Assembly: GCF_000152985.1 (NCBI RefSeq)
Contig: NZ_CH672395.1
Location: 62,001-126,000 of the forward strand
From: Leeuwenhoekiella blandensis MED217
Lineage (GTDB): Bacteria > Bacteroidota > Bacteroidia > Flavobacteriales > Flavobacteriaceae
DNA length: 64,000 nt
Reading direction: 5' to 3'
Program-made: the position numbers and the translations under genes
Notes under the pieces: generated by a model
Told to the model about the DNA's origin: nothing
Seen by the model: the letters and a program-made list of their open reading frames with translations, nothing else
Databases searched by the model: none
Shown here: positions 1-64,000 of the stretch, piece after piece
Layout: the number at the start of each line of letters is the position of its first letter
Position numbering within the stretch: position 1 is the stretch's first letter

Positions 1-24
1 TTAAACGAAGAGGATAACACAACA

Positions 25-1710
25 ATGAACAGTAACCTTAATAATCATATTCCTAAATCAAGTTTTTATAGCATAAGAGCGTTTGCTTTTGCAATGATTA
101 TTGCTTTTTTAAGCGCATTTAATGTGCAAGCGCAGCAGGTAAAAGGAGCAGTTGACACCACGTCAATTCGTATTGGCGAGCAAATCACTTATGAGTTTCA
201 GGTAGAAGCAGATTCTACAGATCTTGTGATGTTTCCTGAAGGGCAAACCTTTCAGCCTTTAGAAATGATCGAAGCCTATCAGGTTGACACTTCGTACGCC
301 GGTGCAAAGATGAACTTGATCAAACGCTATGGGCTAACTCAGTTTGATAGCGGATCGTATACGATTCCACGTCAGGTTGTGTCAATAAACCAACAACCCT
401 TTTATACAGATTCGGTTGCGATCGAGGTGAACAATGTAGTGGTCGACACGACCAAACAAGGCCTTTACGATATTAAAGACATTGTTGCTGTAGAACGCGC
501 AACCAGTAAATTCTGGGAATATTTACTGTACTTTTTATTGCTTGCTGCGATAATAGGTGGATTCTTATTTTTTATTATTCGACGCAGTCGTAAAAAAGCA
601 GCAGCAGAGCAAAAGCTTCCGCCGTTTGAGCAGGCATTATTTTCATTAAAACAACTTGACGAAGAGTATAAAGAACCGGCGCGAGGTATTGATGAGCGCG
701 ATATGACCAAGGCGTACTATTCAAAACTTACAGACATTGTAAGAAGATATCTTGATGAAGAGGTTTATGACCGTTCGATGGAAAGTACTTCTTCAGAATT
801 GATCGAGCGTTTAATGCTCGAAAAGCAGGAAGGCAAAATTGACTTGAGCAAAGAAACCATTCTTAAGTTAGACCAAATCCTAAAGCGTGCCGATCTTACC
901 AAGTTTGCTCGTACGTCTCCGGGAACCGGCCAGGCTGAAGCAGATCGTCTGGTTGCTGAAGAGATCGTAAAAGAAACCAAAGAAGCGATCCCGCCGCCTA
1001 CAGAAGAAGAATTGATGCGAGATGCGGCTTATCGTGAAGCCTTGGCAAAGCGTCGCAAGCGCAAGCTTATTTTAACTTCGGTACTTGGAGTTTTTGGAAT
1101 TTTAGTGATCGCTACAGGAATTTTAATCGCTACCAAAGGTTTTGATTTTGTAAAAGATAATTTCATCGGGCATCCTTCAAAAGATTTGCTTGAAAGTGAT
1201 TGGGTACGCAGTGAGTATGGTTATCCTCCGGTGATCATCAGTACGCCGCGTATTTTAGAGCGTGACGAGATCGCTTTGCCAGATTCGCTCAAGCAACAGA
1301 TGGATATGAGCACCTTTACCTACGGAAGCTTGATTGACGACTTTTATGTGGTGGTAAATAATACCCGCTTTGGCGGAAAAAATGAAGCTAATTTAGAAGC
1401 TTCGGCGCAAGGATTCATCAGTACGATTGAAGCCAACGGTGCAAAAAACCTGATCGTTAAAACCGAAAAATACACCACGCCCGAAGGAACTGAAGGTTTA
1501 CGCGTTTACGGAACAGGTGATTTCCCAGAAACCTTGAATAAAGACGAATTCAGTAAAGGAGCATATGAGATGCTTTTATTTACGGCTCCGGGTGTCTTGC
1601 AGCAAATTTTAGTAGCCCATCGTGAAGATGATACCTATGCAAAAGAGATGAGCGCGCGCATTATAAATTCAGTAGAACTTCAAAAATCTGTACCTACCGA
1701 TGTTAAGTAA
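25..1710 (+). CDS. BatD-like membrane protein opening the bat operon
   Basis: A 561-residue envelope protein with an N-terminal signal peptide (about residues 17-37, cleavage near VQA-QQ), a beta-rich periplasmic part resembling the N-terminus of BatD proteins, one membrane span near residues 164-187, a charged cytoplasmic region, a second span near 346-368 and a C-terminal periplasmic part. It opens the visible bat gene cluster and its end overlaps the next gene by 11 nt, so the two are translationally coupled. The first 24 nt of the window may hold the end of an upstream gene (a reading frame ending KRRG-stop at 15-17); in related genomes a DUF58 gene and moxR lie there, but they are outside the window. 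The exact function is not known. Membership of the Bat system is inferred from position and from the BatD-like first domain. Confidence 0.8.
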   Translation: MNSNLNNHIPKSSFYSIRAFAFAMIIAFLSAFNVQAQQVKGAVDTTSIRIGEQITYEFQVEADSTDLVMFPEGQTFQPLEMIEAYQVDTSYAGAKMNLIKRYGLTQFDSGSYTIPRQVVSINQQPFYTDSVAIEVNNVVVDTTKQGLYDIKDIVAVERATSKFWEYLLYFLLLAAIIGGFLFFIIRRSRKKAAAEQKLPPFEQALFSLKQLDEEYKEPARGIDERDMTKAYYSKLTDIVRRYLDEEVYDRSMESTSSELIERLMLEKQEGKIDLSKETILKLDQILKRADLTKFARTSPGTGQAEADRLVAEEIVKETKEAIPPPTEEELMRDAAYREALAKRRKRKLILTSVLGVFGILVIATGILIATKGFDFVKDNFIGHPSKDLLESDWVRSEYGYPPVIISTPRILERDEIALPDSLKQQMDMSTFTYGSLIDDFYVVVNNTRFGGKNEANLEASAQGFISTIEANGAKNLIVKTEKYTTPEGTEGLRVYGTGDFPETLNKDEFSKGAYEMLLFTAPGVLQQILVAHREDDTYAKEMSARIINSVELQKSVPTDVK

Positions 1711-2704
1711 TTTTGAATTTCAAAGTCCTGAATTTTTCTGGTTGTTCCTCCTGCTTCCGGTAGTTGCAGTGTGGTATTTCTTTAAACGAAATAAGCTCAC
1801 GGCTCAGGTTAAACTTTCGAGTTTAAAGGGATTTAAAGCAGGCAGCGGTTTGCTGGCAAAATTCCGTCCCGTTTTATTCGTTTTACGTCTGTTGGCATTA
1901 GCCTGTTTGATCACAGCTTTGGCGCGGCCGCGCAACGTTGATGTTTCTACTCGAACAAACACCACACGCGGAATTGACATTGTGATCGCCATTGATGTTT
2001 CGGCGAGTATGTTGGCGCGTGACCTAAAACCTAATCGTCTTGAGGCGCTTAAAGAGGTGGCTTCACAGTTTATTGCAGATCGCCCTAGCGACCGAATTGG
2101 TCTCGTAGAATATGCGGGAGAGAGTTACACGAGAACGCCTATTACCAGCGATAAAAGTATTGTGTTGAGTTCGCTTAATGATATTCAATATAATAGCATT
2201 ATCGAGGGTGGTACTGCGATAGGAATGGGATTGGCGACTTCGGTAAACCGCTTAAAAGACAGTAGGGCAAAAAGCAAGGTGATCATTTTGATGACTGATG
2301 GTGTGAATAACGCCGGATTTATAGAGCCGAGTACCGCGAGTGAATTGGCTCAGGAATTTGGGATCAAAGTCTACACCATAGGTCTGGGAACTAACGGTAC
2401 AGCGCTTTCTCCTGTTGCTTTACGCCCTGACGGAAGTTTTCAATATGGAAGCATTCCTGTTGAAATTGATGAAGCCTTGCTGCAAGAGATCGCAGATAAA
2501 ACCGGCGGACTTTATTTTAGAGCGACCGATAATGAATCTTTAGAGGAGATTTATGCCGAAATCAACAAGCTTGAAAAAACAGATGTTGAAGAGTTTAAGT
2601 ATACCAATTATGAGGAGAAATTCAGACCGCTGGTTATTCTGGCAGGTTTGCTTTTGTTGTTTGAATTGCTGTTGAGGTATACGGTGTTTAGAAGTTTTGT
2701 TTAA
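1700..2704 (+). CDS. batA: BatA, VWA-domain membrane protein
   Basis: A 334-residue von Willebrand factor A protein anchored by membrane spans at the N-terminus (two, about residues 10-28 and 55-78) and C-terminus (about 308-330). The MIDAS metal site is visible as DVSASM (about residue 99-104), with the later LMTDG segment. BatA and BatB are the paired VWA proteins of the Bacteroides aerotolerance cluster and are thought to act in the inner membrane, probably as metal-dependent adhesion modules working with a MoxR ATPase. The gene starts inside the previous one (11-nt overlap) and is followed by batB after 30 nt. The family assignment is secure; the molecular role in the cell is still poorly defined. 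Confidence 0.9.
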   Translation: MLSNFEFQSPEFFWLFLLLPVVAVWYFFKRNKLTAQVKLSSLKGFKAGSGLLAKFRPVLFVLRLLALACLITALARPRNVDVSTRTNTTRGIDIVIAIDVSASMLARDLKPNRLEALKEVASQFIADRPSDRIGLVEYAGESYTRTPITSDKSIVLSSLNDIQYNSIIEGGTAIGMGLATSVNRLKDSRAKSKVIILMTDGVNNAGFIEPSTASELAQEFGIKVYTIGLGTNGTALSPVALRPDGSFQYGSIPVEIDEALLQEIADKTGGLYFRATDNESLEEIYAEINKLEKTDVEEFKYTNYEEKFRPLVILAGLLLLFELLLRYTVFRSFV

Positions 2705-2734
2705 AATATAGATTGAATACTAAATAGTTAATTT

Positions 2735-3784
2735 GTGTATTTACTAGAAGAAAAAATATGGTTTTGGGCGTTGCTGGCAATTCCGGTAGTGGTACTGCTT
2801 TACTTTGCAGTCACCCTTTGGAAACGCAGTGCGCAAAAACGCTTTGTGACCAACCGTGAATTGTTGGGAAAATTAACGCCGCAGCGTTCGGTTTTTAAAC
2901 CGGTGTTGAAGCTTATCGTTTTATGTCTCTCTTTGGCCTGTATGGCCGTGGCTTTGGTAAATCCAAAGATCGGTACCAAATTAGAGACGGTAAAGCGGGA
3001 AGGTGTTGACGTAGTCTTTGCGGTTGATGTTTCCAAAAGTATGGATGCTGAAGATATCGCTCCCAGCCGAATTGATAAAGCAAAACAACTCGTTACACAG
3101 ATCATCAACAATTTAGGCAGTGACCGTGTGGGGATTATTGCTTATGCAGGAAGTGCTTATCCACAATTGCCCATCACTACAGATTACAGCAGTGCCAAGA
3201 TGTTCCTCAACGCGATGAATACCGATATGCTATCGAGCCAGGGAACAGCCATAAGAGATGCGATTGAGCTGGCAAAAACCTACTATAATGATGAGGAGCA
3301 GACCAATAGAGTTTTAGTGATTATTTCTGATGGAGAAGATCACGCTGGTGAAGTAGCTTCTATTGCAGAATCGGCTACAGAGCAAGGCATTCGCATTTTT
3401 ACCATTGGTGTAGGTTCAGAAGCGGGAGATCGTATTCCTATTAAAAGAAATGGTGTTGTTCAGTCGTATAAAAAAGATCAGAATGGAGAGACGGTGATCA
3501 CTAAGCTAGATCCGGCAACGCTTCAGGAGATCGCAGCTGAGGCTGATGGTGAATACATCAATGGGAACAGTACGCAAGAAGTCGTTGACAAAATGGCTTC
3601 CGCTTTAAATCAAATGGATAAAAAAGAATTTGAAGCCAAGCAATTTGCCGATTTTAAAGACCAGTTTCAGTGGTTTGTTGCTGCGGCACTATTCTTGCTA
3701 ATTATAGATGTGTTCTTGCTGGAGCGTAAAACGGCCTGGGTGAGAAAACTGAATCTATTCAATGAAAATAAGTCTAAATCTTAA
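2735..3784 (+). CDS. batB: BatB, VWA-domain membrane protein
   Basis: A 349-residue VWA protein, paralogous to the preceding BatA. It has N-terminal membrane spans (about residues 7-27 and 55-75), a MIDAS motif DVSKSM near residue 98, the second site IISDGEDH near 191 and a C-terminal span near 310-328. The start is GTG at 2735; no in-frame ATG lies close upstream, and the encoded start MYLLEEKIWFW fits the membrane-entry pattern of BatB proteins. The gene sits 30 nt after batA and 11 nt before the batC ATG, so it belongs to the same transcript. In the family model BatA and BatB form a membrane complex with BatC and BatE. Confidence 0.9.
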   Translation: MYLLEEKIWFWALLAIPVVVLLYFAVTLWKRSAQKRFVTNRELLGKLTPQRSVFKPVLKLIVLCLSLACMAVALVNPKIGTKLETVKREGVDVVFAVDVSKSMDAEDIAPSRIDKAKQLVTQIINNLGSDRVGIIAYAGSAYPQLPITTDYSSAKMFLNAMNTDMLSSQGTAIRDAIELAKTYYNDEEQTNRVLVIISDGEDHAGEVASIAESATEQGIRIFTIGVGSEAGDRIPIKRNGVVQSYKKDQNGETVITKLDPATLQEIAAEADGEYINGNSTQEVVDKMASALNQMDKKEFEAKQFADFKDQFQWFVAAALFLLIIDVFLLERKTAWVRKLNLFNENKSKS

Positions 3785-3795
3785 TCTTTTTGAAG

Positions 3796-4653
3796 ATGAA
3801 GAATTTTATAAATAACCTTTTAAGCTTGACCTTTATTTTGGTTACCGGTGTGGTGTTTGCGCAAAGCGAAAAACCCGATCCGGCTATTTTGGAGGCACAG
3901 GATTTTGTAGCAGAAGCTAACGATGAGTTTGCCTCAAATGAGTTTGCAGCGGCAGAATCTGCCTATCGAAAAGCGGTAGCCAAAGATCCTGCAAATGCGG
4001 CAGCCAAATACAATATGGGTAATAATTACTACCGAAACAAAAAATATGGTGAGGGAATGAATCGCTATATTCAGGCAGCTGAGGTAGCCCAAACAAAGGC
4101 TGAAAAACATAAGGCGTTTCACAATCTTGGGAATGCATTTTATCAACAAAAGGATTACAAAAAAGCAGTTGAAGCGTATAAAAATGCATTGCGCAACGAT
4201 CCTACCGATGAAGAAACACGTTATAATCTAGCGCTTGCTAAAAAGGAAGAAGAGAAAAACGGCGGTGGCGGCGGTGATGATGAGAATGAAGATGAAAATC
4301 AAGACCAAAACGAAGATCAAAAAGATCAGGATGGTGAAGGTGATGATAAAGAAAGCGATGACGGCAAGCCTAAAGATCAAGACGATCAGGGAGATGAAAA
4401 GAAAGATCAGGGCGATGAAAATAAGGACGATAAAGGCAAGCCCGAAGACAAAGATGGTGATCAAAAAGATCAAGGTAAAGATGGCGATAAGGAGAAAGAA
4501 CAACAACAGCCAAAACCCGGTCAAGGTCAGTTGTCTCCTCAGCAAGTAAAGAGTTTGCTGGAAGCGATGAAAAACGAAGAGAATAAAGTTCAGGATAAGA
4601 TCAATGCTCAAAAAGTTAAAGGAGCAAAGGTGAAAACCGATAAGGACTGGTAA
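3796..4653 (+). CDS. batC: BatC, TPR protein with long acidic-lysine tail
   Basis: Secreted or membrane-tethered TPR protein of 285 residues. A signal peptide covers about residues 1-23 (ending VFAQS). Two to three tetratricopeptide repeats follow (about 45-150, with the pattern AAKYNMGNNYY and KAFHNLGNAFYQ). A highly charged Asp/Lys/Gln/Glu-rich stretch runs from about 155 to 240, ending in a short Gln/Pro-rich C-terminal part. TPRs of BatC are thought to scaffold the Bat complex. A TTG two codons upstream (3790) is also in frame; the ATG at 3796 is preferred. The low-complexity segment creates long open frames on both strands that are not genes. Confidence 0.87.
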   Translation: MKNFINNLLSLTFILVTGVVFAQSEKPDPAILEAQDFVAEANDEFASNEFAAAESAYRKAVAKDPANAAAKYNMGNNYYRNKKYGEGMNRYIQAAEVAQTKAEKHKAFHNLGNAFYQQKDYKKAVEAYKNALRNDPTDEETRYNLALAKKEEEKNGGGGGDDENEDENQDQNEDQKDQDGEGDDKESDDGKPKDQDDQGDEKKDQGDENKDDKGKPEDKDGDQKDQGKDGDKEKEQQQPKPGQGQLSPQQVKSLLEAMKNEENKVQDKINAQKVKGAKVKTDKDW

Positions 4654-4693
4654 TTTTAGAGACCAGTATCACGTAAAAAAAGCAGAAGTTACA

Positions 4694-6442
4694 ATGAAGA
4701 TGAAGCTAAAATTTTTGCTGATTGTTTTGTTTGCCGGGTTTAGCGCTTGGTCTCAGGTAGAATTTGATGCCGTTGTAAGCAAAGAAAAACTTGGCGTTAA
4801 TGAGCGTTTACGTGTTGATTTTGAAATGAATCAAGACGGCGATAACTTTAGACCGCCCAGTTTTCAAGGGTTTACGGTAGTAGGTGGTCCTAACCAATCC
4901 ATCAGTAAACAGTGGATTAACGGTAAAGCGAGTTTCTCTAAAACCTTCTCCTACTTTCTGCAGCCTAATGCTACAGGTACCTTAAAAATAGGCCAGGCCG
5001 AAATTGAGATCGACGGGACGGTGTATAAAACGATTCCTATAGAGATCACCGTGACCGGCGCGGTCGAAAAACCCAAAGATCCTAATGATCCTGTCGCCGC
5101 AGCAGAAGATAATGTGCATCTGGTTGCTGAGGTTTCTAAAAATGATCCTTATTTAAACGAGGCGTTTACGGTTGTTTATAAGCTGTATGTAAGTCGGGAA
5201 ACTGCAGTAAATGGCTGGAACGAACTCGACGCACCTAAGTTTGCAGATTTCTGGAGTCAGAGTATAGATGAGAAACAATTTAAAGTGTATGATGGTTCGT
5301 ATGACGGTAAACCCTATCGCTATGTGATCTTGAGAAGAACGCTGCTTTATCCTCAAAAAACAGGAGAGCTTACCATCGAGCCATTGGCGTTGAATATCAA
5401 TGTGGAAGCGCCAACCAATCGCAGAGATATTTTTGGAATGCGCATCACAAGACCGGCAAAAATTACGGTTACCGCGCCCACCCGAAAAGTCAATGTAAAA
5501 GCCTTACCGGAAGACGGGAAGCCCGAGAATTTTAGCGGAGCGGTAGGAAACTTTGATTTTGATGTTGTAGCCAGTAAAACGAAACTCGACGCACAAGAGG
5601 CACTAGATCTTACATTAACTGCAAAAGGAAATGGGAATCTAAAACTCTTCACGCTACCAAAGCCTAAATTGCCAAGTGCACTTGAAGTATATGAGCCCGA
5701 AAACGAGCAGGACGTTCGTGTTTCACTTAATGGGATGGCAGGTTCTAACAGCGCACGTTATACGATAGTTCCGCAGCAAAAGGGAAGCTATCCTATTCCG
5801 CCTATTCGCTTTTCTTATTTTGATCCTGCGACAGAGCAGTATAAAACGCTTAGCAGCGACGAGATCGTGATTGATGTAGAAAATGGTCCTGCAACTCTAG
5901 CGACTTCAGATAAGGCTGATAAAATCCCTGTGGAAGAAACCAAGCAATTTGCCTACATCAAATCTGATGCGAAACTGAAGCCGATGAATCAAGATCGATT
6001 TTTTGGTTCTACCGCATTCTGGAGTTTGTTGGTTACACCGGTGGTGTTGATTCCGTTAGCGATTTTATTCGGTCGTAAACGCAGAGCTTATCAAAATGAT
6101 GTGAAAGGAAATCGCTTACGCAAGGCCGATAAGTTGGCTCGAAAATACTTAGGCGATGCCAAAAAGAGTTTGGGCGATCAAACCGCTTTCTATTTAGCCT
6201 TAGAAAAGTGTTTGCATAATTATTTAAAAGCACGGTTGAATATTCAAACAAGTGAAATGAGTAAAGAGCGCATCAGCCAGTTGCTTCAGGATCGTGGTGT
6301 AACCGTAGAAACTACTGCGGCATTCCTGAAGCTCTTAGAAAGCTGCGAATTTGCGCGCTACACACCATCCAGCAGTGATGCTATGCAACACGATTATGAG
6401 CAGGCTTCTCGTGTAATTTCAGAAATAGATAAACAGTTATGA
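4694..6442 (+). CDS. batD: BatD, oxygen-tolerance family membrane protein
   Basis: A 582-residue protein with a signal peptide (residues 1-20, SAWSQ cleavage region), a long periplasmic beta-sandwich region containing BatD-type repeats (about 21-430) and a single membrane span near 441-462, followed by a cytoplasmic helical part rich in charged residues. BatD is the large periplasmic protein of the Bat cluster. The gene starts 40 nt after batC and its stop overlaps the batE start in an ATGA arrangement, typical of translational coupling. The sequence is full length for the family, and no frameshift was seen. Identification rests on both domain architecture and operon position. Confidence 0.88.
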   Translation: MKMKLKFLLIVLFAGFSAWSQVEFDAVVSKEKLGVNERLRVDFEMNQDGDNFRPPSFQGFTVVGGPNQSISKQWINGKASFSKTFSYFLQPNATGTLKIGQAEIEIDGTVYKTIPIEITVTGAVEKPKDPNDPVAAAEDNVHLVAEVSKNDPYLNEAFTVVYKLYVSRETAVNGWNELDAPKFADFWSQSIDEKQFKVYDGSYDGKPYRYVILRRTLLYPQKTGELTIEPLALNINVEAPTNRRDIFGMRITRPAKITVTAPTRKVNVKALPEDGKPENFSGAVGNFDFDVVASKTKLDAQEALDLTLTAKGNGNLKLFTLPKPKLPSALEVYEPENEQDVRVSLNGMAGSNSARYTIVPQQKGSYPIPPIRFSYFDPATEQYKTLSSDEIVIDVENGPATLATSDKADKIPVEETKQFAYIKSDAKLKPMNQDRFFGSTAFWSLLVTPVVLIPLAILFGRKRRAYQNDVKGNRLRKADKLARKYLGDAKKSLGDQTAFYLALEKCLHNYLKARLNIQTSEMSKERISQLLQDRGVTVETTAAFLKLLESCEFARYTPSSSDAMQHDYEQASRVISEIDKQL

Positions 6443-7212
6443 AAACAATGATAAGATCAAGCTATCGTTTTGTAATTCTTGTGCTGTTTATGGCTTCGCT
6501 GAGCTTAAATGCACAAACGCCACAGCAGCTTTTTGAAACCGGAAACTCGCAGTATGCGCAGAATAATTTTGAGGAAGCTATCAAGAATTACGAGAAAGTT
6601 CTCGATTCTGGTTACGAGTCGGCGGCTGTTTATTATAATTTGGCTAATGCCAATTATAAACTCAATCGTATTGCACCAAGCGTTTATAATTATGAAAAAG
6701 CGCTAGCACTCAAGCCTAATGATAAAGAGATCAAGAATAATCTGGAGTTTGCACAAAACATGACCATTGACGCCATAACGCCGTTGCCAGAAAATACTTT
6801 TAAAAGATGGTGGAATCAATTGCTTCATATTTTCTCTCTAGACGGTTGGGCGATCGTTACTGTGGTGTGCATGCTGCTTTTTGCCTTGAGTTTTATCATT
6901 TATTACTTCGGGAAAACTACGGCTTTAAAACGTGGCTTTTTTACTACGTCTTTTGTGGCTTTGGGGTTAGGATTGTTGAGTCTTGCTCTGGCGTTTCAGG
7001 CGCAGTCTAATGAAAAAAACAAACAGTTTGCTATTGTTTTTTCAGCAGAAGCTGAAATTAAAAGCGAGCCTAATTTAGCCAGCGAGGAGGCTTTCGTTTT
7101 ACATGAAGGAACCAAAGTTCGCGTGCTGGAAACCGAAGGCGATTGGCAAATGATTCGGCTGGCAGATGGTAAAGAAGGTTGGATTCCTGCAACCGATATC
7201 AAAATCTTATAA
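6439..7212 (+). CDS. batE: BatE, TPR plus SH3-like membrane protein
   Basis: A 257-residue protein with a signal peptide (ending SLNAQ), TPR units (about residues 28-100), two adjoining membrane spans (about 133-155 and 163-185) and a C-terminal bacterial SH3-like domain (about 195-257, with the pattern VRVLETEGDWQMIRL and GWIPATDI). This TPR-TM-SH3 architecture is the usual one for BatE in Flavobacteria. It overlaps batD by 4 nt and ends the operon. The SH3 domain suggests contact with peptidoglycan or periplasmic protein ligands, which is an inference from the domain class. Confidence 0.88.
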   Translation: MKTMIRSSYRFVILVLFMASLSLNAQTPQQLFETGNSQYAQNNFEEAIKNYEKVLDSGYESAAVYYNLANANYKLNRIAPSVYNYEKALALKPNDKEIKNNLEFAQNMTIDAITPLPENTFKRWWNQLLHIFSLDGWAIVTVVCMLLFALSFIIYYFGKTTALKRGFFTTSFVALGLGLLSLALAFQAQSNEKNKQFAIVFSAEAEIKSEPNLASEEAFVLHEGTKVRVLETEGDWQMIRLADGKEGWIPATDIKIL

Positions 7213-7240
7213 AAGAGCGTAAAACGCTTGTTTTATTTGG
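7213..7240 (+). terminator. weak terminator-like hairpin after bat operon
   Basis: AGCGT (7216-7220) pairs with ACGCT (7224-7228) across a 3-nt loop and is followed by a T-rich run. The stem is short, so termination here is only suggested. The rest of the space to 7423 shows no gene or recognised element. Confidence 0.4.
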
Positions 7241-7423
7241 GTTATGTTGATTCTGAAACACATCTGCCCAAGATATTCCTGTATCCAAATTGGATTTTTT
7301 AGTTTAAGAGAGCTACATAATTTCTATTTTTAGAATCTCTTTAAGAGATAAAGACCGATGTAAGGCTTAGTTTATATAATTTTAAGCGGGCTATGGTCTG
7401 ACTTTTAACTGAAAACAATTACT

Positions 7424-8053
7424 ATGGATATTAAAAAGATTTTTCAAAACAACAAAGAATGGGTTCAGGAGCGCTTAGGTACCGAACCTGATTATTTCAA
7501 AAAGCTTTCTGAGGGGCAATCTCCAGAGATCCTGTACATAGGCTGTAGTGACAGCCGTGTATCTTCTGAAGAGCTTATGGGAGTAGGACCCGGTGACGTT
7601 TTTGTACACCGTAATATTGCCAATATGGTACCGAATACTGACCTTAATTCTATGTCTGTAATCAACTATGCGGTAGAACACCTAAAGGTTAAACACGTAG
7701 TGGTTTGTGGTCATTATTACTGTGGAGGCGTGAAGGCGGCTATGCAGTCTTCAGATCTTGGTTTATTGAATCCCTGGTTAAGAAACATTAGAGATGTTTA
7801 TAGAATTCATAAAGAGGAATTAAGCCTTATTCAAGACGAGGAAGAGCGTTACAAAAAGTTTGTTGAGCTCAATGTTCAAGAGCAGTGTGTGAACGTGATC
7901 AAGACGGCAGATGTGCAAAAGGCGATACGTAACCGCAATCTTACAGTGCACGGCTGGGTATTTGACATCCATTCTGGAAAGCTAATAGATCTAAAAATAG
8001 ATTTTGATGCGATCCTAGAACATATAATGGAGATCTATAGATTAGACGATTAA
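7424..8053 (+). CDS. beta-class carbonic anhydrase
   Basis: A 209-residue beta-carbonic anhydrase, which interconverts CO2 and bicarbonate in the cytoplasm. The zinc ligands are visible in order: Cys with the catalytic Asp-Arg pair in CSDSRVS (about residues 41-47), then His and Cys in GHYYCGG (about 97-103). The length is normal for the family. The gene is followed by a strong hairpin and then by a SulP transporter gene on the same strand. SulP proteins are often encoded beside carbonic anhydrases, so the pair probably handles bicarbonate supply or pH balance; this role is inferred from the context. Confidence 0.93.
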   Translation: MDIKKIFQNNKEWVQERLGTEPDYFKKLSEGQSPEILYIGCSDSRVSSEELMGVGPGDVFVHRNIANMVPNTDLNSMSVINYAVEHLKVKHVVVCGHYYCGGVKAAMQSSDLGLLNPWLRNIRDVYRIHKEELSLIQDEEERYKKFVELNVQEQCVNVIKTADVQKAIRNRNLTVHGWVFDIHSGKLIDLKIDFDAILEHIMEIYRLDD

Positions 8054-8060
8054 AATTTAT

Positions 8061-8095
8061 AAAGCGTAAACACTTAGTGTTTACGCTTTCTTTTT
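8061..8095 (+). terminator. strong terminator between carbonic anhydrase and SulP
   Basis: A perfect 13-bp stem (8061-8073 with 8077-8089, loop TTA) is followed by TTCTTTTT-type sequence. It lies 7 nt after the carbonic anhydrase stop, so the SulP gene probably receives only read-through or has its own promoter. Confidence 0.8.
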
Positions 8096-8125
8096 ATTGA
8101 AAGGGTTAACCTAAAAACTAGAGCT

Positions 8126-9718
8126 ATGTTTAAACATTTAAAAAGTGATTTACCCGCAAGTATAGTTGTGTTTTTTGTCGCATTACCTTTATGCTTAGGT
8201 ATTGCTTTAGCTAGTGGCGCACCCTTATTTTCAGGACTTATCGCCGGTATCGTAGGTGGTATTGTCGTGGGTTCTTTAAGTGGATCGCACATTGGAGTTA
8301 GCGGTCCTGCTGCAGGATTATCTGCAATCGTTCTCGTTGCCATAACAACTTTGGGCGGGTATCAAAATTTATTGTTAGCAACAGTATTGGGCGGAGCTAT
8401 TCAGCTTGTATTTGGATTGCTAAAAGCAGGAATTATAGGTTATTATTTTCCTTCTTCTGTAATAAAAGGAATGCTTACCGGGATAGGTATTATTATCATA
8501 CTGAAACAGATTCCGCATTTTTTTGGTTACGATGCTGATCCGGAAGGCGATTGGGCTTTTTTTCAAGTTGATGGGGAGACCACCTTTTCTGAAATAGGTC
8601 GTGTCTTTAACGGGATAAGCCCCGGGGCCACGCTTATAGCCTGTACCGGTATGGCGGTTCTCATACTTTGGGATGCGGTTTTAAGCAAGAAAGGTCGTTT
8701 TTTTAAATTGGTACAAGGACCATTGGTTGCTGTGGTTTTGGGAATTGTATATTACCTCGCAACTCAGGATTCTGAAACGTGGGGCATATCAAAAGCGCAT
8801 TTGGTTAAAGTTCCGGTTCCTGATGATTTTAGTTCGTTTATCGGTCAGTTTACCTTTCCTAATTTTAAGGTTATTGGAGAACCTCAGGTTTGGATCACTG
8901 CGTTTACAATTGCACTGGTAGCAAGCTTAGAAACCCTGCTTTGTGTTGAGGCAACAGATAAATTAGATCCTAAAAAACGTACTACGCCTACTAATCGCGA
9001 ACTTTTTGCTCAGGGCGCGGGAAATATCGTTTCGGGAATGATAGGAGGTCTTCCGGTTACTCAGGTTATTGTGCGCAGTTCTGCAAATATGCAATCAGGT
9101 GGGCAAACCAAAATGGCTGCGATTATACACGGTTTTTTATTGTTAATCTCGATCATTCTTATTCCAAATATTTTAAACTTGATTCCCTTATCGGTATTGG
9201 CTGCAGTGCTTTTGCTTGTGGGGTATAAACTCGCAAAACCTGCTACCTTTAAGCGTATGTGGGTTTTAGGCTGGAAACAATTCATTCCCTTTATCATTAC
9301 CGTTTTGGGTATAGTGTTTACCGATTTGTTGATTGGTATAAGCCTCGGGCTGGGCGTAGGCATTGTGGTGATCTTGATAAAAAGCTATCAGAATTCTCAT
9401 TTTTTGCATTTGAGAAAAGAAGAGGAGACCGGAGTAGATGTGGTTAAAATGACCCTGGCTGAAGAAGTGACTTTTATAAATAAAGGAGCGATTATGAAAG
9501 AACTGAATAGGCTAGAGCCCAACACTTTTCTAGAAATAGATGTGCGAAAAACACAGTATCTAGATCAAGATATTATAGAGATCTTAGATGATTTTAGCTT
9601 TAGGGCCAAAGACAAAAATATCAATGTGGTTATCATTTCAGAGCGAGGTACTGTTGAGAACCCCGAGAGTTATGAAGAGTTTTTTAAGAGAGAAAAGCAT
9701 TACAAGCCCGTGTCTTAG
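8126..9718 (+). CDS. SulP-family anion transporter with STAS domain
   Basis: A 530-residue inner-membrane transporter. About 10-14 hydrophobic segments occupy residues 10-420, starting with the typical SulP opening (DLPASIVVFFVALPLCLGIA), and a C-terminal STAS domain covers about 440-525. SulP proteins move sulfate, bicarbonate or other anions. The adjacent carbonic anhydrase favours bicarbonate/Na+ symport over sulfate, but substrate specificity cannot be read from the sequence. The start ATG lies 31 nt after a terminator. The gene converges on the cvpA-like gene with only 1 nt between the stops. Confidence 0.87.
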   Translation: MFKHLKSDLPASIVVFFVALPLCLGIALASGAPLFSGLIAGIVGGIVVGSLSGSHIGVSGPAAGLSAIVLVAITTLGGYQNLLLATVLGGAIQLVFGLLKAGIIGYYFPSSVIKGMLTGIGIIIILKQIPHFFGYDADPEGDWAFFQVDGETTFSEIGRVFNGISPGATLIACTGMAVLILWDAVLSKKGRFFKLVQGPLVAVVLGIVYYLATQDSETWGISKAHLVKVPVPDDFSSFIGQFTFPNFKVIGEPQVWITAFTIALVASLETLLCVEATDKLDPKKRTTPTNRELFAQGAGNIVSGMIGGLPVTQVIVRSSANMQSGGQTKMAAIIHGFLLLISIILIPNILNLIPLSVLAAVLLLVGYKLAKPATFKRMWVLGWKQFIPFIITVLGIVFTDLLIGISLGLGVGIVVILIKSYQNSHFLHLRKEEETGVDVVKMTLAEEVTFINKGAIMKELNRLEPNTFLEIDVRKTQYLDQDIIEILDDFSFRAKDKNINVVIISERGTVENPESYEEFFKREKHYKPVS

Positions 9719-9719
9719 G

Positions 9720-10250
9720 CTAGGCCGACTCATAGTTAAGCTCCTCTTCATCCAGAGCATCCTCAAATTCTTCAACCTCTCTTAAAATGCTAGGTAAAAA
9801 CGCCGGTCCCAGCGGTTGAATAGTGTTGTAGAGTACCGAGTTTTCTCTGGTTTCCTCATCAATAAGGCTGTTGGTCATTGCCGAGAAAAACATCATCAGC
9901 ACGCTTAAGATAAAAGCAGATTTTAATAAACCGAATACCCCTCCCAGAATTCTATTTACGATACCCAACATGGCAAGAGAAGCAACCTTGGTAAGCAGTC
10001 TTCCCGCAAGCGTAATGACCACAACGATAATAATAAATGTCACAGCAAAAGCCGTCAGGTTTATCGCGTGCTCACTCCAGTCTACTTTTTCATTAAGAAA
10101 ATCTACCGCATAGTACGAAAAGTGAATAGCGCCATAAACACCTAAAATCAAAGCGATTAATGATGCGATTTCAATAAGAAGTCCGTTTTTTAAACCTTTA
10201 AAAAGGCCTAATACGAGCACGATTCCTAAGATGATATCCAAGTAGTTCAT
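9720..10250 (-). CDS. CvpA family membrane protein
   Basis: A 176-residue protein with four predicted membrane segments (about residues 4-20, 27-48, 65-85 and 100-122) and an acidic tail. The opening MNYLDIILGIVLVLGLFKGL is typical of the CvpA family (named for colicin V production; also linked to envelope homeostasis). A minus-strand TATCTTTA box lies 5 nt upstream of the start and is divergent from the promoter of the next gene. The cellular role is unknown. Confidence 0.82.
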   Translation of the reverse strand: MNYLDIILGIVLVLGLFKGLKNGLLIEIASLIALILGVYGAIHFSYYAVDFLNEKVDWSEHAINLTAFAVTFIIIVVVITLAGRLLTKVASLAMLGIVNRILGGVFGLLKSAFILSVLMMFFSAMTNSLIDEETRENSVLYNTIQPLGPAFLPSILREVEEFEDALDEEELNYESA

Positions 10251-10254
10251 AGGC

Positions 10255-10262
10255 TAAAGATA
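10255..10262 (-). promoter_or_regulatory. -7 box for cvpA-like gene
   Basis: On the minus strand this reads TATCTTTA, one base off the Bacteroidota TAnnTTTG -7 consensus, just upstream of the cvpA-like ATG at 10250. It is back-to-back with the plus-strand promoter at 10309-10337. Confidence 0.45.
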
Positions 10263-10308
10263 CTGTATCGTGCTAAATAATCTTTTTGAGCTTGGCTATA
10301 TGTTAGTA

Positions 10309-10337
10309 TTTTGATTGTTTCTTCTTGATTATCTTTG
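10309..10337 (+). promoter_or_regulatory. Bacteroidota promoter, start-deciding
   Basis: TTTTG (10309-10313) and TATCTTTG (10330-10337) form a -33/-7 pair with a 16-nt spacer. The -7 box lies 4 nt before the ATG at 10342, implying a very short or absent leader, and it rules out the TTG at 10315 as a start. Confidence 0.6.
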
Positions 10338-10341
10338 CCGC

Positions 10342-10698
10342 ATGGCAAGAGACGAACAACTTAAAGAACGCTGGGAGCAAGTAGTAAATAAACTATCTGC
10401 ACGCTTTGCAGACGGAGAACCTTTAGACCTAGACGCGATCATCTATTTGATAGGTGTGCAAGAGCTGGGCAAACCGGGAAAGCGTTTTAAAAAAGATGAT
10501 AAAATAAACCTGATGCATATTGCGATTTGCAGGTTGCTAGAGCCTTTTGGGTATTACCGTTTTGATTATCAAGATGAGGATGGCTGGCCGCATTATGAGA
10601 TGATAGAGCAATTACCATCACTCAAAGCCGGAGAGCAATCATTGCTGATGAAAGAAGCTATTGTGCAGTATTTTCTTGAGAAAGAGCTTGTGCACTAA
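10342..10698 (+). CDS. conserved hypothetical protein, 118 aa
   Basis: A small soluble protein (118 residues, opening MARDEQLKERWE) with no recognised domain. It is predicted mostly helical, with a central GYYRFDYQDEDGWPHYE segment rich in aromatic residues. The ATG at 10342 is chosen because an upstream TTG at 10315 lies inside the promoter. The gene is divergent from the cvpA-like gene and precedes the CREST-type membrane gene by 30 nt, so the two may be co-transcribed. The sequence looks like a protein conserved among flavobacteria, but no function can be given. Confidence 0.75.
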   Translation: MARDEQLKERWEQVVNKLSARFADGEPLDLDAIIYLIGVQELGKPGKRFKKDDKINLMHIAICRLLEPFGYYRFDYQDEDGWPHYEMIEQLPSLKAGEQSLLMKEAIVQYFLEKELVH

Positions 10699-10728
10699 GT
10701 ATTTGCTACATTCTTGTTATTTCCATAT

Positions 10729-11424
10729 ATGCTTATAAGCTTACTTCAAGAATACTTCCCTAATGATACGGGTCCAATTTACAAGGAAACCATTGCAGGT
10801 AGGTTTCCGGTAGAGCCATTCAATACGTATAGCAATCTCATTTTTTTATTTATAGTGATCTACTTTGGGATCAAGATTTATAGAAAGCCTAAAAACCAGT
10901 GGTTTTTGATGATTGCTTTACCTTTTATTTTTATCGGTTATGTAGGAGGCACGTTATACCACGGGTTGCGTAGTGACGAACTTTGGCTTTTATTAGATTG
11001 GGTGCCCATACGCGGTTTAAGCTTTGCGGCCATCTTGTATTTTATTTTTAAATGGAAAAAAACCTGGGGAAGGCGCATCATTTTTGTAGCCTGTATAGGG
11101 CTTGCTTTTGTGGGGTTGCGTTATCTGCCCATCCCGAGGCAGCTAGAGCATAGTATAGGTTATGTTATCAGCGCGCTTACCATTTTGATCCCAATTCTAG
11201 GCTACTTGATCAAAACCAAATGGCGTCACGCCAGACCGGCAATCATCGCATTTGTTGTTTTTGGATTTGCGGTGCTTTTTAGAGTTTTAGACAAGCGTTT
11301 GGACTTTGATTTTTTCTGGATGGGAACCCACTGGTTATGGCATCTTTTTGGCGGTACAGCGGTATTTTTTATCCTGCAATATATTTATAGAGACAATAAA
11401 GCCCAAGCCAGCGATATTTCATAA
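10729..11424 (+). CDS. CREST-type (ceramidase-like) membrane protein
   Basis: A 231-residue polytopic membrane protein with about seven hydrophobic segments. It shows the scattered residues expected of the CREST superfamily of membrane hydrolases (alkaline ceramidase, PAQR and related): an E...N..S pattern in EPFNTYSN, His in GGTLYHG, Asp in LLLDW and the late pair in GTHWLWHLFGG. These residues normally bind a zinc ion in the membrane. Membership is inferred from motif spacing and no substrate is claimed. A TTG at 10714 is in frame, but the ATG at 10729 (MLISLLQEY) is preferred. The gene ends 113 nt before pheS. Confidence 0.65.
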   Translation: MLISLLQEYFPNDTGPIYKETIAGRFPVEPFNTYSNLIFLFIVIYFGIKIYRKPKNQWFLMIALPFIFIGYVGGTLYHGLRSDELWLLLDWVPIRGLSFAAILYFIFKWKKTWGRRIIFVACIGLAFVGLRYLPIPRQLEHSIGYVISALTILIPILGYLIKTKWRHARPAIIAFVVFGFAVLFRVLDKRLDFDFFWMGTHWLWHLFGGTAVFFILQYIYRDNKAQASDIS

Positions 11425-11429
11425 ATTTG
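11422..11429 (+). promoter_or_regulatory. -7 box for pheS
   Basis: TAAATTTG matches TAnnTTTG exactly and overlaps the stop codon of the preceding gene. It would give a leader of about 100 nt before the pheS ATG at 11538. No attenuator peptide was recognised in that leader. Confidence 0.5.
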
Positions 11430-11537
11430 TGCCTCTAATTTTTCTGTTGTTTGAGTCATAACAGTAGAAATTTAGAAGGAATTTTGATCAGGCCGGTAGG
11501 CTGCATACAAAACCCAAAAGGGGAATCAAAGAGCATT

Positions 11538-12554
11538 ATGTTAGATAAAATTAAAGAGCTTATTGGCGAAGCTGAAGCGTTTACTGGTAACTCGCTAGAA
11601 GAGGTAGAGGCTTTTAGAATTAAGTTTTTAGGAAAAAAAGGACTTTTTAATCAGTATTTCTCTGAGTTTAAGAATATTCCTAATGAGCAAAAGAAAGCTT
11701 TTGGTCAAACGATGAATCAGTTAAAAACGACGGTTCAAGATAAAGTAGATACGCTTAAAGCAAGTCTGGAGACTACAGAAGAAGAAGGTGTTTATGGAGA
11801 CCTTACACGACCTGGAGATGCGATTCAGTTAGGATCGCGTCATCCTATTTCTGTAGTCAAAAATCAAATTATAGAGATCTTCTCGAGAATAGGTTTTGAT
11901 GTTTCTGAAGGGCCTGAAATTGAAGATGACTGGCATAATTTTACGGCATTAAATTTACCTGAATATCATCCGGCACGAGACATGCAGGATACTTTTTTTA
12001 TTCAAACCAATCCAGACGTTTTACTGCGTACGCATACTTCTTCGGTGCAGGTGCGCTATATGGAAGCAAATAAACCGCCAATTAGAACCATTTCTCCTGG
12101 ACGTGTTTTTCGTAACGAGGCAATTTCAGCACGTTCTCATTGCTTTTTTCATCAGGTTGAAGGTTTGTATATAGATAAAGATGTTTCGTTTGCAGATCTT
12201 AAGCAAACGCTTCAGCACTTTACTACAGAAATGTTTGGGAAAAGTAAAATACGTCTTCGCCCTTCTTACTTTCCGTTTACAGAACCAAGTGCAGAGGTTG
12301 ATGTATACTGGGGTCTTGAGACTGAAACCGATTATAGAATGACTAAAGGTACCGGGTGGTTAGAAATCATGGGCTGCGGAATGGTAGATCCTAATGTGCT
12401 TGAAAACTGCGGTATCGACTCTAAAGAATATAGCGGTTTTGCCTTTGGTATGGGGATCGATCGTATTGCACTATTGCTGCATCAAATCTCAGACATTCGC
12501 TTATTGAGCGAGAATGATTTGCGCTTCCTTAATCAGTTTAAGAGCGCTTTATAA
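11538..12554 (+). CDS. pheS: phenylalanyl-tRNA synthetase alpha subunit
   Basis: Class II aminoacyl-tRNA synthetase alpha subunit, 338 residues, which with PheT charges tRNA-Phe. The N-terminal coiled-coil region (about residues 1-85) is followed by the catalytic core. Motif 2 is seen as [14 protein letters not shown] with the HxFHQVEG segment, and motif 3 as [15 protein letters not shown]. The start is set at the ATG at 11538 ([15 protein letters not shown]), which aligns with PheS N-termini; an upstream in-frame TTG at 11451 would add 29 residues unlike the family. pheT is not in the window. A short membrane-protein gene follows after 11 nt. Confidence 0.95.
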
Positions 12555-12565
12555 AATATATAGCT

Positions 12566-12736
12566 ATGAAAAAATATACCGTAATCAGTATTCTGGTTTT
12601 TATCGCAATAGTGGTTGCGGTATTAACATTTGCCATAGGCTTGATCAAAATAATGATCGGCACCGTTTTTCTGGTAATTATGGCAATCGCATTGCTTGCA
12701 TTGTGGATTATGTGGAAGGTTAACGACGACGATTAG
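12566..12736 (+). CDS. 56-residue two-span membrane protein
   Basis: A small ORF starting MKKYTVISILVF and ending WKVNDDD. It holds two hydrophobic stretches (about residues 5-28 and 31-50) and a short acidic tail. It starts 11 nt after pheS and stops 2 nt before the next gene, so it is likely co-transcribed and translated in this operon. No family is recognised. The coding status rests on the clean ATG, the alternating membrane pattern and the tight packing between two genes. Confidence 0.65.
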   Translation: MKKYTVISILVFIAIVVAVLTFAIGLIKIMIGTVFLVIMAIALLALWIMWKVNDDD

Positions 12737-12738
12737 TC

Positions 12739-13134
12739 ATGAAAAAAGACATTAACATACCAGAAGTCAAAGGTGTTTATGTGGCTGCGGTCAAAGAGTT
12801 TAACGAGACGCATCGCACTAACGATTGGAACGCGTATCTGGTCAACGATACCAACGAGCCCTTAGAAATGGTATTGATCGTTTCTAAAGGATATAACAGC
12901 AAGCAATCAACCAGCCAAATGCGGCATAAGCTGCAAAATCTTCCCGCAAAAGCGTATGCTAAGATCGAGTTTGTAGAAGATAGCGTGCTGAAGCTTACCA
13001 ACGAATTTGCAGTCACGTATTTCTTAGACGGAAAAATGTATGATAAGAAATTCATTTTCCCGGCAAATAGCATCAAAGACGCCAATGCAGGTCCTGTACC
13101 GTCAATGCTAAAAGAAGGTGTTTTAGCTGAATAA
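12739..13134 (+). CDS. conserved hypothetical protein, 131 aa
   Basis: Soluble protein of 131 residues with a predicted mixed alpha/beta fold and no recognised motif. It has segments such as DWNAYLVNDT, LEMVLIVSKGY and TNEFAVTYFLDGKMYDKKF. It follows the 56-residue membrane gene by 2 nt and stops immediately before the convergent gpsA stop. Similar genes beside pheS in flavobacteria are sometimes labelled as synthetase subunits, but nothing in this sequence resembles a synthetase. Confidence 0.75.
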   Translation: MKKDINIPEVKGVYVAAVKEFNETHRTNDWNAYLVNDTNEPLEMVLIVSKGYNSKQSTSQMRHKLQNLPAKAYAKIEFVEDSVLKLTNEFAVTYFLDGKMYDKKFIFPANSIKDANAGPVPSMLKEGVLAE

Positions 13135-14124
13135 TTAATCGAGCTTTTCTGTAAGTTTTTTAAAGGTCATCTTAGGGTCTTTGCCTTTGTAGAGCACCTG
13201 ATAAACCGCATTGATAATCGGAGTTTTGGCGCCTAATTCTTGATTGATTTTAAAAGCGCTTTCTGCAGCATAATATCCTTCAGCCACCATACTCATTTCC
13301 ATTTGAGCACTTTTTACGGTGTACCCCTTACCTATCATATTGCCAAACATTCTATTTCGGCTAAAAACTGAATAGCCTGTCACCAATAAATCTCCCAAAT
13401 ATGCCGAGTCGTTGATGTTGCGCTTCATCTTGTGTACTTTCTTGATGAACTTTTTCATCTCTCTAATCGCATTGCTCATCAACACACTTTGAAAGTTATC
13501 TCCATAACCCAAACCGTGTGCGATTCCCGCAGCAATCGCGTAAATATTCTTAAGCATCGCGGCATATTCGGTACCAATGGTGTCATCGCTAATCGTGGTT
13601 TTGATGTACCAACTTTTAAGATGATCTGCAACGATCTGTGCGTGTTGCTCATCTGCACAAGCGATGGTAAGGTATGAAAGACGTTCTAGCGCAACTTCTT
13701 CAGCATGGCAAGGTCCTGTAATCACGCCAATATTTTCAAAAGGGATATCATACACATCGTGAAAGTGCGCACCTACGATTTGGCCGGTTTCGGGCACAAT
13801 GCCTTTTATTGCGGAAAAAATAATTTTGTCCTTAAGGCTTGTGGTGACTTTTTCTAGCTCTTTGCCTACAAATGCAGAGGGAACAGCAAAAATGAGATAA
13901 TCGGCATAATCAATGATCTCATTGATGTCATTGCTTAATTTTAAATGGGTGGTGTCAAATTCTACCGCACTTAAATAATTGGGGTTGTGCTTTTCTTTTT
14001 TAAGATGTTCTAAAGCATAGACACTGCGCATATACCAGCCTACTTCCTCTAAGTTTTCAGTAAGCATTTTTACGATTGCCGTTGCCCAGCTTCCGCCGCC
14101 GATAACACCAAATTTTAAAGACAT
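13135..14124 (-). CDS. gpsA: NAD(P)H-dependent glycerol-3-phosphate dehydrogenase
   Basis: A 329-residue enzyme that reduces dihydroxyacetone phosphate to sn-glycerol-3-phosphate for phospholipid synthesis. The Rossmann motif is GGGSWATA (about residues 9-16). The family segments FAVPSAF, ITGPCHAEEVA and the catalytic-lysine region AAMLKNIYAIAAGIAHG (about 185-200) are all present. The length is normal. The gene converges with the preceding hypothetical gene with no spacer, and its upstream side (14125-14552) carries repeat copies rather than a clear promoter. Confidence 0.95.
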   Translation of the reverse strand: MSLKFGVIGGGSWATAIVKMLTENLEEVGWYMRSVYALEHLKKEKHNPNYLSAVEFDTTHLKLSNDINEIIDYADYLIFAVPSAFVGKELEKVTTSLKDKIIFSAIKGIVPETGQIVGAHFHDVYDIPFENIGVITGPCHAEEVALERLSYLTIACADEQHAQIVADHLKSWYIKTTISDDTIGTEYAAMLKNIYAIAAGIAHGLGYGDNFQSVLMSNAIREMKKFIKKVHKMKRNINDSAYLGDLLVTGYSVFSRNRMFGNMIGKGYTVKSAQMEMSMVAEGYYAAESAFKINQELGAKTPIINAVYQVLYKGKDPKMTFKKLTEKLD

Positions 14125-14156
14125 ATTCTTTTATTTTTTCTGCAGATGCAGAATTA

Positions 14157-14271
14157 ATTGGCTACGAGGCCAAAGGATTTAATACTCCGTCCCGATAGCT
14201 ATCGGGATACCTTATAATTGAAAAATCACTTTCAACCAATGCCTCATGGGGTTACGCTGAGGTAGTTTACT
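14157..14271 (+). repeat. dispersed intergenic repeat, copy A (with nested palindrome)
   Basis: Starts ATTGGC, then CCAAAGGATTTAATACTC, and ends with CCAATGCCTCATGGGG and GAGGTAGTTTACT. It matches copies B (31791) and C (34577) over most of its length. Where B and C carry AGGCTTGCCTC, this copy instead carries the 18-bp palindrome TCCCGATAGCTATCGGGA (14190-14207). It lies upstream of gpsA. Confidence 0.75.
14190..14207. repeat. 18-bp perfect palindrome inside copy A
   Basis: TCCCGATAGCTATCGGGA is identical to its reverse complement. It is present only in this copy of the dispersed repeat and so looks like a nested small element or a rearranged arm. Confidence 0.75.
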
Positions 14272-14459
14272 TTCAATTTAGGGTTGCTCTGCAAAGCCTT
14301 GTAAAATCTATGTTTTTAGACTTTTTTAGAGGATTCAAAGATACTCATTTTAGAGGGTATGTAAAATCCTGACTTTTACTTTAATACTTTTTTGGCACGC
14401 CGTTTGAATATGTTAAAACACAATTCATAAGCAACGACGTCAACGCTAAGAATTTTGAT

Positions 14460-14497
14460 GGCACTGCCCAAGGGATAATGTCCCTGAGGCTTGCCCA
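14460..14497 (+). repeat. dispersed repeat fragment, copy H
   Basis: GGCACTGCCCAAGGG followed by CTGAGGCTTGCCC aligns with the left half of the repeat (compare copy E at 36065). The 14125-14552 gap thus holds copies A and H. Apart from these I see no gene or promoter in it. Confidence 0.5.
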
Positions 14498-14552
14498 AAG
14501 ACAGGTTATTCTGAATTTTTCAGAAGTTATTCATCTTTAAAACCGAACGATT

Positions 14553-15473
14553 ATGAGAACGATAAAATTACTTAGCAGTTTTTTACTAATGCTTACCGTA
14601 TTTACCTCGTGCTATACCGATGTGTATATCGAAGATGAGGTTACCACTCCTGTAGTACCGCTATCGGCCGTACTTGAAGATTACGAACTTTGGTACGTAG
14701 ATATCGATCAAACCCACGGAAATGGTTCGATCCCGTTTATGGAAAAAGCCTTTACCCTTTCCTTTCTAAATGGAACGATCATGGCAAACAACAACCTTGC
14801 AGGAATAGGTGATCAAGGTAATGGTTTTGGGATAGAAGTGGGTTATTATGATATTTTTGATTATGACCTTGATATTGGTCACGATATCGATGGGTTTTAC
14901 TCCTTTGAAGTATCGGTGTTGTCTAATAACAGTATCGAACTTTATCACAGGTATTCTAACACCTCATTTGTATTAAAAGGATATCAGCGAAGCACTTTTG
15001 ATTACGACCGTTTGTTCTATGATAACATTCATTATTTTCTACAAGAGTATGTGGCTTGGGAGAAAATTTATACCAGTTCAACCGGATGGTCCAATGAGTT
15101 TGACGCAGAGAATTATTTACAATTCTTACCGGCTACTTCTGGAGGAAATTTTCAAAGTTCGCAGGACGGTATAGGAAGTTCTACAAGCAATCTTTATTGG
15201 GATTATACAGGTATTTATGAAGTTCAGAACGTGAGCAATAACGCATGTTTAAAAACGCTTACGCTAGACTATGACTACTTTGCCGATGAGTTTTTTGAGC
15301 TTTCAATTATAGATGATGCGACCATAGCCTTATATCATCCTGCTTCAGGAAGTGAATACCGTTTTAGAGGTCGTGGGTATATTCAATACAAGACCCCTTC
15401 AGAAGGTAAAAGTCGATTAAAACAAAGTGAGATCGAGCAAAATATAAAAACGATTAAAGCGTTAGCTAAATAA
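14553..15473 (+). CDS. conserved lipoprotein of unknown function
   Basis: A 306-residue protein with a lipoprotein signal peptide (hydrophobic core about residues 5-17, Cys at 20 in VFTSC). The mature part is rich in Asp, Tyr and Asn and appears beta-rich, with two similar halves: DYELWYVDI-type start and DNIHYFLQEYVAWEKIY at mid-protein, each followed by a short NNSIELYH/DDATIALYHP-like strand. This suggests an internal duplication of a lipocalin-like or beta-sandwich unit, which is an inference only. It is flanked by dispersed repeat fragments on both sides and closed by a strong terminator. Confidence 0.72.
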   Translation: MRTIKLLSSFLLMLTVFTSCYTDVYIEDEVTTPVVPLSAVLEDYELWYVDIDQTHGNGSIPFMEKAFTLSFLNGTIMANNNLAGIGDQGNGFGIEVGYYDIFDYDLDIGHDIDGFYSFEVSVLSNNSIELYHRYSNTSFVLKGYQRSTFDYDRLFYDNIHYFLQEYVAWEKIYTSSTGWSNEFDAENYLQFLPATSGGNFQSSQDGIGSSTSNLYWDYTGIYEVQNVSNNACLKTLTLDYDYFADEFFELSIIDDATIALYHPASGSEYRFRGRGYIQYKTPSEGKSRLKQSEIEQNIKTIKALAK

Positions 15474-15503
15474 GCAATAGAAGATTTTTTGGTTGGTTAG
15501 TTG

Positions 15504-15543
15504 AGATCGCCCCGTTGATTCATTCGCGGGGCGATCTTTTTTG
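15504..15543 (+). terminator. strong intrinsic terminator
   Basis: AGATCGCCCCG (15504-15514) pairs perfectly with CGGGGCGATCT (15527-15537) and is followed by a T run. It ends transcription of the lipoprotein gene at 14553-15473. Confidence 0.85.
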
Positions 15544-15548
15544 AGTAA

Positions 15549-15581
15549 ATGCCTCAAGGTGTCAAATCCTTTAATGGCGCT
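15549..15581 (-). repeat. dispersed repeat fragment, copy I (inverted)
   Basis: On the minus strand this reads AGCGCC-ATTAAAGGATTTGAC-ACCTTGAGGCAT, resembling the left end of the repeat in reverse orientation. The match is diverged. Confidence 0.35.
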
Positions 15582-15680
15582 AAAACATTCACATAGTTTT
15601 AAAGATAGGAAGCCAAAGGGTTAAACGGGTATTTTGTAACTTGAATGCTCAAAAACTAAGACTAACTTAAGAACAAAAAC

Positions 15681-16175
15681 ATGGGATTATTTTCATTCAT
15701 TAAAAATGCCGGAGCAAAAATAGGCATAGGTAAAAGTACCGCAGAAGAGGCTGCCGAGAAAAAGGCTGAAGCCGCTGCTGCCGTTGCTGCTGCAAATAAG
15801 AAAGCTGAGACTTCACTTAAAGAAACTGTAGTAGATTTAGGACTTGAGGTTGAAGGACTCGATATAAAAATTGAAGGAGAAACCGCTACCGTGACCGGGA
15901 AAGCAAAAGATCAAACTACTAGAGAGAAAGTTAGACTTGTCGTGGGTAATGTTGAAGGAATTGCGCAAGTAGATGATCAAATGGAAGTAGAGCACAAAGA
16001 GCCTGAGGCGCAGTTTCATACCGTCGTTTCCGGAGATACACTGAGTAAGATTGCTAAAAAATTCTACGGAAACGCTATGAAATACCCCGTGATTTTTGAA
16101 GCAAACAAACCAATGCTAAAAGATCCTGATAAGATTTATCCGGGTCAAGTGCTTAGAATTCCCAATGTAGACTAA
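15681..16175 (+). CDS. BON-LysM domain protein (Kbp/YgaU-like)
   Basis: A 164-residue protein with an amphipathic Ala-rich N-terminus (about residues 1-45), a BON domain (about 45-105) and a C-terminal LysM domain (about 112-163, HTVVSGDTLSKIAKKFYG to IYPGQVLRIP). This BON-LysM order is that of the E. coli potassium-binding protein Kbp (YgaU). No signal peptide is seen, so a cytoplasmic K+-sensing role is plausible by family analogy but untested here. The gene is monocistronic, with a strong terminator 15 nt after the stop. Confidence 0.82.
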   Translation: MGLFSFIKNAGAKIGIGKSTAEEAAEKKAEAAAAVAAANKKAETSLKETVVDLGLEVEGLDIKIEGETATVTGKAKDQTTREKVRLVVGNVEGIAQVDDQMEVEHKEPEAQFHTVVSGDTLSKIAKKFYGNAMKYPVIFEANKPMLKDPDKIYPGQVLRIPNVD

Positions 16176-16190
16176 GCAAAACTTCTGATA

Positions 16191-16223
16191 AAAAAAGCTT
16201 CAGTGACTACTGAAGCTTTTTTT
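16191..16223. terminator. bidirectional terminator between LysM gene and nadD
   Basis: AAAAAAGCTTCAGT (16191-16204) pairs with ACTGAAGCTTTTTT (16209-16222). The A/T flanks make it usable from both sides, serving the converging nadD transcript as well. Confidence 0.82.
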
Positions 16224-16253
16224 ATTGGCGCCGCCAAAGAAATATGATTCTAG
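16224..16253 (+). repeat. dispersed repeat fragment, copy D
   Basis: ATTGGCGCCGCCAAAGAA matches the left end of the repeat family, and the similarity fades after about 20-30 nt. It directly abuts the terminator at 16191-16223. Confidence 0.45.
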
Positions 16254-16269
16254 GCTTTCGGTGTACGAT

Positions 16270-16848
16270 TTACCTGTAAAAATTCATTTGATCAATATAT
16301 ACCCAAACTGAATGCGGTAATAAAGGACGGCAATTTTTGCCTTCCTTAATCGCTTTGCGAATGGCTGTAGATGAAATTTCTACAACAGGTGCGTCAATTA
16401 CGTGAACGTGCTCGTGATTGAGCAGTTCTGGCTTGGCTTGTTTTTCACCAATACGTGGATATACATAGATCTCGTGACGCTCTAAAATAACCTCGTAGTT
16501 TTTCCACTTGTGTAACGTGCGCAGATTATCTTCACCCATAATAAGACAAAACTCGTGCTGCGGATATTTTTCCTGTAGATGCGCAAGCGTATTTGAGGTA
16601 TAGTTGGGTTGAGGCAAATTGAATTCAATAGTACTTGCTTCTACCTTAGGGTAAGTTTCTACCGCTTCTAATACCAGTTGATACCTGTGATTATTATCTA
16701 AAAGCGTTTTTTTCTTCTTAAACGGGTTGTGCGGCGTAATGACCATCCAGATTTTGTCAAGATCACTGTATTCTGCAAAGTGATTTGCTATGATGAGGTG
16801 ACCGATGTGCACCGGATTAAACGTGCCAAAATAAAGCCCGATTTTCAT
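16270..16848 (-). CDS. nadD: nicotinate-nucleotide adenylyltransferase
   Basis: A 192-residue nucleotidyltransferase that makes deamido-NAD from nicotinate mononucleotide and ATP. The start GLYFGTFNPVHIGHLIIA holds the conserved G-[GT]-[ST]-FDP/NP-x-H-x-GH motif (about residues 4-17), and the late ISSTAIRKAIKEG motif (about 157-169) is the expected ISSTxIR signature. It is the last gene of the yicC-gmk-nadD operon, 1 nt after gmk. Confidence 0.95.
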   Translation of the reverse strand: MKIGLYFGTFNPVHIGHLIIANHFAEYSDLDKIWMVITPHNPFKKKKTLLDNNHRYQLVLEAVETYPKVEASTIEFNLPQPNYTSNTLAHLQEKYPQHEFCLIMGEDNLRTLHKWKNYEVILERHEIYVYPRIGEKQAKPELLNHEHVHVIDAPVVEISSTAIRKAIKEGKNCRPLLPHSVWVYIDQMNFYR

Positions 16849-16849
16849 A

Positions 16850-17425
16850 CTACGCGTTGATGTGCTTCGTTACAAGTTCGTAGGCTTCAGCCAAAGCGGT
16901 ATCAAGATCATTGTTTTCTATGATGTAATCAAATTGCGGTGCCGTAGCGAGTTCAATACTAGCTTTTGCAACGCGCATATTGATGCGATCTTCACTTTCG
17001 GTCTTGCGCTTTTTTAGTCTGATCTTTAACTCTTCGATACTTGGAGGTTTTACAAAAACCGCTAAGGTGCGCTCGGGATACAGCTTTTTGATGTCTAAAC
17101 CGCCCACAACATCAATATCAAAAATAACGTGCTTTCCTTCTTTCCAGATGCGTTCTACTTCACTTTTCAAGGTTCCGTAGAAGTTATCGCGATATACTTC
17201 TTCCCATTCTAAAAACTCATCTTCTTTAATGCGGCGTTTAAATTCTTTGAGCGACAGAAAGTAGTAGTCTACTCCATCTTTTTCAGTAGGTCTGGGTTCT
17301 CGCGAAGCCGCCGAAATACTAAACTCAAGATTGAGTTCTTTTTTCTCCAAAAGCCATCTCACAATAGTGGTTTTACCACTTCCGCTAGGTGCAGAAAAAA
17401 CAATGAGTTTGCCGGTATCAGCCAT
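16850..17425 (-). CDS. gmk: guanylate kinase
   Basis: A 191-residue enzyme phosphorylating GMP to GDP. The P-loop SAPSGSGKTTIV lies at about residues 11-22, and the GMP-binding region (SREPRPTEKDGVDYYF, EFLEWEEVYRDNFYGT) follows. Full length for the family. It lies between yicC (1-nt spacer) and nadD (1-nt spacer), a conserved order in Bacteroidota. Confidence 0.96.
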   Translation of the reverse strand: MADTGKLIVFSAPSGSGKTTIVRWLLEKKELNLEFSISAASREPRPTEKDGVDYYFLSLKEFKRRIKEDEFLEWEEVYRDNFYGTLKSEVERIWKEGKHVIFDIDVVGGLDIKKLYPERTLAVFVKPPSIEELKIRLKKRKTESEDRINMRVAKASIELATAPQFDYIIENNDLDTALAEAYELVTKHINA

Positions 17426-17426
17426 T

Positions 17427-18287
17427 TTAAAGTACGTTTAAAAGTTGTTCTTTGATCTTCTCTAATTCGTCTTTCATACGTACCACAACTTGCTGCATGG
17501 GCGCGTAATTTGATTTTGAACCTATGGTGTTGATCTCCCGTCCCATTTCCTGACTAATGAAAGCCAATTTCTTACCGTTAGAGTCAGCCGAGTCCAAGGA
17601 TTTTTGAAAATATTTTAAGTGATTACTTAAGCGCACTTTTTCTTCGGTGATATCATACTTCTCCAGGTAATAAGTAAGCTCTTGTTCAAAGCGATTTTCA
17701 TCAACTTCAGTCTTTAGGTCACTTACCGCTTTGGTTAAACGCTGGCGTACACCGGTCATGCGCTCAGGATCTAATTTGATGACTTCTTCAAGGTTTGCGG
17801 CAATATTTTTTATACGTAATTCAAAATCTTTTTTGAGCGCTTTTCCTTCATCTTCTCTGTACGTGTCTATTGCATTGAGCGCTTCTTCTACACCTGCAAG
17901 AATAGATTGATACTCTTCTTCATCAATCTCATCGCGTTCGGTTTTAAGTGCGTCAGGAAGTCGTGTGGCAATTTTTAATAATTCGATATCAGCTGCATCT
18001 GGAGTGACTTCGCGCAACTGCTTCATGTATTGTTTCACCACGTCTGCATTGATCGAGCTGCTGGTTTCTTCACCATTGAGCTCCACATAAAGGCTAAAAT
18101 CTATTTTACCACGCTCGAGTTTTTGCGCTACAAGATTACGCAGTTCAAGTTCCTTTTCTCTGTAGAAAGACGGAATTCTCGCATTGAGGTCCTGATTCTT
18201 ACTGTTGAGAGACTTTATCTCGATCGTTATTTTTTTTGTAGGCAACTGGGTAACCGATTTCCCAAAGCCCGTCATAGATTTAATCAT
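17427..18287 (-). CDS. yicC: YicC family endoribonuclease-like protein
   Basis: A 286-residue YicC/YloC family protein. The start MIKSMTGFGKS and the C-terminal GREINTIGSKS and LEKIKEQLLNVL segments are diagnostic. Members have been linked to RNA decay and stationary-phase survival. It is the first gene of the yicC-gmk-nadD operon, with a TAnnTTTG promoter box about 20 nt upstream of the start. Confidence 0.92.
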   Translation of the reverse strand: MIKSMTGFGKSVTQLPTKKITIEIKSLNSKNQDLNARIPSFYREKELELRNLVAQKLERGKIDFSLYVELNGEETSSSINADVVKQYMKQLREVTPDAADIELLKIATRLPDALKTERDEIDEEEYQSILAGVEEALNAIDTYREDEGKALKKDFELRIKNIAANLEEVIKLDPERMTGVRQRLTKAVSDLKTEVDENRFEQELTYYLEKYDITEEKVRLSNHLKYFQKSLDSADSNGKKLAFISQEMGREINTIGSKSNYAPMQQVVVRMKDELEKIKEQLLNVL

Positions 18288-18305
18288 GCAATAAATTTAA
18301 AGGGG

Positions 18306-18313
18306 CAAAGATA
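18306..18313 (-). promoter_or_regulatory. -7 box for yicC-gmk-nadD operon
   Basis: Reads TATCTTTG on the minus strand, an exact TAnnTTTG match, 18 nt upstream of the yicC ATG. A weak -33-like T-rich stretch lies further upstream. Confidence 0.6.
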
Positions 18314-18458
18314 GCAAATCATAGCGTGTATAAAGGCATTGTCGTTTTAAAGCTGAAAAGCAGATATCCTCGGCAAATGAAAAATATCTTAAAAAAATAT
18401 TAAATTCTGTTAATTAATAATATATTACAAGCATAATAATCTAAAACACACATTATTT

Positions 18459-19559
18459 ATGAAAAAAGTATCCCTAATTTTAGGTTTTGCACTATTGGCG
18501 GTCGTCTCCTGTGCTGAAAATTCTGAAGAATTAAACGATTCGCAAGTTTCGGAGAATCAGGAAGTTGCTGTAGATATGAGTGATTTTTATCTCTATACTG
18601 AAGATTTGACCAATGGTAAGGCCAGTGCCGGTAAAAATGCTAAAGTTTGTTACTCGATGGCCAACTTAAACAGGCAATTGTCTGAAGATGACAAGTTGTA
18701 TGATAAGATGTACTCGATTGAAAAGAATGTAAGAAAATTCATAAACTCAAAGAAGCCTGATGGTGCCGGTAACGGAAATGGCAACGGCGGCGGAGGTGGA
18801 GATACCGGCGGAGGTACAGACCCTGTTGATGATGGTTTAGGAAGCATCAATATCCCGGTAGTAGTTCACGTAATTTATAGTAATTCACAAGAGAATATTA
18901 GTGATGCACAAATCGCTTCTCAAATTGCAGTGCTTAATGATGATTTTAATGCTACCAATAGCGATCTGAGCCAGGTGCCTTCAGAATTTGCAGGAGTAGT
19001 TGCAGACTCAGACATCAATTTTACCTTGAGCCAAACCATTCGTGTTGCTTCTACACGTACCTCTTGGGGAACACGTGACGAAATGAAGTTCTCTTCTAAT
19101 GGGGGTTCTGATGTTGTAAGCCCAAGCACACACTTGAATATTTGGGTGTGTAATATTGGCGGTGGAATTTTAGGATATGCACAATTTCCTGGAGGTTCTT
19201 CAGCTACAGATGGCGTAGTTGTTGGCCCGCAATATTTTGGTAGCACAGGGTATTTGGCAGCTCCTTTTGACGAAGGAAGAACTACAACACACGAAGTTGG
19301 TCACTACTTAAATTTACGCCACATCTGGGGTGATGGTCGTTGTAAGCAAGATGATTTTGTTGCAGATACTCCATCTTCAGACGAGCCAAACTACGGTTGC
19401 CCATCATATCCAACAGTAAATTGCAGAAGCACAGATATGACCATGAACTATATGGATTATGTGAACGATGCTTGTATGTATATGTTTTCTGAAGGACAGA
19501 AGAGCCGTATGCGTGCACTTTTTGCATCTGGCGGACCAAGATCAAGTTTCTTGAACTAA
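18459..19559 (+). CDS. M43-like zinc metalloprotease lipoprotein
   Basis: A 366-residue secreted protease precursor. The lipoprotein-type signal has Cys at about residue 18 (VVSCAE). A pro-region of about 85 residues leads to a Gly/Asn-rich linker (about 100-125), then the catalytic domain. The metzincin site HEVGHYLNLRH (about 275-285) supplies three His ligands and the catalytic Glu, and the Met-turn is MNYMDYV. The four downstream Cys (WGDGRCKQDD, YGCPSYPTVNCRS, NDACMYM) match the pregnancy-associated plasma protein-A family (M43). No type IX sorting domain is present at the C-terminus, so surface display, if any, would be through the lipid anchor. Confidence 0.85.
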   Translation: MKKVSLILGFALLAVVSCAENSEELNDSQVSENQEVAVDMSDFYLYTEDLTNGKASAGKNAKVCYSMANLNRQLSEDDKLYDKMYSIEKNVRKFINSKKPDGAGNGNGNGGGGGDTGGGTDPVDDGLGSINIPVVVHVIYSNSQENISDAQIASQIAVLNDDFNATNSDLSQVPSEFAGVVADSDINFTLSQTIRVASTRTSWGTRDEMKFSSNGGSDVVSPSTHLNIWVCNIGGGILGYAQFPGGSSATDGVVVGPQYFGSTGYLAAPFDEGRTTTHEVGHYLNLRHIWGDGRCKQDDFVADTPSSDEPNYGCPSYPTVNCRSTDMTMNYMDYVNDACMYMFSEGQKSRMRALFASGGPRSSFLN

Positions 19560-19584
19560 ATCGCACAAAAGCTAAAGGAATGAT

Positions 19585-19616
19585 AAAGGCGCTCTCTCTC
19601 TAGGGCGCCTTTTTTG
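19585..19616 (+). terminator. intrinsic terminator after metalloprotease
   Basis: AAAGGCGC (19585-19592) pairs with GCGCCTTT (19605-19612), with a TC-repeat loop and a following T run. Confidence 0.75.
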
Positions 19617-19642
19617 TATTTTAAGTATCTAAAAAAACACGT

Positions 19643-20059
19643 ATGAATTATCTGTTAGGAATGCTTATGCTGGTTTTTGCAGCCAAAGGTTGTGAAGAAC
19701 AATTGGCGTATACGAGTATAGACTATGAAGCCTCTTCTCGCGGAATTTATTATCACATTCATGTTGAAGGAGATCAACTGATGGTTGAAAATACACGCGA
19801 TGGAAGTGATAAAATCACTAAAACCTTGACATCAGCTCAGGTTAATGAACTCAACAGGCTGGCTCAAGCTTACGTTGCTACAACTAGTGGAGATACAGAA
19901 AACACATCTGATGCTGCAGCTTACGATGCTGCAGTACCGGTTACTTTTGTACTAATGAGTGACAGCTATAGCAGAAGCGCCAAGTTTGATCGTGGTAGTC
20001 CGCCGGCACAATTGGCACCACTGGTCGGTAGGCTTTTATTGCTTGCAGAAACTGAATAA
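19643..20059 (+). CDS. small secreted hypothetical protein
   Basis: A 138-residue protein with an N-terminal hydrophobic segment (about residues 3-14) and a Cys at 17 (AAKGCEEQ), which could be a degenerate lipobox. The remainder is soluble, with a repeated-strand pattern and a C-terminal LAPLVGRLLLLAETE helix. No family recognised. It is a single-gene unit between two terminators. Confidence 0.65.
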   Translation: MNYLLGMLMLVFAAKGCEEQLAYTSIDYEASSRGIYYHIHVEGDQLMVENTRDGSDKITKTLTSAQVNELNRLAQAYVATTSGDTENTSDAAAYDAAVPVTFVLMSDSYSRSAKFDRGSPPAQLAPLVGRLLLLAETE

Positions 20060-20062
20060 AAT

Positions 20063-20094
20063 AAAACCCTCGTAAATGCTTACGAGGGTTTTTT
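20063..20094. terminator. bidirectional terminator
   Basis: AAAACCCTCGTAA (20063-20075) pairs with TTACGAGGGTTTT (20080-20092) around a 4-nt loop, with A/T flanks on both sides. It separates the small secreted gene from the convergent DUF1080 operon. Confidence 0.85.
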
Positions 20095-20114
20095 AGTTTA
20101 AATGGTATTTAGGA

Positions 20115-20918
20115 TTACAGCTTGCGCACCCAAATATTTCTAAAGCTCACAGGGTTGCCGTGATCTTGAAGCTTGATCGGGCCTTCACCGTGTGCAGGAT
20201 TTTTTGGTTTACCTATATATTCGGTAGTACCTTTAATTTCTGTGTGATCTTGTACAAGAACACCGTTGTGTAAAACGGTTACTGTAGCGGCTTTGGTTTT
20301 GTTTCCGTCGGCGTCAAATTCCGGCTGATGGTAAATGATATCATAAGTTTGCCACTCTTCAGTTGGCTTAGTTGCATTAGCAAGCGGAATGCTTTGCTTA
20401 TAAATTGCAGTTGCCTGACCGTTTGAGTAGGTGCGATTCTCATAACTGTTAAGTACTTGAATTTCGTATAAACCTTGCAGAAAGATTCCGCTATTTCCAC
20501 GGCCTTGTCCTTCACCTTCTACAACTTGAGGCGCTTGCCATTCTACGTGCAATTGCATATCGCCAAAACTTTCTTTAGTCTGAATATCTCCTGTGCCGCC
20601 CACAACGGTCATAGAACCGTCTTTATTGATCTGCCAAGGCGCATTTACTACATCTTCTTTAGTGCTTTCCCAAGCATCTAGATTTTCTCCATTAAAAAGT
20701 ACGACTGCGTCAGACGGCACATTGTTTTCATCAAAAGAAACCACTTCAGGTTCTGGTTCCCAGACCTCTGTGGCTTCTGGGTCTGTGATAGGAGCTTCTT
20801 CTTCTACGGTAGTTGTATCTTGAGCAGGAGCACTGATTTCTTCACTTTTTTTCTCTGAAGTATCACAAGAAAAGAGCAAGCCGGCTGCGATAAGCGGAAC
20901 TATTATTTTTTTATTCAT
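20115..20918 (-). CDS. DUF1080 lipoprotein (3-keto-disaccharide hydrolase family)
   Basis: A 267-residue lipoprotein (signal with Cys at about 18, LLFSCDTS), then an acidic Thr/Glu/Pro-rich linker to about residue 65. A single concanavalin-like beta-sandwich domain follows (about 70-267), with the DUF1080 landmarks LFNGENLDAWE, GNSGIFLQGLYEIQVLNS, EWQTYDIIYH and IKLQDHGNPVSFRNIWVRKL. Family members act on 3-keto-glycosides or related sugars in the periplasm. It is the last gene of the minus-strand operon, 2 nt after a second DUF1080 gene, and is probably exported to the cell envelope. Confidence 0.85.
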   Translation of the reverse strand: MNKKIIVPLIAAGLLFSCDTSEKKSEEISAPAQDTTTVEEEAPITDPEATEVWEPEPEVVSFDENNVPSDAVVLFNGENLDAWESTKEDVVNAPWQINKDGSMTVVGGTGDIQTKESFGDMQLHVEWQAPQVVEGEGQGRGNSGIFLQGLYEIQVLNSYENRTYSNGQATAIYKQSIPLANATKPTEEWQTYDIIYHQPEFDADGNKTKAATVTVLHNGVLVQDHTEIKGTTEYIGKPKNPAHGEGPIKLQDHGNPVSFRNIWVRKL

Positions 20919-20920
20919 GG

Positions 20921-21667
20921 TTAGAGTTTTTTAATTTTTATGTTTTTGAAAGAAACTTGATGTCCGTGATCTTGCAATGCGATAAGACCGGTATCTGTCT
21001 TCGCAAAAGCTTCCCAGCTGGCAAACTTTGAGTTAGATACTAAATCTTCCCACGCTTCTCCTTTAACAGGAAAGGTCACCACTTCTTCACCATTCAATAC
21101 GATAATGCCTTGATTGGTATTATAATCGATAGTGATCTCATAGCTGTTCCATTCTCCTGCGGGATTAACAACCCCTTCTGGTGCACCAATCATATCATAC
21201 AAAGCACCCGATCTGTGACTAGGTCCGGCATTTGTATCCGGATGACGCTCATCATCCAGAATCTGAATTTCGGGACCTGTTGCATAAGGCTCGTGGTATT
21301 TAGGATCTTCTTCTACCGCCCACATTATCCCACTGTTGCCACCTTCAGAAATCATCCAATCCATTTTTAAAACAAAGCTGGTGTATGCTTCGTTTGTAAC
21401 CAGATTTTCAGATCCATTTCTGTTTTCAGCAGGGGTAAAGACGAGTACGTCGTCTACGATTTCCCATTGGGTTGGATCACCGCCGTTGTAAGCGTGCCAT
21501 TTGTCAATATTGGTTCCGTCAAAAAGCACTTCCCATTCATTATCTTCTGGCTGGGTTGTTTCGGTGGTAGCTACAGCTACCTCTTCGGTATTTGCTTCTT
21601 CAGCTTTCTCTTTACAAGAAGTGAAAAGGGCCATTGCAAAGGCTACCGATACTATTAATTGTTTCAT
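20921..21667 (-). CDS. second DUF1080 lipoprotein
   Basis: A 248-residue paralogue of the preceding protein, with a lipoprotein signal (Cys at about 18, LFTSCKEK) and one DUF1080 domain (about residues 45-248, LFDGTNIDKWHAYNGG, GNSGIMWAVEED, GPEIQILDDERH, IALQDHGHQVSFKNIKIKKL). The two copies differ considerably, so they probably have different substrates or act as a hydrolase/lyase pair. It starts 10 nt after the TIM-barrel gene and is co-transcribed with it. Confidence 0.85.
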   Translation of the reverse strand: MKQLIVSVAFAMALFTSCKEKAEEANTEEVAVATTETTQPEDNEWEVLFDGTNIDKWHAYNGGDPTQWEIVDDVLVFTPAENRNGSENLVTNEAYTSFVLKMDWMISEGGNSGIMWAVEEDPKYHEPYATGPEIQILDDERHPDTNAGPSHRSGALYDMIGAPEGVVNPAGEWNSYEITIDYNTNQGIIVLNGEEVVTFPVKGEAWEDLVSNSKFASWEAFAKTDTGLIALQDHGHQVSFKNIKIKKL

Positions 21668-21677
21668 TGTTTGTGGT

Positions 21678-22730
21678 TTACAGTCCTAAAATTCGTTTCA
21701 ATTTAGCTTCGTCGGTTTGTGCTCCTGCAAAATCATCAAATGCTTTTTCTGTGGCTTCAATGATATGGCTGGCGATAAAAGGCGCGCCTTCACGAGCTCC
21801 TTGCTCCGGAGACTTGATGCAGCATTCCCATTCCATCACGGCCCAAACATCACAATTGTATTCGGTGAGTTTGGTGAAAATGGTTTTAAAATCGATCTGC
21901 CCATCTCCCAGTGAGCGATAGCGGCCTGCACGATCTCTCCAATCACCATAACCGCCAAAAGCACCTTTTTTACCGGTTGCATTAAATTCTGAATCTTTAA
22001 CGTGGAACATCTTGATGTGCTCGTGATAAAAATCGATATACTGAAGATAGTCCAATTGCTGAAGCACAAAATGACTTGGATCGTAAAGAATATTTACGCG
22101 TTTATGATTACCTGTAGCTTCTAGAAAACGTTCAAAAGTCACTCCATCGTGAATATCTTCTCCCGGGTGCACTTCATAACACACATCTACTCCTTGCTCA
22201 TCAAAAGCGTTTAGAATAGGAAGCCAGCGGTTTGCCAATTCTTTAAAACCCATTTCTACCAATCCCGGTGGGCGTTGTGGCCACGGGTGAAAAGTGTGCC
22301 AAAGCAAGGCACCGCTAAACGTACCGTGCACGTCTATTCCTAAATTTCTACTTGCCTTAGCAGCGCTCATCAATTGATCAACCGCCCACGCCTGACGTTT
22401 TTTAGGATTGTTCTTATACCCATCCGGTGCAAAATTGTCAAACATCTCATCATAAGCAGGATGCACGGCAACTAGTTGCCCTTGAAGATGCGTACACAGT
22501 TCGGTGATCTCGAGGCCGTAACTTTGCACTTTTCCTTTTAATTCATCGCAATAGGTCTTGCTTTCTGCAGCTTTTTTCAAATCGATCAAGCGGCTTTCCC
22601 AAGTGGGTATTTGAATGCCCTTGTAGCCTAGATCGCTTGCCCATTTACATAACCCATCAAGCGAATTGAAAGGTTCTTTATCATCCATAAATTGCGCAAG
22701 AAAGACAGCGGGGCCTTTAATGGTTTTCAT
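21678..22730 (-). CDS. sugar phosphate isomerase/epimerase-like TIM barrel
   Basis: A 350-residue cytoplasmic AP-endonuclease-2/xylose-isomerase-like TIM barrel. Putative metal ligands are visible: Glu in CYEVHPGEDIH, Asp and His in ILYDPSHF, His in FHVKDSEF and Glu in AVMEWECC. Enzymes of this fold isomerise, epimerise or dehydrate sugars and keto-sugars. The operon context with DUF1080 and Gfo/Idh genes suggests a keto-sugar substrate (inference). There is no signal peptide. It is separated from the upstream Gfo/Idh gene by 57 nt containing a hairpin. Confidence 0.85.
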   Translation of the reverse strand: MKTIKGPAVFLAQFMDDKEPFNSLDGLCKWASDLGYKGIQIPTWESRLIDLKKAAESKTYCDELKGKVQSYGLEITELCTHLQGQLVAVHPAYDEMFDNFAPDGYKNNPKKRQAWAVDQLMSAAKASRNLGIDVHGTFSGALLWHTFHPWPQRPPGLVEMGFKELANRWLPILNAFDEQGVDVCYEVHPGEDIHDGVTFERFLEATGNHKRVNILYDPSHFVLQQLDYLQYIDFYHEHIKMFHVKDSEFNATGKKGAFGGYGDWRDRAGRYRSLGDGQIDFKTIFTKLTEYNCDVWAVMEWECCIKSPEQGAREGAPFIASHIIEATEKAFDDFAGAQTDEAKLKRILGL

Positions 22731-22750
22731 AGTAGTAGATTTATATTGTA

Positions 22751-22778
22751 AAAATCAAGCGCCTCCTAAGAGACGCTT
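22751..22778 (-). terminator. intercistronic hairpin in the sugar operon
   Basis: AAGCGCCTC (22757-22765) pairs with GAGACGCTT (22770-22778) with one mismatch. On the minus strand it is followed by GATTTTT. It may attenuate expression of the last three genes relative to the first three. Confidence 0.5.
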
Positions 22779-22787
22779 TTTTTAAGA

Positions 22788-23939
22788 TTATTCTTTTAGA
22801 CTTACCCAAGCCGAATTGTTGTCGTTTGACGCCACTGCGGCATAGATAAATTGCATTCCTCTTAACCCGTCATCAATAGTTGGGAAATCGGGTCGCTCGC
22901 TAAATGCTGCCCCGTCTTTAACCGACTGTACTTCTTTTGCGAAGCTTCGGTAAATGGTCGCAAAACCTTCTAGATAACCCTCAGGATGCCCCGAAGGAAC
23001 ACGGGTGTATTTTGTAGAATCTTCATACGTGCCGTTTCCGCCAGGTGTATAGATCTGTTTTGGTTTATCAAGCCAGTATGCCGTAAGTTCGTTAGGGTTT
23101 TCCTGTCCCCATGCGATGCTTCCTTTGGTTCCATAAACGCGAATAGCCAGGTTGTTTTCTTCTCCTGTTGCGATTTGCGAAATGCTCAAGGTTCCTTTTG
23201 CATTGTCTTCAAGACGCAAAAGAATATTACCATCATCATCCAGCACGCGACCGGCACCAAAACTGGTAAGATCTGCCGCGAGTTCTACGATTTTCTTTCC
23301 GGTGATGTATTCGGTTAAATTTTCTGCGTGGGTACCAATGTCGCCAAGCGCACCGCCTATACCTGATTTACTAGGGTCTACACGCCAAGAAGCCCCTTTA
23401 TGTTCGGTTTCTTCCACCGCGGTCGACATCCAGCCTTGTAGGTACTGCACCACCACCTTTCTAATATCGCCAAGCTCTCCGTTTTGAATCATCAAACGCG
23501 CTTGCTTTACCATAGGATAACCGGTGTAGTTGTGCGTAAGTGCAAATACTTTACCGCTTTCTTTTACTACTTTCTGAAGATCAAAAGCTTCTTCAAGGCT
23601 TAGGGTAACCGGTTTATCGCAAATCACGTGAAAGCCATATTCTAAGGCCATTTTTGCCGGTGGAAAGTGCATATGATTTGGCGTTACGATCGAAACAAAA
23701 TCCATACGCTCATCCTCAGGAAGTTCGGCTTCCTTTTTAATCATATCTTCAAAGCTTTTATAAGCGCGCTCAGGAGCAACGCCTAAAGCTTCGGCAGACT
23801 TTAAACTGCGTTCAGGGTTGCTGCTAAAAGCACCACAAACCAAGTCAATCATTCCGTCTATGCGTGACGCACGTCTGTGTACATCACCTATAAAAGAGCC
23901 TTGGCCGCCACCGACCATTCCCATTTTTAATTTTTTCAT
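22788..23939 (-). CDS. Gfo/Idh/MocA family oxidoreductase
   Basis: A 383-residue NAD(P)-dependent dehydrogenase of the glucose-fructose oxidoreductase/inositol dehydrogenase family. The N-terminal Rossmann motif is GMVGGGQGSFIG (about residues 7-18), followed by the EKP-like CDKPVTLS segment (about 116-123) and the C-terminal alpha/beta substrate domain. The ATG at 23939 is preferred over an in-frame upstream start at 23987, which would overlap the transporter gene by about 47 nt. The spacer to the MFS gene is 1 nt. Probable role: reversible oxidation of a sugar or polyol within this locus. Confidence 0.87.
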   Translation of the reverse strand: MKKLKMGMVGGGQGSFIGDVHRRASRIDGMIDLVCGAFSSNPERSLKSAEALGVAPERAYKSFEDMIKKEAELPEDERMDFVSIVTPNHMHFPPAKMALEYGFHVICDKPVTLSLEEAFDLQKVVKESGKVFALTHNYTGYPMVKQARLMIQNGELGDIRKVVVQYLQGWMSTAVEETEHKGASWRVDPSKSGIGGALGDIGTHAENLTEYITGKKIVELAADLTSFGAGRVLDDDGNILLRLEDNAKGTLSISQIATGEENNLAIRVYGTKGSIAWGQENPNELTAYWLDKPKQIYTPGGNGTYEDSTKYTRVPSGHPEGYLEGFATIYRSFAKEVQSVKDGAAFSERPDFPTIDDGLRGMQFIYAAVASNDNNSAWVSLKE

Positions 23940-23940
23940 T

Positions 23941-25173
23941 TTATAAATGTTTTTCTTCAACTTTTTCGTTCTTAAAGAATATAGCAAAAAGAACCATAAC
24001 TGCTACCGCAAATAGGACCGGAAACGTCCAGATTCCGTTCCAGTCGTGAACACCTTCACTAATGAGGTTACTGTCAGTCACTTTACCTGCTACAAAAAAC
24101 CCTATAAGCATTCCCACGCCGTAGGTGGCTAATGTAATTAAGCCTTGCGCTGAACTTTTAAATTTTTCGCCTGCTTTACTATCGGTATATATTTGTCCCG
24201 AAACGAAGAAGAAATCATAACAAACACCGTGAAGGGCAATCCCTATAAAGAGCATAAAAACGAGTTCGTCTGCATTACCGTATGCAAATAATAAATAGCG
24301 TACAGCCCAGGCAGCCATACCTAATAGTAGCGTGTATTTTACGCCGAATTTTTTAAAGAAAAGCGGAAGCAAAAGCATAAATAATACTTCTGAAACCTGA
24401 CCGATAGCTGCTTTTGCAGTGGAGCCTTCCATACCGATTTCAGTCAAAAACGGACTCAAATTCTGGTAGTAAAATGCTAGAGGAATACAGATCATGATCG
24501 AAGACGCGAAGAAAACGAGAAAGTTTCGGTCTTTTAAAAGTGATAAGGCATCTAAGCCTAATATATCGCGTAAACCTACTTTCTCACCTTTGGCAACCAC
24601 AGGAGGTGTTTTAGGTAAGGTAAAACTAAAAATACCCAATACTGCTGAAGCTATTGCGGTCATTAAAAAAGTGTTTTTTAGAGCACCTGCAGCTAAGGCT
24701 TCGGTAGTGTCCCAGAAGAAAACATAGCTAATAACCAATCCGGCGATAATCCACCCTATCGTACCAAATACGCGAATGAATGAAAACTCTTTTGCAGGGT
24801 CTTTAAGTTGTCTAAATGATACCGAATTAACTAGAGCCAGTGTTGGCATAAAGGCGATCATATAACCCAATACATAAGGATAAAATTCTGTAAAATCTTC
24901 AGAATAAGCCATTTGATACATCAAGAAAGCTCCTATAAGATGTAAGACAGCGAGAATACGCTCTGCATTAAAATAGCGGTCTGCAATTAAACCGATTATG
25001 AATGGAGCGATGATCGCTCCCCAAGATTGAGTTGAGAATGCAGCTCCTATTTCACCGGCAGTAGCATTAAGGTTTTGTCCCATAAAGGTCCCTAATGTAA
25101 CAAACCAGCCTCCCCAGATAAAAAATTCTAGGAACATCATTACAGATAGTTGTACGCGAATAAGTGATTTCAT
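23941..25173 (-). CDS. MFS sugar/nucleoside permease
   Basis: A 410-residue inner-membrane transporter with about 12 hydrophobic spans. The opening MKSLIRVQLSVMMFLEFFIWGGWFVTLG and the GLIADRYFNAERIL loop are characteristic of the nucleoside:H+ symporter-like (NupG/YegT) MFS branch. Its place between a Gfo/Idh dehydrogenase and a TIM-barrel lipoprotein points to a sugar or polyol as cargo. It starts 8 nt after the upstream gene. Confidence 0.85.
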   Translation of the reverse strand: MKSLIRVQLSVMMFLEFFIWGGWFVTLGTFMGQNLNATAGEIGAAFSTQSWGAIIAPFIIGLIADRYFNAERILAVLHLIGAFLMYQMAYSEDFTEFYPYVLGYMIAFMPTLALVNSVSFRQLKDPAKEFSFIRVFGTIGWIIAGLVISYVFFWDTTEALAAGALKNTFLMTAIASAVLGIFSFTLPKTPPVVAKGEKVGLRDILGLDALSLLKDRNFLVFFASSIMICIPLAFYYQNLSPFLTEIGMEGSTAKAAIGQVSEVLFMLLLPLFFKKFGVKYTLLLGMAAWAVRYLLFAYGNADELVFMLFIGIALHGVCYDFFFVSGQIYTDSKAGEKFKSSAQGLITLATYGVGMLIGFFVAGKVTDSNLISEGVHDWNGIWTFPVLFAVAVMVLFAIFFKNEKVEEKHL

Positions 25174-25181
25174 AAAAAAGA

Positions 25182-26159
25182 TTAATTAAGTTTTTGAGCT
25201 GTGCTTAGCAATAATTCTTTGGTTAATAGGATTCCTTCTTCTGGAGTGTGATTTTCGCCTTCATATTCTACGCCTATAAAACCGGTGTAGCCTGCATCTT
25301 TCACGGTTTGAAGAATTCTTTGAAAATCCATTGAGGTTTCTTGACCGGCATCATTAAAATCATAGGTTTTTGCACTTACAGCAAGCGCTTTAGGCATCAT
25401 TTCTTCTATACCTTTATACTTGTCATATTCTTTAACACAAGGAGCGCCCCACATTTGACCGTTTTCACGTTCAAGGCAGAAGTTTCCAAAATCAGGGAGT
25501 GTACCGCAATTTTCCATATCGATAGCATTGATGACTTCCATCACCAGTGCTGCGTCAGAAGAATAACCTCCGTGATTTTCAACTACGACTTCAATGTCTT
25601 GAGTAGCGCCATATTCGGCTAACTTTTTTAAACCATCGATCGCGCTGGTTTTCCATACGTCACGATCAGCAGCGCCAATAAGATTTACACGAATGGCATG
25701 ACAGCCTAGATATTTTGCAGCATCAACCCATTTTTTATGGTCTTCTACGGCTTGATTGCGTTCCGATTCGCTTTCGGCAGCTAAGTTTCCTTCTCCGTCT
25801 ACCATTATAAGTACATTTTGCACATCAAACTGGGTGCTTTTGGCTTTCATTTTTGGAAGGATAGAATCGAGAGCGATGGTATCATTATCGTAAGTTTCCA
25901 TCATTGGAGTGTATAGTTGACTTACATATTCTACACCTTCAAAACCCATTTCATGAGCTTTTTCAGCAAAATCAAGAGGGTTCATTTCGCCGCTTCGTAT
26001 CGCCTCGTTGAGTGACCATTGTGCAAGTGAAATTTTAAAAAACGGCTGTTTTTGGGCTACTACAACGCTTTCATTAGAATTTTTTTCAGTTTTTTTTTCG
26101 CTTTTACACGATAAGACAGCTACTGAAAAAATAGCTGCCAATGCGAGTTTAACGTTCAT
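25182..26159 (-). CDS. sugar isomerase/epimerase-like lipoprotein (TIM barrel)
   Basis: A 325-residue TIM-barrel protein of the xylose-isomerase-like/AP-endonuclease-2 group, carrying a lipoprotein signal (Cys at about residue 18, VAVLSCKSE) and a Lys/Glu/Ser-rich spacer, so it acts in the envelope. Putative metal ligands: EYVSQL, VVENHGGYS, LPDFGNFC and GVEYEGENH. Extracytoplasmic location is unusual for this fold but common in Bacteroidota keto-sugar loci. It is the first gene of the six-gene minus-strand operon, divergent from the GMC operon across a 167-nt spacer. Confidence 0.82.
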   Translation of the reverse strand: MNVKLALAAIFSVAVLSCKSEKKTEKNSNESVVVAQKQPFFKISLAQWSLNEAIRSGEMNPLDFAEKAHEMGFEGVEYVSQLYTPMMETYDNDTIALDSILPKMKAKSTQFDVQNVLIMVDGEGNLAAESESERNQAVEDHKKWVDAAKYLGCHAIRVNLIGAADRDVWKTSAIDGLKKLAEYGATQDIEVVVENHGGYSSDAALVMEVINAIDMENCGTLPDFGNFCLERENGQMWGAPCVKEYDKYKGIEEMMPKALAVSAKTYDFNDAGQETSMDFQRILQTVKDAGYTGFIGVEYEGENHTPEEGILLTKELLLSTAQKLN

Positions 26160-26277
26160 TGAATAAGCAATTTAGGTTGTTTTGGAAGGCTTGTAAATTT
26201 AGCTTGCCCCCCAATAAATATATAAGTTCTCTAAATTATACTTTTTTTGGTTTATCTAAAAAATAACTTAAAATTTA

Positions 26278-26285
26278 TATATTTG
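26278..26285 (+). promoter_or_regulatory. -7 box for GMC oxidoreductase operon
   Basis: TATATTTG matches TAnnTTTG exactly, 41 nt before the GTG start. The closest TTTG (26246-26249) is farther upstream than usual for a -33 box. A TAAATTTA at 26194-26201 could serve the divergent minus-strand operon, but is weak. Confidence 0.5.
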
Positions 26286-26326
26286 ATAGCATAGGCTAGA
26301 TTATTTTATTAAAAACTGAATTAAAA

Positions 26327-28036
26327 GTGAGTAGTATTAAACCTGAAGACATGTACGACGCCATTGTGGTGGGTACAGGAATTAGTGGTGGCTGGGCTGC
26401 CAAAGAATTATGTGAGAACGGGCTTAAAACCCTTGTTCTTGAACGTGGTCGTATGGTAAAACATATCGAAGATTACCCTACCATGAATATGGACCCGTGG
26501 GACTTTAAATTTAAGGGACAACCTACCAAAGAGGAGGAAGCCAAACAATTTAAACAGGCGCGTACCGGATATACTACAAATAAGGCACATAGCCATTTCT
26601 TTGTAAATGACTTAGAACATCCTTATAATGAAACCAAACGTTTTGACTGGATGCGTGGGTATCACGTAGGAGGTCGCTCAATTATGTGGGGCCGTCAGAG
26701 TTATCGTTTGAGTGATATTGATTTTGAAGCAAACAAGAAAGAAGGTATCGCTGTTGACTGGCCAGTACGTTATAAAGACATCTCGCCTTGGTATGACAAG
26801 GTTGAAGAATATATTGGAGTGAGTGGAGAAAACTTAGGTTTACCACAACTTCCTGATGGTCACTTTGGCCCGCCAATGGAGCTTAACTGTGTTGAAGAGC
26901 ACCTTAAGAAAAACATGGCGCAAAATTATAAAGATCGTTTGCTTACGATAGGACGTACAGCGCATATTACCAGTACAGAAAAGACTTTTGAAGGTCGTTC
27001 TGCATGTCAATACAGAAACCGTTGTATGCGTGGGTGTCCGTTTGGGGCATATTTTAGCTCAAACTCATCAACTTTGCCTGCCGCTGAACGTACCGGGAAT
27101 ATGACCCTGAGACCTTTTAGTATCGTAAGTGAAGTGATCTATGATGACAATACAAAATTGGCTACCGGAGTAAAAGTGATCGATACAGAGACTAAAGAAG
27201 AAATGACGTTTAACGCAAAAGTGATTTTCTTATGTGCTTCTGCGATTGCTTCAGCTTCTATCTTGATGCAATCTAAGTCAGATCGTTTCCCTAATGGTTT
27301 AGGAAATGACAGTGGCGAACTAGGTCACAATATTATGGATCACCACTTTAATGTAGGTGCTTCAGGAAAATTTGACGGTTTTGAAGATCAATATTACAAA
27401 GGGCGTCGTGCAAATGGATTGTATATTCCACGTTTTAGAAACGTAGGAGGTGATTCTGACCAGAAAAACTTTAAGCGTGGTTATGGTTACCAAGGTGGAG
27501 CAAGCCGTGGTGATTGGACCGAAGCGATTTCAGAAATGAAATACGGAGAAGATCTTAAGAAAGCAATTTCTGAACCAGGAGGCTGGACGATAGGAATCAA
27601 TGCCTTTGGAGAGTGTCTTCCGTATCACGAGAATAAGATGACGCTTGACTATGATAAATTAGACCAGTGGGGATTACCTACCATTACGTTTGATGCTGAG
27701 TGGAAAGAGAACGAATGGGAGATGCGTAAGGATATGAAGCAGCAGGCAGCAGAAATGCTTACCAATGCTGGCTTTAAAGATGTACAAACCTATGATAGCC
27801 CGGGAGCTCCCGGTCTAGGAATCCACGAGATGGGAACTGCACGTATGGGACGCGATCCTAAAACCTCTGTGCTTAACGGAAATAACCAAGTACACACCGT
27901 ACCTAACGTATATGTGACAGATGGTTCATTTATGACTTCTGCAAGTTGTGTAAATCCATCGTTAACGTATATGGCTTTTACTGCACGCGCTGCAAACCAC
28001 GCAGCAGAACAATTTAAAAACGGAAAATTCGCTTAA
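26327..28036 (+). CDS. GMC family FAD-dependent oxidoreductase
   Basis: A 569-residue flavoprotein of the glucose-methanol-choline family. The FAD-binding motif is AIVVGTGISGGWAAKEL (about residues 11-27), and the C-terminal catalytic region holds GIHEMGTARMG and DGSFMTSASCVNPSLTYMAF. Four Cys near 230-245 (ACQYRNRCMRGCPFG) are like those in gluconate/sugar dehydrogenase large subunits. The partner subunit-3 gene follows at 2 nt, so a periplasmic glycoside or polyol dehydrogenase complex is likely. It lacks its own export signal and may be carried by the Tat-signal-bearing partner (inference). The start is GTG at 26327; the ATG at 26351 is an alternative. Confidence 0.9.
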   Translation: MSSIKPEDMYDAIVVGTGISGGWAAKELCENGLKTLVLERGRMVKHIEDYPTMNMDPWDFKFKGQPTKEEEAKQFKQARTGYTTNKAHSHFFVNDLEHPYNETKRFDWMRGYHVGGRSIMWGRQSYRLSDIDFEANKKEGIAVDWPVRYKDISPWYDKVEEYIGVSGENLGLPQLPDGHFGPPMELNCVEEHLKKNMAQNYKDRLLTIGRTAHITSTEKTFEGRSACQYRNRCMRGCPFGAYFSSNSSTLPAAERTGNMTLRPFSIVSEVIYDDNTKLATGVKVIDTETKEEMTFNAKVIFLCASAIASASILMQSKSDRFPNGLGNDSGELGHNIMDHHFNVGASGKFDGFEDQYYKGRRANGLYIPRFRNVGGDSDQKNFKRGYGYQGGASRGDWTEAISEMKYGEDLKKAISEPGGWTIGINAFGECLPYHENKMTLDYDKLDQWGLPTITFDAEWKENEWEMRKDMKQQAAEMLTNAGFKDVQTYDSPGAPGLGIHEMGTARMGRDPKTSVLNGNNQVHTVPNVYVTDGSFMTSASCVNPSLTYMAFTARAANHAAEQFKNGKFA

Positions 28037-28038
28037 TT

Positions 28039-28677
28039 ATGAAAAGGAGACAGGTATTAAAAAATTTAGGTCTGGGTGCTGGTTATGTGATAGCGGCTCC
28101 GGCAGTATTTAATATTTTACAGAGTTGTAAAAGCGATCCCAAAAGCGACTGGCAACCGGTATTTATGAATGCATCTAATGGATATGCCTTAACGCAAGTT
28201 CTCGATGTTATTTTACCAAAAACCGATACGCCCGGTGCTTCAGAATTGAATATTGCGCAGTTTATTGACAGCTATATGGACGAAGTTGCCGGTGACAAAC
28301 AGCGCGAAGAATTTAAAGCCGGTGCAAATGCCTTTGCATTGAGCTTTAAGGAGAATTTTGATAAAGAGCTTGAAGATGGTGAAGCCAAAGATTTTGAGAA
28401 AGCTGTAGCCAAGTATCTTGGTGCAGATGAAGAAACACGCAATGCATATTTAAAGCGTATTTCAGAAACACAGGATCCCGAAGCGCCTGAAGCTGATTTT
28501 GATGCACACGCAGGTTCTTATGCGTATCTCAATGCGGTACGAGACCTAGGTATTTGGGCTTGGAAGAACTCTGAGGCCGTTGGTGAAAACGTACTTTGGT
28601 ACGATCCGATCCCAGGGGCGTATTTGGGATGTATCTCTACGGAAGAAGCCGGTGGCGGAAAAACGATGTCACTCTAA
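28039..28677 (+). CDS. gluconate 2-dehydrogenase subunit 3 family protein
   Basis: A 212-residue partner subunit. The N-terminus MKRRQVLKNLGLGAGYVIAAPAV shows a twin-arginine type signal with a later lipobox-like Cys (ILQSC), and the rest is helical with the family segments LDVILPKTDTPGA and the acidic mid-region. In sugar dehydrogenase complexes this subunit is needed for export and activity of the GMC flavoprotein. It is encoded 2 nt after the flavoprotein and shares its TAATG stop/start with the next gene. No cytochrome c subunit is encoded nearby. Confidence 0.87.
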   Translation: MKRRQVLKNLGLGAGYVIAAPAVFNILQSCKSDPKSDWQPVFMNASNGYALTQVLDVILPKTDTPGASELNIAQFIDSYMDEVAGDKQREEFKAGANAFALSFKENFDKELEDGEAKDFEKAVAKYLGADEETRNAYLKRISETQDPEAPEADFDAHAGSYAYLNAVRDLGIWAWKNSEAVGENVLWYDPIPGAYLGCISTEEAGGGKTMSL

Positions 28678-29603
28678 TGAAAAGAAGAAGTTTTATACAA
28701 AAAGGAGCCCTAAGTGGTTCCTTTTTGGCTTTAGGCGGGGCCGAACTATTTGCGATGCAAAATAGGCTCGCAACTTTGCCTAAGCACCAATTCAATTTAA
28801 ACTATGCGCCGCATCTGGGGATGTTCAAACATCTTGCAGGTGAAGATCCTATCGCCCAGCTTGATTTTATGGCTGAGCAAGGCTTTACTGCATTTGAAGA
28901 TAATGATATGCGCAATAGGCCTGTTGAATTGCAAAATAAAATAGGTGCTGCGTTGCAAAAGCATAACATGCACATGGGCGTGTTTGTGGCGCACAAGATT
29001 TACTGGACCGCTCCAAACCTCACCAGCGGAAAGCAGGATCTAAGAGAGGAGTTTTTAGCCGATATCAAAGCCTCTATTGAAGTGGCTAAGCGCGTAAATG
29101 CCAAATGGATGACCGTAGTGCCGGGTTATGTTGATATGACCCAGGATATCAATTATCAAACCGCACACGTGGTTGAAAGTTTAAAGCAAGCTTCAGCTTT
29201 GTTAGAACCACACGGACTAACCATGGTTCTAGAACCGCTTAACTTTTTTAATCATCCCGGTTTATTTCTAAAGGAAAGTCCGCAGGCGTATCAAATTTGC
29301 AAAGCAGTGGATAGCCCGGCTTGTAAAATCTTATTTGATGTGTATCATCAGCAAATTCAGGAAGGAAACTTGATTCCTAATATTGATGCGTGTTGGGAGG
29401 AAATCGGCTATTTTCAGATGGGAGACAACCCGGGAAGAAAAGAGCCTACAACAGGAGAGATCAATTATAAGAACATCTTCAAACACATTTATCAAAAAGG
29501 CTATAAAGGCGTTTTAGGAATGGAACATGGTAACTCGATGCCCGGAGCAAAAGGAGAACAGGCTGTGATTGATGCTTATGTGAGTTGCGACGATTTCCTT
29601 TAG
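28677..29603 (+). CDS. Tat-exported hydroxypyruvate isomerase-like TIM barrel
   Basis: A 308-residue xylose-isomerase-like TIM-barrel protein with a Tat signal (KRRSFIQKGALSGSFLALGG at about residues 2-21). Family segments and possible metal ligands: MVLEPLNFF, ILFDVYHQQIQEGN, FQMGDNPGRKEPTTGEINY and LGMEHGNS, similar to hydroxypyruvate isomerase-like proteins. The start is the ATG at 28677, overlapping the preceding stop by 1 nt (TAATG); a longer frame upstream overlaps that gene and is rejected. Probable role: isomerisation or elimination on the keto-sugar formed by the GMC enzyme (inference). Confidence 0.85.
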   Translation: MKRRSFIQKGALSGSFLALGGAELFAMQNRLATLPKHQFNLNYAPHLGMFKHLAGEDPIAQLDFMAEQGFTAFEDNDMRNRPVELQNKIGAALQKHNMHMGVFVAHKIYWTAPNLTSGKQDLREEFLADIKASIEVAKRVNAKWMTVVPGYVDMTQDINYQTAHVVESLKQASALLEPHGLTMVLEPLNFFNHPGLFLKESPQAYQICKAVDSPACKILFDVYHQQIQEGNLIPNIDACWEEIGYFQMGDNPGRKEPTTGEINYKNIFKHIYQKGYKGVLGMEHGNSMPGAKGEQAVIDAYVSCDDFL

Positions 29604-29604
29604 A

Positions 29605-30072
29605 TCAAGGATAGAGCGTTATAAACTGTTCACATACAATAAGCATTTCCTCATCAAATGAGTCGGGTGAATTTTGCATTTCCCGAGTGTAAAACGCTCG
29701 GTGAACTTTTTTCCAATAGGCTAGAGAACCATCACCTTCCCCTTCAATCTTGGCAAATTCTAAGGTTACTTGATTAAAAAGAACCAGGTCGATTTGTGTG
29801 GTTTTAATTACCGCAACTGCGTTTCCGTCCCAATCGGTAACAATGTTGAGATCATTTATTTCAGGAAGAGATTCCTTATGGGTTTCAAACCACCACAGCG
29901 AAGTAGCCGTGGCTTGTTTGATTCTTTTCAATACTAAATGGGCACAAGTATTTGCATCCTTTTCATTGTCGCAGAAGTAAAAGGAAGGCGGAATATTCTT
30001 GTCGCGATACTCTGGATGGTCATTTATAAATGCATTCCAAAGCTGTTTAATTGAAGATTGAATCTTTCCCAT
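29605..30072 (-). CDS. ASCH domain protein
   Basis: A 155-residue soluble protein. The C-terminal half carries the ASCH signature (KIEGEGDGSLAYWKKVHRAFY, about residues 107-127) with the upstream strand NAVAVIKTTQIDLV. ASCH proteins are PUA-like and bind RNA or hydrolyse modified nucleosides (some are N4-acetylcytidine amidohydrolases), and which applies here is unknown. It converges with the preceding gene with 1 nt between stops. A TATCTTTA -7-like box at 30079-30086 follows the trehalase terminator. Confidence 0.83.
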   Translation of the reverse strand: MGKIQSSIKQLWNAFINDHPEYRDKNIPPSFYFCDNEKDANTCAHLVLKRIKQATATSLWWFETHKESLPEINDLNIVTDWDGNAVAVIKTTQIDLVLFNQVTLEFAKIEGEGDGSLAYWKKVHRAFYTREMQNSPDSFDEEMLIVCEQFITLYP

Positions 30073-30078
30073 AAATTC

Positions 30079-30086
30079 TAAAGATA
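30079..30086 (-). promoter_or_regulatory. -7-like box for ASCH gene
   Basis: Reads TATCTTTA on the minus strand, 6 nt upstream of the ATG and directly after the trehalase terminator stem. One base off the consensus. Confidence 0.35.
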
Positions 30087-30112
30087 AAAGGCTTCCGGAA
30101 ACGGAAGCCTTT
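30087..30112 (-). terminator. terminator after trehalase
   Basis: AAAGGCTTCCG (30087-30097) pairs perfectly with CGGAAGCCTTT (30102-30112). On the minus strand the loop is TTTC and a TTTTATCTTT tail follows. Confidence 0.8.
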
Positions 30113-30116
30113 CAGA

Positions 30117-31703
30117 TTATTTCTTCAAGTCAAGATAGACTCCGTTAGTCCACCCGAAGCCATCTTGAGTAGGATATTCCCCACCTCCGGCGACGAGGGT
30201 GGTATCTATCACATTATATTTTTCTAGCATTTTGCCGGTGCGTTTGTAAACGCTTTCATTAAGGTGTAGCCAGCGTTCACTTATGTCACTAGCAAGATCA
30301 TTAATGCCGTAGGTTTGTAAACCGCGTACCGCAAGCCACTGGTGAGGAGGCCAGCCGTTGGGGCTGTCCCATTGCTGTTTGTTGTTTACCAAAGAAGTCA
30401 CAAGGCCTCCCGGTTTTAAAAACTGAGATGCTAAAGTTTTAGAAACATCCTCGGCTTGTTGCGGAGAGGCGACTTTAAAATAAAGCGGGTACACCATCGC
30501 AAGAGAAAGCGTTGGCGATGCAGCTTCTGTTTTTAGATTGTAATCTACATACGTAGCTTTTGAATCATCCCACAACCAAGCGTCGATTGCGTCTTTACGA
30601 GTAGTAGCCGCAGCTTCAAGCGCTCTTGCCCCTTCCATATCTTCAGCAAATCTACGGGCGTTTGCAAGCGTTTGCTCTAAGTTATACATCAATGCATTTA
30701 GATCTATGGGAATGATCTCGGTGGTTTGAATCGTGGTCATCTTATTAGGATCGGCAAACCATCTGCTACTAAAATCCCATCCACTCTCACAAGCTGCCGA
30801 GATGTTCAAATACAGTTCTTCGGGATTTCTGCCAGATTCTTCTGCGGTGGTTATGTCTTCCAGATAGCTCTCTGCCCGTGGTGTTTGCGTATTGCTATAA
30901 TAGCGGTTTAAGAGATGACCGTCAGGCATTTTTACAACGCGTGCGTGAGCATTGGATTCCTTCAAACCTTCAGCGCCTTGCATCCAAAAAGCATATTCTT
31001 TTTCAAGTGCATCGTGGTATTTCAGATAAACGCTTTTATCATCTTTAATACCGGCAAGAAGGTTTACCATTTCAGCAAAAAATGGTGGTTGAGATCGGCC
31101 TAAATAATAGGTGCGATTTCCGTTAGGAATAAAGCCAATAGTGTCAATTTGGTAGGCAAAATTATCTAAGATATTTTCAATCAATTCTATTTCTCCGGCT
31201 TCTTTCAGTCCTAAAAGAATAAAATAGCTGTCCCAGTAATACACTTCCTGAAAGCGTCCTCCGGGAACGATATATGCGTTGGGCAAAGCGATTCGCGACC
31301 CATTTTCAACAGCATCTGCATCACGTTTAAGATAGGGCCAAAGCGCATTAATATGGGCTGCGGTGGTGCGTGAAGTGTCTGCTTCAAAATTTGAGGTGGG
31401 CGTTTCGGGTAATGCGAAATGTTCTAAAACAAAGGCTTTGAGATCAAAATCGGGCTGATCTTTTTGCATTTTGTAGGCTTCGAGAATTTCTTCTGAAGGC
31501 ATTTTTGGTTCACAGTCTACAAAGGTTTTTCCGTCGGGGAAAACATGATTGGTTTGCACCGCTACAAGCAACTCGCCATAGCGGTCTATGGGGTTGAGGT
31601 TTTTATTGGGAAATGTCGCAGTGTCTGCGGTTTGCTCGTTTTTACAGGAGGAGACAAAAAGTATCAATAGAAGTGCAAAAAAATTGAAGTAAGACTTTAT
31701 CAT
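30117..31703 (-). CDS. GH37 trehalase, lipoprotein
   Basis: A 528-residue secreted trehalase, hydrolysing trehalose to two glucose. Lipoprotein signal with Cys near residue 20 (LFVSSCKNE). Both GH37 signatures are present: PGGRFQEVYYWDSYF (about residues 155-169) and QWDSPNGWPPHQWL (about 450-463). The final GYxxGGGE-like motif is seen as LVAGGGEYPTQDGFGWTNGV. The ATG at 31703 is chosen because it opens the signal peptide; a longer frame exists. Together with the sugar locus at 20-30 kb it suggests disaccharide use, but it is separately transcribed. Confidence 0.92.
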   Translation of the reverse strand: MIKSYFNFFALLLILFVSSCKNEQTADTATFPNKNLNPIDRYGELLVAVQTNHVFPDGKTFVDCEPKMPSEEILEAYKMQKDQPDFDLKAFVLEHFALPETPTSNFEADTSRTTAAHINALWPYLKRDADAVENGSRIALPNAYIVPGGRFQEVYYWDSYFILLGLKEAGEIELIENILDNFAYQIDTIGFIPNGNRTYYLGRSQPPFFAEMVNLLAGIKDDKSVYLKYHDALEKEYAFWMQGAEGLKESNAHARVVKMPDGHLLNRYYSNTQTPRAESYLEDITTAEESGRNPEELYLNISAACESGWDFSSRWFADPNKMTTIQTTEIIPIDLNALMYNLEQTLANARRFAEDMEGARALEAAATTRKDAIDAWLWDDSKATYVDYNLKTEAASPTLSLAMVYPLYFKVASPQQAEDVSKTLASQFLKPGGLVTSLVNNKQQWDSPNGWPPHQWLAVRGLQTYGINDLASDISERWLHLNESVYKRTGKMLEKYNVIDTTLVAGGGEYPTQDGFGWTNGVYLDLKK

Positions 31704-31725
31704 AATGTGTGCTTTTAAAAACAAA

Positions 31726-31765
31726 ACGCCCAAAAAGTAATCACAGAGAATAACTTTTGGGCGTT
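31726..31765 (-). terminator. terminator after azurin gene
   Basis: ACGCCCAAAAAGT pairs with AACTTTTGGGCGT around a roughly 13-nt loop. On the minus strand it is followed by TTTTGTTTTT. Confidence 0.7.
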
Positions 31766-31790
31766 AGGTTGTACTGAAGTAACTGCGTTT

Positions 31791-31890
31791 ATTGGCACCG
31801 CCAAAGGGTTTAATACTCTGAGGCTTGCCTCGAAATTGAAAATTCGTTTCCAAGCAATGCCCCATGAGCTTGACCAAAGGTAGCTTACTC
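31791..31890 (+). repeat. dispersed intergenic repeat, copy B
   Basis: Near-complete copy: ATTGGCACCGCCAAAGGG, then TTTAATACTCTGAGGCTTGC, a mid-part AAATTGAAAATTCGTTTCCA and the right end AATGCCCCATGAGCTTGACC plus AAAGGTAGCTTACTC. Its right end contains the stop codon of the azurin gene (31885-31887). Confidence 0.78.
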
Positions 31891-32400
31891 TACAATAAAC
31901 TTCCCTTTCATTACACTGTAATGACCAGGAAAACTACAGATGAAATCGTAAGTCCCAGGCTCTGGAGCTTCAAACTCGATCGTGTCTGACTGGCCGCCAC
32001 CTAGCATTTTTGTGTGTACGATAACCGCATCTGTATCTTCTGGGATATAGCCGTTATCTCTTGCTGCAGAAGCTTTTGCTCCAAATGCAGGAATCTCAGT
32101 TCCTTGCGTTAAAAGCACAAAGTTGTGCCCCATAACTTCGACCGGTTGTTTACCCGTATGACGTAGGGTGAGTTTGACTTTTTTACCGGCAGCAACACGA
32201 ATTTCCTTTTTATCAAATTGCATCATGTCTGTTGCAAGAAGTACCACCTCGGTAACATTCTCGTCAGCTTTTTTTGTGGTAGAAGAAGTGTTGTTGGCAC
32301 CAATCTTTACCGACTCTTTTTCTTCTTTCTTTTTATCGTCTCCGCAGTTTACTAAAATTAACGAAAGCGCAAAAAGAAGTGTGAATTTTAAAGTTTTCAT
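31885..32400 (-). CDS. azurin-like blue copper lipoprotein
   Basis: A 171-residue cupredoxin. Lipoprotein signal (Cys at about residue 20, LILVNCGDD), a Lys/Glu/Ser/Thr-rich spacer to about 50, then an azurin domain. Copper ligands are visible as His in VMGHNFV and the Cys-His-Met cluster in FICSFPGHYSVMKG. It is expected to carry electrons at the cell envelope. The stop codon lies inside repeat copy B, so the C-terminus (GKFIVE) runs up to the element. It is followed by a terminator at 31726-31765. Confidence 0.9.
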   Translation of the reverse strand: MKTLKFTLLFALSLILVNCGDDKKKEEKESVKIGANNTSSTTKKADENVTEVVLLATDMMQFDKKEIRVAAGKKVKLTLRHTGKQPVEVMGHNFVLLTQGTEIPAFGAKASAARDNGYIPEDTDAVIVHTKMLGGGQSDTIEFEAPEPGTYDFICSFPGHYSVMKGKFIVE

Positions 32401-32469
32401 TAGAAATTGTTTAGATAAATGCTAATATACACAAGTTCTACCCGCACTGCAACAGTAATATGGCGCTTT

Positions 32470-33438
32470 TTAGTCTAAATAATCTTGAAAGAATTGCAGG
32501 GTGCGTTGTTCGCAATAAGTATGCGCTTGATTTTCAATAAATCCTACGTGTCCGCCAAATGCCGGCATTTCTAAAAAGAGGTTTTTGCTTTGTGCTGCCT
32601 CTTCTTTAGGGTAGCATTTTTCGTTAAGAAAAGAATCGTCTAAAGCATTGATAATAAGTGTAGGAATCTTGATGTTGGGTAGAAATTGCCTGCTGCTGCT
32701 TTTTGTATAATAGTCAAGTGCATTTTTAAAACCGTTTGCCGGTGCGGTGTAGAGCTCATCAAAAAGCATTAAGGATTTGATCTTGCGATAATTTTCTTTG
32801 CTGAGTTCTTTTGGAAAAACCTTCAGTTTGGCGTGATATTTTTTGCGGAGGTCTTTTAAAAAGGACCAGCGATAGACCCAATTTTTGCGTTGCTCCAACG
32901 CACCAAGAGAGTCGTATAAATCTACCGGAGTAGAAACTGCCACAGCAGCTACGATGTTGTTGGGACGACTACGCGTTTCGCCCAAATATTTCAAAATAAG
33001 ATTTCCGCCAAGGCTAAAACCGCATAAAAACAGGTTTTTGTATTTGTTTTTTGAAAGAATATAGTTGACCACATCACTCAAATCTTCTGAAGCTCCCGAG
33101 TGATATGAACGAATTTTTGCATTGTCTTCCCCGCTGCAACCACGCAAATTGATCGAGGCGCAGTCAAACCCTTGTTTATTAAGCAAGCTTGCTGTCCCTT
33201 GCATATACGGTCGCTTTGCGTGACCTTCTAAACCGTGAACAATAATGGCGATAGTAGAATTAGATTTACTTTGAGCAAAGCTAAAGTCGATATCTAAGAA
33301 GTCGCCATCGCTTAAATCAATACGTTCGCGGTGATAGGAGAGCCCTTTTACTTTCCTGATTTTTGCTGCATATATGGTGTTGAGGTGTCCGTTAGTAAAC
33401 GGCCTTTTTGGTTTATATGTAGATGGGATAAGCGGCAC
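32470..33438 (-). CDS. YheT family alpha/beta hydrolase
   Basis: A 322-residue hydrolase of the YheT/ABHD1-3 group. The nucleophile elbow is GFSLGG (about residues 140-145), the acid lies in INALDDSF and the His in FGGHVGF near the C-terminus. The opening FTNGHLNTIY is typical. The substrate is unknown; an esterase on lipids or esters is the family expectation. It shares 1 nt with the preceding bestrophin gene and is probably co-transcribed. Confidence 0.87.
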   Translation of the reverse strand: MPLIPSTYKPKRPFTNGHLNTIYAAKIRKVKGLSYHRERIDLSDGDFLDIDFSFAQSKSNSTIAIIVHGLEGHAKRPYMQGTASLLNKQGFDCASINLRGCSGEDNAKIRSYHSGASEDLSDVVNYILSKNKYKNLFLCGFSLGGNLILKYLGETRSRPNNIVAAVAVSTPVDLYDSLGALEQRKNWVYRWSFLKDLRKKYHAKLKVFPKELSKENYRKIKSLMLFDELYTAPANGFKNALDYYTKSSSRQFLPNIKIPTLIINALDDSFLNEKCYPKEEAAQSKNLFLEMPAFGGHVGFIENQAHTYCEQRTLQFFQDYLD

Positions 33439-34460
33439 TAGTATAAAATTTCTCCTTTAGGTTTTATGGGGTTAGGTAAATCTTCTTCATCAAGCATGTC
33501 GCGAAGATCAATTTCGATGGTTCTACATAACGCTGTCATAGGCACATCGTTTGCTTTTCCTTCAAAAGGATCTTCACTATTGTCTCCTACATATTCCATC
33601 GTGGTGAAAATCCACATGATGAGTATGGTAAATGGAATCATTTGCAAAAACATAGTTGAAATTTGTTGCGAAGGATGCACGGTATCGGTCACGTGATTTT
33701 CAAAAATATTGAGCAGCCCCAGCGGAAGCAACAGCACAAAAATCCAGGTAAATACTTTAGAGAAATAACCGTATTGTCTGGGAAACGGGGTGTTTTTTAT
33801 GCGTTCGCACATGCCTTGAAAATCATAGAATTTACCCAAAGCCTCTTGCAGTTGCATTTCCTGAAAACCATCAATCACCCCTTCTTTTCTAAGTCTTTGT
33901 ACGATGATGCCCTGGTTTTTGATCAAATGCGTTGCAGGATTTGCTCTTAGTTTGATCGCTTCATATTCATCGTGCCCTACAAATTGGTAGGCTTGGTTAC
34001 TTTCAATATTGCGCTCGTTATGGCGATCAAATAAACGTTCAACCAGTTTGCCTTCTTGCAGCGTCCACGATCTAGGCTGACGCAGTTGCACGCGTAATGC
34101 GTTAAGCCATGCAATATGACGATACAGAAGTTCGCGTTTAAGTTCTTTATCTGCTATAGGATCATCAAGTTGAATGAGGCTTAAGGTTCTAATGCCCCAC
34201 GTACGACTCCAGTTTACGATCATTCCCCAAATTTTTCTGCCCTCCCAGAAGCGGTCGTAACTCTGGCTGTTTTTAAAACCGAGATAAAAAGATACTGCAA
34301 TACCAATTACGGTGAGCGGCTCAAAAGGAATGTCTATATCTTCAAAACCTAAATCATGGTACGCATAGAAAATAATAAGTGAATACACGAGAAAGAACAC
34401 CAGATTACGCCACGTGTAACGCAGGATGAGTTTCCAACTTATATTCCTTTTAATGAGCAT
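33438..34460 (-). CDS. bestrophin family anion channel-like protein
   Basis: A 340-residue member of the bestrophin (UPF0187) family with about four membrane spans (near residues 14-32, 45-63, 236-256 and 268-288) and large cytoplasmic segments. Landmarks include SFYLGFKNSQSYDRFWEGRKIWG and the C-terminal DPFEGKANDVPMTALCRTIEIDL. Bacterial homologues form cation or anion channels. Its TATCTTTA promoter-like box at 34480-34487 (minus strand) lies about 20 nt upstream. Confidence 0.9.
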   Translation of the reverse strand: MLIKRNISWKLILRYTWRNLVFFLVYSLIIFYAYHDLGFEDIDIPFEPLTVIGIAVSFYLGFKNSQSYDRFWEGRKIWGMIVNWSRTWGIRTLSLIQLDDPIADKELKRELLYRHIAWLNALRVQLRQPRSWTLQEGKLVERLFDRHNERNIESNQAYQFVGHDEYEAIKLRANPATHLIKNQGIIVQRLRKEGVIDGFQEMQLQEALGKFYDFQGMCERIKNTPFPRQYGYFSKVFTWIFVLLLPLGLLNIFENHVTDTVHPSQQISTMFLQMIPFTILIMWIFTTMEYVGDNSEDPFEGKANDVPMTALCRTIEIDLRDMLDEEDLPNPIKPKGEILY

Positions 34461-34479
34461 AGCATAGATGTTTAGAATT

Positions 34480-34487
34480 TAAAGATA
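34480..34487 (-). promoter_or_regulatory. -7-like box for bestrophin operon
   Basis: Reads TATCTTTA on the minus strand, one base off TAnnTTTG, about 20 nt upstream of the bestrophin ATG. Confidence 0.35.
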
Positions 34488-34576
34488 AATGTAAACTGTA
34501 GAACAGCTTGAAGTATTAAGGGAAATTTAAAATATTATGCACGCATAAGGCTTTTAGGTATCTTTGCTCAAAATTT

Positions 34577-34697
34577 ATTGGCGCGGTTAAAGGGTTTTAT
34601 ACTCTAAGGCTTGCCTCAAAATTGAAAAATTGTTTCCAACTAGTGCCTCACGGGCCTGTCTTTGTCGGTAGACAAGCTTGCCTTGAGGTAGATTATT
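34577..34697 (+). repeat. dispersed intergenic repeat, copy C (longest)
   Basis: ATTGGCGCGGTTAAAGGG, TATACTCTAAGGCTTGCCTC, AAATTGAAAAATTGTTTCCA, CTAGTGCCTCACGGGCC and the right end CTTGCCTTGAGGTAGATTA. A nested imperfect palindrome CTGTCTTTGTCGGTAGACAAG-like stretch (about 34656-34676) is inserted near the right end. It lies just upstream of the thioesterase gene. Confidence 0.75.
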
Positions 34698-34706
34698 TTT
34701 AAAATT

Positions 34707-35183
34707 ATGTACACCAAAGAATTTGAGATACGCTGGAGTGATATTGATGCCAACAGGCATTTGGCAAATAGCGCATACATCAATTTTATGAGTCATACGC
34801 GTATGGCTTTTTTGATGGAAAACGGTTTTGGGCAGCAAGAGATGGCCAAGCATAATATTGGCCCGGTGGTGTTTTATGAGCATATGTATTATTTTAAAGA
34901 AGTGTTTGCCGGGAAGCCGGTAAAGGTGACGCTTCAATTAAAAGGGCTTTCTGAAGACGGGATGTATTTTGAATTCATTCATAATTTTTATGATCATAAA
35001 GGCCGAAATTTTGCAAGTTGTGAGATGATGGGCGCGTGGATCGATCTTAAAGAACGCAAACTTATAGGCTTGCCAGAAGTGCTTTTTGAAAACCTTTCTT
35101 CGCTAAGTAAAACCGATGATTTTAAAGTGCTTACTAAGGAGGATACACGTAAATTCGGTAAAAAACCAAAAGATTTAGTCTAG
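34707..35183 (+). CDS. 4HBT family acyl-CoA thioesterase
   Basis: A 158-residue hot-dog fold thioesterase. The catalytic region IRWSDIDANRHLANSAYINF (about residues 8-27) has the Asp-x-x-x-H-x-x-N/S arrangement of 4-hydroxybenzoyl-CoA thioesterases. The substrate is unknown. Its 5' side carries repeat copy C with no obvious promoter. It overlaps the convergent EamA gene by 4 nt. Confidence 0.87.
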   Translation: MYTKEFEIRWSDIDANRHLANSAYINFMSHTRMAFLMENGFGQQEMAKHNIGPVVFYEHMYYFKEVFAGKPVKVTLQLKGLSEDGMYFEFIHNFYDHKGRNFASCEMMGAWIDLKERKLIGLPEVLFENLSSLSKTDDFKVLTKEDTRKFGKKPKDLV

Positions 35184-36124
35184 GCGGTTTTCTTTGTTCG
35201 AGTAGATAAATAGACTCCCAGAAAAATAAGTGCTGCGGCACCTGCGCGAACCCAACTCAAATGATCTGCTCCTACCAGAACTGCAAATAGAATGGCAATA
35301 ACCGGTTGCAAATAAATAAACGCGCCAATGGTTGAAGCCTTCAGCGTTTTGAGCGCATACAAGTTGAGCAAGTAGGTTGAGAAGGTGGTGCCCACCACGA
35401 CAAAAACCATAACCCAAACGGCGTGTGGCGGTAAATGGAGCCAGTCTACCGAAGTGAATTCAGTAAACGTAAAGGGTAAATTCAAGAACACACCTAAGAG
35501 AAAAAGCCACTTCATCAGCGTGATGGTGCTGTATTTATTACTGATGGGTTTTACTAAAATTAAATACACTGCATAGGTTGCACCATTTACAAAAAACAAC
35601 ACATTTCCTAACGGAATATTGGGTGCATTAGGTTGTTCTGCTGCGCCAAAAAGTACCAAAACCAGCGCTCCCAGCATACCGATTAGAATCCCAAGAATCT
35701 TAATAAACCCGATGCGCTCTTTCAAAAATAATGCGGAGAGAATAAGCAAGATCACCGGACTCAACGTAATAATCACCGAACTGTTGATAGGTGTAGACAG
35801 GCTTAACCCTTTAAAGAAGGAAAGCATGTTTACAAACATTCCAAAAACGGCACAGCCTAAAAACCGCCAATAATCGGCACGATCAATTTTTTCTGACTTT
35901 GTAAAAATACTAAGCAGCCAGAAAAGTAGTGAAGCTCCCAAAACGCGCAGCAAAATAAATCCGTAAGCGCCGATGTATGTTGGCATCACACCTTTTGCCA
36001 ATGTGTGATTTATGCCATAAATGGTACTGGCGCCAGTGGCAGCTGCAAGTGCGAGCACGCGTTTATTGGCACCGCCTAAGGGTTTAATATTTTGAGGCTT
36101 GCCCTGAGGTAGTTTACTCATCAA
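35180..36124 (-). CDS. EamA/DMT family transporter, N-terminus from repeat copy E
   Basis: A membrane protein of up to 314 residues with ten predicted spans forming two EamA halves (about residues 25-160 and 175-305), typical of drug/metabolite exporters. The ATG at 36124 makes the first about 22 residues (MMSKLPQGKPQNIKPLGGANKR) a translation of the dispersed repeat copy E at 36065-36119. The alternative GTG at 36058 gives a start MLALAAATGASTIYG, which agrees better with family N-termini. Both starts are possible; the repeat-derived N-terminus is flagged. It lies 3 nt after the ArsC/Spx-like gene. Confidence 0.85.
   Translation of the reverse strand: MMSKLPQGKPQNIKPLGGANKRVLALAAATGASTIYGINHTLAKGVMPTYIGAYGFILLRVLGASLLFWLLSIFTKSEKIDRADYWRFLGCAVFGMFVNMLSFFKGLSLSTPINSSVIITLSPVILLILSALFLKERIGFIKILGILIGMLGALVLVLFGAAEQPNAPNIPLGNVLFFVNGATYAVYLILVKPISNKYSTITLMKWLFLLGVFLNLPFTFTEFTSVDWLHLPPHAVWVMVFVVVGTTFSTYLLNLYALKTLKASTIGAFIYLQPVIAILFAVLVGADHLSWVRAGAAALIFLGVYLSTRTKKTA
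36065..36119 (+). repeat. dispersed repeat, copy E (internal deletion)
   Basis: ATTGGCACCGCCTAAGGG plus TTTAATATTTTGAGGCTTGC joins directly to CTGAGGTAGTTTACTC. The middle of the element is missing, consistent with recombination between the two GCTTGCC copies seen in copy C. It overlaps the 5' end of the EamA frame. Confidence 0.72.
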
Positions 36125-36127
36125 AGT

Positions 36128-36484
36128 CTAGTGAGCGTGAATCGCCTCCTTGGCGGCAGCAACGGTTTTTTTGCTGTTGCCAATAAAGATCTTGTCGTTG
36201 TTTACGATCACCGGACGCTTTAAAAACGTGTAATGTTCTAAAATCAGTTCTGCAAAATCGTCTTCACTCAAATCCTCATTGTTCAAGCCACGCTCACGAT
36301 AGAGTCTGGCACGCTTGTTAAAAAGTGCTTCGTAGCTTTCGCTTAGATTGTACAATTCTTCAAGTTGTTCTTCGGTCACAGGATCAGATTTTACATCCTG
36401 TTTTAAAAATGAAGAAGGTAATTCGATTTCATCCATAATACGCTTACACGTATCGCAGGTAGAGAGGTAATATATTTTTCTCAA
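36128..36484 (-). CDS. ArsC/Spx-like thioredoxin-fold protein
   Basis: A 118-residue ArsC family protein. The N-terminal redox pair is in YYLSTCDTCKRIMDE (CxxC, about residues 7-13), and the RPVIVNNDKIFIGN segment (about 91-104) carries the Arg-Pro typical of the family. This is Spx/YffB-like rather than a proven arsenate reductase. It starts with no clear promoter and is followed after 3 nt by the EamA gene. Confidence 0.82.
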   Translation of the reverse strand: MRKIYYLSTCDTCKRIMDEIELPSSFLKQDVKSDPVTEEQLEELYNLSESYEALFNKRARLYRERGLNNEDLSEDDFAELILEHYTFLKRPVIVNNDKIFIGNSKKTVAAAKEAIHAH

Positions 36485-36596
36485 AACAAAAAGATTTAAA
36501 AATTAATAGGTAATACCTGAGCTAGTTTGCTTGTGCAAAGTAATCGCTTTTCGGTTTAAAAAGGTATTTTTGACTCGATAATCGAGGTTAAAAACA

Positions 36597-36664
36597 TTGA
36601 GGCTTGCCTCGAACGATAACAATAAATTTCTAATAAATGCTTCGAGACTTAACTCGAAGTGATT
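36597..36664 (+). repeat. dispersed repeat fragment, copy G (diverged)
   Basis: ATTGAGGCTTGCCTCGAACG, then AATAAATTTCTAATAAATGC and TTCGAGACTTAACTCGAAG. It keeps the GAGGCTTGCCTC core and has its own hairpin arms. It lies upstream of dinB; the 36485-36679 gap otherwise shows nothing recognisable. Confidence 0.45.
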
Positions 36665-36679
36665 GACTAAAAGTATACC

Positions 36680-37156
36680 ATGGACGCTTCAGTAGCTTAC
36701 ACCTTAAAAATCACCTATAAAACACGTGTGATCCTCAAGAATTATCTTGAAACCATTTCGTTAGAAGATCTAAACAAAATCCCTGAAGGATACAACAACA
36801 ATATTTTTTGGAATATCGCACATTTGGTGGCGACCCAACAGATTTTAGTTTACAAATTTTCAGAAGTGCCTGCTCTGGTTTCTGATGAGCTCATCAATAA
36901 ATATCGAAAAGGAACCAAGCCCGAAGCAGATGCTACTCAAGCCGAAGTTGATGAGATCAAAGCATTGCTTTTTAGCACGCTCGATCAGACTGAAGAAGAC
37001 TACAAAGCCGGAAAATTCAAAACCTACAACAGCATTACAACTTCAATGGATAGTACCTTAACTAACGTTGATGAAGCAATTGCCTACAATAATTTTCACG
37101 AGGGAATTCATTTAGGTTCTGTACTTGCGTTGCGTCACGCTATAGGCTTAGTTTAA
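36680..37156 (+). CDS. DinB-like protein
   Basis: A 158-residue DinB/YfiT four-helix protein. Metal-binding His are seen in NIAHLVATQQ (about residue 47) and NNFHEGIHLGSV (about 139-143), the usual three-His arrangement. DinB-like proteins bind a divalent metal and some are thiol-dependent transferases; the substrate is unknown. It overlaps the convergent DUF3298 lipoprotein by 17 nt. Its upstream region has only repeat copy G. Confidence 0.83.
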   Translation: MDASVAYTLKITYKTRVILKNYLETISLEDLNKIPEGYNNNIFWNIAHLVATQQILVYKFSEVPALVSDELINKYRKGTKPEADATQAEVDEIKALLFSTLDQTEEDYKAGKFKTYNSITTSMDSTLTNVDEAIAYNNFHEGIHLGSVLALRHAIGLV

Positions 37157-37901
37157 GATATTCTTGCACTTCACTGAATTTAAATTTTAAAATGGTTTGC
37201 CCATCTACGTAAGAGGCGATCTCATACGGGTTGTAGACCAATACCATTTCATTTGCGGTGAACCCGATTACATTAGGCAAAGCAAATACATCATTCTCAA
37301 ATAAAAAGCCAGTGCTGTTGATGTTTCCATCAGCACTTAGCTTTTTTTGGTTTCTGAATTTTGTTTCAGCAAGCTTTAAAAAACCTTCATAATCCTTAAA
37401 CAATTCTTTGTTGCTAAGCTGGGTCTGAGCATCTTTATCAAAATTAAGATAGGTAGTGCTTCCGTAGCCGTGCGCACCACCCCAATAGGTGTAGTTCTCA
37501 AATTTGATGCTTAAAAGCTGTGCGCCGTCGTAGCTCACTTGAGATGCGCTGTTAATTTCATATTCGGCTCCGGCATCTGGAAAGTCACTTTTATAAATGC
37601 GATAGCTTGAAACAAAATGTGCTAGTGCCTGATCAAAAGTTTCAACCTCAGATTCTTCGTCGGGATCGATCACCAAGTTGTTTATCAGCACTTGGTTTAT
37701 GGCTGCGTTTATCGTGTCGGCAAAGTTTTTATTACCTGAAGCCGTGACTTTTTCAATATCAATAATTGGACAAATACCTTCCTTACAAAGTTCTAATCCA
37801 TCGGTCTGAATGCTTTTTGATTCAAAAACCAAAGGAGCTGCTCTTTTTTGACAACTGGTAATAAAAAGAAGTGTGACCAGTATTAAAGCGATATTTTTCA
37901 A
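37140..37901 (-). CDS. DUF3298/RsiV-like lipoprotein
   Basis: A 253-residue lipoprotein (Cys at about residue 17, LFITSCQKR). The C-terminal part carries the DUF3298 signature (SIKFENYTYWGGAHGYGST then FDK, about residues 125-150), as in lysozyme-sensing anti-sigma RsiV and related envelope proteins. The start is TTG at 37901; no in-frame ATG fits the signal peptide. A minus-strand TACCTTTA box (37932-37939) lies upstream, divergent from the metB promoter. Confidence 0.8.
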   Translation of the reverse strand: MKNIALILVTLLFITSCQKRAAPLVFESKSIQTDGLELCKEGICPIIDIEKVTASGNKNFADTINAAINQVLINNLVIDPDEESEVETFDQALAHFVSSYRIYKSDFPDAGAEYEINSASQVSYDGAQLLSIKFENYTYWGGAHGYGSTTYLNFDKDAQTQLSNKELFKDYEGFLKLAETKFRNQKKLSADGNINSTGFLFENDVFALPNVIGFTANEMVLVYNPYEIASYVDGQTILKFKFSEVQEYLKLSL

Positions 37902-37931
37902 AACAATTTGGGTTTCGTGTTAAACAAAGAA

Positions 37932-37939
37932 TAAAGGTA
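37932..37939 (-). promoter_or_regulatory. -7-like box for DUF3298 lipoprotein
   Basis: Reads TACCTTTA on the minus strand, one base off the consensus, about 30 nt upstream of the TTG start. Confidence 0.35.
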
Positions 37940-37946
37940 CACGCAA

Positions 37947-37979
37947 TTTTGGGAAAAGGTCTTTGGCTTGCTACATTTA
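37947..37979 (+). promoter_or_regulatory. promoter of metB-like gene
   Basis: TTTTG (37947-37951) and TACATTTA (37972-37979) with a 20-nt spacer fit the Bacteroidota -33/-7 layout, with the last base of the -7 box off consensus. No SAM riboswitch was recognised in the 28-nt leader. Confidence 0.45.
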
Positions 37980-38007
37980 CTTATAGATTTAATGAAAGAT
38001 TAAGAAA

Positions 38008-39150
38008 ATGAAATTCAATACCAAAACCATTCACGGCGGTCAACACAATACAGATCCTGCATACGGAAGCGTGATGCCGCCTATCTATCAGACGTCTACC
38101 TACGCGCAATCAACGCCGGGAGGGCACAAAGGCTTTGAATATTCACGCAGTGGAAATCCAACGCGTAAAGCACTTGAAGATGCTTTGGCCAGTTTAGAGA
38201 ATGGTCAGTTTGGTTTGGCTTTTGGCTCTGGTTTGGCAGCTATTGATGCGGTTTTAAAATTGTTTAAACCGGGAGATGAGATCATTTCAACTAATGATCT
38301 TTACGGCGGGTCGTACCGATTATTTACCAAGATTTTTGAAGATTTTGGATTGAAGTTTCATTTTGTGAGTATGCAGGACACTTCGGCAATTGAAGCTGCA
38401 ATTAACGAGAAAACCAAAATGATCTGGGTTGAAACGCCTACCAACCCAATGATGAATATTATTGATATTGAAGCGGTAGCTCAAGTAGCCACAAAGCATA
38501 AGATTTTATTGGCTGTAGATAATACGTTTGCAACGCCCTATTTGCAACAGCCTTTAGATTTGGGCGCTGATCTTGTGATGCACAGCGTCACCAAATACTT
38601 GGGTGGACATAGCGATTTGGTTATGGGTGGCTTGATCGTGAAAGATAAAGAACTGGCCGATAAATTATATTTTATTCAAAATGCAAGCGGTGCTGTTTGT
38701 GGACCTCAGGATAGCTTTCTTGCGTTACGCGGAATCAAAACCTTGCACGTGCGTATGCAGCGACACTGTGAAAACGGTAAAGCTGTTGCGCAGTTCTTAA
38801 AAGAGCACCCAAAAGTTGATGAGGTGTATTGGCCCGGTTTTGAAGAACATCCCAATCACGAGATTGCCAAGAAGCAAATGAAAGACTTCGGCGGAATGGT
38901 TTCGTTTACGACAAAAAAAGACAGCCTTGAAGGTGCTGTTGAGGTGGTAGAAAAATTAAAGGTATTTACTCTTGCCGAAAGTCTGGGAGGTGTAGAAAGC
39001 TTAGCGGGGCATCCTGCGAGTATGACACATGCAAGCATACCCAAAGAAGAGCGTCAAAAAACAGGAATCAAAGATTCTTTAATACGTTTAAGTGTTGGTA
39101 TCGAAGATGCAGACGATCTTTTAGCAGATTTAGAGCAGGCTTTGGCTTAA
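38008..39150 (+). CDS. metB: cystathionine gamma-synthase family PLP enzyme
   Basis: A 380-residue Cys/Met-metabolism PLP enzyme. The PLP lysine is in SVTKYLGGHSD (about residues 194-204), and the family opening FNTKTIHGGQ and the YSRSGNPTR motif (about 46-54) are present. Members include cystathionine gamma-synthase, gamma-lyase and O-acetylhomoserine sulfhydrylase, and the sequence does not decide among them; gamma-synthase is most likely from length and motifs. Monocistronic, with its own promoter. Confidence 0.88.
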   Translation: MKFNTKTIHGGQHNTDPAYGSVMPPIYQTSTYAQSTPGGHKGFEYSRSGNPTRKALEDALASLENGQFGLAFGSGLAAIDAVLKLFKPGDEIISTNDLYGGSYRLFTKIFEDFGLKFHFVSMQDTSAIEAAINEKTKMIWVETPTNPMMNIIDIEAVAQVATKHKILLAVDNTFATPYLQQPLDLGADLVMHSVTKYLGGHSDLVMGGLIVKDKELADKLYFIQNASGAVCGPQDSFLALRGIKTLHVRMQRHCENGKAVAQFLKEHPKVDEVYWPGFEEHPNHEIAKKQMKDFGGMVSFTTKKDSLEGAVEVVEKLKVFTLAESLGGVESLAGHPASMTHASIPKEERQKTGIKDSLIRLSVGIEDADDLLADLEQALA

Positions 39151-39160
39151 GCGAGCGCGT

Positions 39161-39970
39161 TTAAAAATTCAGGTAATAGATATAACCTATTGTTAGCCAT
39201 ACGATAGAATCGTCGTATTTGTTAGGTGGGTAAAATTCAGGATCAGGATTTAGACCATCTACCCAGTTGGAGTGGTATTTATGATATTTCAATTCTAGGT
39301 TGATATCGCTAAGTATCGTTAGTTTATATCTAATGCCTACACTTCCGGTTAATGCCCACGTTGTTCCTGCAGCATCGCTTATTCCGCCTAGTTCACCACC
39401 ATCTCCTATCAAAAACCGGTCAAAGTAGATGTCTTCGGGTGATGCGCCCGGTACATCCTGCACCGAAGAATACTCAGGTTTAAAAGAGACAAAATGTGCT
39501 CCCAAACTTATATATGGTGCAATTTTAAAGGCTCCTGCTTGAAAATCTCTAATACTCAACGGGAAATATTCAAGTTGCATTCCCAATTCAAAAACAAGAG
39601 AGCTTCCTTTATGGTCTCTTAAATCTTGACCTTCTGGAGAATCTTTTTGAGACTCATATCCTTCGTGAGTTAAATTTGTGTAGTGGAGATCTGCTTCAGA
39701 ACGCAGTTTGAAATGATCGTTAAAATAGCGGTCTCTCGTATAACAGTTACAGTCTGCACGATACGCGAAGTTGAAATAATGAACAAGGCCTATCCCGAGA
39801 CCTTGGTTATTTATATTGGTGTCATAATTATTTCTAAGTCCAAAATCGGATTGAAAAAGTAGGGGACCAGCAATCACACCAATTTCATTAGAAAAAGCGA
39901 ACTGTGATCTGGCTGCTGAAGGTATTGCCAGAAAGAGTATTAATACCGCAACTAAAATTTTGGTATTCAT
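39161..39970 (-). CDS. outer-membrane beta-barrel-type protein (THC0290_0291-like)
   Basis: A 269-residue exported protein. The signal peptide covers about residues 1-22 (MNTKILVAVLILFL, cleavage near SRSQF). The mature part alternates hydrophobic and polar residues and opens with FSNEIGVIAGPLLFQSDFG, resembling a flavobacterial family labelled THC0290_0291. A Cys pair (RADCNCYTRD) is conserved-looking. The start is set at the ATG at 39970, because the upstream TTG at 39997 lies in the promoter box. Function unknown. Confidence 0.75.
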   Translation of the reverse strand: MNTKILVAVLILFLAIPSAARSQFAFSNEIGVIAGPLLFQSDFGLRNNYDTNINNQGLGIGLVHYFNFAYRADCNCYTRDRYFNDHFKLRSEADLHYTNLTHEGYESQKDSPEGQDLRDHKGSSLVFELGMQLEYFPLSIRDFQAGAFKIAPYISLGAHFVSFKPEYSSVQDVPGASPEDIYFDRFLIGDGGELGGISDAAGTTWALTGSVGIRYKLTILSDINLELKYHKYHSNWVDGLNPDPEFYPPNKYDDSIVWLTIGYIYYLNF

Positions 39971-39994
39971 TAGGTTTGGGGACTTAAGATGCAA

Positions 39995-40002
39995 CAAAGA
40001 TA
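39995..40002 (-). promoter_or_regulatory. -7 box, start-deciding, for the 39161-39970 gene
   Basis: Reads TATCTTTG on the minus strand, an exact match, 24 nt upstream of the ATG at 39970. A TTG start at 39997 would fall inside it. Confidence 0.6.
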
Positions 40003-40124
40003 GTAAAAATGCAGTTTTAACCTAAGATTGTATTTCTGTTGTAAATTATATAATAGATATAATAAAAATGAGGTATGTATATTAAGAATTTCTAAAATTT
40101 AGATACTAATTTTTATCAATATCA

Positions 40125-40132
40125 TATATTTG
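40125..40132 (+). promoter_or_regulatory. -7 box for gdhA
   Basis: TATATTTG matches TAnnTTTG exactly, 46 nt before the gdhA ATG. The upstream -33 element is not distinct. Confidence 0.55.
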
Positions 40133-40178
40133 CACCGCCTTAGAGCATTTAAAATTATAAATTCAAAAAAACATTATA

Positions 40179-41522
40179 ATGACAGATAGCATTAAAAATT
40201 TTGTTGATTCTGTTGAGAAAGCTAATCCTAACGAGCCAGAGTTTATTCAGGCAGTGCAGGAGGTGGCAGAAACTGTTATTCCTTTTATAGAAAATAACCC
40301 AAAATACCAAGGCAAAAAATTACTAGAGCGTATGGTTGAGCCAGAACGCGCTATTTTGTTCAGAGTACCGTGGGTAGATGATAAAGGAGAAACGCAAATA
40401 AATAAAGGGTATCGCATAGAATTTAATTCTGCGATAGGACCTTATAAAGGTGGACTTCGCTTTCACCCTTCGGTAAACCTGAGTATCCTAAAATTCTTAG
40501 GTTTTGAGCAGGTGTTTAAAAACAGCCTTACTTCATTACCTATGGGTGGTGGTAAAGGAGGTTCTGATTTTAACCCTCGCGGAAAAAGCGATGCCGAAGT
40601 TATGCGTTTTTGCCAAAGCTTTATGACCGAATTGTACCGTCATATTGGCCCTAATACTGATGTGCCTGCAGGTGACATTGGAGTTGGTGGTCGTGAGATT
40701 GGTTATATGTTTGGGCAGTATAAGCGCATCAAAAATGAATTTACGGGTATTCTTACCGGAAAAGGGTTGTCTTATGGCGGTTCTAAAATTCGTCCCGAAG
40801 CGACGGGTTATGGTAACGTGTATTTCACGAAATATATGTTGAATAACATCGGCGAGAAACTGGCAGGAAAAACTGTAGTTATCTCTGGCTCTGGTAACGT
40901 TGCTCAGTATGCGGCAGAAAAAGCAACACAGCTTGATGCAAAGGTAGTGACGCTTTCTGATTCTGATGGTTTTATTTATGATGAGGCCGGTATAGGAAAA
41001 GAGAAACTCGCTTATATTATGGAAATTAAGAATGAGCGTCGCGGTCGTATTAAAGAATATCTGGATAAATATCCTGAAGCAGAATTTCACGAAGGAAAAG
41101 CACCTTGGGGAATCAAATGTGATATCGCATTGCCTTGTGCTACTCAAAATGAATTAGATCAGGAGGATGCTCAATTGCTGGTAAAGAATGGTGTAATGGC
41201 AGTAGGTGAAGGGGCAAATATGCCGTGTACGCCAGATGCAGTTTCTGTATTCTTAGAAAATAAGATTTTATTCTCTCCGGGTAAAGCTTCTAATGCAGGA
41301 GGAGTAGCGACTTCTGGTCTTGAGATGTCTCAAAACAGTATGCGCTACAACTGGTCTGCAGAGCAAGTAGATAAAAAGCTTCACGAGATTATGTACGATA
41401 TACACAATGCGTGTGTGGAGTATGGTAAGCAGGAAGACGGGTTTGTAGACTATGTAAAAGGAGCGAATATCGCTGGTTTTGTTAAGGTTGCAGATGCTAT
41501 GCTTGCTCAGGGAATCGTATAA
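40179..41522 (+). CDS. gdhA: NADP-type glutamate dehydrogenase
   Basis: A 447-residue hexameric-type glutamate dehydrogenase, converting 2-oxoglutarate and ammonium to glutamate. The substrate-binding region reads GGLRFHPSVN and the catalytic lysine is in PMGGGKGGSDF (about residues 122-132). The GDIGVGGREIGYM segment and the dinucleotide fold VVISGSGNVAQYAAEKA follow. The length (about 450) and motifs fit the NADP-dependent class. Monocistronic, with a -7 box upstream and a strong terminator. Confidence 0.95.
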   Translation: MTDSIKNFVDSVEKANPNEPEFIQAVQEVAETVIPFIENNPKYQGKKLLERMVEPERAILFRVPWVDDKGETQINKGYRIEFNSAIGPYKGGLRFHPSVNLSILKFLGFEQVFKNSLTSLPMGGGKGGSDFNPRGKSDAEVMRFCQSFMTELYRHIGPNTDVPAGDIGVGGREIGYMFGQYKRIKNEFTGILTGKGLSYGGSKIRPEATGYGNVYFTKYMLNNIGEKLAGKTVVISGSGNVAQYAAEKATQLDAKVVTLSDSDGFIYDEAGIGKEKLAYIMEIKNERRGRIKEYLDKYPEAEFHEGKAPWGIKCDIALPCATQNELDQEDAQLLVKNGVMAVGEGANMPCTPDAVSVFLENKILFSPGKASNAGGVATSGLEMSQNSMRYNWSAEQVDKKLHEIMYDIHNACVEYGKQEDGFVDYVKGANIAGFVKVADAMLAQGIV

Positions 41523-41550
41523 AACTTTAGATTTCATAAAAGATTTAGCC

Positions 41551-41583
41551 AAAGGCTTCGGGAGTTAACCGAAGCCTTTTTTT
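41551..41583 (+). terminator. terminator after gdhA
   Basis: AAAGGCTTCGG (41551-41561) pairs with CCGAAGCCTTT (41569-41579), followed by a T run. Confidence 0.85.
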
Positions 41584-41637
41584 ATAAACTTACTCTGGGT
41601 TATATTGTATTTTTAACCTGTGGCTAATGCATCGTTG

Positions 41638-43911
41638 ATGATTAAAAAAAACTTATATCTGTTTATTTTGCTGCTGAATAGTTGCTGTGCTTTTGCTCAG
41701 GAATATTCAGAAGCGTGGACGGCATATTTTTCTTACAATCGCATTACTGCCCTTGCTGAAGCCGATACCCAAATCTATGCGGCAGCACAAAATTCAGTGT
41801 TTAGTTATGATTTGCAAACCAATGAAACGCGTCTTTTTTCTACAGTGCAAGGCCTCGCGGGCGAAGCGATAAGCGCCATTCATTATAGTGACGCTACAGG
41901 TATTTTATTTGTAGGCTACGCCTCCGGACTCATAGATGTAGTGCAACCCGATGCTACAGTGACAACTTTGGTAGCTATTCGCGATAAGCCGGCGATTCTT
42001 CCTTCAGAAAAAAGCATCAACAGTTTTGATGAGCAGGACAACACGCTGTATATCGCTACAGGTTTTGGCATTTCTCTATTTGATCTCTCGCGTCTGGAGT
42101 TTGACGATTCTTATTTTATAGGAAATAACGGAGCGCGTCTCAATATCAAACAAACGGCAATCTTTGGCGATTATATCTATGCGGCTTCACCTGATGGCGG
42201 GCTGCGTCGCGCATTGGTGGCCGATGATAACCTGATCGATTTTCAAAATTGGGAAACTTTAGATCCTACGGGTTGGGAAGGTATTCAAACTTTTGCTGAT
42301 GCGCTTTGGGGTGTAAAAAGCGATCAAAGCTTACAGCGTTTTGACGGAAACAGCTTTACCCTGGCAGCTAATTTAGCGCAACTTCCGGTTTCTTTTTCAG
42401 CTTCAGAAGATGTGCTCTCCATAAGTTTAGGTAGCCAAGTTTTGATCTATGATCTTACCGGAAGTTTGACAACAACGATAAATACTATTGCAGAATATCC
42501 AGACACCTACAATGTTGCATTAACTTCTCAAGGTCAAATCTATTTAGGTACTGAAGCTAATGGGCTTTTGATTTCTTCAACATCAAATGCAACGGCAGCG
42601 CTTCAGGTGTTGCCCGATGGTCCACTGCGCAATGATCCGTTTAGTATTGAAGCCGCGCCGGGCCAACTTTGGGTGGCCTATGGTGATTATTCAGATACTT
42701 ATAATCCATTTCCATTAAAACAGCGCGGACTGAGTCATTTTGTGGTGGATTCCGGTTGGTATAATCTTCCGTTTGATGACTTGTTAGAAACCAACAGCAT
42801 CACCAACATCACTTACAATTCTGAAGACCAGACTCAGGTTTTTATGAGTTCGTTTAACGCCGGTCTCCTTGAAATTGTAGAAGAAGTGCCTTTGCAGCTG
42901 TATGACGAAACCAACAGTGGCTTAAGTGATATCCCTTTTGCGCCGTCTGATGTGCGTATAAACGGAGCTGCTTTTGACCGAAATGGTGTTTTATGGTTAA
43001 CCAACAGCTTGGTCGAAAATGCACTCGCACGCAAAACAGGAAATCAGATTGAAGGTATCTCGATCGCTTCCATTTTGCCTGACTTTGATGCTGTAAATGG
43101 CTATTCTGAATTGGTGGTTGGCAGATTAGGAAATATCTATTTTGGTTCTTCAAACCGAGGCCTCATCGGTTACGATCCGGATGCCAATAGCTTTAGGCTG
43201 CTCAATGCTGAACGGTCTAATTTACCGTCAGATAATGTGCAGTCGCTTGCTGTAGATAATAATGGCGCGTTATGGATTGGTACCAGTTTAGGGCTCCGGC
43301 GGCTTTTTAACCCGGCGCAGATGTTTGAAAATGCCGAAATTCAAACGCAGCCTATAATTATTGAAGAATCAGGAAGCGCTGTAGAATTGCTTAATGACCA
43401 AGTTATTCGAGCCATCGCTGTAGACGGAAACAATAATAAATGGGTAGGAACCGTGTCTAGCGGTGTGTTTTACTTCAGTGCCAATGGTCAGGAAACCTTA
43501 CAACAATTTAATACTACAAATTCGCCGCTTCCTTCAAATAATATTCAAGATATAAGCATTGATGAAGATTCTGGAGAAGTTTATTTTGCAACTCCTCTGG
43601 GCTTGGTTTCTTTTTTGGGTACTGCAGTTGCACCGCAAGAAACTTTGGAAAATGCGCGGGTTTTTCCTAATCCTGTGCGCCCCTCATTTACCGGCAGTGT
43701 TACCATCGATGGACTAACTGAAAACGCCAATGTGAAAATCACCGATCTAAACGGAAATTTGGTTTATGAAGAAGTTTCAGAAGGTGGAAGCATTCAATGG
43801 GATACAACTGCTTTTGGAAGATACCGTGTCGCTTCCGGGATTTATTTTATAATGATCACTGCCGAGGATGCCGTGGAGACCAAAATCGTCAAACTTATGA
43901 TCATTCGCTAA
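41638..43911 (+). CDS. porZ: PorZ, type IX secretion attachment-complex protein
   Basis: A 757-residue exported protein. Signal peptide (residues 1-20, cleavage at AFAQE). Two beta-propeller domains follow (about 25-330 and 340-650, with two-component-regulator-like blades such as VDNNGALWIGTSLGLRRL and VDGNNNKWVGTVSSGVFYF), then a C-terminal domain of T9SS-CTD type (about 670-757, RVFPNPVRPSF, ITDLNGNLVYE, SGIYFIMIT). PorZ delivers anionic LPS to the PorU sortase complex at the cell surface. The ATG at 41638 is preferred over the GTG at 41620. The gene precedes recO with a TAATG overlap, an arrangement often seen in Bacteroidota. Confidence 0.85.
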   Translation: MIKKNLYLFILLLNSCCAFAQEYSEAWTAYFSYNRITALAEADTQIYAAAQNSVFSYDLQTNETRLFSTVQGLAGEAISAIHYSDATGILFVGYASGLIDVVQPDATVTTLVAIRDKPAILPSEKSINSFDEQDNTLYIATGFGISLFDLSRLEFDDSYFIGNNGARLNIKQTAIFGDYIYAASPDGGLRRALVADDNLIDFQNWETLDPTGWEGIQTFADALWGVKSDQSLQRFDGNSFTLAANLAQLPVSFSASEDVLSISLGSQVLIYDLTGSLTTTINTIAEYPDTYNVALTSQGQIYLGTEANGLLISSTSNATAALQVLPDGPLRNDPFSIEAAPGQLWVAYGDYSDTYNPFPLKQRGLSHFVVDSGWYNLPFDDLLETNSITNITYNSEDQTQVFMSSFNAGLLEIVEEVPLQLYDETNSGLSDIPFAPSDVRINGAAFDRNGVLWLTNSLVENALARKTGNQIEGISIASILPDFDAVNGYSELVVGRLGNIYFGSSNRGLIGYDPDANSFRLLNAERSNLPSDNVQSLAVDNNGALWIGTSLGLRRLFNPAQMFENAEIQTQPIIIEESGSAVELLNDQVIRAIAVDGNNNKWVGTVSSGVFYFSANGQETLQQFNTTNSPLPSNNIQDISIDEDSGEVYFATPLGLVSFLGTAVAPQETLENARVFPNPVRPSFTGSVTIDGLTENANVKITDLNGNLVYEEVSEGGSIQWDTTAFGRYRVASGIYFIMITAEDAVETKIVKLMIIR

Positions 43912-44627
43912 TGCTGGTAACTACAAAAGCTATAGTCATTTCGGCAATTAAGTATGGGGAAGCAGACCTTATTGTACGCTGCTTTACAGAAGAAGCCGGA
44001 CTCAAATCGTACATTTTACAGCGTATTTTAAAATCTAAAAAGGGTAAACTGCGCACGGCGATGTTTCAGCCTGCTAGTCAGTTAGAGTTGGTTGCAGTGC
44101 ATAAAGACAAAGGAACCCTCGAGAGTATACGCGAGGCTAAAGTGATTCAACCCTACGTGAGTTTACACACCGATGTGTTGAAGTCAAGCGTGGTGCTTTT
44201 CCTTTCAGAAATGCTGCGCAATGCGATTCAGGAAGAAGAAGAGAACCGAGCACTATATGCGTTTCTGGAGCACGCGTTTTTATGGTTTGATCTACACGAG
44301 CAGACGGCAAATTTTCACCTTTTGTTTTTATTAGAATTGACAAAATATTTAGGTTTTTATCCGGATACTTCAGAGCTGCATCAGCCTCATTTTAATCTGG
44401 AAACCGGAATTTTTGAACCGGTTGAACATTTTTACAGCATTTCCGAAGAAAATTTAAATACGCTCAAACTGCTATTGGGTATAAATTTTGATGCACTTTT
44501 TACCATAAAACTGAATCAAAAAAGGCGCGCAGACTTTATAAATATGCTTTTGGCGTACTATGAATTACATTTACACGGGTTTAAAAAACCAAAGTCACTG
44601 GCTGTGTTAAGCTCCCTTTTTAACTAA
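43911..44627 (+). CDS. recO: DNA repair protein RecO
   Basis: A 238-residue recombination mediator that helps load RecA with RecR. N-terminal OB-fold (MLVTTKAIVISAIKYGEADLIVRCFTEEAG, about residues 1-80), followed by a helical C-terminal part. The start ATG at 43911 shares one base with the porZ stop (TAATG); a longer frame starts inside porZ and is rejected. Co-transcription with porZ and the downstream TonB-dependent receptor is likely, with 9 nt to the next ATG. Confidence 0.92.
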   Translation: MLVTTKAIVISAIKYGEADLIVRCFTEEAGLKSYILQRILKSKKGKLRTAMFQPASQLELVAVHKDKGTLESIREAKVIQPYVSLHTDVLKSSVVLFLSEMLRNAIQEEEENRALYAFLEHAFLWFDLHEQTANFHLLFLLELTKYLGFYPDTSELHQPHFNLETGIFEPVEHFYSISEENLNTLKLLLGINFDALFTIKLNQKRRADFINMLLAYYELHLHGFKKPKSLAVLSSLFN

Positions 44628-44636
44628 CCGTATTTT

Positions 44637-47042
44637 ATGAGATTACCCCTTATTTTTCTCCTTTTTACTTTTTGCTCTGTCGCTGTACAAGCGCAAACTA
44701 TAAAGCTGCTTGACAAGCAGACCAAATCCCCGGTGACTAATGCTGCTTTGTATAACAGTGCACGATCTACCTACGTGGTAAGTGATGAAGAAGGAAACGC
44801 TGACGTGTCTGCCTTCACAAAATCTGAAACTATTTTTATCACCCATGTCTCCCACATCACGCTAAAAACCACAAAGGCGGCAATCGTTTCTGAAGGAAAT
44901 GTGGTTTATTTGGAAGATAACGAGAACCAACTTAACGAGGTGGTGCTTTCGGTGTCAAAATTTGAGCAGGAGTCTAAAGATATCGCCCAAAAAATAGTAA
45001 GTCTGGATGCTGAAGATATTGAGATGAAAAATCCGCAAACAGCTGCAGATTTTCTAAGTCAGAGCGGGCAGGTTTTTGTTCAAAAAAGTCAGTTGGGTGG
45101 TGGTAGCCCGATGATACGTGGTTTTTCAACAAACCGATTGCTGTTGACGGTAGACGGTGTACGTATGAACACGGCTATTTTTCGCTCAGGAAACCTTCAG
45201 AATGTGATCAATATCGATCCCTTTACGATAGATCAAACTGAAGTTATTTTAGGTCCGGGATCTGTGGTGTATGGTAGTGATGCAATAGGAGGTGTGATGA
45301 ATTTTTATACTAAAAAACCGGCCTTTTCTTTTGAAGAAGGTACTGCATTTTCAGGAATGGCGCTTACCCGATATGCGACTGCCAATAATGAAAAAACCGG
45401 TCACATCGACTTCAATATCGGTGCTAAGAAGTGGGCGTTTTTAACTAGCGTAAGCTATTCTGATTTTGACGATCTGCGTATGGGAAGTCACGGCCCTGAA
45501 GATTATTTGCGTCCCGAATATGTGGTGACTGAAAACGGTGTGGATACGGTGGTAGAAAATGACGACCCAAATGTGCAAACGCCCACCGGTTTTGATATGA
45601 TCAACCTTACCCAAAAAGTGCGCTATATGCCCAACAGTATTTGGGATTTTAATCTTGGGTTGCATTACAGCGCTACTTCAGACTATGCGCGTTACGACAG
45701 GCTCACGCGAACCAGAAACGGGCAGCTGCGTTCTGCAGAATGGTATTACGGTCCGCAGTTGTGGTTTATGGGAAATCTTCAAATCGATAAAAAAGGAAAC
45801 GGCGATTTTTATGACGATGCCAAGCTTACTGCGGCAATTCAATATTTTGAAGAGAGTAGAAACGATCGTGATTTTGGCGATTCAATACTATTTACCACGC
45901 AAGAGCAGGTGAACGCCTATTCTTTAGCTCTTGATTTTACTAAGAAAATGGGCTCAAATCAGTTATTTTATGGGCTGGAATATGTGTATAACAAAATTGG
46001 CTCCTACGGAAAGCAAATCGATATCAACACCGGCGACCAGGCAGCAACCGCAACCCGCTATCCAGATGATTCCAGCTGGCAATCACTGGCAGCCTATTTA
46101 AGTGGGCAGTTCAATTTGGCTGAAAGTTTAACCTTGCAAACAGGCGTGCGGTACAATCATATATTGATCGATGCTACGTTTGACGATACTTTTTATGATT
46201 TTCCATTTGAAAAGGCAGATGTAAGCTTCGGAAATTTTACCGGAAATGCCGGCCTGAATTGGCAAACGGCAGAAAATTTCAATCTTAAACTGAATTTGGG
46301 CACAGCATTTAGAGCGCCTAATATTGATGATATCGGGAAAATCTTTGATAGTGAACCCGGGTCTGTGGTGGTGCCTAATCCTGATCTCAAGGCAGAATAT
46401 GCCTATAATGCCGAGTTGGGTGCGGCGTGGCGTATTGATGAAAAATTACGTCTGGATGTCGCAACCTATTACACGCATTTGAACAATGCGCTTGTGCGTC
46501 GTGATTTTAGTCTAAACGGAGCGACAACCGTAGATTATCAAGGTGAGCCAAGTAATGTACAAGCAATTCAAAATGCTGCAAGTGCTGAGGTTTATGGTGT
46601 TGAAGCCGGTTTAGAATATTTGTTTAACAAGAATATAAAACTCACTTCTCAGATCGCTGTTACCGAAGGAAGTCAGGAAGAAGAGGACGGCAGCGAAGCG
46701 CCGTTGCGACACGCGGCACCACTCTTTGGAAATACGCACCTTATTTATCGTATGAAGCGCTGGAAGTTTGACGCGTCTGCAGAATATAACGGGCAGTTTG
46801 AGTATGACGAACTCGCGCCATCGCAACAGGGCAATGCCTATTTGTACGCGCTGGATGCTGATGGTAATCCGTACTCACCGCGCTGGTACACGTTGAATGT
46901 ATACAGTGAATACCAGATCGCACAAAACTGGAAAGCGACCGCCGCTTTAGAAAATATCACAGATCAACGGTATCGCCCGTATTCTTCAGGCATTTCAGCT
47001 CCCGGACGTAATTTAATTATGGCGTTGAAGTATACGTTTTAG
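44637..47042 (+). CDS. TonB-dependent outer membrane receptor
   Basis: An 801-residue receptor. Signal peptide (ends VQAQT), a short carboxypeptidase-regulatory-like domain (about residues 20-95), a plug domain (about 110-230, SPMIRGFSTNRLLLTVDGVR, VYGSDAIGGVMNFYT) and a 22-strand-type barrel ending in LKYTF. The plug motif with NTAIFRSGNLQNV resembles the hemoglobin/transferrin/lactoferrin receptor group, so heme or iron-source uptake is a reasonable guess. No haem gene lies beside it. Its 3' end is duplicated as a broken fragment at 47599-47688. Confidence 0.88.
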   Translation: MRLPLIFLLFTFCSVAVQAQTIKLLDKQTKSPVTNAALYNSARSTYVVSDEEGNADVSAFTKSETIFITHVSHITLKTTKAAIVSEGNVVYLEDNENQLNEVVLSVSKFEQESKDIAQKIVSLDAEDIEMKNPQTAADFLSQSGQVFVQKSQLGGGSPMIRGFSTNRLLLTVDGVRMNTAIFRSGNLQNVINIDPFTIDQTEVILGPGSVVYGSDAIGGVMNFYTKKPAFSFEEGTAFSGMALTRYATANNEKTGHIDFNIGAKKWAFLTSVSYSDFDDLRMGSHGPEDYLRPEYVVTENGVDTVVENDDPNVQTPTGFDMINLTQKVRYMPNSIWDFNLGLHYSATSDYARYDRLTRTRNGQLRSAEWYYGPQLWFMGNLQIDKKGNGDFYDDAKLTAAIQYFEESRNDRDFGDSILFTTQEQVNAYSLALDFTKKMGSNQLFYGLEYVYNKIGSYGKQIDINTGDQAATATRYPDDSSWQSLAAYLSGQFNLAESLTLQTGVRYNHILIDATFDDTFYDFPFEKADVSFGNFTGNAGLNWQTAENFNLKLNLGTAFRAPNIDDIGKIFDSEPGSVVVPNPDLKAEYAYNAELGAAWRIDEKLRLDVATYYTHLNNALVRRDFSLNGATTVDYQGEPSNVQAIQNAASAEVYGVEAGLEYLFNKNIKLTSQIAVTEGSQEEEDGSEAPLRHAAPLFGNTHLIYRMKRWKFDASAEYNGQFEYDELAPSQQGNAYLYALDADGNPYSPRWYTLNVYSEYQIAQNWKATAALENITDQRYRPYSSGISAPGRNLIMALKYTF

Positions 47043-47063
47043 AGAGTTAAAATTTATTGAATA

Positions 47064-47513
47064 ATGTGTCAAATAGAATTGAAATATCTCCAATACTTAG
47101 TTAATATCTGTTCTTGTGAGTTTGAATTCATTTACCATTTTACACAAAACGTAAAAGAATGTTATCCTAAAGCATCAGAGCAAGAAGTTAAGAGTATATC
47201 CTTAATTTTAATGGGTTTGCTCTTGGAAAAAAAGTTTTTACAAGTTTATGATTTCTATTCTCAAGAACCATTGGGTTCAACCACTGAGGATAGTTTGGAA
47301 ACAATTGACAATTTATGGTTTGAGGGAGCTTCATATATTGATTTTATAAGCCTCGTAAATTTTACCCTTCAGGAATGGTTTGTAAATCTGCTAAAAGAAA
47401 AGGGATATAATTTCCAAGATAATTGGCTAGAGTATATAAGTGAACACCTGTGGCTTCAAGATCTTTTAAGGATATCCCAGTCTGATATTCAAAAGGTAGA
47501 AGCAATGCTATGA
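47064..47513 (+). CDS. orphan hypothetical protein A, AT-rich
   Basis: A 149-residue soluble, acidic protein of unknown family, with Trp/Phe-rich segments (LQEWFVNLLKEKGYNF, SEHLWLQDLL). It starts 21 nt after the receptor stop. Codon use is markedly AT-richer than the receptor and recO, suggesting separate ancestry. No toxin or immunity motif was recognised. It lies between the intact receptor and a broken copy of the receptor tail, so it appears to have been inserted or carried with that segment. Confidence 0.65.
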   Translation: MCQIELKYLQYLVNICSCEFEFIYHFTQNVKECYPKASEQEVKSISLILMGLLLEKKFLQVYDFYSQEPLGSTTEDSLETIDNLWFEGASYIDFISLVNFTLQEWFVNLLKEKGYNFQDNWLEYISEHLWLQDLLRISQSDIQKVEAML

Positions 47514-47598
47514 TTTAGATTAAGGCGAAATATAAGACCCGTAGGTAATGTTTAATTTCATCTAAAATATAGTTTTTCAGTTTTTTGTCTAAATGATA

Positions 47599-47688
47599 AA
47601 CATTACCGACCAGCGCTAACGCCCTTATTCTTTTGGGATATCAGCACCGGGACGTAATCTGATTATGGCGTTGAAGTATACGTTTTAG
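47599..47688 (+). pseudogene. broken 3'-end copy of the TonB-dependent receptor
   Basis: Encodes NITDQR-stop-RPYSFGISAPGRNLIMALKYTF-type sequence, equivalent to the last 29 residues of the receptor at 44637-47042. Over 90 nt, 74 are identical; 27 of 29 residues are conserved, and most differences are synonymous. The last 27 nt are identical. A TAA replaces the Tyr codon at 47617-47619. Upstream similarity fades before 47599. It looks like the tail of a diverged second allele or paralogue. Confidence 0.85.
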
Positions 47689-47709
47689 GGTTTTATCAAT
47701 CGATTATAA

Positions 47710-48195
47710 ATGAAATTTGAAACATTACTTGGGAACTCTATTGCTTTTGCAGCATCTTGTATCGGGGAAGAGTTTATAAATAAACCTTTTCAAAATGGCA
47801 CATATTTTTTAGAAAAGGATTCAAGTTACAAGTTGTTTTATGATTCAAGATATAACTGTCTAAGCATTCATGAAAATGATAGAAAGGTTGTTCATTCAAT
47901 AACGGTTCATTTGCTTGAAGTTTTAAATTTTAAAAGTTTCAATTCATTAGTAGCACAGTATGGCGCACCAGATCATATCTGGGTGGCAACTAATACTTCT
48001 ATGATTAGCGAAACGATCGATGATTCTAATCCTGAATTTAAGCAACGTCTAACAAAATCAGAACACGATCTTCGTGAGGGTACTTTTGAAGAAAAGCCGC
48101 TCGTTATCATCTGGAATAAGGGAGATTTTGAGATCAAAGTACTTTTCAGGTACGAACAAAATCAGAGTAAAATTACTTACAGATCTTTAGAGTAA
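47710..48195 (+). CDS. orphan hypothetical protein B, AT-rich
   Basis: A 161-residue soluble protein of unknown family, with segments YGAPDHIWVATNTSMISE and EEKPLVIIWNKGDFEIKVLFRYE. It starts 21 nt after the stop of the receptor-tail pseudogene, exactly the spacing seen between the intact receptor and orphan A. It is AT-rich relative to its surroundings and has no resemblance to orphan A. It converges on the fusion gene at 48205-50751. Confidence 0.68.
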   Translation: MKFETLLGNSIAFAASCIGEEFINKPFQNGTYFLEKDSSYKLFYDSRYNCLSIHENDRKVVHSITVHLLEVLNFKSFNSLVAQYGAPDHIWVATNTSMISETIDDSNPEFKQRLTKSEHDLREGTFEEKPLVIIWNKGDFEIKVLFRYEQNQSKITYRSLE

Positions 48196-48204
48196 ACCTT
48201 CATT

Positions 48205-50751
48205 TTAAACCGGCTTTTGCAATGCCTGCTTGATCACCTCACTCCAGATGATGTAACCTTTTTTGTTGAGGTGCAAGCCGTCTGACATATAGAGTTCGGG
48301 ATTGGGTTTGTCGTCTAGCGAAATCATTTGTGAGAATACGTTAATGAATTGTGCATCCAACCCGGTAATCACATATTCTGAAAGCAGTTCGTTAAGCTCC
48401 ATAAATTGCGGGATGAGATGGGCGCGTTCTACACTTGGTTTTAAGCTGATGACCGCCAGCGGAACTTTAGGATATTTTGCTTTTACCGCTTTGATAAGCT
48501 CTTTAAAATCGGCTAGAACTTCAAGTGGTGTGCGGCCTTGGGTAATGTCGTTTTCTCCGGCATATAAAATTAGCTTCGACGGATTCACATCTTGAAAGAT
48601 TTCCTCAAAATAGTGCAAACACCAGGCATACGTAGAGCCACCAAATCCCAGGTTTAAAGTGTGCATGGGCGCAAGATCTTCTTGCATATGCACCCACAAC
48701 CGCACCGAAGAACTTCCGTAGAAAACGTATAAATCTTCTTGATTTTTCAGTTTTTCAACACGACGACGCAGGCGTTTGATCTCGTTAGCCCACATTACCG
48801 GTGGTTCTTCTTCCGGCACCGCCGAAAAAGTACTGGTCATCAACCTTTTTACTTTTTCGCGAGCTTCGGCCACATAATCGATATACTTTTTTTGATAGTC
48901 TTCCACAAATGCTTTGACCACAACAGGATCGTTTTTAGCTACGTGATCACTCATTTTAAAAGGCTTCAGGATATTGCAGTAAAACAAGGTGTCGTTGATG
49001 CGTTTATCAAAATTTACCAAAACGATCGGGATGATGAGTGGTTCGGTTTTGAGATTTAGAGCGAGGTTAAAGGCGCCTGTTTTAAAAGCGCCGGGAGATT
49101 CTTCAGAAGTGTATGAAGTACCTTCCGGACTGATGATGAGATTCTTTTTGTTTTTTAAAAATTCGCTTGCCGCTGTATAAAAAATACTGCGGTTGCTGGT
49201 TTTGGCAGCGGCTTCAGGCAGTTCAGATTCTTTGGTGTATACGTTGATGTAGCCTAGATTTTCATAATAATTTTGATGTCCGTATTCCTGACCTTGCGCG
49301 ATGCGCACCGTGCGTATGCCGGGCTCACCGTATTTATCATCAAGCAAAACGCTGATAAAATGTGAGTCTAATGTGATCTGAAATTGATTATTCAGCGTGT
49401 AAAATGGATGATTCAATAAGTGGTTGTAAATAAAAATATGCCCTGAATCCTCAGGTAGATTCTCTAAACCTTCAACGTGTACCATTACCTGTTTTAACGC
49501 TTCGCGTGTAGCTTGCGCACAAGCTTTGCGTTTGTGTTGTGGAGTAGTTTCAGGATTGTTTTCGGCGACAGCCTCATAAATAGAGCGCAACGCATTTTTA
49601 AACTGATGTTCGCGCCGATCGTGTTTTAAAAACTCGAGACTCAGTGATGCGATGTGTCGCTCTAGGCTTGAGCCCTGCGTTACTAAATTCTGCAAGGTTT
49701 CATACGCAAGCGCTTTGGTGGTTTGATCTTTTAACAAATGAAATACCGAATGCAGCCCCGAATTTACAGTAAGCCGAGAGCGGTTGTTTTCGATCAATTG
49801 ATATACGGCATCAATGCTGTGCTTACCTAAAAGCGAAGTATATCGAATAAACGCGGCGTTGATTTGATTGCCAATAAGCCAGATGAGGCGGTGGTAAAAG
49901 CGTTTTTTGAGTGAGTCATCTTCTTCCAGAAGTTGGTGCAAATCCAGATGATTGATAAAATATACCGCTGTTTTTTCAGTGGTGATGGCGTTGCAAATGT
50001 CAGGAAGGTTGAGGAGGGAAGACCAGCCAAAAATAAATCCGGAATTAGAAATACTGCGCTGGCTGATGTCTATTTTGCCTTCCATACGCTTGATGGCCAC
50101 CTCGCCGTGAATTAAAATGTATAAACCCTCTGAAGCGCTGTCTTGCGCATAAATGATTTCGTTAGGCTCATAATCACGGCGTTGAACAAGCTTTGCGAGT
50201 TTGTTTAATTGAGGTTCAGAAAACTGATCAAGAAATGGTGATCGCCGCATCAAGTGAATGATCTCTGACTTTTCAATGGAAGGATTCAGGTAAAAGTGTT
50301 CGTCTTTAGGAATTTGAAAACTTTGCGGCCGTAACAAAGAAGCCTGCTTGCTCAATGCATTTTTAAGCAGTTGGTAGTTGGTTTGACAAACCGCGAGAAG
50401 CAGCGTGTTCACTTCTGCAATAGTTGCTTTAAAATCGGTGATCGGCACTTTGTAAAAAGTGGCTTCTTCACTGGCAATTTTTGCGCTAAAGGTATAGCGC
50501 TCCGGTGCAAAAAAACCATTCCAACCTATTGTGGTAAAAACGGTGTCGCTATGTGCGACCTGCACTTCTTGTTCTGCGTTTTGATGTTGCGTGTAAAAGT
50601 CAAGACTGCCTTCAATAAGCCAATAGAGGTGTTTTACTTTTTTATGAATGGTGCAAAGTGTGGCGCCTTTGTGTTGAGAAATCAACTGACCGGTAGGCAA
50701 CAGCTCTTGTAATAATTCAAGCGAAATTTTAGTAGCAGTAAGTGTTTTCAA
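48205..50751 (-). CDS. cNMP-binding x2 / acyltransferase / SGNH hydrolase fusion
   Basis: An 848-residue four-domain protein. Two cyclic-nucleotide-binding domains (about residues 10-125 and 165-290, the second with EGLYILIHGEVAIK and a glycine-rich turn) are followed by a PlsC-like acyltransferase (about 420-640, motif III-like ISPEGTSYTSEESPGAFKTG). A C-terminal SGNH/GDSL hydrolase follows (about 680-848; block I FYGSSSVRLW, block II LGFGGSTY, block III YAGENDI, block V DGLHLNKKGY). The acyltransferase motif I region reads YNHLLNHPFYT, without the canonical HX4D. No membrane span is apparent. The start is TTG at 50751, since no ATG lies nearby upstream. Regulation of lipid acyl exchange by cyclic nucleotides is an inference. 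Confidence 0.85.
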   Translation of the reverse strand: MKTLTATKISLELLQELLPTGQLISQHKGATLCTIHKKVKHLYWLIEGSLDFYTQHQNAEQEVQVAHSDTVFTTIGWNGFFAPERYTFSAKIASEEATFYKVPITDFKATIAEVNTLLLAVCQTNYQLLKNALSKQASLLRPQSFQIPKDEHFYLNPSIEKSEIIHLMRRSPFLDQFSEPQLNKLAKLVQRRDYEPNEIIYAQDSASEGLYILIHGEVAIKRMEGKIDISQRSISNSGFIFGWSSLLNLPDICNAITTEKTAVYFINHLDLHQLLEEDDSLKKRFYHRLIWLIGNQINAAFIRYTSLLGKHSIDAVYQLIENNRSRLTVNSGLHSVFHLLKDQTTKALAYETLQNLVTQGSSLERHIASLSLEFLKHDRREHQFKNALRSIYEAVAENNPETTPQHKRKACAQATREALKQVMVHVEGLENLPEDSGHIFIYNHLLNHPFYTLNNQFQITLDSHFISVLLDDKYGEPGIRTVRIAQGQEYGHQNYYENLGYINVYTKESELPEAAAKTSNRSIFYTAASEFLKNKKNLIISPEGTSYTSEESPGAFKTGAFNLALNLKTEPLIIPIVLVNFDKRINDTLFYCNILKPFKMSDHVAKNDPVVVKAFVEDYQKKYIDYVAEAREKVKRLMTSTFSAVPEEEPPVMWANEIKRLRRRVEKLKNQEDLYVFYGSSSVRLWVHMQEDLAPMHTLNLGFGGSTYAWCLHYFEEIFQDVNPSKLILYAGENDITQGRTPLEVLADFKELIKAVKAKYPKVPLAVISLKPSVERAHLIPQFMELNELLSEYVITGLDAQFINVFSQMISLDDKPNPELYMSDGLHLNKKGYIIWSEVIKQALQKPV

Positions 50752-51023
50752 TAGATAGCAGGTTTTAAGTCCTTTACAAATTATCGCTTTGTGCTCAAAA
50801 AACGGCTTCAGTTACTGCTTCACGCTGCATTTTTATGAATATTGAAATTTGTCATCTTTGTTTTTTGTGATTTGGCAATAAAACACGGCAATGCGTCACT
50901 TTGGATAACGCACGCGCTGCTTTTTCGGAAATCTAAATGGGCATTTTGAATACGCATCTTCACAACAGCTTGCTACTATGTTAAGGCATTCTTTTTATAG
51001 GTTTTTTTCTAATCTAAATTCCG

Positions 51024-51031
51024 TAATTTTG
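51024..51031 (+). promoter_or_regulatory. -7 box for ileS
   Basis: TAATTTTG matches TAnnTTTG exactly, 24 nt before the ileS ATG. The remaining 50752-51055 region has no T-box-like stem loops or gene that I can see. Confidence 0.55.
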
Positions 51032-51055
51032 CACACTTATTAGAAAACGCATATC

Positions 51056-54000
51056 ATGAGCACAAAGTTCCCTGAATATAAAGGACTTGACCTGCCCAAA
51101 GTGGCTGAGGAAATTTTAGCCTATTGGAAGGAAAACGACATATTTGAAAAAAGTATTTCTACGCGTGAAGGCAACGAACCTTACATCTTTTTTGAAGGTC
51201 CGCCATCTGCAAACGGAATGCCTGGTATTCACCATGTTATGGCACGTGCGATCAAGGATATTTTTTGCCGTTTTCAAACCCAGAAAGGAAAGCAGGTAAA
51301 ACGTAAGGCCGGTTGGGATACCCACGGACTTCCTGTAGAGCTTGGTGTGGAGAAAGAATTGGGCATTACCAAAGAAGATATTGGTACTAAGATCAGCGTT
51401 TCAGAATACAACGAAGCCTGTAAAAATGCGGTAATGCGCTACACCGATGTGTGGAACAACCTTACCGAGCAGATGGGTTATTGGGTAGATATGGAAGATC
51501 CCTACATCACCTACAAGCCAAAATACATGGAAACCGTATGGTGGCTGCTTAAGAATATTTACAACCAAGGCCTTATTTACAAAGGCTACACGATACAACC
51601 CTATTCACCAAAAGCGGGTACCGGTTTAAGTTCGCACGAACTTAACCAACCCGGGACGTATCAAGATGTTACGGATACGACGGTAACCGCACAGTTTAAG
51701 GTGATAGAAGACGAGACCTATAAAGCTTCTCCTCTTGCAGCTTTTGATGGAACAAAATATTTGATGGCGTGGACGACCACTCCGTGGACGTTGCCTTCAA
51801 ACACAGCCTTGACGGTTGGTAAGAAAATAGACTATGTTTTAGTAAAGACTTTCAACCAATATACGTTTGAACCTATTCAGGTGGTGATCGCGAAAGCTTT
51901 GGTTGGAAAACAATTCAGTAAGAAATTCTTTGCTGCAGAAAGTGAGGAGGATTTCGCAAAATTCAGTGAAGAAGATAAAAAGATTCCTTATCAAATCCTT
52001 TCTGAATTTAAAGGAAGCGAATTGCTAGAATTGCGATATGAGCCGGTGATCGATTATGTGCAGCCGCACGACAATCCACAGGATGCGTATCGCGTGATCG
52101 CGGGAGACTTCGTAACTACCGAAGACGGTACCGGTATCGTACACACCTCACCAACTTTTGGTGCAGATGATGCGATGGTGGCTAAACAAGCCGAGCCTCA
52201 AATTCCGCCGATGTTGGTGAAAGATGAGAATGGTAATTTGGTGCCGCTTGTAGACTTGCAAGGGCGTTTCCGTCCTGAACTGAAAGAGTTTGGCGGCAAG
52301 TATGTGAAAAACGAATATTACGACGACGGCGAAGCACCAGAGAAGAGTGTAGATGTTGAGATCGCAATTAAACTCAAAGAAGAAAATAAAGCCTTTAAAG
52401 TTGAAAAGTATGTGCACAGTTATCCAAACTGCTGGCGTACCGATAAGCCTATTTTATATTATCCGTTAGATTCCTGGTTCATCAAAGTAACTGATGTGCG
52501 TGATCGTATGCACGAGTTGAATCTGGGCATAAACTGGAAACCAAAAGCAACCGGTGAAGGCCGTTTTGGAAACTGGCTGGCCAATGCTAACGATTGGAAT
52601 TTATCGCGCTCGCGTTATTGGGGAATTCCATTGCCAATCTGGAGAACTGAGGATGGAAAAGAGGAAATCATTATTGGTTCGGTTTCCGAACTAAAAGAAA
52701 AAATTGCTAAAGCTGTAAAAGCCGGTGTGATGGACAGCGATCCATTTGCAGATTTTGTTCCGGGTGATATGAGCGAAGCAAATTATGATTTGATAGACCT
52801 GCATAAAAATGTGGTTGATGAGATCAAACTGGTTTCGCCAAGCGGAAAAGCTATGCGTCGTGAAGCAGATTTGATTGACGTATGGTTTGATAGCGGAAGT
52901 ATGCCGTATGCGCAATGGCACTACCCTTTTGAGAATAAAGAAATGGTTGAAGAAACCTGGCGTAAAGCCGACTTTATCGCAGAAGGTGTTGACCAAACGC
53001 GTGGTTGGTTCTATACACTTCACGCCATCGCAACGATGACTTTTGACGACGTTGCGTATAAAAATGTAGTTTCAAACGGACTCGTTTTAGACAAGAACGG
53101 TCAGAAGATGTCTAAGCGTTTGGGTAATGCGGTAGATCCGTTTACGACGCTCAACACTTTTGGTCCTGATGCAACGCGCTGGTATATGATCAGTAACGCG
53201 AATCCTTGGGATAACCTTAAGTTTGATCTGGACGGAATTACAGAGATTCAGCGTAAGTTCTTCGGAACCTTGTATAACACCTATTCGTTCTTTTCGTTGT
53301 ACGCGAATCTGGATAATTTCACTTATGCCGAAGCTGATATTGAATGGAAAGATAGACCGGAAATCGACCGTTGGATTCTTTCAGAATTACACACGTTGAT
53401 CGCGCAGGTAGAGAAATTCTATTCAGAATACGAGCCTACTAAAGCTACACGTGCAATTTCAGACTTTGTACAAGAAAATCTAAGTAACTGGTTTGTACGT
53501 TTAAGCCGCCGCCGTTATTGGAAAGGCGAGTATGCACACGATAAGATTTCAGCCTATCAAACGCTTTATCAATGTCTGGTAACCGTTGCAAAATTAGGAG
53601 CGCCGGTAGCTCCATTCTTTATGGATCGTTTGTATAAAGATCTGAATGGATTAACCAACAAGGAAGCTGCAGAAAGTGTACACCTCTCAGATTTCCCTGA
53701 AAGCAATACCGCGTTTATAGACACGAGCTTAGAGCATAAAATGCAAAAGGCACAAACGATCTCATCGTTAACCCTTTCGCTTCGCGCTAAAGAAAAAATC
53801 AAAGTGCGTCAGCCTTTGCAGCGCATTATGATTCCGGTGCTTGATGAAGCACAACGCGAAGAAATTATGGCTGTGCAAGACCTGATCAAGTCAGAAGTAA
53901 ATGTGAAAGCGATCGAGCTGATCGATGATGCTTCGGGTATTTTGGTAAAAAATATCAAGCCTAACTTTAAGGTTTTAGGTCCGCGTTTTGGTCGAGATAT

Positions 54001-54466
54001 GAAAGTGGTAGCTAATGCAATTAATGCGATGACCGCCAAGGATATCTCAACAATTGAAAATGAGGGGGAAATCACTGTGGACATTAATGGAAAAAGTGTT
54101 ACTTTGGCGCCCGAAGACGTAGAAATCACTTCACAAGATATTGAGGGGTGGTTAGTTGCAAGCAGTGGATCACTTACAGTGGCACTCGATGTTACTTTGA
54201 CAGACGAATTGAAGAACGAAGGTATCGCAAGAGAATTGGTGAACAGAATTCAGAATTTGAGAAAAGATTCAGGATTTGAGGTGACCGATAAAATTGAAGT
54301 ACAATTACAACGTGACGGTAAGGTCGAGCAAGCCGTTAACGACAACTTAGAATACATTAAAATGGAAACGCTCACCGCAAAACTCGACGTTGCAGAGCAA
54401 GTTACTAACGGTATAGCTATAGCATTTGACGATGTAGAAACAAAGCTGGCTATAAAAAAACAGTAA
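51056..54466 (+). CDS. ileS: isoleucyl-tRNA synthetase with GIHH signature
   Basis: A 1136-residue class I synthetase that charges tRNA-Ile. The first signature region reads GPPSANGMPGIHHVMARA, with GIHH at residues 57-60 where most class I enzymes have HxGH. The second signature KMSKR is at residues 684-688. The editing (CP1) domain lies about 190-400 and the anticodon-binding region after about 780. The length fits the longer, eukaryote-like type 2 group. It starts an operon-like series with dksA-like gene (7-nt spacer). Confidence 0.96.
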   Translation: MSTKFPEYKGLDLPKVAEEILAYWKENDIFEKSISTREGNEPYIFFEGPPSANGMPGIHHVMARAIKDIFCRFQTQKGKQVKRKAGWDTHGLPVELGVEKELGITKEDIGTKISVSEYNEACKNAVMRYTDVWNNLTEQMGYWVDMEDPYITYKPKYMETVWWLLKNIYNQGLIYKGYTIQPYSPKAGTGLSSHELNQPGTYQDVTDTTVTAQFKVIEDETYKASPLAAFDGTKYLMAWTTTPWTLPSNTALTVGKKIDYVLVKTFNQYTFEPIQVVIAKALVGKQFSKKFFAAESEEDFAKFSEEDKKIPYQILSEFKGSELLELRYEPVIDYVQPHDNPQDAYRVIAGDFVTTEDGTGIVHTSPTFGADDAMVAKQAEPQIPPMLVKDENGNLVPLVDLQGRFRPELKEFGGKYVKNEYYDDGEAPEKSVDVEIAIKLKEENKAFKVEKYVHSYPNCWRTDKPILYYPLDSWFIKVTDVRDRMHELNLGINWKPKATGEGRFGNWLANANDWNLSRSRYWGIPLPIWRTEDGKEEIIIGSVSELKEKIAKAVKAGVMDSDPFADFVPGDMSEANYDLIDLHKNVVDEIKLVSPSGKAMRREADLIDVWFDSGSMPYAQWHYPFENKEMVEETWRKADFIAEGVDQTRGWFYTLHAIATMTFDDVAYKNVVSNGLVLDKNGQKMSKRLGNAVDPFTTLNTFGPDATRWYMISNANPWDNLKFDLDGITEIQRKFFGTLYNTYSFFSLYANLDNFTYAEADIEWKDRPEIDRWILSELHTLIAQVEKFYSEYEPTKATRAISDFVQENLSNWFVRLSRRRYWKGEYAHDKISAYQTLYQCLVTVAKLGAPVAPFFMDRLYKDLNGLTNKEAAESVHLSDFPESNTAFIDTSLEHKMQKAQTISSLTLSLRAKEKIKVRQPLQRIMIPVLDEAQREEIMAVQDLIKSEVNVKAIELIDDASGILVKNIKPNFKVLGPRFGRDMKVVANAINAMTAKDISTIENEGEITVDINGKSVTLAPEDVEITSQDIEGWLVASSGSLTVALDVTLTDELKNEGIARELVNRIQNLRKDSGFEVTDKIEVQLQRDGKVEQAVNDNLEYIKMETLTAKLDVAEQVTNGIAIAFDDVETKLAIKKQ

Positions 54467-54473
54467 ACAACAC

Positions 54474-54857
54474 ATGGCGACAGACACTAAAGAACGTTAC
54501 AGTGATGCGGAATTAGAAGAATTTCGCGTGATCATTCAGCAGAAAATTGATAAGGCTCAGAACGACCTTGACCTTATTAAAAGTGCGTATATGAATGACG
54601 GTAACAATGGTACTGACGATACTTCTCCTACGTTTAAAGCCTTTGAAGAAGGAAGTGAGACTATGAGTAAAGAGGCAAATTCTGCACTCGCCATTCGTCA
54701 AGAAAAGTTTATACGTGACTTAAGAAATGCACTAAACCGTATTCAAAACAAAACTTATGGTATTTGCCGTGTAACCGGTAAACTTATCAATAAGGAGCGT
54801 TTAAAGTTAGTTCCTCATGCTACGTTGAGTATTGAAGCAAAGAACATGCAGAAATAA
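54474..54857 (+). CDS. TraR/DksA-like protein without zinc cysteines
   Basis: A 127-residue DksA/TraR-type regulator. The N-terminal coiled coil (about residues 10-90) is followed by the family C-terminal segment YGICRVTGKLINKERLKLVP (about 95-114). The usual four-Cys zinc finger is reduced to a single Cys, with T, N and others in the remaining positions. DksA proteins bind the RNA polymerase secondary channel with ppGpp; loss of the metal site is common in Bacteroidota relatives. It starts 7 nt after ileS. Confidence 0.87.
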   Translation: MATDTKERYSDAELEEFRVIIQQKIDKAQNDLDLIKSAYMNDGNNGTDDTSPTFKAFEEGSETMSKEANSALAIRQEKFIRDLRNALNRIQNKTYGICRVTGKLINKERLKLVPHATLSIEAKNMQK

Positions 54858-54880
54858 GACACGTCATTATTGTTTACAAA

Positions 54881-54912
54881 AACGCTTCAGGAATATTCTG
54901 GAGCGTTTTTTG
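54881..54912 (+). terminator. terminator after ileS-dksA
   Basis: AACGCTTCAG (54881-54890) pairs with CTGGAGCGTT (54898-54907, one G-U), followed by a T run. It ends about 14 nt before the next ATG. Confidence 0.75.
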
Positions 54913-54925
54913 TTTCTAGCAGCTT

Positions 54926-55558
54926 ATGAAGTACTTAAAAACATTGAATTTGTTTGTGGTTTTGTTTTGCGCAATGAGCGCAGCATTTGCCCAAAAGCAA
55001 ATGGTCTTGACAGAATCTGCAGGGCAACTCAAAGGCATTTTTATTGAGTCTGACCAGGTTTTTCAGATCTATGTGAAAACCACAAATTCTGACCAACTTG
55101 TCATCAGTACTGAAGTTGAAGGAGAAACCTTTGAAACGCTTGAGATCGATACTCGGCTTCAGAATGAATTGTTATATGTAACCACCGGAAGATCGGTAGG
55201 TTTTAAGGCGTTTGACGATAAATTGGCAGCACATAAAGTGCTTTCTGTGGTTTTGCATATTGAATTGCCCAAAAACAAGGAATTGTGGGTAAATTCCTCA
55301 CTGGCTTCTGTTGAAGCGCAGGGAGCGTTCAGTTATGTAAACTTAAATCTTTCCGGCGGAAGGGTAGACCTTTTAGATTTTAGTGGAAACGGTGTGGTTA
55401 ATACCCTTCGAGGTGCAATTGAAATTGAGACGCAAAATACAGAAGTGAAAGCTTCTAGCCGCAACGGAACGGTGGACGTAGCCTCAAGCCCAGTTCAGCT
55501 TTATGAACTTGTTTTAAAAACCGTTGATGGCGATATAAGCGTAAGCCAGTCTGAATAA
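54926..55558 (+). CDS. DUF4097-like exported adhesin-type protein
   Basis: A 210-residue exported protein. Signal peptide (about residues 1-20, SAAFAQK). The mature part is beta-rich with repeating short strands (VDLLDFSGNGVVNTLRGAIEIETQ, VKASSRNGTVDVASS), like the right-handed solenoid of DUF4097/putative adhesin proteins. A single domain, no anchor seen. It lies between the terminator and lspA, with 33 nt to the latter. Function unknown. Confidence 0.72.
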   Translation: MKYLKTLNLFVVLFCAMSAAFAQKQMVLTESAGQLKGIFIESDQVFQIYVKTTNSDQLVISTEVEGETFETLEIDTRLQNELLYVTTGRSVGFKAFDDKLAAHKVLSVVLHIELPKNKELWVNSSLASVEAQGAFSYVNLNLSGGRVDLLDFSGNGVVNTLRGAIEIETQNTEVKASSRNGTVDVASSPVQLYELVLKTVDGDISVSQSE

Positions 55559-55591
55559 ATTAAGTATTTTTACCGCTCTTAAATACAGCAC

Positions 55592-56197
55592 ATGTCATTA
55601 AAAAAGGCCGTAGGCATTATCGTTCTTGTTTTGCTTGTAGATCAAATAAGCAAGATTTATATAAAAACCCATTTTCAGTTACAGGAGCAGGTTGTTGTTT
55701 TTGAATGGTTTAAAATTCTTTTTGTTGAGAATGAAGGAATGGCCTGGGGTGCTAAAATTCCCGGGAACTACGGTAAAATTATTCTTACGCTTTTTAGAAT
55801 AGGGATTCTTCCGCTTATAGGGTATTGGTTATACGACAGTGTAAAAAAACACAGTTCGCGTATTCTTATCGTTGGGATCGCACTCATTTTTGCCGGTGCC
55901 TTTGGCAACATTATCGATTCTATTTTCTACGGAATTATATTCGACAGCAGTGCAGGCCAGCTTGCAACGTTTATGCCTGAGGATGGCGGTTACAGCAGCA
56001 TCTTTTACGGTCGTGTGGTAGATATGCTCTATTTCCCGATTTGGGAAGGTTACTTACCCGAATGGTTACCTATTTGGGGCGGAGATTACTTTACGTTTTT
56101 TAATGCGGTTTTTAATATTGCAGATATGGCGATTAGTACCGGAGTAGGTTTATTGCTGGTATTTAACAAGCGTGCTTTTTCAAAAGACTTAGAATAA
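55592..56197 (+). CDS. lspA: lipoprotein signal peptidase
   Basis: A 201-residue type II signal peptidase that removes signals from prolipoproteins. Four membrane spans; the catalytic Asp residues are in FAGAFGNIIDSIFYG (about residue 110) and FFNAVFNIADMAISTG (about 178). A Bacteroidota-type insertion with Trp/Gly-rich stretches (about 140-165) separates the two. It converges with the histidine kinase after 6 nt. Confidence 0.95.
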   Translation: MSLKKAVGIIVLVLLVDQISKIYIKTHFQLQEQVVVFEWFKILFVENEGMAWGAKIPGNYGKIILTLFRIGILPLIGYWLYDSVKKHSSRILIVGIALIFAGAFGNIIDSIFYGIIFDSSAGQLATFMPEDGGYSSIFYGRVVDMLYFPIWEGYLPEWLPIWGGDYFTFFNAVFNIADMAISTGVGLLLVFNKRAFSKDLE

Positions 56198-56203
56198 TCT
56201 CGC

Positions 56204-57343
56204 TTAAAGGGTGATGGTAAATTTAGTTCCGTAGCCTGGCTTACTGGTTACTTCGATCTTTCCGCCTAGGGCTTCCACTTCATTTTTTACAATAAACAAG
56301 CCAACAGATTCACTATTGTTTGTGTTGTCTGAACTGCGTGTCATATGAAAAAGTTGATCCTTATTAGGGCCTAAGTCATAACCCTTGCCGTTATCTTCTA
56401 CAATTAGCGAAAGTTTCTTTTTATTTTCAAGGCAGTAGGCTTTGATCTCGGGTTTGCGTGACCCACTTTTATTGAGGATCCCGTTTTTGATGAGCGTGTA
56501 TAAAATGTTGTTCAAAAATTCCGGATTATACTCAATTACCGGGATTTCAGAAAAATCTGAATATAAATAAGCTTCTTCTTTCTCGATCAGCGGGCGCAGT
56601 TTGCTCTTTATGCGTTCAAAAGCTTCTTCTAAATTCACCTTTTTAAGCGGTTCTGAAGCTCTGTTTTGTATAGAAACCACTTCATTTAAACGTGCAACGG
56701 TACCGTTAAGACTTTCTGCAATTTCTTTATAATTATTAAAAAGCTCTTTTTGATCTTGTGGAAGCTTGGTAACATCAACCAACTGACTGGTAAGCTCCAG
56801 GTTGTTAACGTGCGATTTGATGTTGTGCGACACATAATCTGCAAAGGTAAACAGGCGTGAGTTGTTGGCTTCTACCGTTTCGATAGCTTTTTCCAGCATA
56901 AGTTCGCGTTCTTTCTCTTTGTCAACATTCACAACAACACCTTTAAGACCAATAACTTTTCCTTTTGCGTCAAGCGCGGGTCTTGATATGGCGTGTGCCC
57001 AAAAGGATTTGTTAGTATAGGTCATCATTTTAATCACCTTGTCAAACACCGGAGTTCCGTTAGAAAGATCGTTAAAACTTTTGATCACGTCGTCATGATA
57101 GTCCATATCAAAAAAATGCAGCGCGTGCTTCAAAGAAGGTTTATAGGTGTCTGGAGCTTCAAGAATGCTACGCATTTGCTTATCTATAAAACTCTTTTTG
57201 TTTACAAAGTCGATGCGCCAACTTCCGGCACCAACCATCGCAGCGATTTGCTCGTAAAAAAAGTTTTCCTCCTGGTCCTTAGGTTCTGGATTGGGCGTTT
57301 TATCAAAAAAGGAAAAAAATCTATTTTGAGCTTTTTTAGACAT
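56204..57343 (-). CDS. PAS-domain histidine kinase
   Basis: A 379-residue soluble sensor kinase. The N-terminal PAS domain (about residues 30-145, with a PAC-like motif VIGLKGVVVNVDKEKERE) leads into the dimerisation region with the phospho-His in YVSHNIKSHVNNLE (about 170-183). The HATPase_c domain is in the C-terminal part (N-box ILYTLIKNGIL, G-box VEDNGKGYDLG, GLFIVKNEVEALGGKI). No signal peptide or membrane span, and no response regulator gene adjoins it, so the partner is elsewhere. Confidence 0.87.
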   Translation of the reverse strand: MSKKAQNRFFSFFDKTPNPEPKDQEENFFYEQIAAMVGAGSWRIDFVNKKSFIDKQMRSILEAPDTYKPSLKHALHFFDMDYHDDVIKSFNDLSNGTPVFDKVIKMMTYTNKSFWAHAISRPALDAKGKVIGLKGVVVNVDKEKERELMLEKAIETVEANNSRLFTFADYVSHNIKSHVNNLELTSQLVDVTKLPQDQKELFNNYKEIAESLNGTVARLNEVVSIQNRASEPLKKVNLEEAFERIKSKLRPLIEKEEAYLYSDFSEIPVIEYNPEFLNNILYTLIKNGILNKSGSRKPEIKAYCLENKKKLSLIVEDNGKGYDLGPNKDQLFHMTRSSDNTNNSESVGLFIVKNEVEALGGKIEVTSKPGYGTKFTITL

Positions 57344-57398
57344 GGGTTAAATCGTGTTTGAAAAGGGGGTTGAATATAATGAAAAAAATCCTGTTGGT

Positions 57399-57959
57399 TT
57401 AAAACGTGTAGATTTTATCTGGTGTAATACAGTGGGTTAGGGCAATGTCATCAATGTTAGTTGGGAGTTCTTCTTCGGCTTCAAAAAACGAAAGACCGAT
57501 CTTCAGACAAGATGGCTTACAGTTTTTTAAAAACCGATCATAAAAGCCTTTTCCGTAGCCTAATCGATTTCCTCTTTTGTCAAATGCTAAAAGCGGAATA
57601 AAAACAACATCTAATTGTTCAGGCTGCATTTGAATGCCGTTTTGCGGCTCAGGAATTCCCCAGGCATTGGTTTTGAGCAGCGTGCTGTCTGTAAGTAGAT
57701 AATGCGTCATGGATGCAGACTTAAAATCGCTTTTTGAAAGCACAATGTTTTTGTCCTTTCCGCTTAAGATATTCAATATGTATTCGGTGTTGATTTCTTT
57801 CAGCTTTTCAATACTTAAGAAAAGATGATAAAATTCAAAATCCCAAATGTCGAGTTGAAGCAAGTTATTGGCGATGGCAAGGCTTTTGTCGTCACAGTTT
57901 TCCGCAGAAAGCGTCGCCCGCAAGTCTTTATATTTTGCTCGATAATCAGATTTATTCAT
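57399..57959 (-). CDS. 5-formyltetrahydrofolate cyclo-ligase
   Basis: A 186-residue enzyme making 5,10-methenyl-THF from 5-formyl-THF and ATP. The conserved PLLAFDKRGNRLGYGKGFYDRFL segment (about residues 114-136) is diagnostic. It is the last gene of a four-gene minus-strand run (RimB-like, RimK, M14-like, this one) and shares 1 nt with the M14-like gene. Folate function is not obviously connected to the RimK-type genes. Confidence 0.9.
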   Translation of the reverse strand: MNKSDYRAKYKDLRATLSAENCDDKSLAIANNLLQLDIWDFEFYHLFLSIEKLKEINTEYILNILSGKDKNIVLSKSDFKSASMTHYLLTDSTLLKTNAWGIPEPQNGIQMQPEQLDVVFIPLLAFDKRGNRLGYGKGFYDRFLKNCKPSCLKIGLSFFEAEEELPTNIDDIALTHCITPDKIYTF

Positions 57960-58936
57960 CAGTCGACTAAAGCTGTTGAAATATGAAAAATTGCATCACC
58001 TTGATAGACAAGCGAAGCTTCATTGGTGTTGATGATATAGCCATCATTTGAGGCTTTTACCTTGTGTCTAAAGGTTCCGTAGGGATCTGTAATTGTCGCG
58101 ATCACTTCGTTTTTTTCTACAAAATCTCCACAGGTGCTCTTTAAATGTAAGAGTCCGCTGTACTTCGCGCGCAGCCAGGTGCTGCTTTGAATTATGATGG
58201 AATCTTTGGTCTGCTCAGGTACTACAAAATCTTTATCAAGCATTTTAAGATGATCTAAAATGCGCATAACGCCATGAACGCCGGCACGAGCGATGTCTTT
58301 ATCGCTTATTTGAGATTTTCCGCCTTCAAACAGCAAAACAGGAGTACCCATTTTTGCGCACGTAGAGCGGTAGGATTTTGTGATGTTCTTAGAATACACG
58401 ATAAATGGAGCTCCAAAAATTTGAGCGTACGGCATCAGCTCTTTTTTGTCAGGATCTACGCGTATTTGAGCCACATTAAAGCGGCTTCCGCCACCGGTGT
58501 GAAAGTCTAAGCAGAAATCGGCCAAAGGCAAAATCTTGTTAGTAAACTGATAGGCAAATCTACTGGCTAGCGAGCCATTTTGCGTTCCCGGAAAAACCCG
58601 ATTTAAATCCCTTCCGTCAGGAAAAGCGCGTTCCATATTGAGGAAACCAAACACATTGATCACAGGAATACAGATAATAGTACCCCGAGCAGGCTTATTG
58701 ATCTTTTTTGAAATCACCTGTCTTACGATCTCAACACCGTTGATCTCATCACCGTGAATCCCGGCAGTGATCAACACACAAGGACCGGGCTTTTTTGAAC
58801 GTTGTATGATGATAGGCACTTCTACCGAAGTGGTGGTGTACAGTTTTGCTAAGTTGAAGTTTAAGGTGCGTTTTTGCCCGGGCGCGATTTTCTCACCCAA
58901 AATGTGCAGCACATTCTTGTCATCAAAACCAGTCAT
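57959..58936 (-). CDS. succinylglutamate desuccinylase/aspartoacylase family (M14-like)
   Basis: A 325-residue zinc hydrolase. Zinc ligands are seen as His and Glu in TAGIHGDEINGVE (about residues 57-69) and His in CLDFHTGGGSRFN (about 137-149). A C-terminal domain (about 235-325) resembles a biotinyl/lipoyl-like beta-barrel found in this group. Family members cleave amide bonds of acyl amino acids. The neighbours RimK and RimB suggest action on glutamate-modified proteins or peptides (inference). Confidence 0.86.
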   Translation of the reverse strand: MTGFDDKNVLHILGEKIAPGQKRTLNFNLAKLYTTTSVEVPIIIQRSKKPGPCVLITAGIHGDEINGVEIVRQVISKKINKPARGTIICIPVINVFGFLNMERAFPDGRDLNRVFPGTQNGSLASRFAYQFTNKILPLADFCLDFHTGGGSRFNVAQIRVDPDKKELMPYAQIFGAPFIVYSKNITKSYRSTCAKMGTPVLLFEGGKSQISDKDIARAGVHGVMRILDHLKMLDKDFVVPEQTKDSIIIQSSTWLRAKYSGLLHLKSTCGDFVEKNEVIATITDPYGTFRHKVKASNDGYIINTNEASLVYQGDAIFHISTALVD

Positions 58937-58938
58937 AA

Positions 58939-59811
58939 CTATATTCCGCGTTCAATATATCGAATGATGCTTTTGGCGATATCTTTTCCTGTAGCCTTCT
59001 CGATACCTTCCAGTCCTGGGGAAGAATTTACTTCAAGAATAAGCGGCCCACGTGCACTTTGTAGCATATCTACACCGGCAACACCAAGCCCCATGGCTTT
59101 GGCAGCTTTAATCGCTGCATTTTCTTCTTCGTCAGACAAGGTGATCACTTCTGCCGTACCGCCACGGTGTAAGTTAGAACGGAATTCTCCTTCCTTACCT
59201 TGACGCTTCATCGCGCCTACAACCTGACCGTCAATCACAAAAGCTCTGATGTCTGCACCTTTAGCTTCTTTAATAAACTCTTGAACGATAACACGAGCTT
59301 GCAAGCCATTAAAAGCTTCAATAACCGACTCTGCTGCATTTTTAGTTTCTGCTAAAACCACACCCAGACCCTGAGTTCCCTCAAGCAATTTGATGATTAA
59401 TGGAGCGCCGCCTACGTGATCGATGATCTCTTCAACATCACGGCTGTAGTTTGTAAATACGGTTTTAGGGAGACCCAATCGCGCACGTGAAAGTATTTGT
59501 AAACTGCGCAATTTATCGCGACTGCGCACCAGTGCTTGAGATTCGGTTGTGGTAAAACAGCCCATCATCTCAAACTGACGTACCACAGCAGTACCATAAT
59601 AGGTGATCGAAGCGCCAATGCGTGGGATTATCGCTTCGGTATCAGAAAGGTATCTGCCTTTATAGTAAACCGAAGGTTTTTTCTTTTCTATAATTAAGTC
59701 GCATTTAAGCGGATCTATAACTTCTACGTTATGCTTGCGCTTTTTTGCAGCTTCAATAAGGCGTGCTGTAGAGTAAAGATTAGAGTTTCTAGATAATATC
59801 TTTAGATTCAT
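58939..59811 (-). CDS. rimK: RimK family ATP-grasp ligase
   Basis: A 290-residue ATP-grasp enzyme. Conserved segments: [27 protein letters not shown] (about residues 130-149, ATP lid), [20 protein letters not shown] and [15 protein letters not shown] (about 262-276). RimK ligases add glutamate residues to the C-terminus of ribosomal protein S6 or similar acceptors. It overlaps the RimB-like gene by 4 nt (ATGA). Confidence 0.92.
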
Positions 59812-60233
59812 AAGGCTTTTTGAGCGTGAGACACATCGGTCAATTCGGTGTCAACAATAAATTTTTTGGTGAGAAATTTACGACCGATCAACACCGGGAA
59901 CCGCATATCTTCACGAGAACTTAGGGTAAGCGAAATTTTATATACTTTTTGAAATAAGCGAATATTACTTTGTACCACATAACGGTATTGAATCTCTCCA
60001 TTACTGCTTTTAACAGCGGTAATATCATACGACTCAAATCTCATTTCTTTTCCATTATATTCCGGATGCTTGGGATCTAGAAAAGTACAAAGCAACACAT
60101 TTTCTTCTTCACGTATATGGTTGCAATGAATAGACGAGGTGTAGGCGCCGGTGTCGATCTTAATATCGATATCTGCTATGCCCAGTGCAGGAAAGTCTGC
60201 GCGGTCTGTACGGCCTATTACTACTTTTTCCAT
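59808..60233 (-). CDS. RimB-like retropepsin-fold protease (DUF785)
   Basis: A 141-residue protein of the DUF785 family, described as ATP-dependent zinc protease or RimB. The aspartic-protease-like motif is [13 protein letters not shown] (about residues 25-37), and the [15 protein letters not shown] segment (about 108-122) is conserved. In Pseudomonas RimB trims the glutamate tail added by RimK. The ATG at 60233 ([11 protein letters not shown]) is preferred over an in-frame start at 60299. First gene of the run; no clear promoter box was seen. Confidence 0.83.
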
Positions 60234-60350
60234 ATTCTGCAATTTACTAAAAGCATATTTCTTTTTTTGCAGTACCTTATTTAAAACTAGGTTAAACAAT
60301 TTATCATTCAGTAATAAAGAGCTACAATTGGTCTGTAAATATACTATGTT

Positions 60351-60412
60351 CTTGGCAGCGCCAAAGGGTTTAATATGCTGAGGCCTAACCTGAAATAAAA
60401 ATTTGTTCTTTA
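60351..60412 (+). repeat. dispersed intergenic repeat, copy F
   Basis: CTTGGCAGCGCCAAAGGG followed by TTTAATATGCTGAGGCC, then a diverged middle. Further similarity may extend towards 60470 (TTGCCTAAGGC). It lies between the RimB-like gene and uvrC; the gap 60234-60509 shows nothing else. Confidence 0.65.
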
Positions 60413-60509
60413 CTGAAGCCTTAATCGCTTGATTTGAGATGATTGCCTAAGGCTTTACTTAGGTTCTGTAAAGGCAGGTTAATAAATTTTTTTAGCGCGG
60501 GATAAGCCG

Positions 60510-60517
60510 TAAATTTG
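60510..60517 (+). promoter_or_regulatory. -7 box for uvrC, start-deciding
   Basis: TAAATTTG matches TAnnTTTG exactly, and the TTG at 60515 lies inside it. The ATG at 60524 is therefore the start, with almost no leader. Confidence 0.65.
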
Positions 60518-60523
60518 GTTGGT

Positions 60524-62329
60524 ATGGAAACCCCTGATTTAGAAATACAGCTTAAAACCTTGCCCAGCAGCCCCGGCGTTTATCAATATTATGATAAAAA
60601 GGGAAAACTGCTCTATGTAGGTAAAGCAAAGAATTTGAAGAAGCGTGTTTCTTCTTATTTCAATAAAAAGCACGACAACGCCCGCACACATATGCTGGTC
60701 AAGAAGATCGTTACCATAAAGCATATTGTGGTCAACAGTGAGACTGATGCACTCTTGCTGGAAAATAATATGATAAAAAATTATCAGCCTAAGTATAATG
60801 TGATGCTTAAGGATGATAAAAGTTATCCTTGGATTTGTATCAAAAATGAACGTTTTCCTAGGGTTTTTCCCACACGCCGACTTATAAAAGACGGTAGTGA
60901 GTACTACGGGCCTTACACGAGTATGAAAACGGTGCACACCTTACTCGATTTGATCAAAGGCCTTTACCCGTTGCGCACCTGCAATTACGATTTATCTAAA
61001 GAAAAGATAGAATCTGGCAAGTACAAGGTGTGTTTAGAGTATCATTTGGGCAATTGTCTGGGACCTTGCGAGGATAAAATTTCAGCAAAAACCTATCACG
61101 ACAATATAGATGCGATTCGGGATATTGTAAAGGGAAATTTTAAAGATTCTTTGCATCGCTTCAGATCACAAATGAAAGCGCACGCCGAAGCGATGGAGTT
61201 TGAAGATGCGCAGCGTATCAAAGAAAAGATCGAGGTGCTTGAAGGCTACCAAGCCAAAAGTACGGTGGTGAATCCGTCGATCAATAATGTAGATGTATTT
61301 AGTATCGTTTCTGATGAGGGCTATGGCTATGTCAACTTTTTACAGCTATCGCACGGGGCGATCATTAGATCACATACGCTAGAACTGAAAAAGAAATTAG
61401 ACGAGTCTGATGCAGAACTTTTGGCTATAGGAATCATCGAGATCAGGCAGCGCTTTAACTCGCAGTCTTCAGAAATTTATGTGCCTTTTGATCTTGATTT
61501 GGGAGATGGAATACGGGTAACGGTGCCTAAGCTTGGAGACAAAAAACGCATTGTAGAACTCTCTGAGCGTAACGCAAAGTACTTCAGAATGGAGCGTTTT
61601 AAACAGACAAAAATCGTAGATCCTGACCGCCACGTCAACCGCCTTATGGCACAGATGAAGTCAGATTTGCGCCTTTCGGTTGAGCCGCGGCATATCGAAT
61701 GTTTTGACAACTCTAATATTCAAGGGACAAATCCCGTTGCGGCCTGTGTGGTCTTCAAAGACGGAAAACCCAGCAAAAAAGATTATCGTAAATTTAATAT
61801 CAAGACTGTAACAGGCCCTGATGATTTTGCGTCTATGGAAGAGGTGGTTTTTAGAAGATACCGAAGATTATTGAATGAAGATGAACCTCTGCCACAATTG
61901 ATCATCGTTGATGGTGGTAAAGGGCAATTGTCGTCTGGAGTAAAAGCTTTAGAAGCCCTAGGCTTACGCGGAAAGATCGCGATCATCGGGATTGCAAAGC
62001 GTCTCGAAGAATTGTTTTATCCGGGAGATTCAATACCGCTGTATCTTGATAAGAAAAGTGAAACCTTAAAAGTAATACAGCAATTGCGTAATGAAGCGCA
62101 CCGCTTTGGGATCACATTTCATAGAAATCAACGCAGTAAAGCGGCAATAAATACCGAACTTGAGACTATTCCCGGAATAGGAGAAAAAACGGTTATTGAA
62201 TTGTTGCGACATTTTAGATCGGTGAGTAAGGTAAAAAAAGCTTCAGCAGCGGCTTTAAGCGAAGTCATCGGGCCGGCAAAGGCAAAAATTATAATCAATC
62301 ATTATCAGCAATCTGCAAATGAAAATTAA
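60524..62329 (+). CDS. uvrC: excinuclease ABC subunit C
   Basis: A 601-residue nucleotide excision repair nuclease. The N-terminal GIY-YIG domain (GVYQYYDKKGKLLYVGKAKNL, about residues 18-38) is followed by the UVR motif (EAMEFEDAQRIKEKIEVL, about 222-239), the RNase H-like C-terminal nuclease domain (ECFDNSNIQGTNPVAACVVF, about 392-411) and helix-hairpin-helix units near the C-terminus (LETIPGIGEKTVIELL, FRSVSKVKKAS). Start at the ATG at 60524, as the upstream TTG lies in the promoter. It overlaps the patatin gene by 11 nt. Confidence 0.95.
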   Translation: METPDLEIQLKTLPSSPGVYQYYDKKGKLLYVGKAKNLKKRVSSYFNKKHDNARTHMLVKKIVTIKHIVVNSETDALLLENNMIKNYQPKYNVMLKDDKSYPWICIKNERFPRVFPTRRLIKDGSEYYGPYTSMKTVHTLLDLIKGLYPLRTCNYDLSKEKIESGKYKVCLEYHLGNCLGPCEDKISAKTYHDNIDAIRDIVKGNFKDSLHRFRSQMKAHAEAMEFEDAQRIKEKIEVLEGYQAKSTVVNPSINNVDVFSIVSDEGYGYVNFLQLSHGAIIRSHTLELKKKLDESDAELLAIGIIEIRQRFNSQSSEIYVPFDLDLGDGIRVTVPKLGDKKRIVELSERNAKYFRMERFKQTKIVDPDRHVNRLMAQMKSDLRLSVEPRHIECFDNSNIQGTNPVAACVVFKDGKPSKKDYRKFNIKTVTGPDDFASMEEVVFRRYRRLLNEDEPLPQLIIVDGGKGQLSSGVKALEALGLRGKIAIIGIAKRLEELFYPGDSIPLYLDKKSETLKVIQQLRNEAHRFGITFHRNQRSKAAINTELETIPGIGEKTVIELLRHFRSVSKVKKASAAALSEVIGPAKAKIIINHYQQSANEN

Positions 62330-64000
62330 CTACAGTCTTCTACTCATTTTTCTGTTGCATTGGGCGGTTCAAGCTCAAGACAGCACGGCTGTAGATTTTT
62401 CAAAGATTCCGCAAGGCGAAAATTTAAAAGTAGGTCTTGTGCTTAGTGGAGGCGGAGCAAAGGGTCTGGCGCATATAGGCGTGCTTAAAGAAATTGAAGC
62501 CGCCGGAATCAAAATAGATTACATAGGCGGCACCAGTATGGGAGCTATTATTGGAGGCTTGTATGCCGCCGGTTACAACGCGCACCAATTAGATTCGATC
62601 TTTGAATCTGTAGATTTTGAAAAGCTTATTCAAGACGATTTGCCGCGTAGTGCACAATCTTTTCACGAGCGTGCAGATCGTGAGCGTTATGCGATCGCGC
62701 TTCCTTTTGAAAAATTCAAGATCTCTTTTCCTTCAGCATTATCAAAAGGTCAAAACATCTATAATCTGTTTACACAACTTACGCATCACGTTCAGGAAAC
62801 CGATGATTTCACAAAATTGTCTATTCCGTTTTTTTGTGTCGCAACAGATGCAGAGAAAGGACAGGCGATTGTATTAGATAAAGGCTGCTTGCCCGAAGCA
62901 ATAACCGCTAGTGGTGCGCTGCCATCACTGTTCAGTCCTGTTGTTTTAGATGATAAAATTCTCATTGATGGGGGTGTGGTTAATAATTACCCGGTTGAAG
63001 AACTGAGAAAGCGAGGCGCTAATTTTATAATTGGTGTAGACGTTCAAGATGGGCTGCGCGATAAAGACGAGTTGAAGAGCGCTCCAGAAATGCTGCTTCA
63101 AATCAATAACTACCGCACGATCGAAGCGATGCGTGATAAGGTTGAACAAACAGATATTTACATCAAGCCTAACATCGACGGGTATACCGTGGTTGATTTT
63201 GACCGTGGGGCAGAAATCATTCAGGGCGGCCAGGATAAAGCCGAAGAATATGATTCAGCATTTAAAAAATTAGCCCATTTACAAGGTTCGGCGTATAAAA
63301 AACCAAATCTTAAACTGAAAACTCAAGATACGCTCCGCATTAAAAGTGTGGCGATCAATGGGAATAGATACTACACCCGCTCTTATATTTTAGGGAAATT
63401 GAAGATCAAGACTCCGGCAAAAATGACGTACACGCAGCTTTTTGACGGAATCAACAATCTGGCGGCGACTAACAACTTTCAGCGTATCAATCATCGTTTA
63501 GAACAGTACGATGATGGTCAAAGTCATCTAGTGCTCGATTTAACCGAAAGTGAGGCGACTACTTATTTGAAAGCCGGGATACATTATGATGATATTTATA
63601 AAAGTGCAGCGCTAATTAATGTTACCAAGAAGCGCTTGCTCTTTAAAAATGATATTGTCTCTTTTGATCTGGCGCTTGGGGATAACATTCGCTATAATTT
63701 TGATTATTATAGTGATAACGGTTTTTATATCGGGTTTGGGTTGCGTTCTCGCTACAATAGTTTTGACAGTCGCGTTGATGCGCGATTTGTTGAGGAGTTG
63801 AATAATCTCCCTTTAGAAAACTTCAATACTCTCGCAGTAGATTATACCGACTTTACCAATCAGGTGTATTTACAAACTTTATTTCAAAAGCAGTTTTCGC
63901 TTAGCTTAGGACTTGAGCATAAATTTTTAAAAATCGATACTGAAAGTATCCGGTTGGAGAATGATAATACGGGTAAGATCTATTTTGATAATAGTCATTA
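62319..64000 (+). CDS. patatin-POTRA-barrel phospholipase, 3' truncated by window
   Basis: The visible 560 residues start MKINYSLLLIFLLHW (signal peptide ending VQAQD) and continue open to the window end. The patatin domain spans about 30-280, with the oxyanion motif LSGGGAKG, nucleophile motif GGTSMGAIIGG and DGGVVNNYP (Asp). A POTRA-like unit follows (about 345-420), and the sequence then enters a beta-barrel-like region (TYLKAGIHYDDIYKS, DIVSFDLALGDNIRYNFDYY). This layout is that of type Vd-like (PlpD-type) patatin/outer membrane barrel proteins. It overlaps uvrC by 11 nt. Confidence 0.88.
   Translation, partial: MKINYSLLLIFLLHWAVQAQDSTAVDFSKIPQGENLKVGLVLSGGGAKGLAHIGVLKEIEAAGIKIDYIGGTSMGAIIGGLYAAGYNAHQLDSIFESVDFEKLIQDDLPRSAQSFHERADRERYAIALPFEKFKISFPSALSKGQNIYNLFTQLTHHVQETDDFTKLSIPFFCVATDAEKGQAIVLDKGCLPEAITASGALPSLFSPVVLDDKILIDGGVVNNYPVEELRKRGANFIIGVDVQDGLRDKDELKSAPEMLLQINNYRTIEAMRDKVEQTDIYIKPNIDGYTVVDFDRGAEIIQGGQDKAEEYDSAFKKLAHLQGSAYKKPNLKLKTQDTLRIKSVAINGNRYYTRSYILGKLKIKTPAKMTYTQLFDGINNLAATNNFQRINHRLEQYDDGQSHLVLDLTESEATTYLKAGIHYDDIYKSAALINVTKKRLLFKNDIVSFDLALGDNIRYNFDYYSDNGFYIGFGLRSRYNSFDSRVDARFVEELNNLPLENFNTLAVDYTDFTNQVYLQTLFQKQFSLSLGLEHKFLKIDTESIRLENDNTGKIYFDNSH

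What the first reader, a model, noticed from the sequence alone, without database searches (positions are those of the whole stretch)
46950..47688. Broken second copy of a TonB receptor tail downstream of the intact receptor
The last 30 codons (29 residues plus stop) of the receptor at 44637-47042 recur at 47599-47688 with 74/90 nt identity, 27/29 residues conserved and the last 27 nt identical. Differences are mostly synonymous, which means the tail evolved under protein constraint before being cut off; a TAA now replaces a Tyr codon. This is more like the tail of a diverged allele or paralogue than a simple local duplication. It suggests that the locus exchanged DNA through homologous recombination or lost a tandem receptor.
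Basis: partly seen in the sequence, partly recalled or inferred. Interest (0 to 1): 0.7.

Follow-up and report, generated by a model that had tools for sequence, protein, structure and literature searches.

The report
Receptor tail scar marks immunity-gene insertion
A marine bacterium carries the cut-off end of an outer-membrane receptor gene as a scar left when foreign DNA, probably a gene protecting against a rival's toxin, was inserted behind the receptor; three related species carry similar scars with other genes, mostly toxin-like.

Summary
The repeat is real: 74/90 nt, 13 of 16 differences synonymous, last 27 nt identical. It is best read not as a lost tandem receptor but as the displaced 3' end of an earlier receptor allele. 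In 4 of 13 genomes of the genus (Leeuwenhoekiella) the same receptor has such a relic downstream, starting at four different codons, with different cargo in between. Among 1572 ORFs of 122 loci only this receptor has tail-only relics; one further tail-only copy lies at a contig end in another genus. L. nanhaiensis has a toxin-like lipoprotein gene plus partner where L. parthenopeia runs on from receptor to the next genes. The receptor is a mosaic: two species with 97-99% identical upstream genes carry receptor 3' parts from two lineages. In the window the cargo is a 149-aa ORF; a 161-aa ORF follows the relic. Relatives of both follow lipoprotein toxins with a common N-terminus and different C-termini, so both are inferred orphan immunity genes. 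Likely route: homologous recombination inside the receptor with a ragged right junction, as proposed for Vibrio T6SS immunity arrays, but anchored in a TonB receptor.

The parts
44637..47042 (+). intact TonB-dependent receptor (801 aa), the recombination anchor; mosaic gene in the genus
   Evidence: nearest NCBIfam models TIGR01785 and TIGR01786, both below their cut-offs
46953..47042 (+). receptor tail repeated by the relic
47043..47063 (+). 21-nt spacer between receptor stop and the 149-aa ORF
   Evidence: sequence
47064..47513 (+). 149-aa ORF, orphan immunity-like cargo; about 32-33% GC against 42-47% in the receptor
47599..47688 (+). relic: displaced last 30 codons of a former receptor allele, with an in-frame TAA
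47689..47709 (+). 21-nt spacer between relic stop and the 161-aa ORF, same length as after the living receptor
   Evidence: sequence
47710..48195 (+). 161-aa ORF, orphan immunity-like, the presumed earlier occupant of the site
48205..50751 (-). 848-aa cNMP-binding/acyltransferase/GDSL protein that directly abuts the relic in L. aestuarii; near full length in 3 of the 10 closer species

Best explanation
The 3' end of this receptor gene is a landing site for imported DNA. Incoming DNA from a relative carries the 3' part of its own receptor followed by cargo. It recombines homologously inside the resident receptor, which stays intact but gets a new 3' part. On the right it is joined without homology. 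When that right junction falls inside the last 25-80 codons of the resident receptor, the resident's tail stays behind as a relic downstream of the cargo. In the window the imported cargo is the 149-aa immunity-like gene; the relic plus the 161-aa immunity-like gene is the earlier state. Shown: the relics, a nearly uninterrupted counterpart, receptor mosaicism, toxin neighbours of both ORF families in other genomes. Inferred: the recombination steps, co-transcription with the receptor (each ORF starts 21 nt after a receptor stop), and protection against rivals' lipoprotein toxins.
For: Relics of this receptor in 4 of 13 genomes of the genus, starting at about codons 723, 746, 773 and 779, with different cargo. 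Of 1572 ORFs in 122 loci, 12 tail hits: the 4 tail-only ones are all this receptor, the other 8 lie in frames open for at least 148 residues upstream. L. nanhaiensis relic plus about 150 nt behind it aligns with the L. parthenopeia receptor tail and what follows (83.5% over 327 nt), then more than 5 kb collinear at 92%. The L. aestuarii relic abuts the 848-aa gene and is nearer to the receptors of the window (63/72) and L. palythoae (64/72), which own that gene at 90% and 88%, than to its own receptor (59/72). L. polynyae and L. aestuarii are 97-99% identical in four upstream genes, yet in receptor nt 1712-2237 one follows the window, the other MAG SP167 (0 of 2000 permutations). Receptor end plus the next 1.3 kb is 93% identical between L. 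aestuarii and SP167 against 65-82% in upstream genes. Cargo is AT-rich. One relative of each ORF (G048, G095) overlaps by 4 nt a lipoprotein toxin; the two toxins share an N-terminus (32%, E 6e-33) and differ in the C-terminus.
Against: A relic of 90 nt cannot by itself tell recipient from donor; 79, 77 and 74 of 90 is a weak ranking. The uninterrupted counterpart is not perfect: L. parthenopeia has about 380 nt more between receptor and next gene. The mosaic is patchy: L. polynyae and L. aestuarii are 93% identical again around nt 1980-2160. One genome per species, so no strain series shows an event. No library recognises the two ORFs and only 6 of 17 places of the 161-aa type and 1 clear of 6 of the 149-aa type abut a toxin-like ORF. 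Illegitimate joining is rare in laboratory tests according to Kirchberger et al., so four relics would need selection or many tries.
Confidence: 0.76

Rival explanations
1. Single-crossover (Campbell-type) integration of a circular molecule that carries a truncated receptor 3' end plus cargo; the relic is then partly donor DNA.
For: Gives the same order receptor-cargo-truncated tail; varying relic starts fit varying fragments; the 27-nt identity between the two tails could be the crossover zone.
Against: No replication or integration gene recognised among the cargo proteins scanned (10 proteins per call, not every small ORF). The last 27 nt differ by one base or none in the L. palythoae receptor and the L. 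aestuarii relic, so the identity may be a lineage trait.
Confidence: 0.12
2. Site-specific integration into the 3' end of the receptor gene by a tyrosine recombinase, with the relic as the displaced side of the attachment site.
For: Displaced gene ends downstream of an insert are a classical sign of such elements (general knowledge, no call).
Against: Relics start at four different codons and span 23 to 79 residues; no integrase recognised in the cargo proteins scanned.
Confidence: 0.03
3. A tandem second receptor was lost, leaving its tail.
For: The relic was under protein constraint (13 of 16 differences synonymous). In another genus G199 has an intact copy and a broken second copy (residues 404-801, frame break near 595) on separate contigs.
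Against: No second near-full-length copy in any of 13 genomes of the genus; the L. parthenopeia state has one receptor; relics in four species with different cargo.
Confidence: 0.05
4. The ORFs are unrelated small genes and the site is only an ordinary hot spot of gene turnover behind a receptor.
For: A beta-lactamase-family protein, small lipoproteins and a receptor/lipoprotein cluster also occupy the site.
Against: Toxin-like lipoprotein genes, intact or in pieces, occur at this site in 4 of the 10 closer species, and both window ORFs have relatives abutting toxin-like genes.
Confidence: 0.2

Closest known systems
Sequential displacement of T6SS effector-immunity modules in Vibrio cholerae, giving orphan immunity arrays (Kirchberger et al. 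2017, PMC5361080; abstract and passages seen)
   Same: New toxin/immunity DNA enters behind a conserved upstream gene and older immunity genes are pushed downstream; the authors propose homology-facilitated illegitimate recombination for it.
   Different: There the anchor (vgrG) belongs to the weapon. Here the anchor is a TonB receptor gene with no known weapon role, no T6SS gene was recognised at the locus, and a piece of the anchor gene itself is left behind.
Orphan CdiA-CT/CdiI and Rhs modules (PMC3150448, PMC3967940; search listing and abstract starts only; details recalled)
   Same: Strings of displaced 3' ends with immunity genes behind a main gene.
   Different: The displaced ends belong to the toxin itself, not to a neighbouring gene.
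SitA lipoprotein polymorphic toxins of myxobacteria (Vassallo et al. 2017, PMC5562445; passages seen)
   Same: Lipoprotein toxin, common N-terminus, variable C-terminus, immunity gene directly downstream.
   Different: Sequence relation was not tested; delivery by outer-membrane exchange was not looked for here.
Acquired interbacterial defence systems of Bacteroidales (PMC10470768, PMC12247911; search listing and abstract starts only)
   Same: Orphan immunity genes against rivals in the same phylum.
   Different: Those protect against T6SS effectors; here the relatives are partners of lipoprotein toxins and the import route is a receptor gene.

Membership tests
Orphan immunity gene of a polymorphic toxin system | homologues sit directly behind a toxin gene | tested here: met
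   161-aa type: 6 of 17 places outside the window (three of the six judged by eye); 149-aa type: 1 clear case (G095) of 6
Orphan immunity gene of a polymorphic toxin system | cognate toxin gene absent at the locus | tested here: met
   only spacers, relic and the two ORFs lie between the receptor and the 848-aa gene
Orphan immunity gene of a polymorphic toxin system | neutralises a toxin | not testable with these tools
   needs an assay
Polymorphic toxin (partners in other genomes) | shared N-terminus with unrelated C-termini, each with its own immunity family | tested here: met
   G048 523 aa and G095 591 aa: residues 1-307 of the former 32% identical, E 6e-33, no C-terminal match; partner genes of different families
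T6SS effector-immunity array (Kirchberger model) | old immunity genes stacked behind a conserved anchor with displaced remnants between | tested here: met
   order receptor, 149-aa ORF, relic, 161-aa ORF; immunity itself inferred
T6SS effector-immunity array (Kirchberger model) | anchor is a T6SS gene | tested here: not met
   anchor is a TonB-dependent receptor; works like it, is not a member
Integrative element in a gene 3' end | fixed core site | tested here: not met
   four relics start at four codons
Integrative element in a gene 3' end | integrase gene in the insert | tested here: not met
   none recognised among the cargo proteins scanned; not every small ORF was scanned
Tandem receptor duplication | second receptor copy in some relative | tested here: not met
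   none in 13 genomes of the genus; one broken second copy in another genus, adjacency unknown

The most novel reading that the evidence does not exclude
The receptor is not a bystander: the lipoprotein toxins of this locus enter rivals through this receptor, so one import event swaps the receptor's 3' barrel part (changing which toxins it admits) and adds the matching immunity gene. The locus would then be a combined receptor-and-immunity exchange module.
Probability: 0.12. Interest if true: 0.82.

Novelty: new variant of a known kind. Interest (0 to 1): 0.5.

Why it matters
The relic is a scar that shows where foreign DNA was joined, which allele was there before and in what order cargo was stacked. 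It extends the idea of stacked orphan immunity genes from secretion-system loci to a TonB-receptor locus in marine Flavobacteriaceae, and points to a family of lipoprotein polymorphic toxins there that had no Pfam match in the cases scanned. If the receptor also admits the toxins, uptake genes and immunity genes would be exchanged as one unit.

Tried and rejected
Tandem receptor loss and site-specific integration: disfavoured as given in the rivals. An 11-bp inverted repeat just before the relic (about 47545-47607) was folded: z-score -0.26, 78 of 200 shuffles fold as well, so no structural claim. The scan found no terminator-like site on the + strand in 46900-48300; 12 promoter-like hits against 5.4 expected are not used. 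No Rfam family reached its gathering score at 40000-52000. No meaningful Pfam, NCBIfam or PADLOC hit for the two ORFs. Single-sequence structure models of the two ORFs are poor (mean pLDDT 45 and 48), so no fold search was made.

Invalid runs: passed an option that tblastn does not take and so reported no tails, even where tails are known; both were discarded and the test redone. In one search one of eight queries (a G048 C-terminal piece) was out of frame and is not used. The loci partly come from the same genomes (L075-L114 and L115-L194 overlap), so 122 loci are not 122 species; three outlying genomes placed in the genus are covered (G009, G012, G011), where no relic was found. One search aligns the L. 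nanhaiensis relic over 82 residues at 74%, over 56 at 89%; I use the latter, which fits the DNA alignment.

One search had listed second matches in G274 and G199 that I had not opened. One search shows a tail-only copy (residues 723-801, preceded by unrelated sequence) 84 nt from a contig end in G274, whose receptor contig ends 736 nt behind the receptor, and a broken second copy in G199. Neighbourhood cannot be shown for either. Confidence in the best explanation was lowered from 0.78 to 0.76 and the tandem rival raised from 0.04 to 0.05.

Full report
1. The observation. The receptor ORF 44637-47042 is a TonB-dependent receptor. Its last 30 codons (46953-47042) recur at 47599-47688 with 74/90 identity, 27 of 29 residues kept, a TAA for a Tyr codon and 27 identical nt at the end; 13 of the 16 differences are synonymous, and 300 base-shuffles of the next 3 kb never exceeded 44/90 at any position. 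So the repeat is real, and the two copies diverged mostly while both coded for protein.

2. Whose genome. G008 has no name here. The window's own species is named by no call; L. blandensis is a guess from recall. G009, G011 and G012 are more distant members (63-66% receptor identity).

3. Relics recur. Searching the receptor in the 13 genomes found tail-only copies in four: the window (29 residues), G002 (23), G004 (56) and G008 (79), each downstream of the intact receptor, 0.6 to 3.9 kb away. Their left ends lie at about codons 773, 779, 746 and 723. A control took every non-overlapping ORF of at least 100 aa in 122 loci (1572 ORFs) and asked whether its tail recurs on the same strand within 6 kb at E 1e-5: 12 hits, of which the 4 tail-only ones all belong to this receptor; the other 8 lie in frames open for 148 to 1418 residues upstream, that is, probably paralogues. 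In the family sample (397 genomes, E 1e-6, which would miss short relics) second matches appeared in G199, G223 and G274 besides the window and G002. G223's is another receptor (27%). G274 has a tail-only copy of 79 residues, preceded by unrelated sequence, 84 nt from a contig end; its receptor contig also ends, 736 nt behind the receptor, so this may be a fifth relic in another genus. G199 has a broken second copy of residues 404-801 on another contig.

4. Which copy is the old one. In G004 the relic and about 150 nt behind it align with the receptor tail of G006 and the sequence behind that (83.5% over 327 nt), after which the two genomes are collinear for more than 5 kb at 92%, G006 having about 380 nt more in the intergenic stretch. 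G006 is thus close to the uninserted state; G004 has a 599-aa lipoprotein gene plus a 185-aa ORF between its present receptor and its former tail. In G002 the relic runs straight into the 848-aa gene. That gene is 90% and 88% identical to those of the window and G005, and the relic is closest to their receptor tails (63/72 and 64/72, against 59/72 to its own receptor). In G008 the relic matches G004, G006 and G010 receptors (206-207/240) better than its own receptor (182/240). So relics look like tails of earlier, different alleles. In G001 there is no relic, but the receptor stop is fused to the middle of a toxin-like gene: from the last bases of the receptor on, 244 nt match the interior of the G004 gene at 93.4%, the same kind of ragged junction.

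5. The receptor is a mosaic. G007 and G002 are 97-99% identical in four upstream genes, yet their receptors are 90% identical. In 180-nt windows starting at nt 1710 and 1800 they are only 77% and 74% alike, while G007 is 95% and 93% identical to the window, and G002 92% and 94% to G010. The best segment is nt 1712-2237; 0 of 2000 permutations clustered the sites as strongly. The pattern is patchy: around nt 1980-2160 the two are 93% alike again. The G002 receptor end plus the next 1.3 kb (a beta-lactamase-family protein of about 440 aa; PF00144 in the G007 copy) is 93% identical to G010, while upstream genes of this pair are 65-82% identical. Homologous recombination inside the receptor therefore appears to carry downstream cargo.

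6. What the cargo is. G004, G002, G008 and G001 have at this site a lipoprotein gene of one family, intact only in G004; lipoprotein signals were read by eye. The pieces of G004, G001 and G008 each contain an HExxH motif (by eye; Pfam SprT-like for G004 only at E 0.09), so a zincin-type toxin is a guess. Each is followed by a small ORF; those of G004, G001 and G002 do not match one another at E 1e-4. The window has two small ORFs and no toxin gene. The 149-aa ORF has relatives in 7 of 395 family genomes including its own, the 161-aa ORF in 14 of 395. Outside the window, 6 of 17 places of the 161-aa type directly follow a toxin-like ORF (G048, G159 and G013 with matching C-termini; G031, G038 and the window genome at 3.80 Mb by eye), and 1 clear case of 6 of the 149-aa type does (G095). 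The G048 and G095 toxins overlap their partners by 4 nt, share an N-terminus (32%, E 6e-33) and differ in the C-terminus, the hallmark of polymorphic toxins with matching immunity genes. This N-terminal type was found in 12 of 393 family genomes, not in the window genome. Immunity is thus inferred from neighbourhood, not shown.

7. Layout in the window. Both immunity-like ORFs start exactly 21 nt after a receptor stop, one after the living tail, one after the relic. GC falls to 32-33% across them, against 42-47% in the receptor. The simplest history: receptor, 21 nt, 161-aa ORF was the earlier state; an import brought a new receptor 3' part with the 149-aa ORF; the right junction fell 30 codons before the old stop; the relic then picked up a stop codon.

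8. Comparison with print. Kirchberger et al. 2017 (PMC5361080, abstract and passages) describe the same logic for Vibrio T6SS loci, name homology-facilitated illegitimate recombination, and note that it is rare in experiments. Vassallo et al. 2017 (PMC5562445, passages) describe lipoprotein polymorphic toxins in myxobacteria and call them, to their knowledge, the first polymorphic toxin system whose toxin is itself a lipoprotein. The held part of Zhang et al. 2012 (PMC3482391, passages) does not contain the word Leeuwenhoekiella. In the rows shown by searches (12 to 15 rows each of longer lists) I saw no paper on this locus or on immunity genes behind a TonB receptor; apart from the three papers named, only titles and abstract starts were seen.

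9. Verdict. The object is a new variant of a known kind: stacked, probably immunity, genes whose import uses a receptor gene as the homologous anchor and leaves receptor tails as scars.

Noticed in passing
L242 (own genome C1:3796000-3808000), about 4700-9720: Between genes that look like pyrH-frr and tsf-rpsB (named by eye) lies an array of toxin-like lipoprotein pieces: a 288-nt unit occurs three times (copies 68% and 94% identical to the first), with small ORFs behind, one a distant relative of the 161-aa ORF. It looks like a main toxin with orphan C-terminal modules.
   Followed up: partly
L240 1501-1737 and L236 737-2737 (G274, another genus): Tail-only copy of the same receptor (residues 723-801) at a contig end, the intact receptor near the end of another contig: a possible fifth relic.
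   Followed up: partly
L234 1501-2692 and L239 (G199, another genus): Broken second copy of the receptor (residues 404-801, frame break near 595) besides an intact one.
   Followed up: partly
L243 1693-1992 and 2700-2999 (G138): A relative of the 149-aa ORF is flanked by two 99% identical 300-nt direct copies of a small neighbouring gene region: another immunity-like gene with duplication of a neighbour.
   Followed up: partly
L244 1807-2106 and 3069-3368 (G269): A relative of the 161-aa ORF is flanked by 98% identical copies of a gene resembling a REP-associated transposase (named by eye), behind a lipoprotein toxin-like N-terminus.
   Followed up: partly
L246 3098-5939 (G048), L245 3279-5500 (G095): Lipoprotein polymorphic toxin plus immunity-like gene pairs in Flavobacteriaceae, no Pfam match for the parts scanned; the N-terminal type in 12 of 393 family genomes.
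   Followed up: partly
L071 8597-10126, minus strand (L. aequorea): Receptor stop fused directly to the middle of a toxin-like gene, followed by a 203-aa lipoprotein-like ORF.
   Followed up: partly
window 47545-47607: 11-bp inverted repeat whose right arm runs into the start of the relic; no folding support, origin unexplained.
   Followed up: partly
L066 4855-4943 (L. marinoflava): Only decayed last residues of the 848-aa neighbour gene remain, so this gene too is gained and lost at the site.
   Followed up: no
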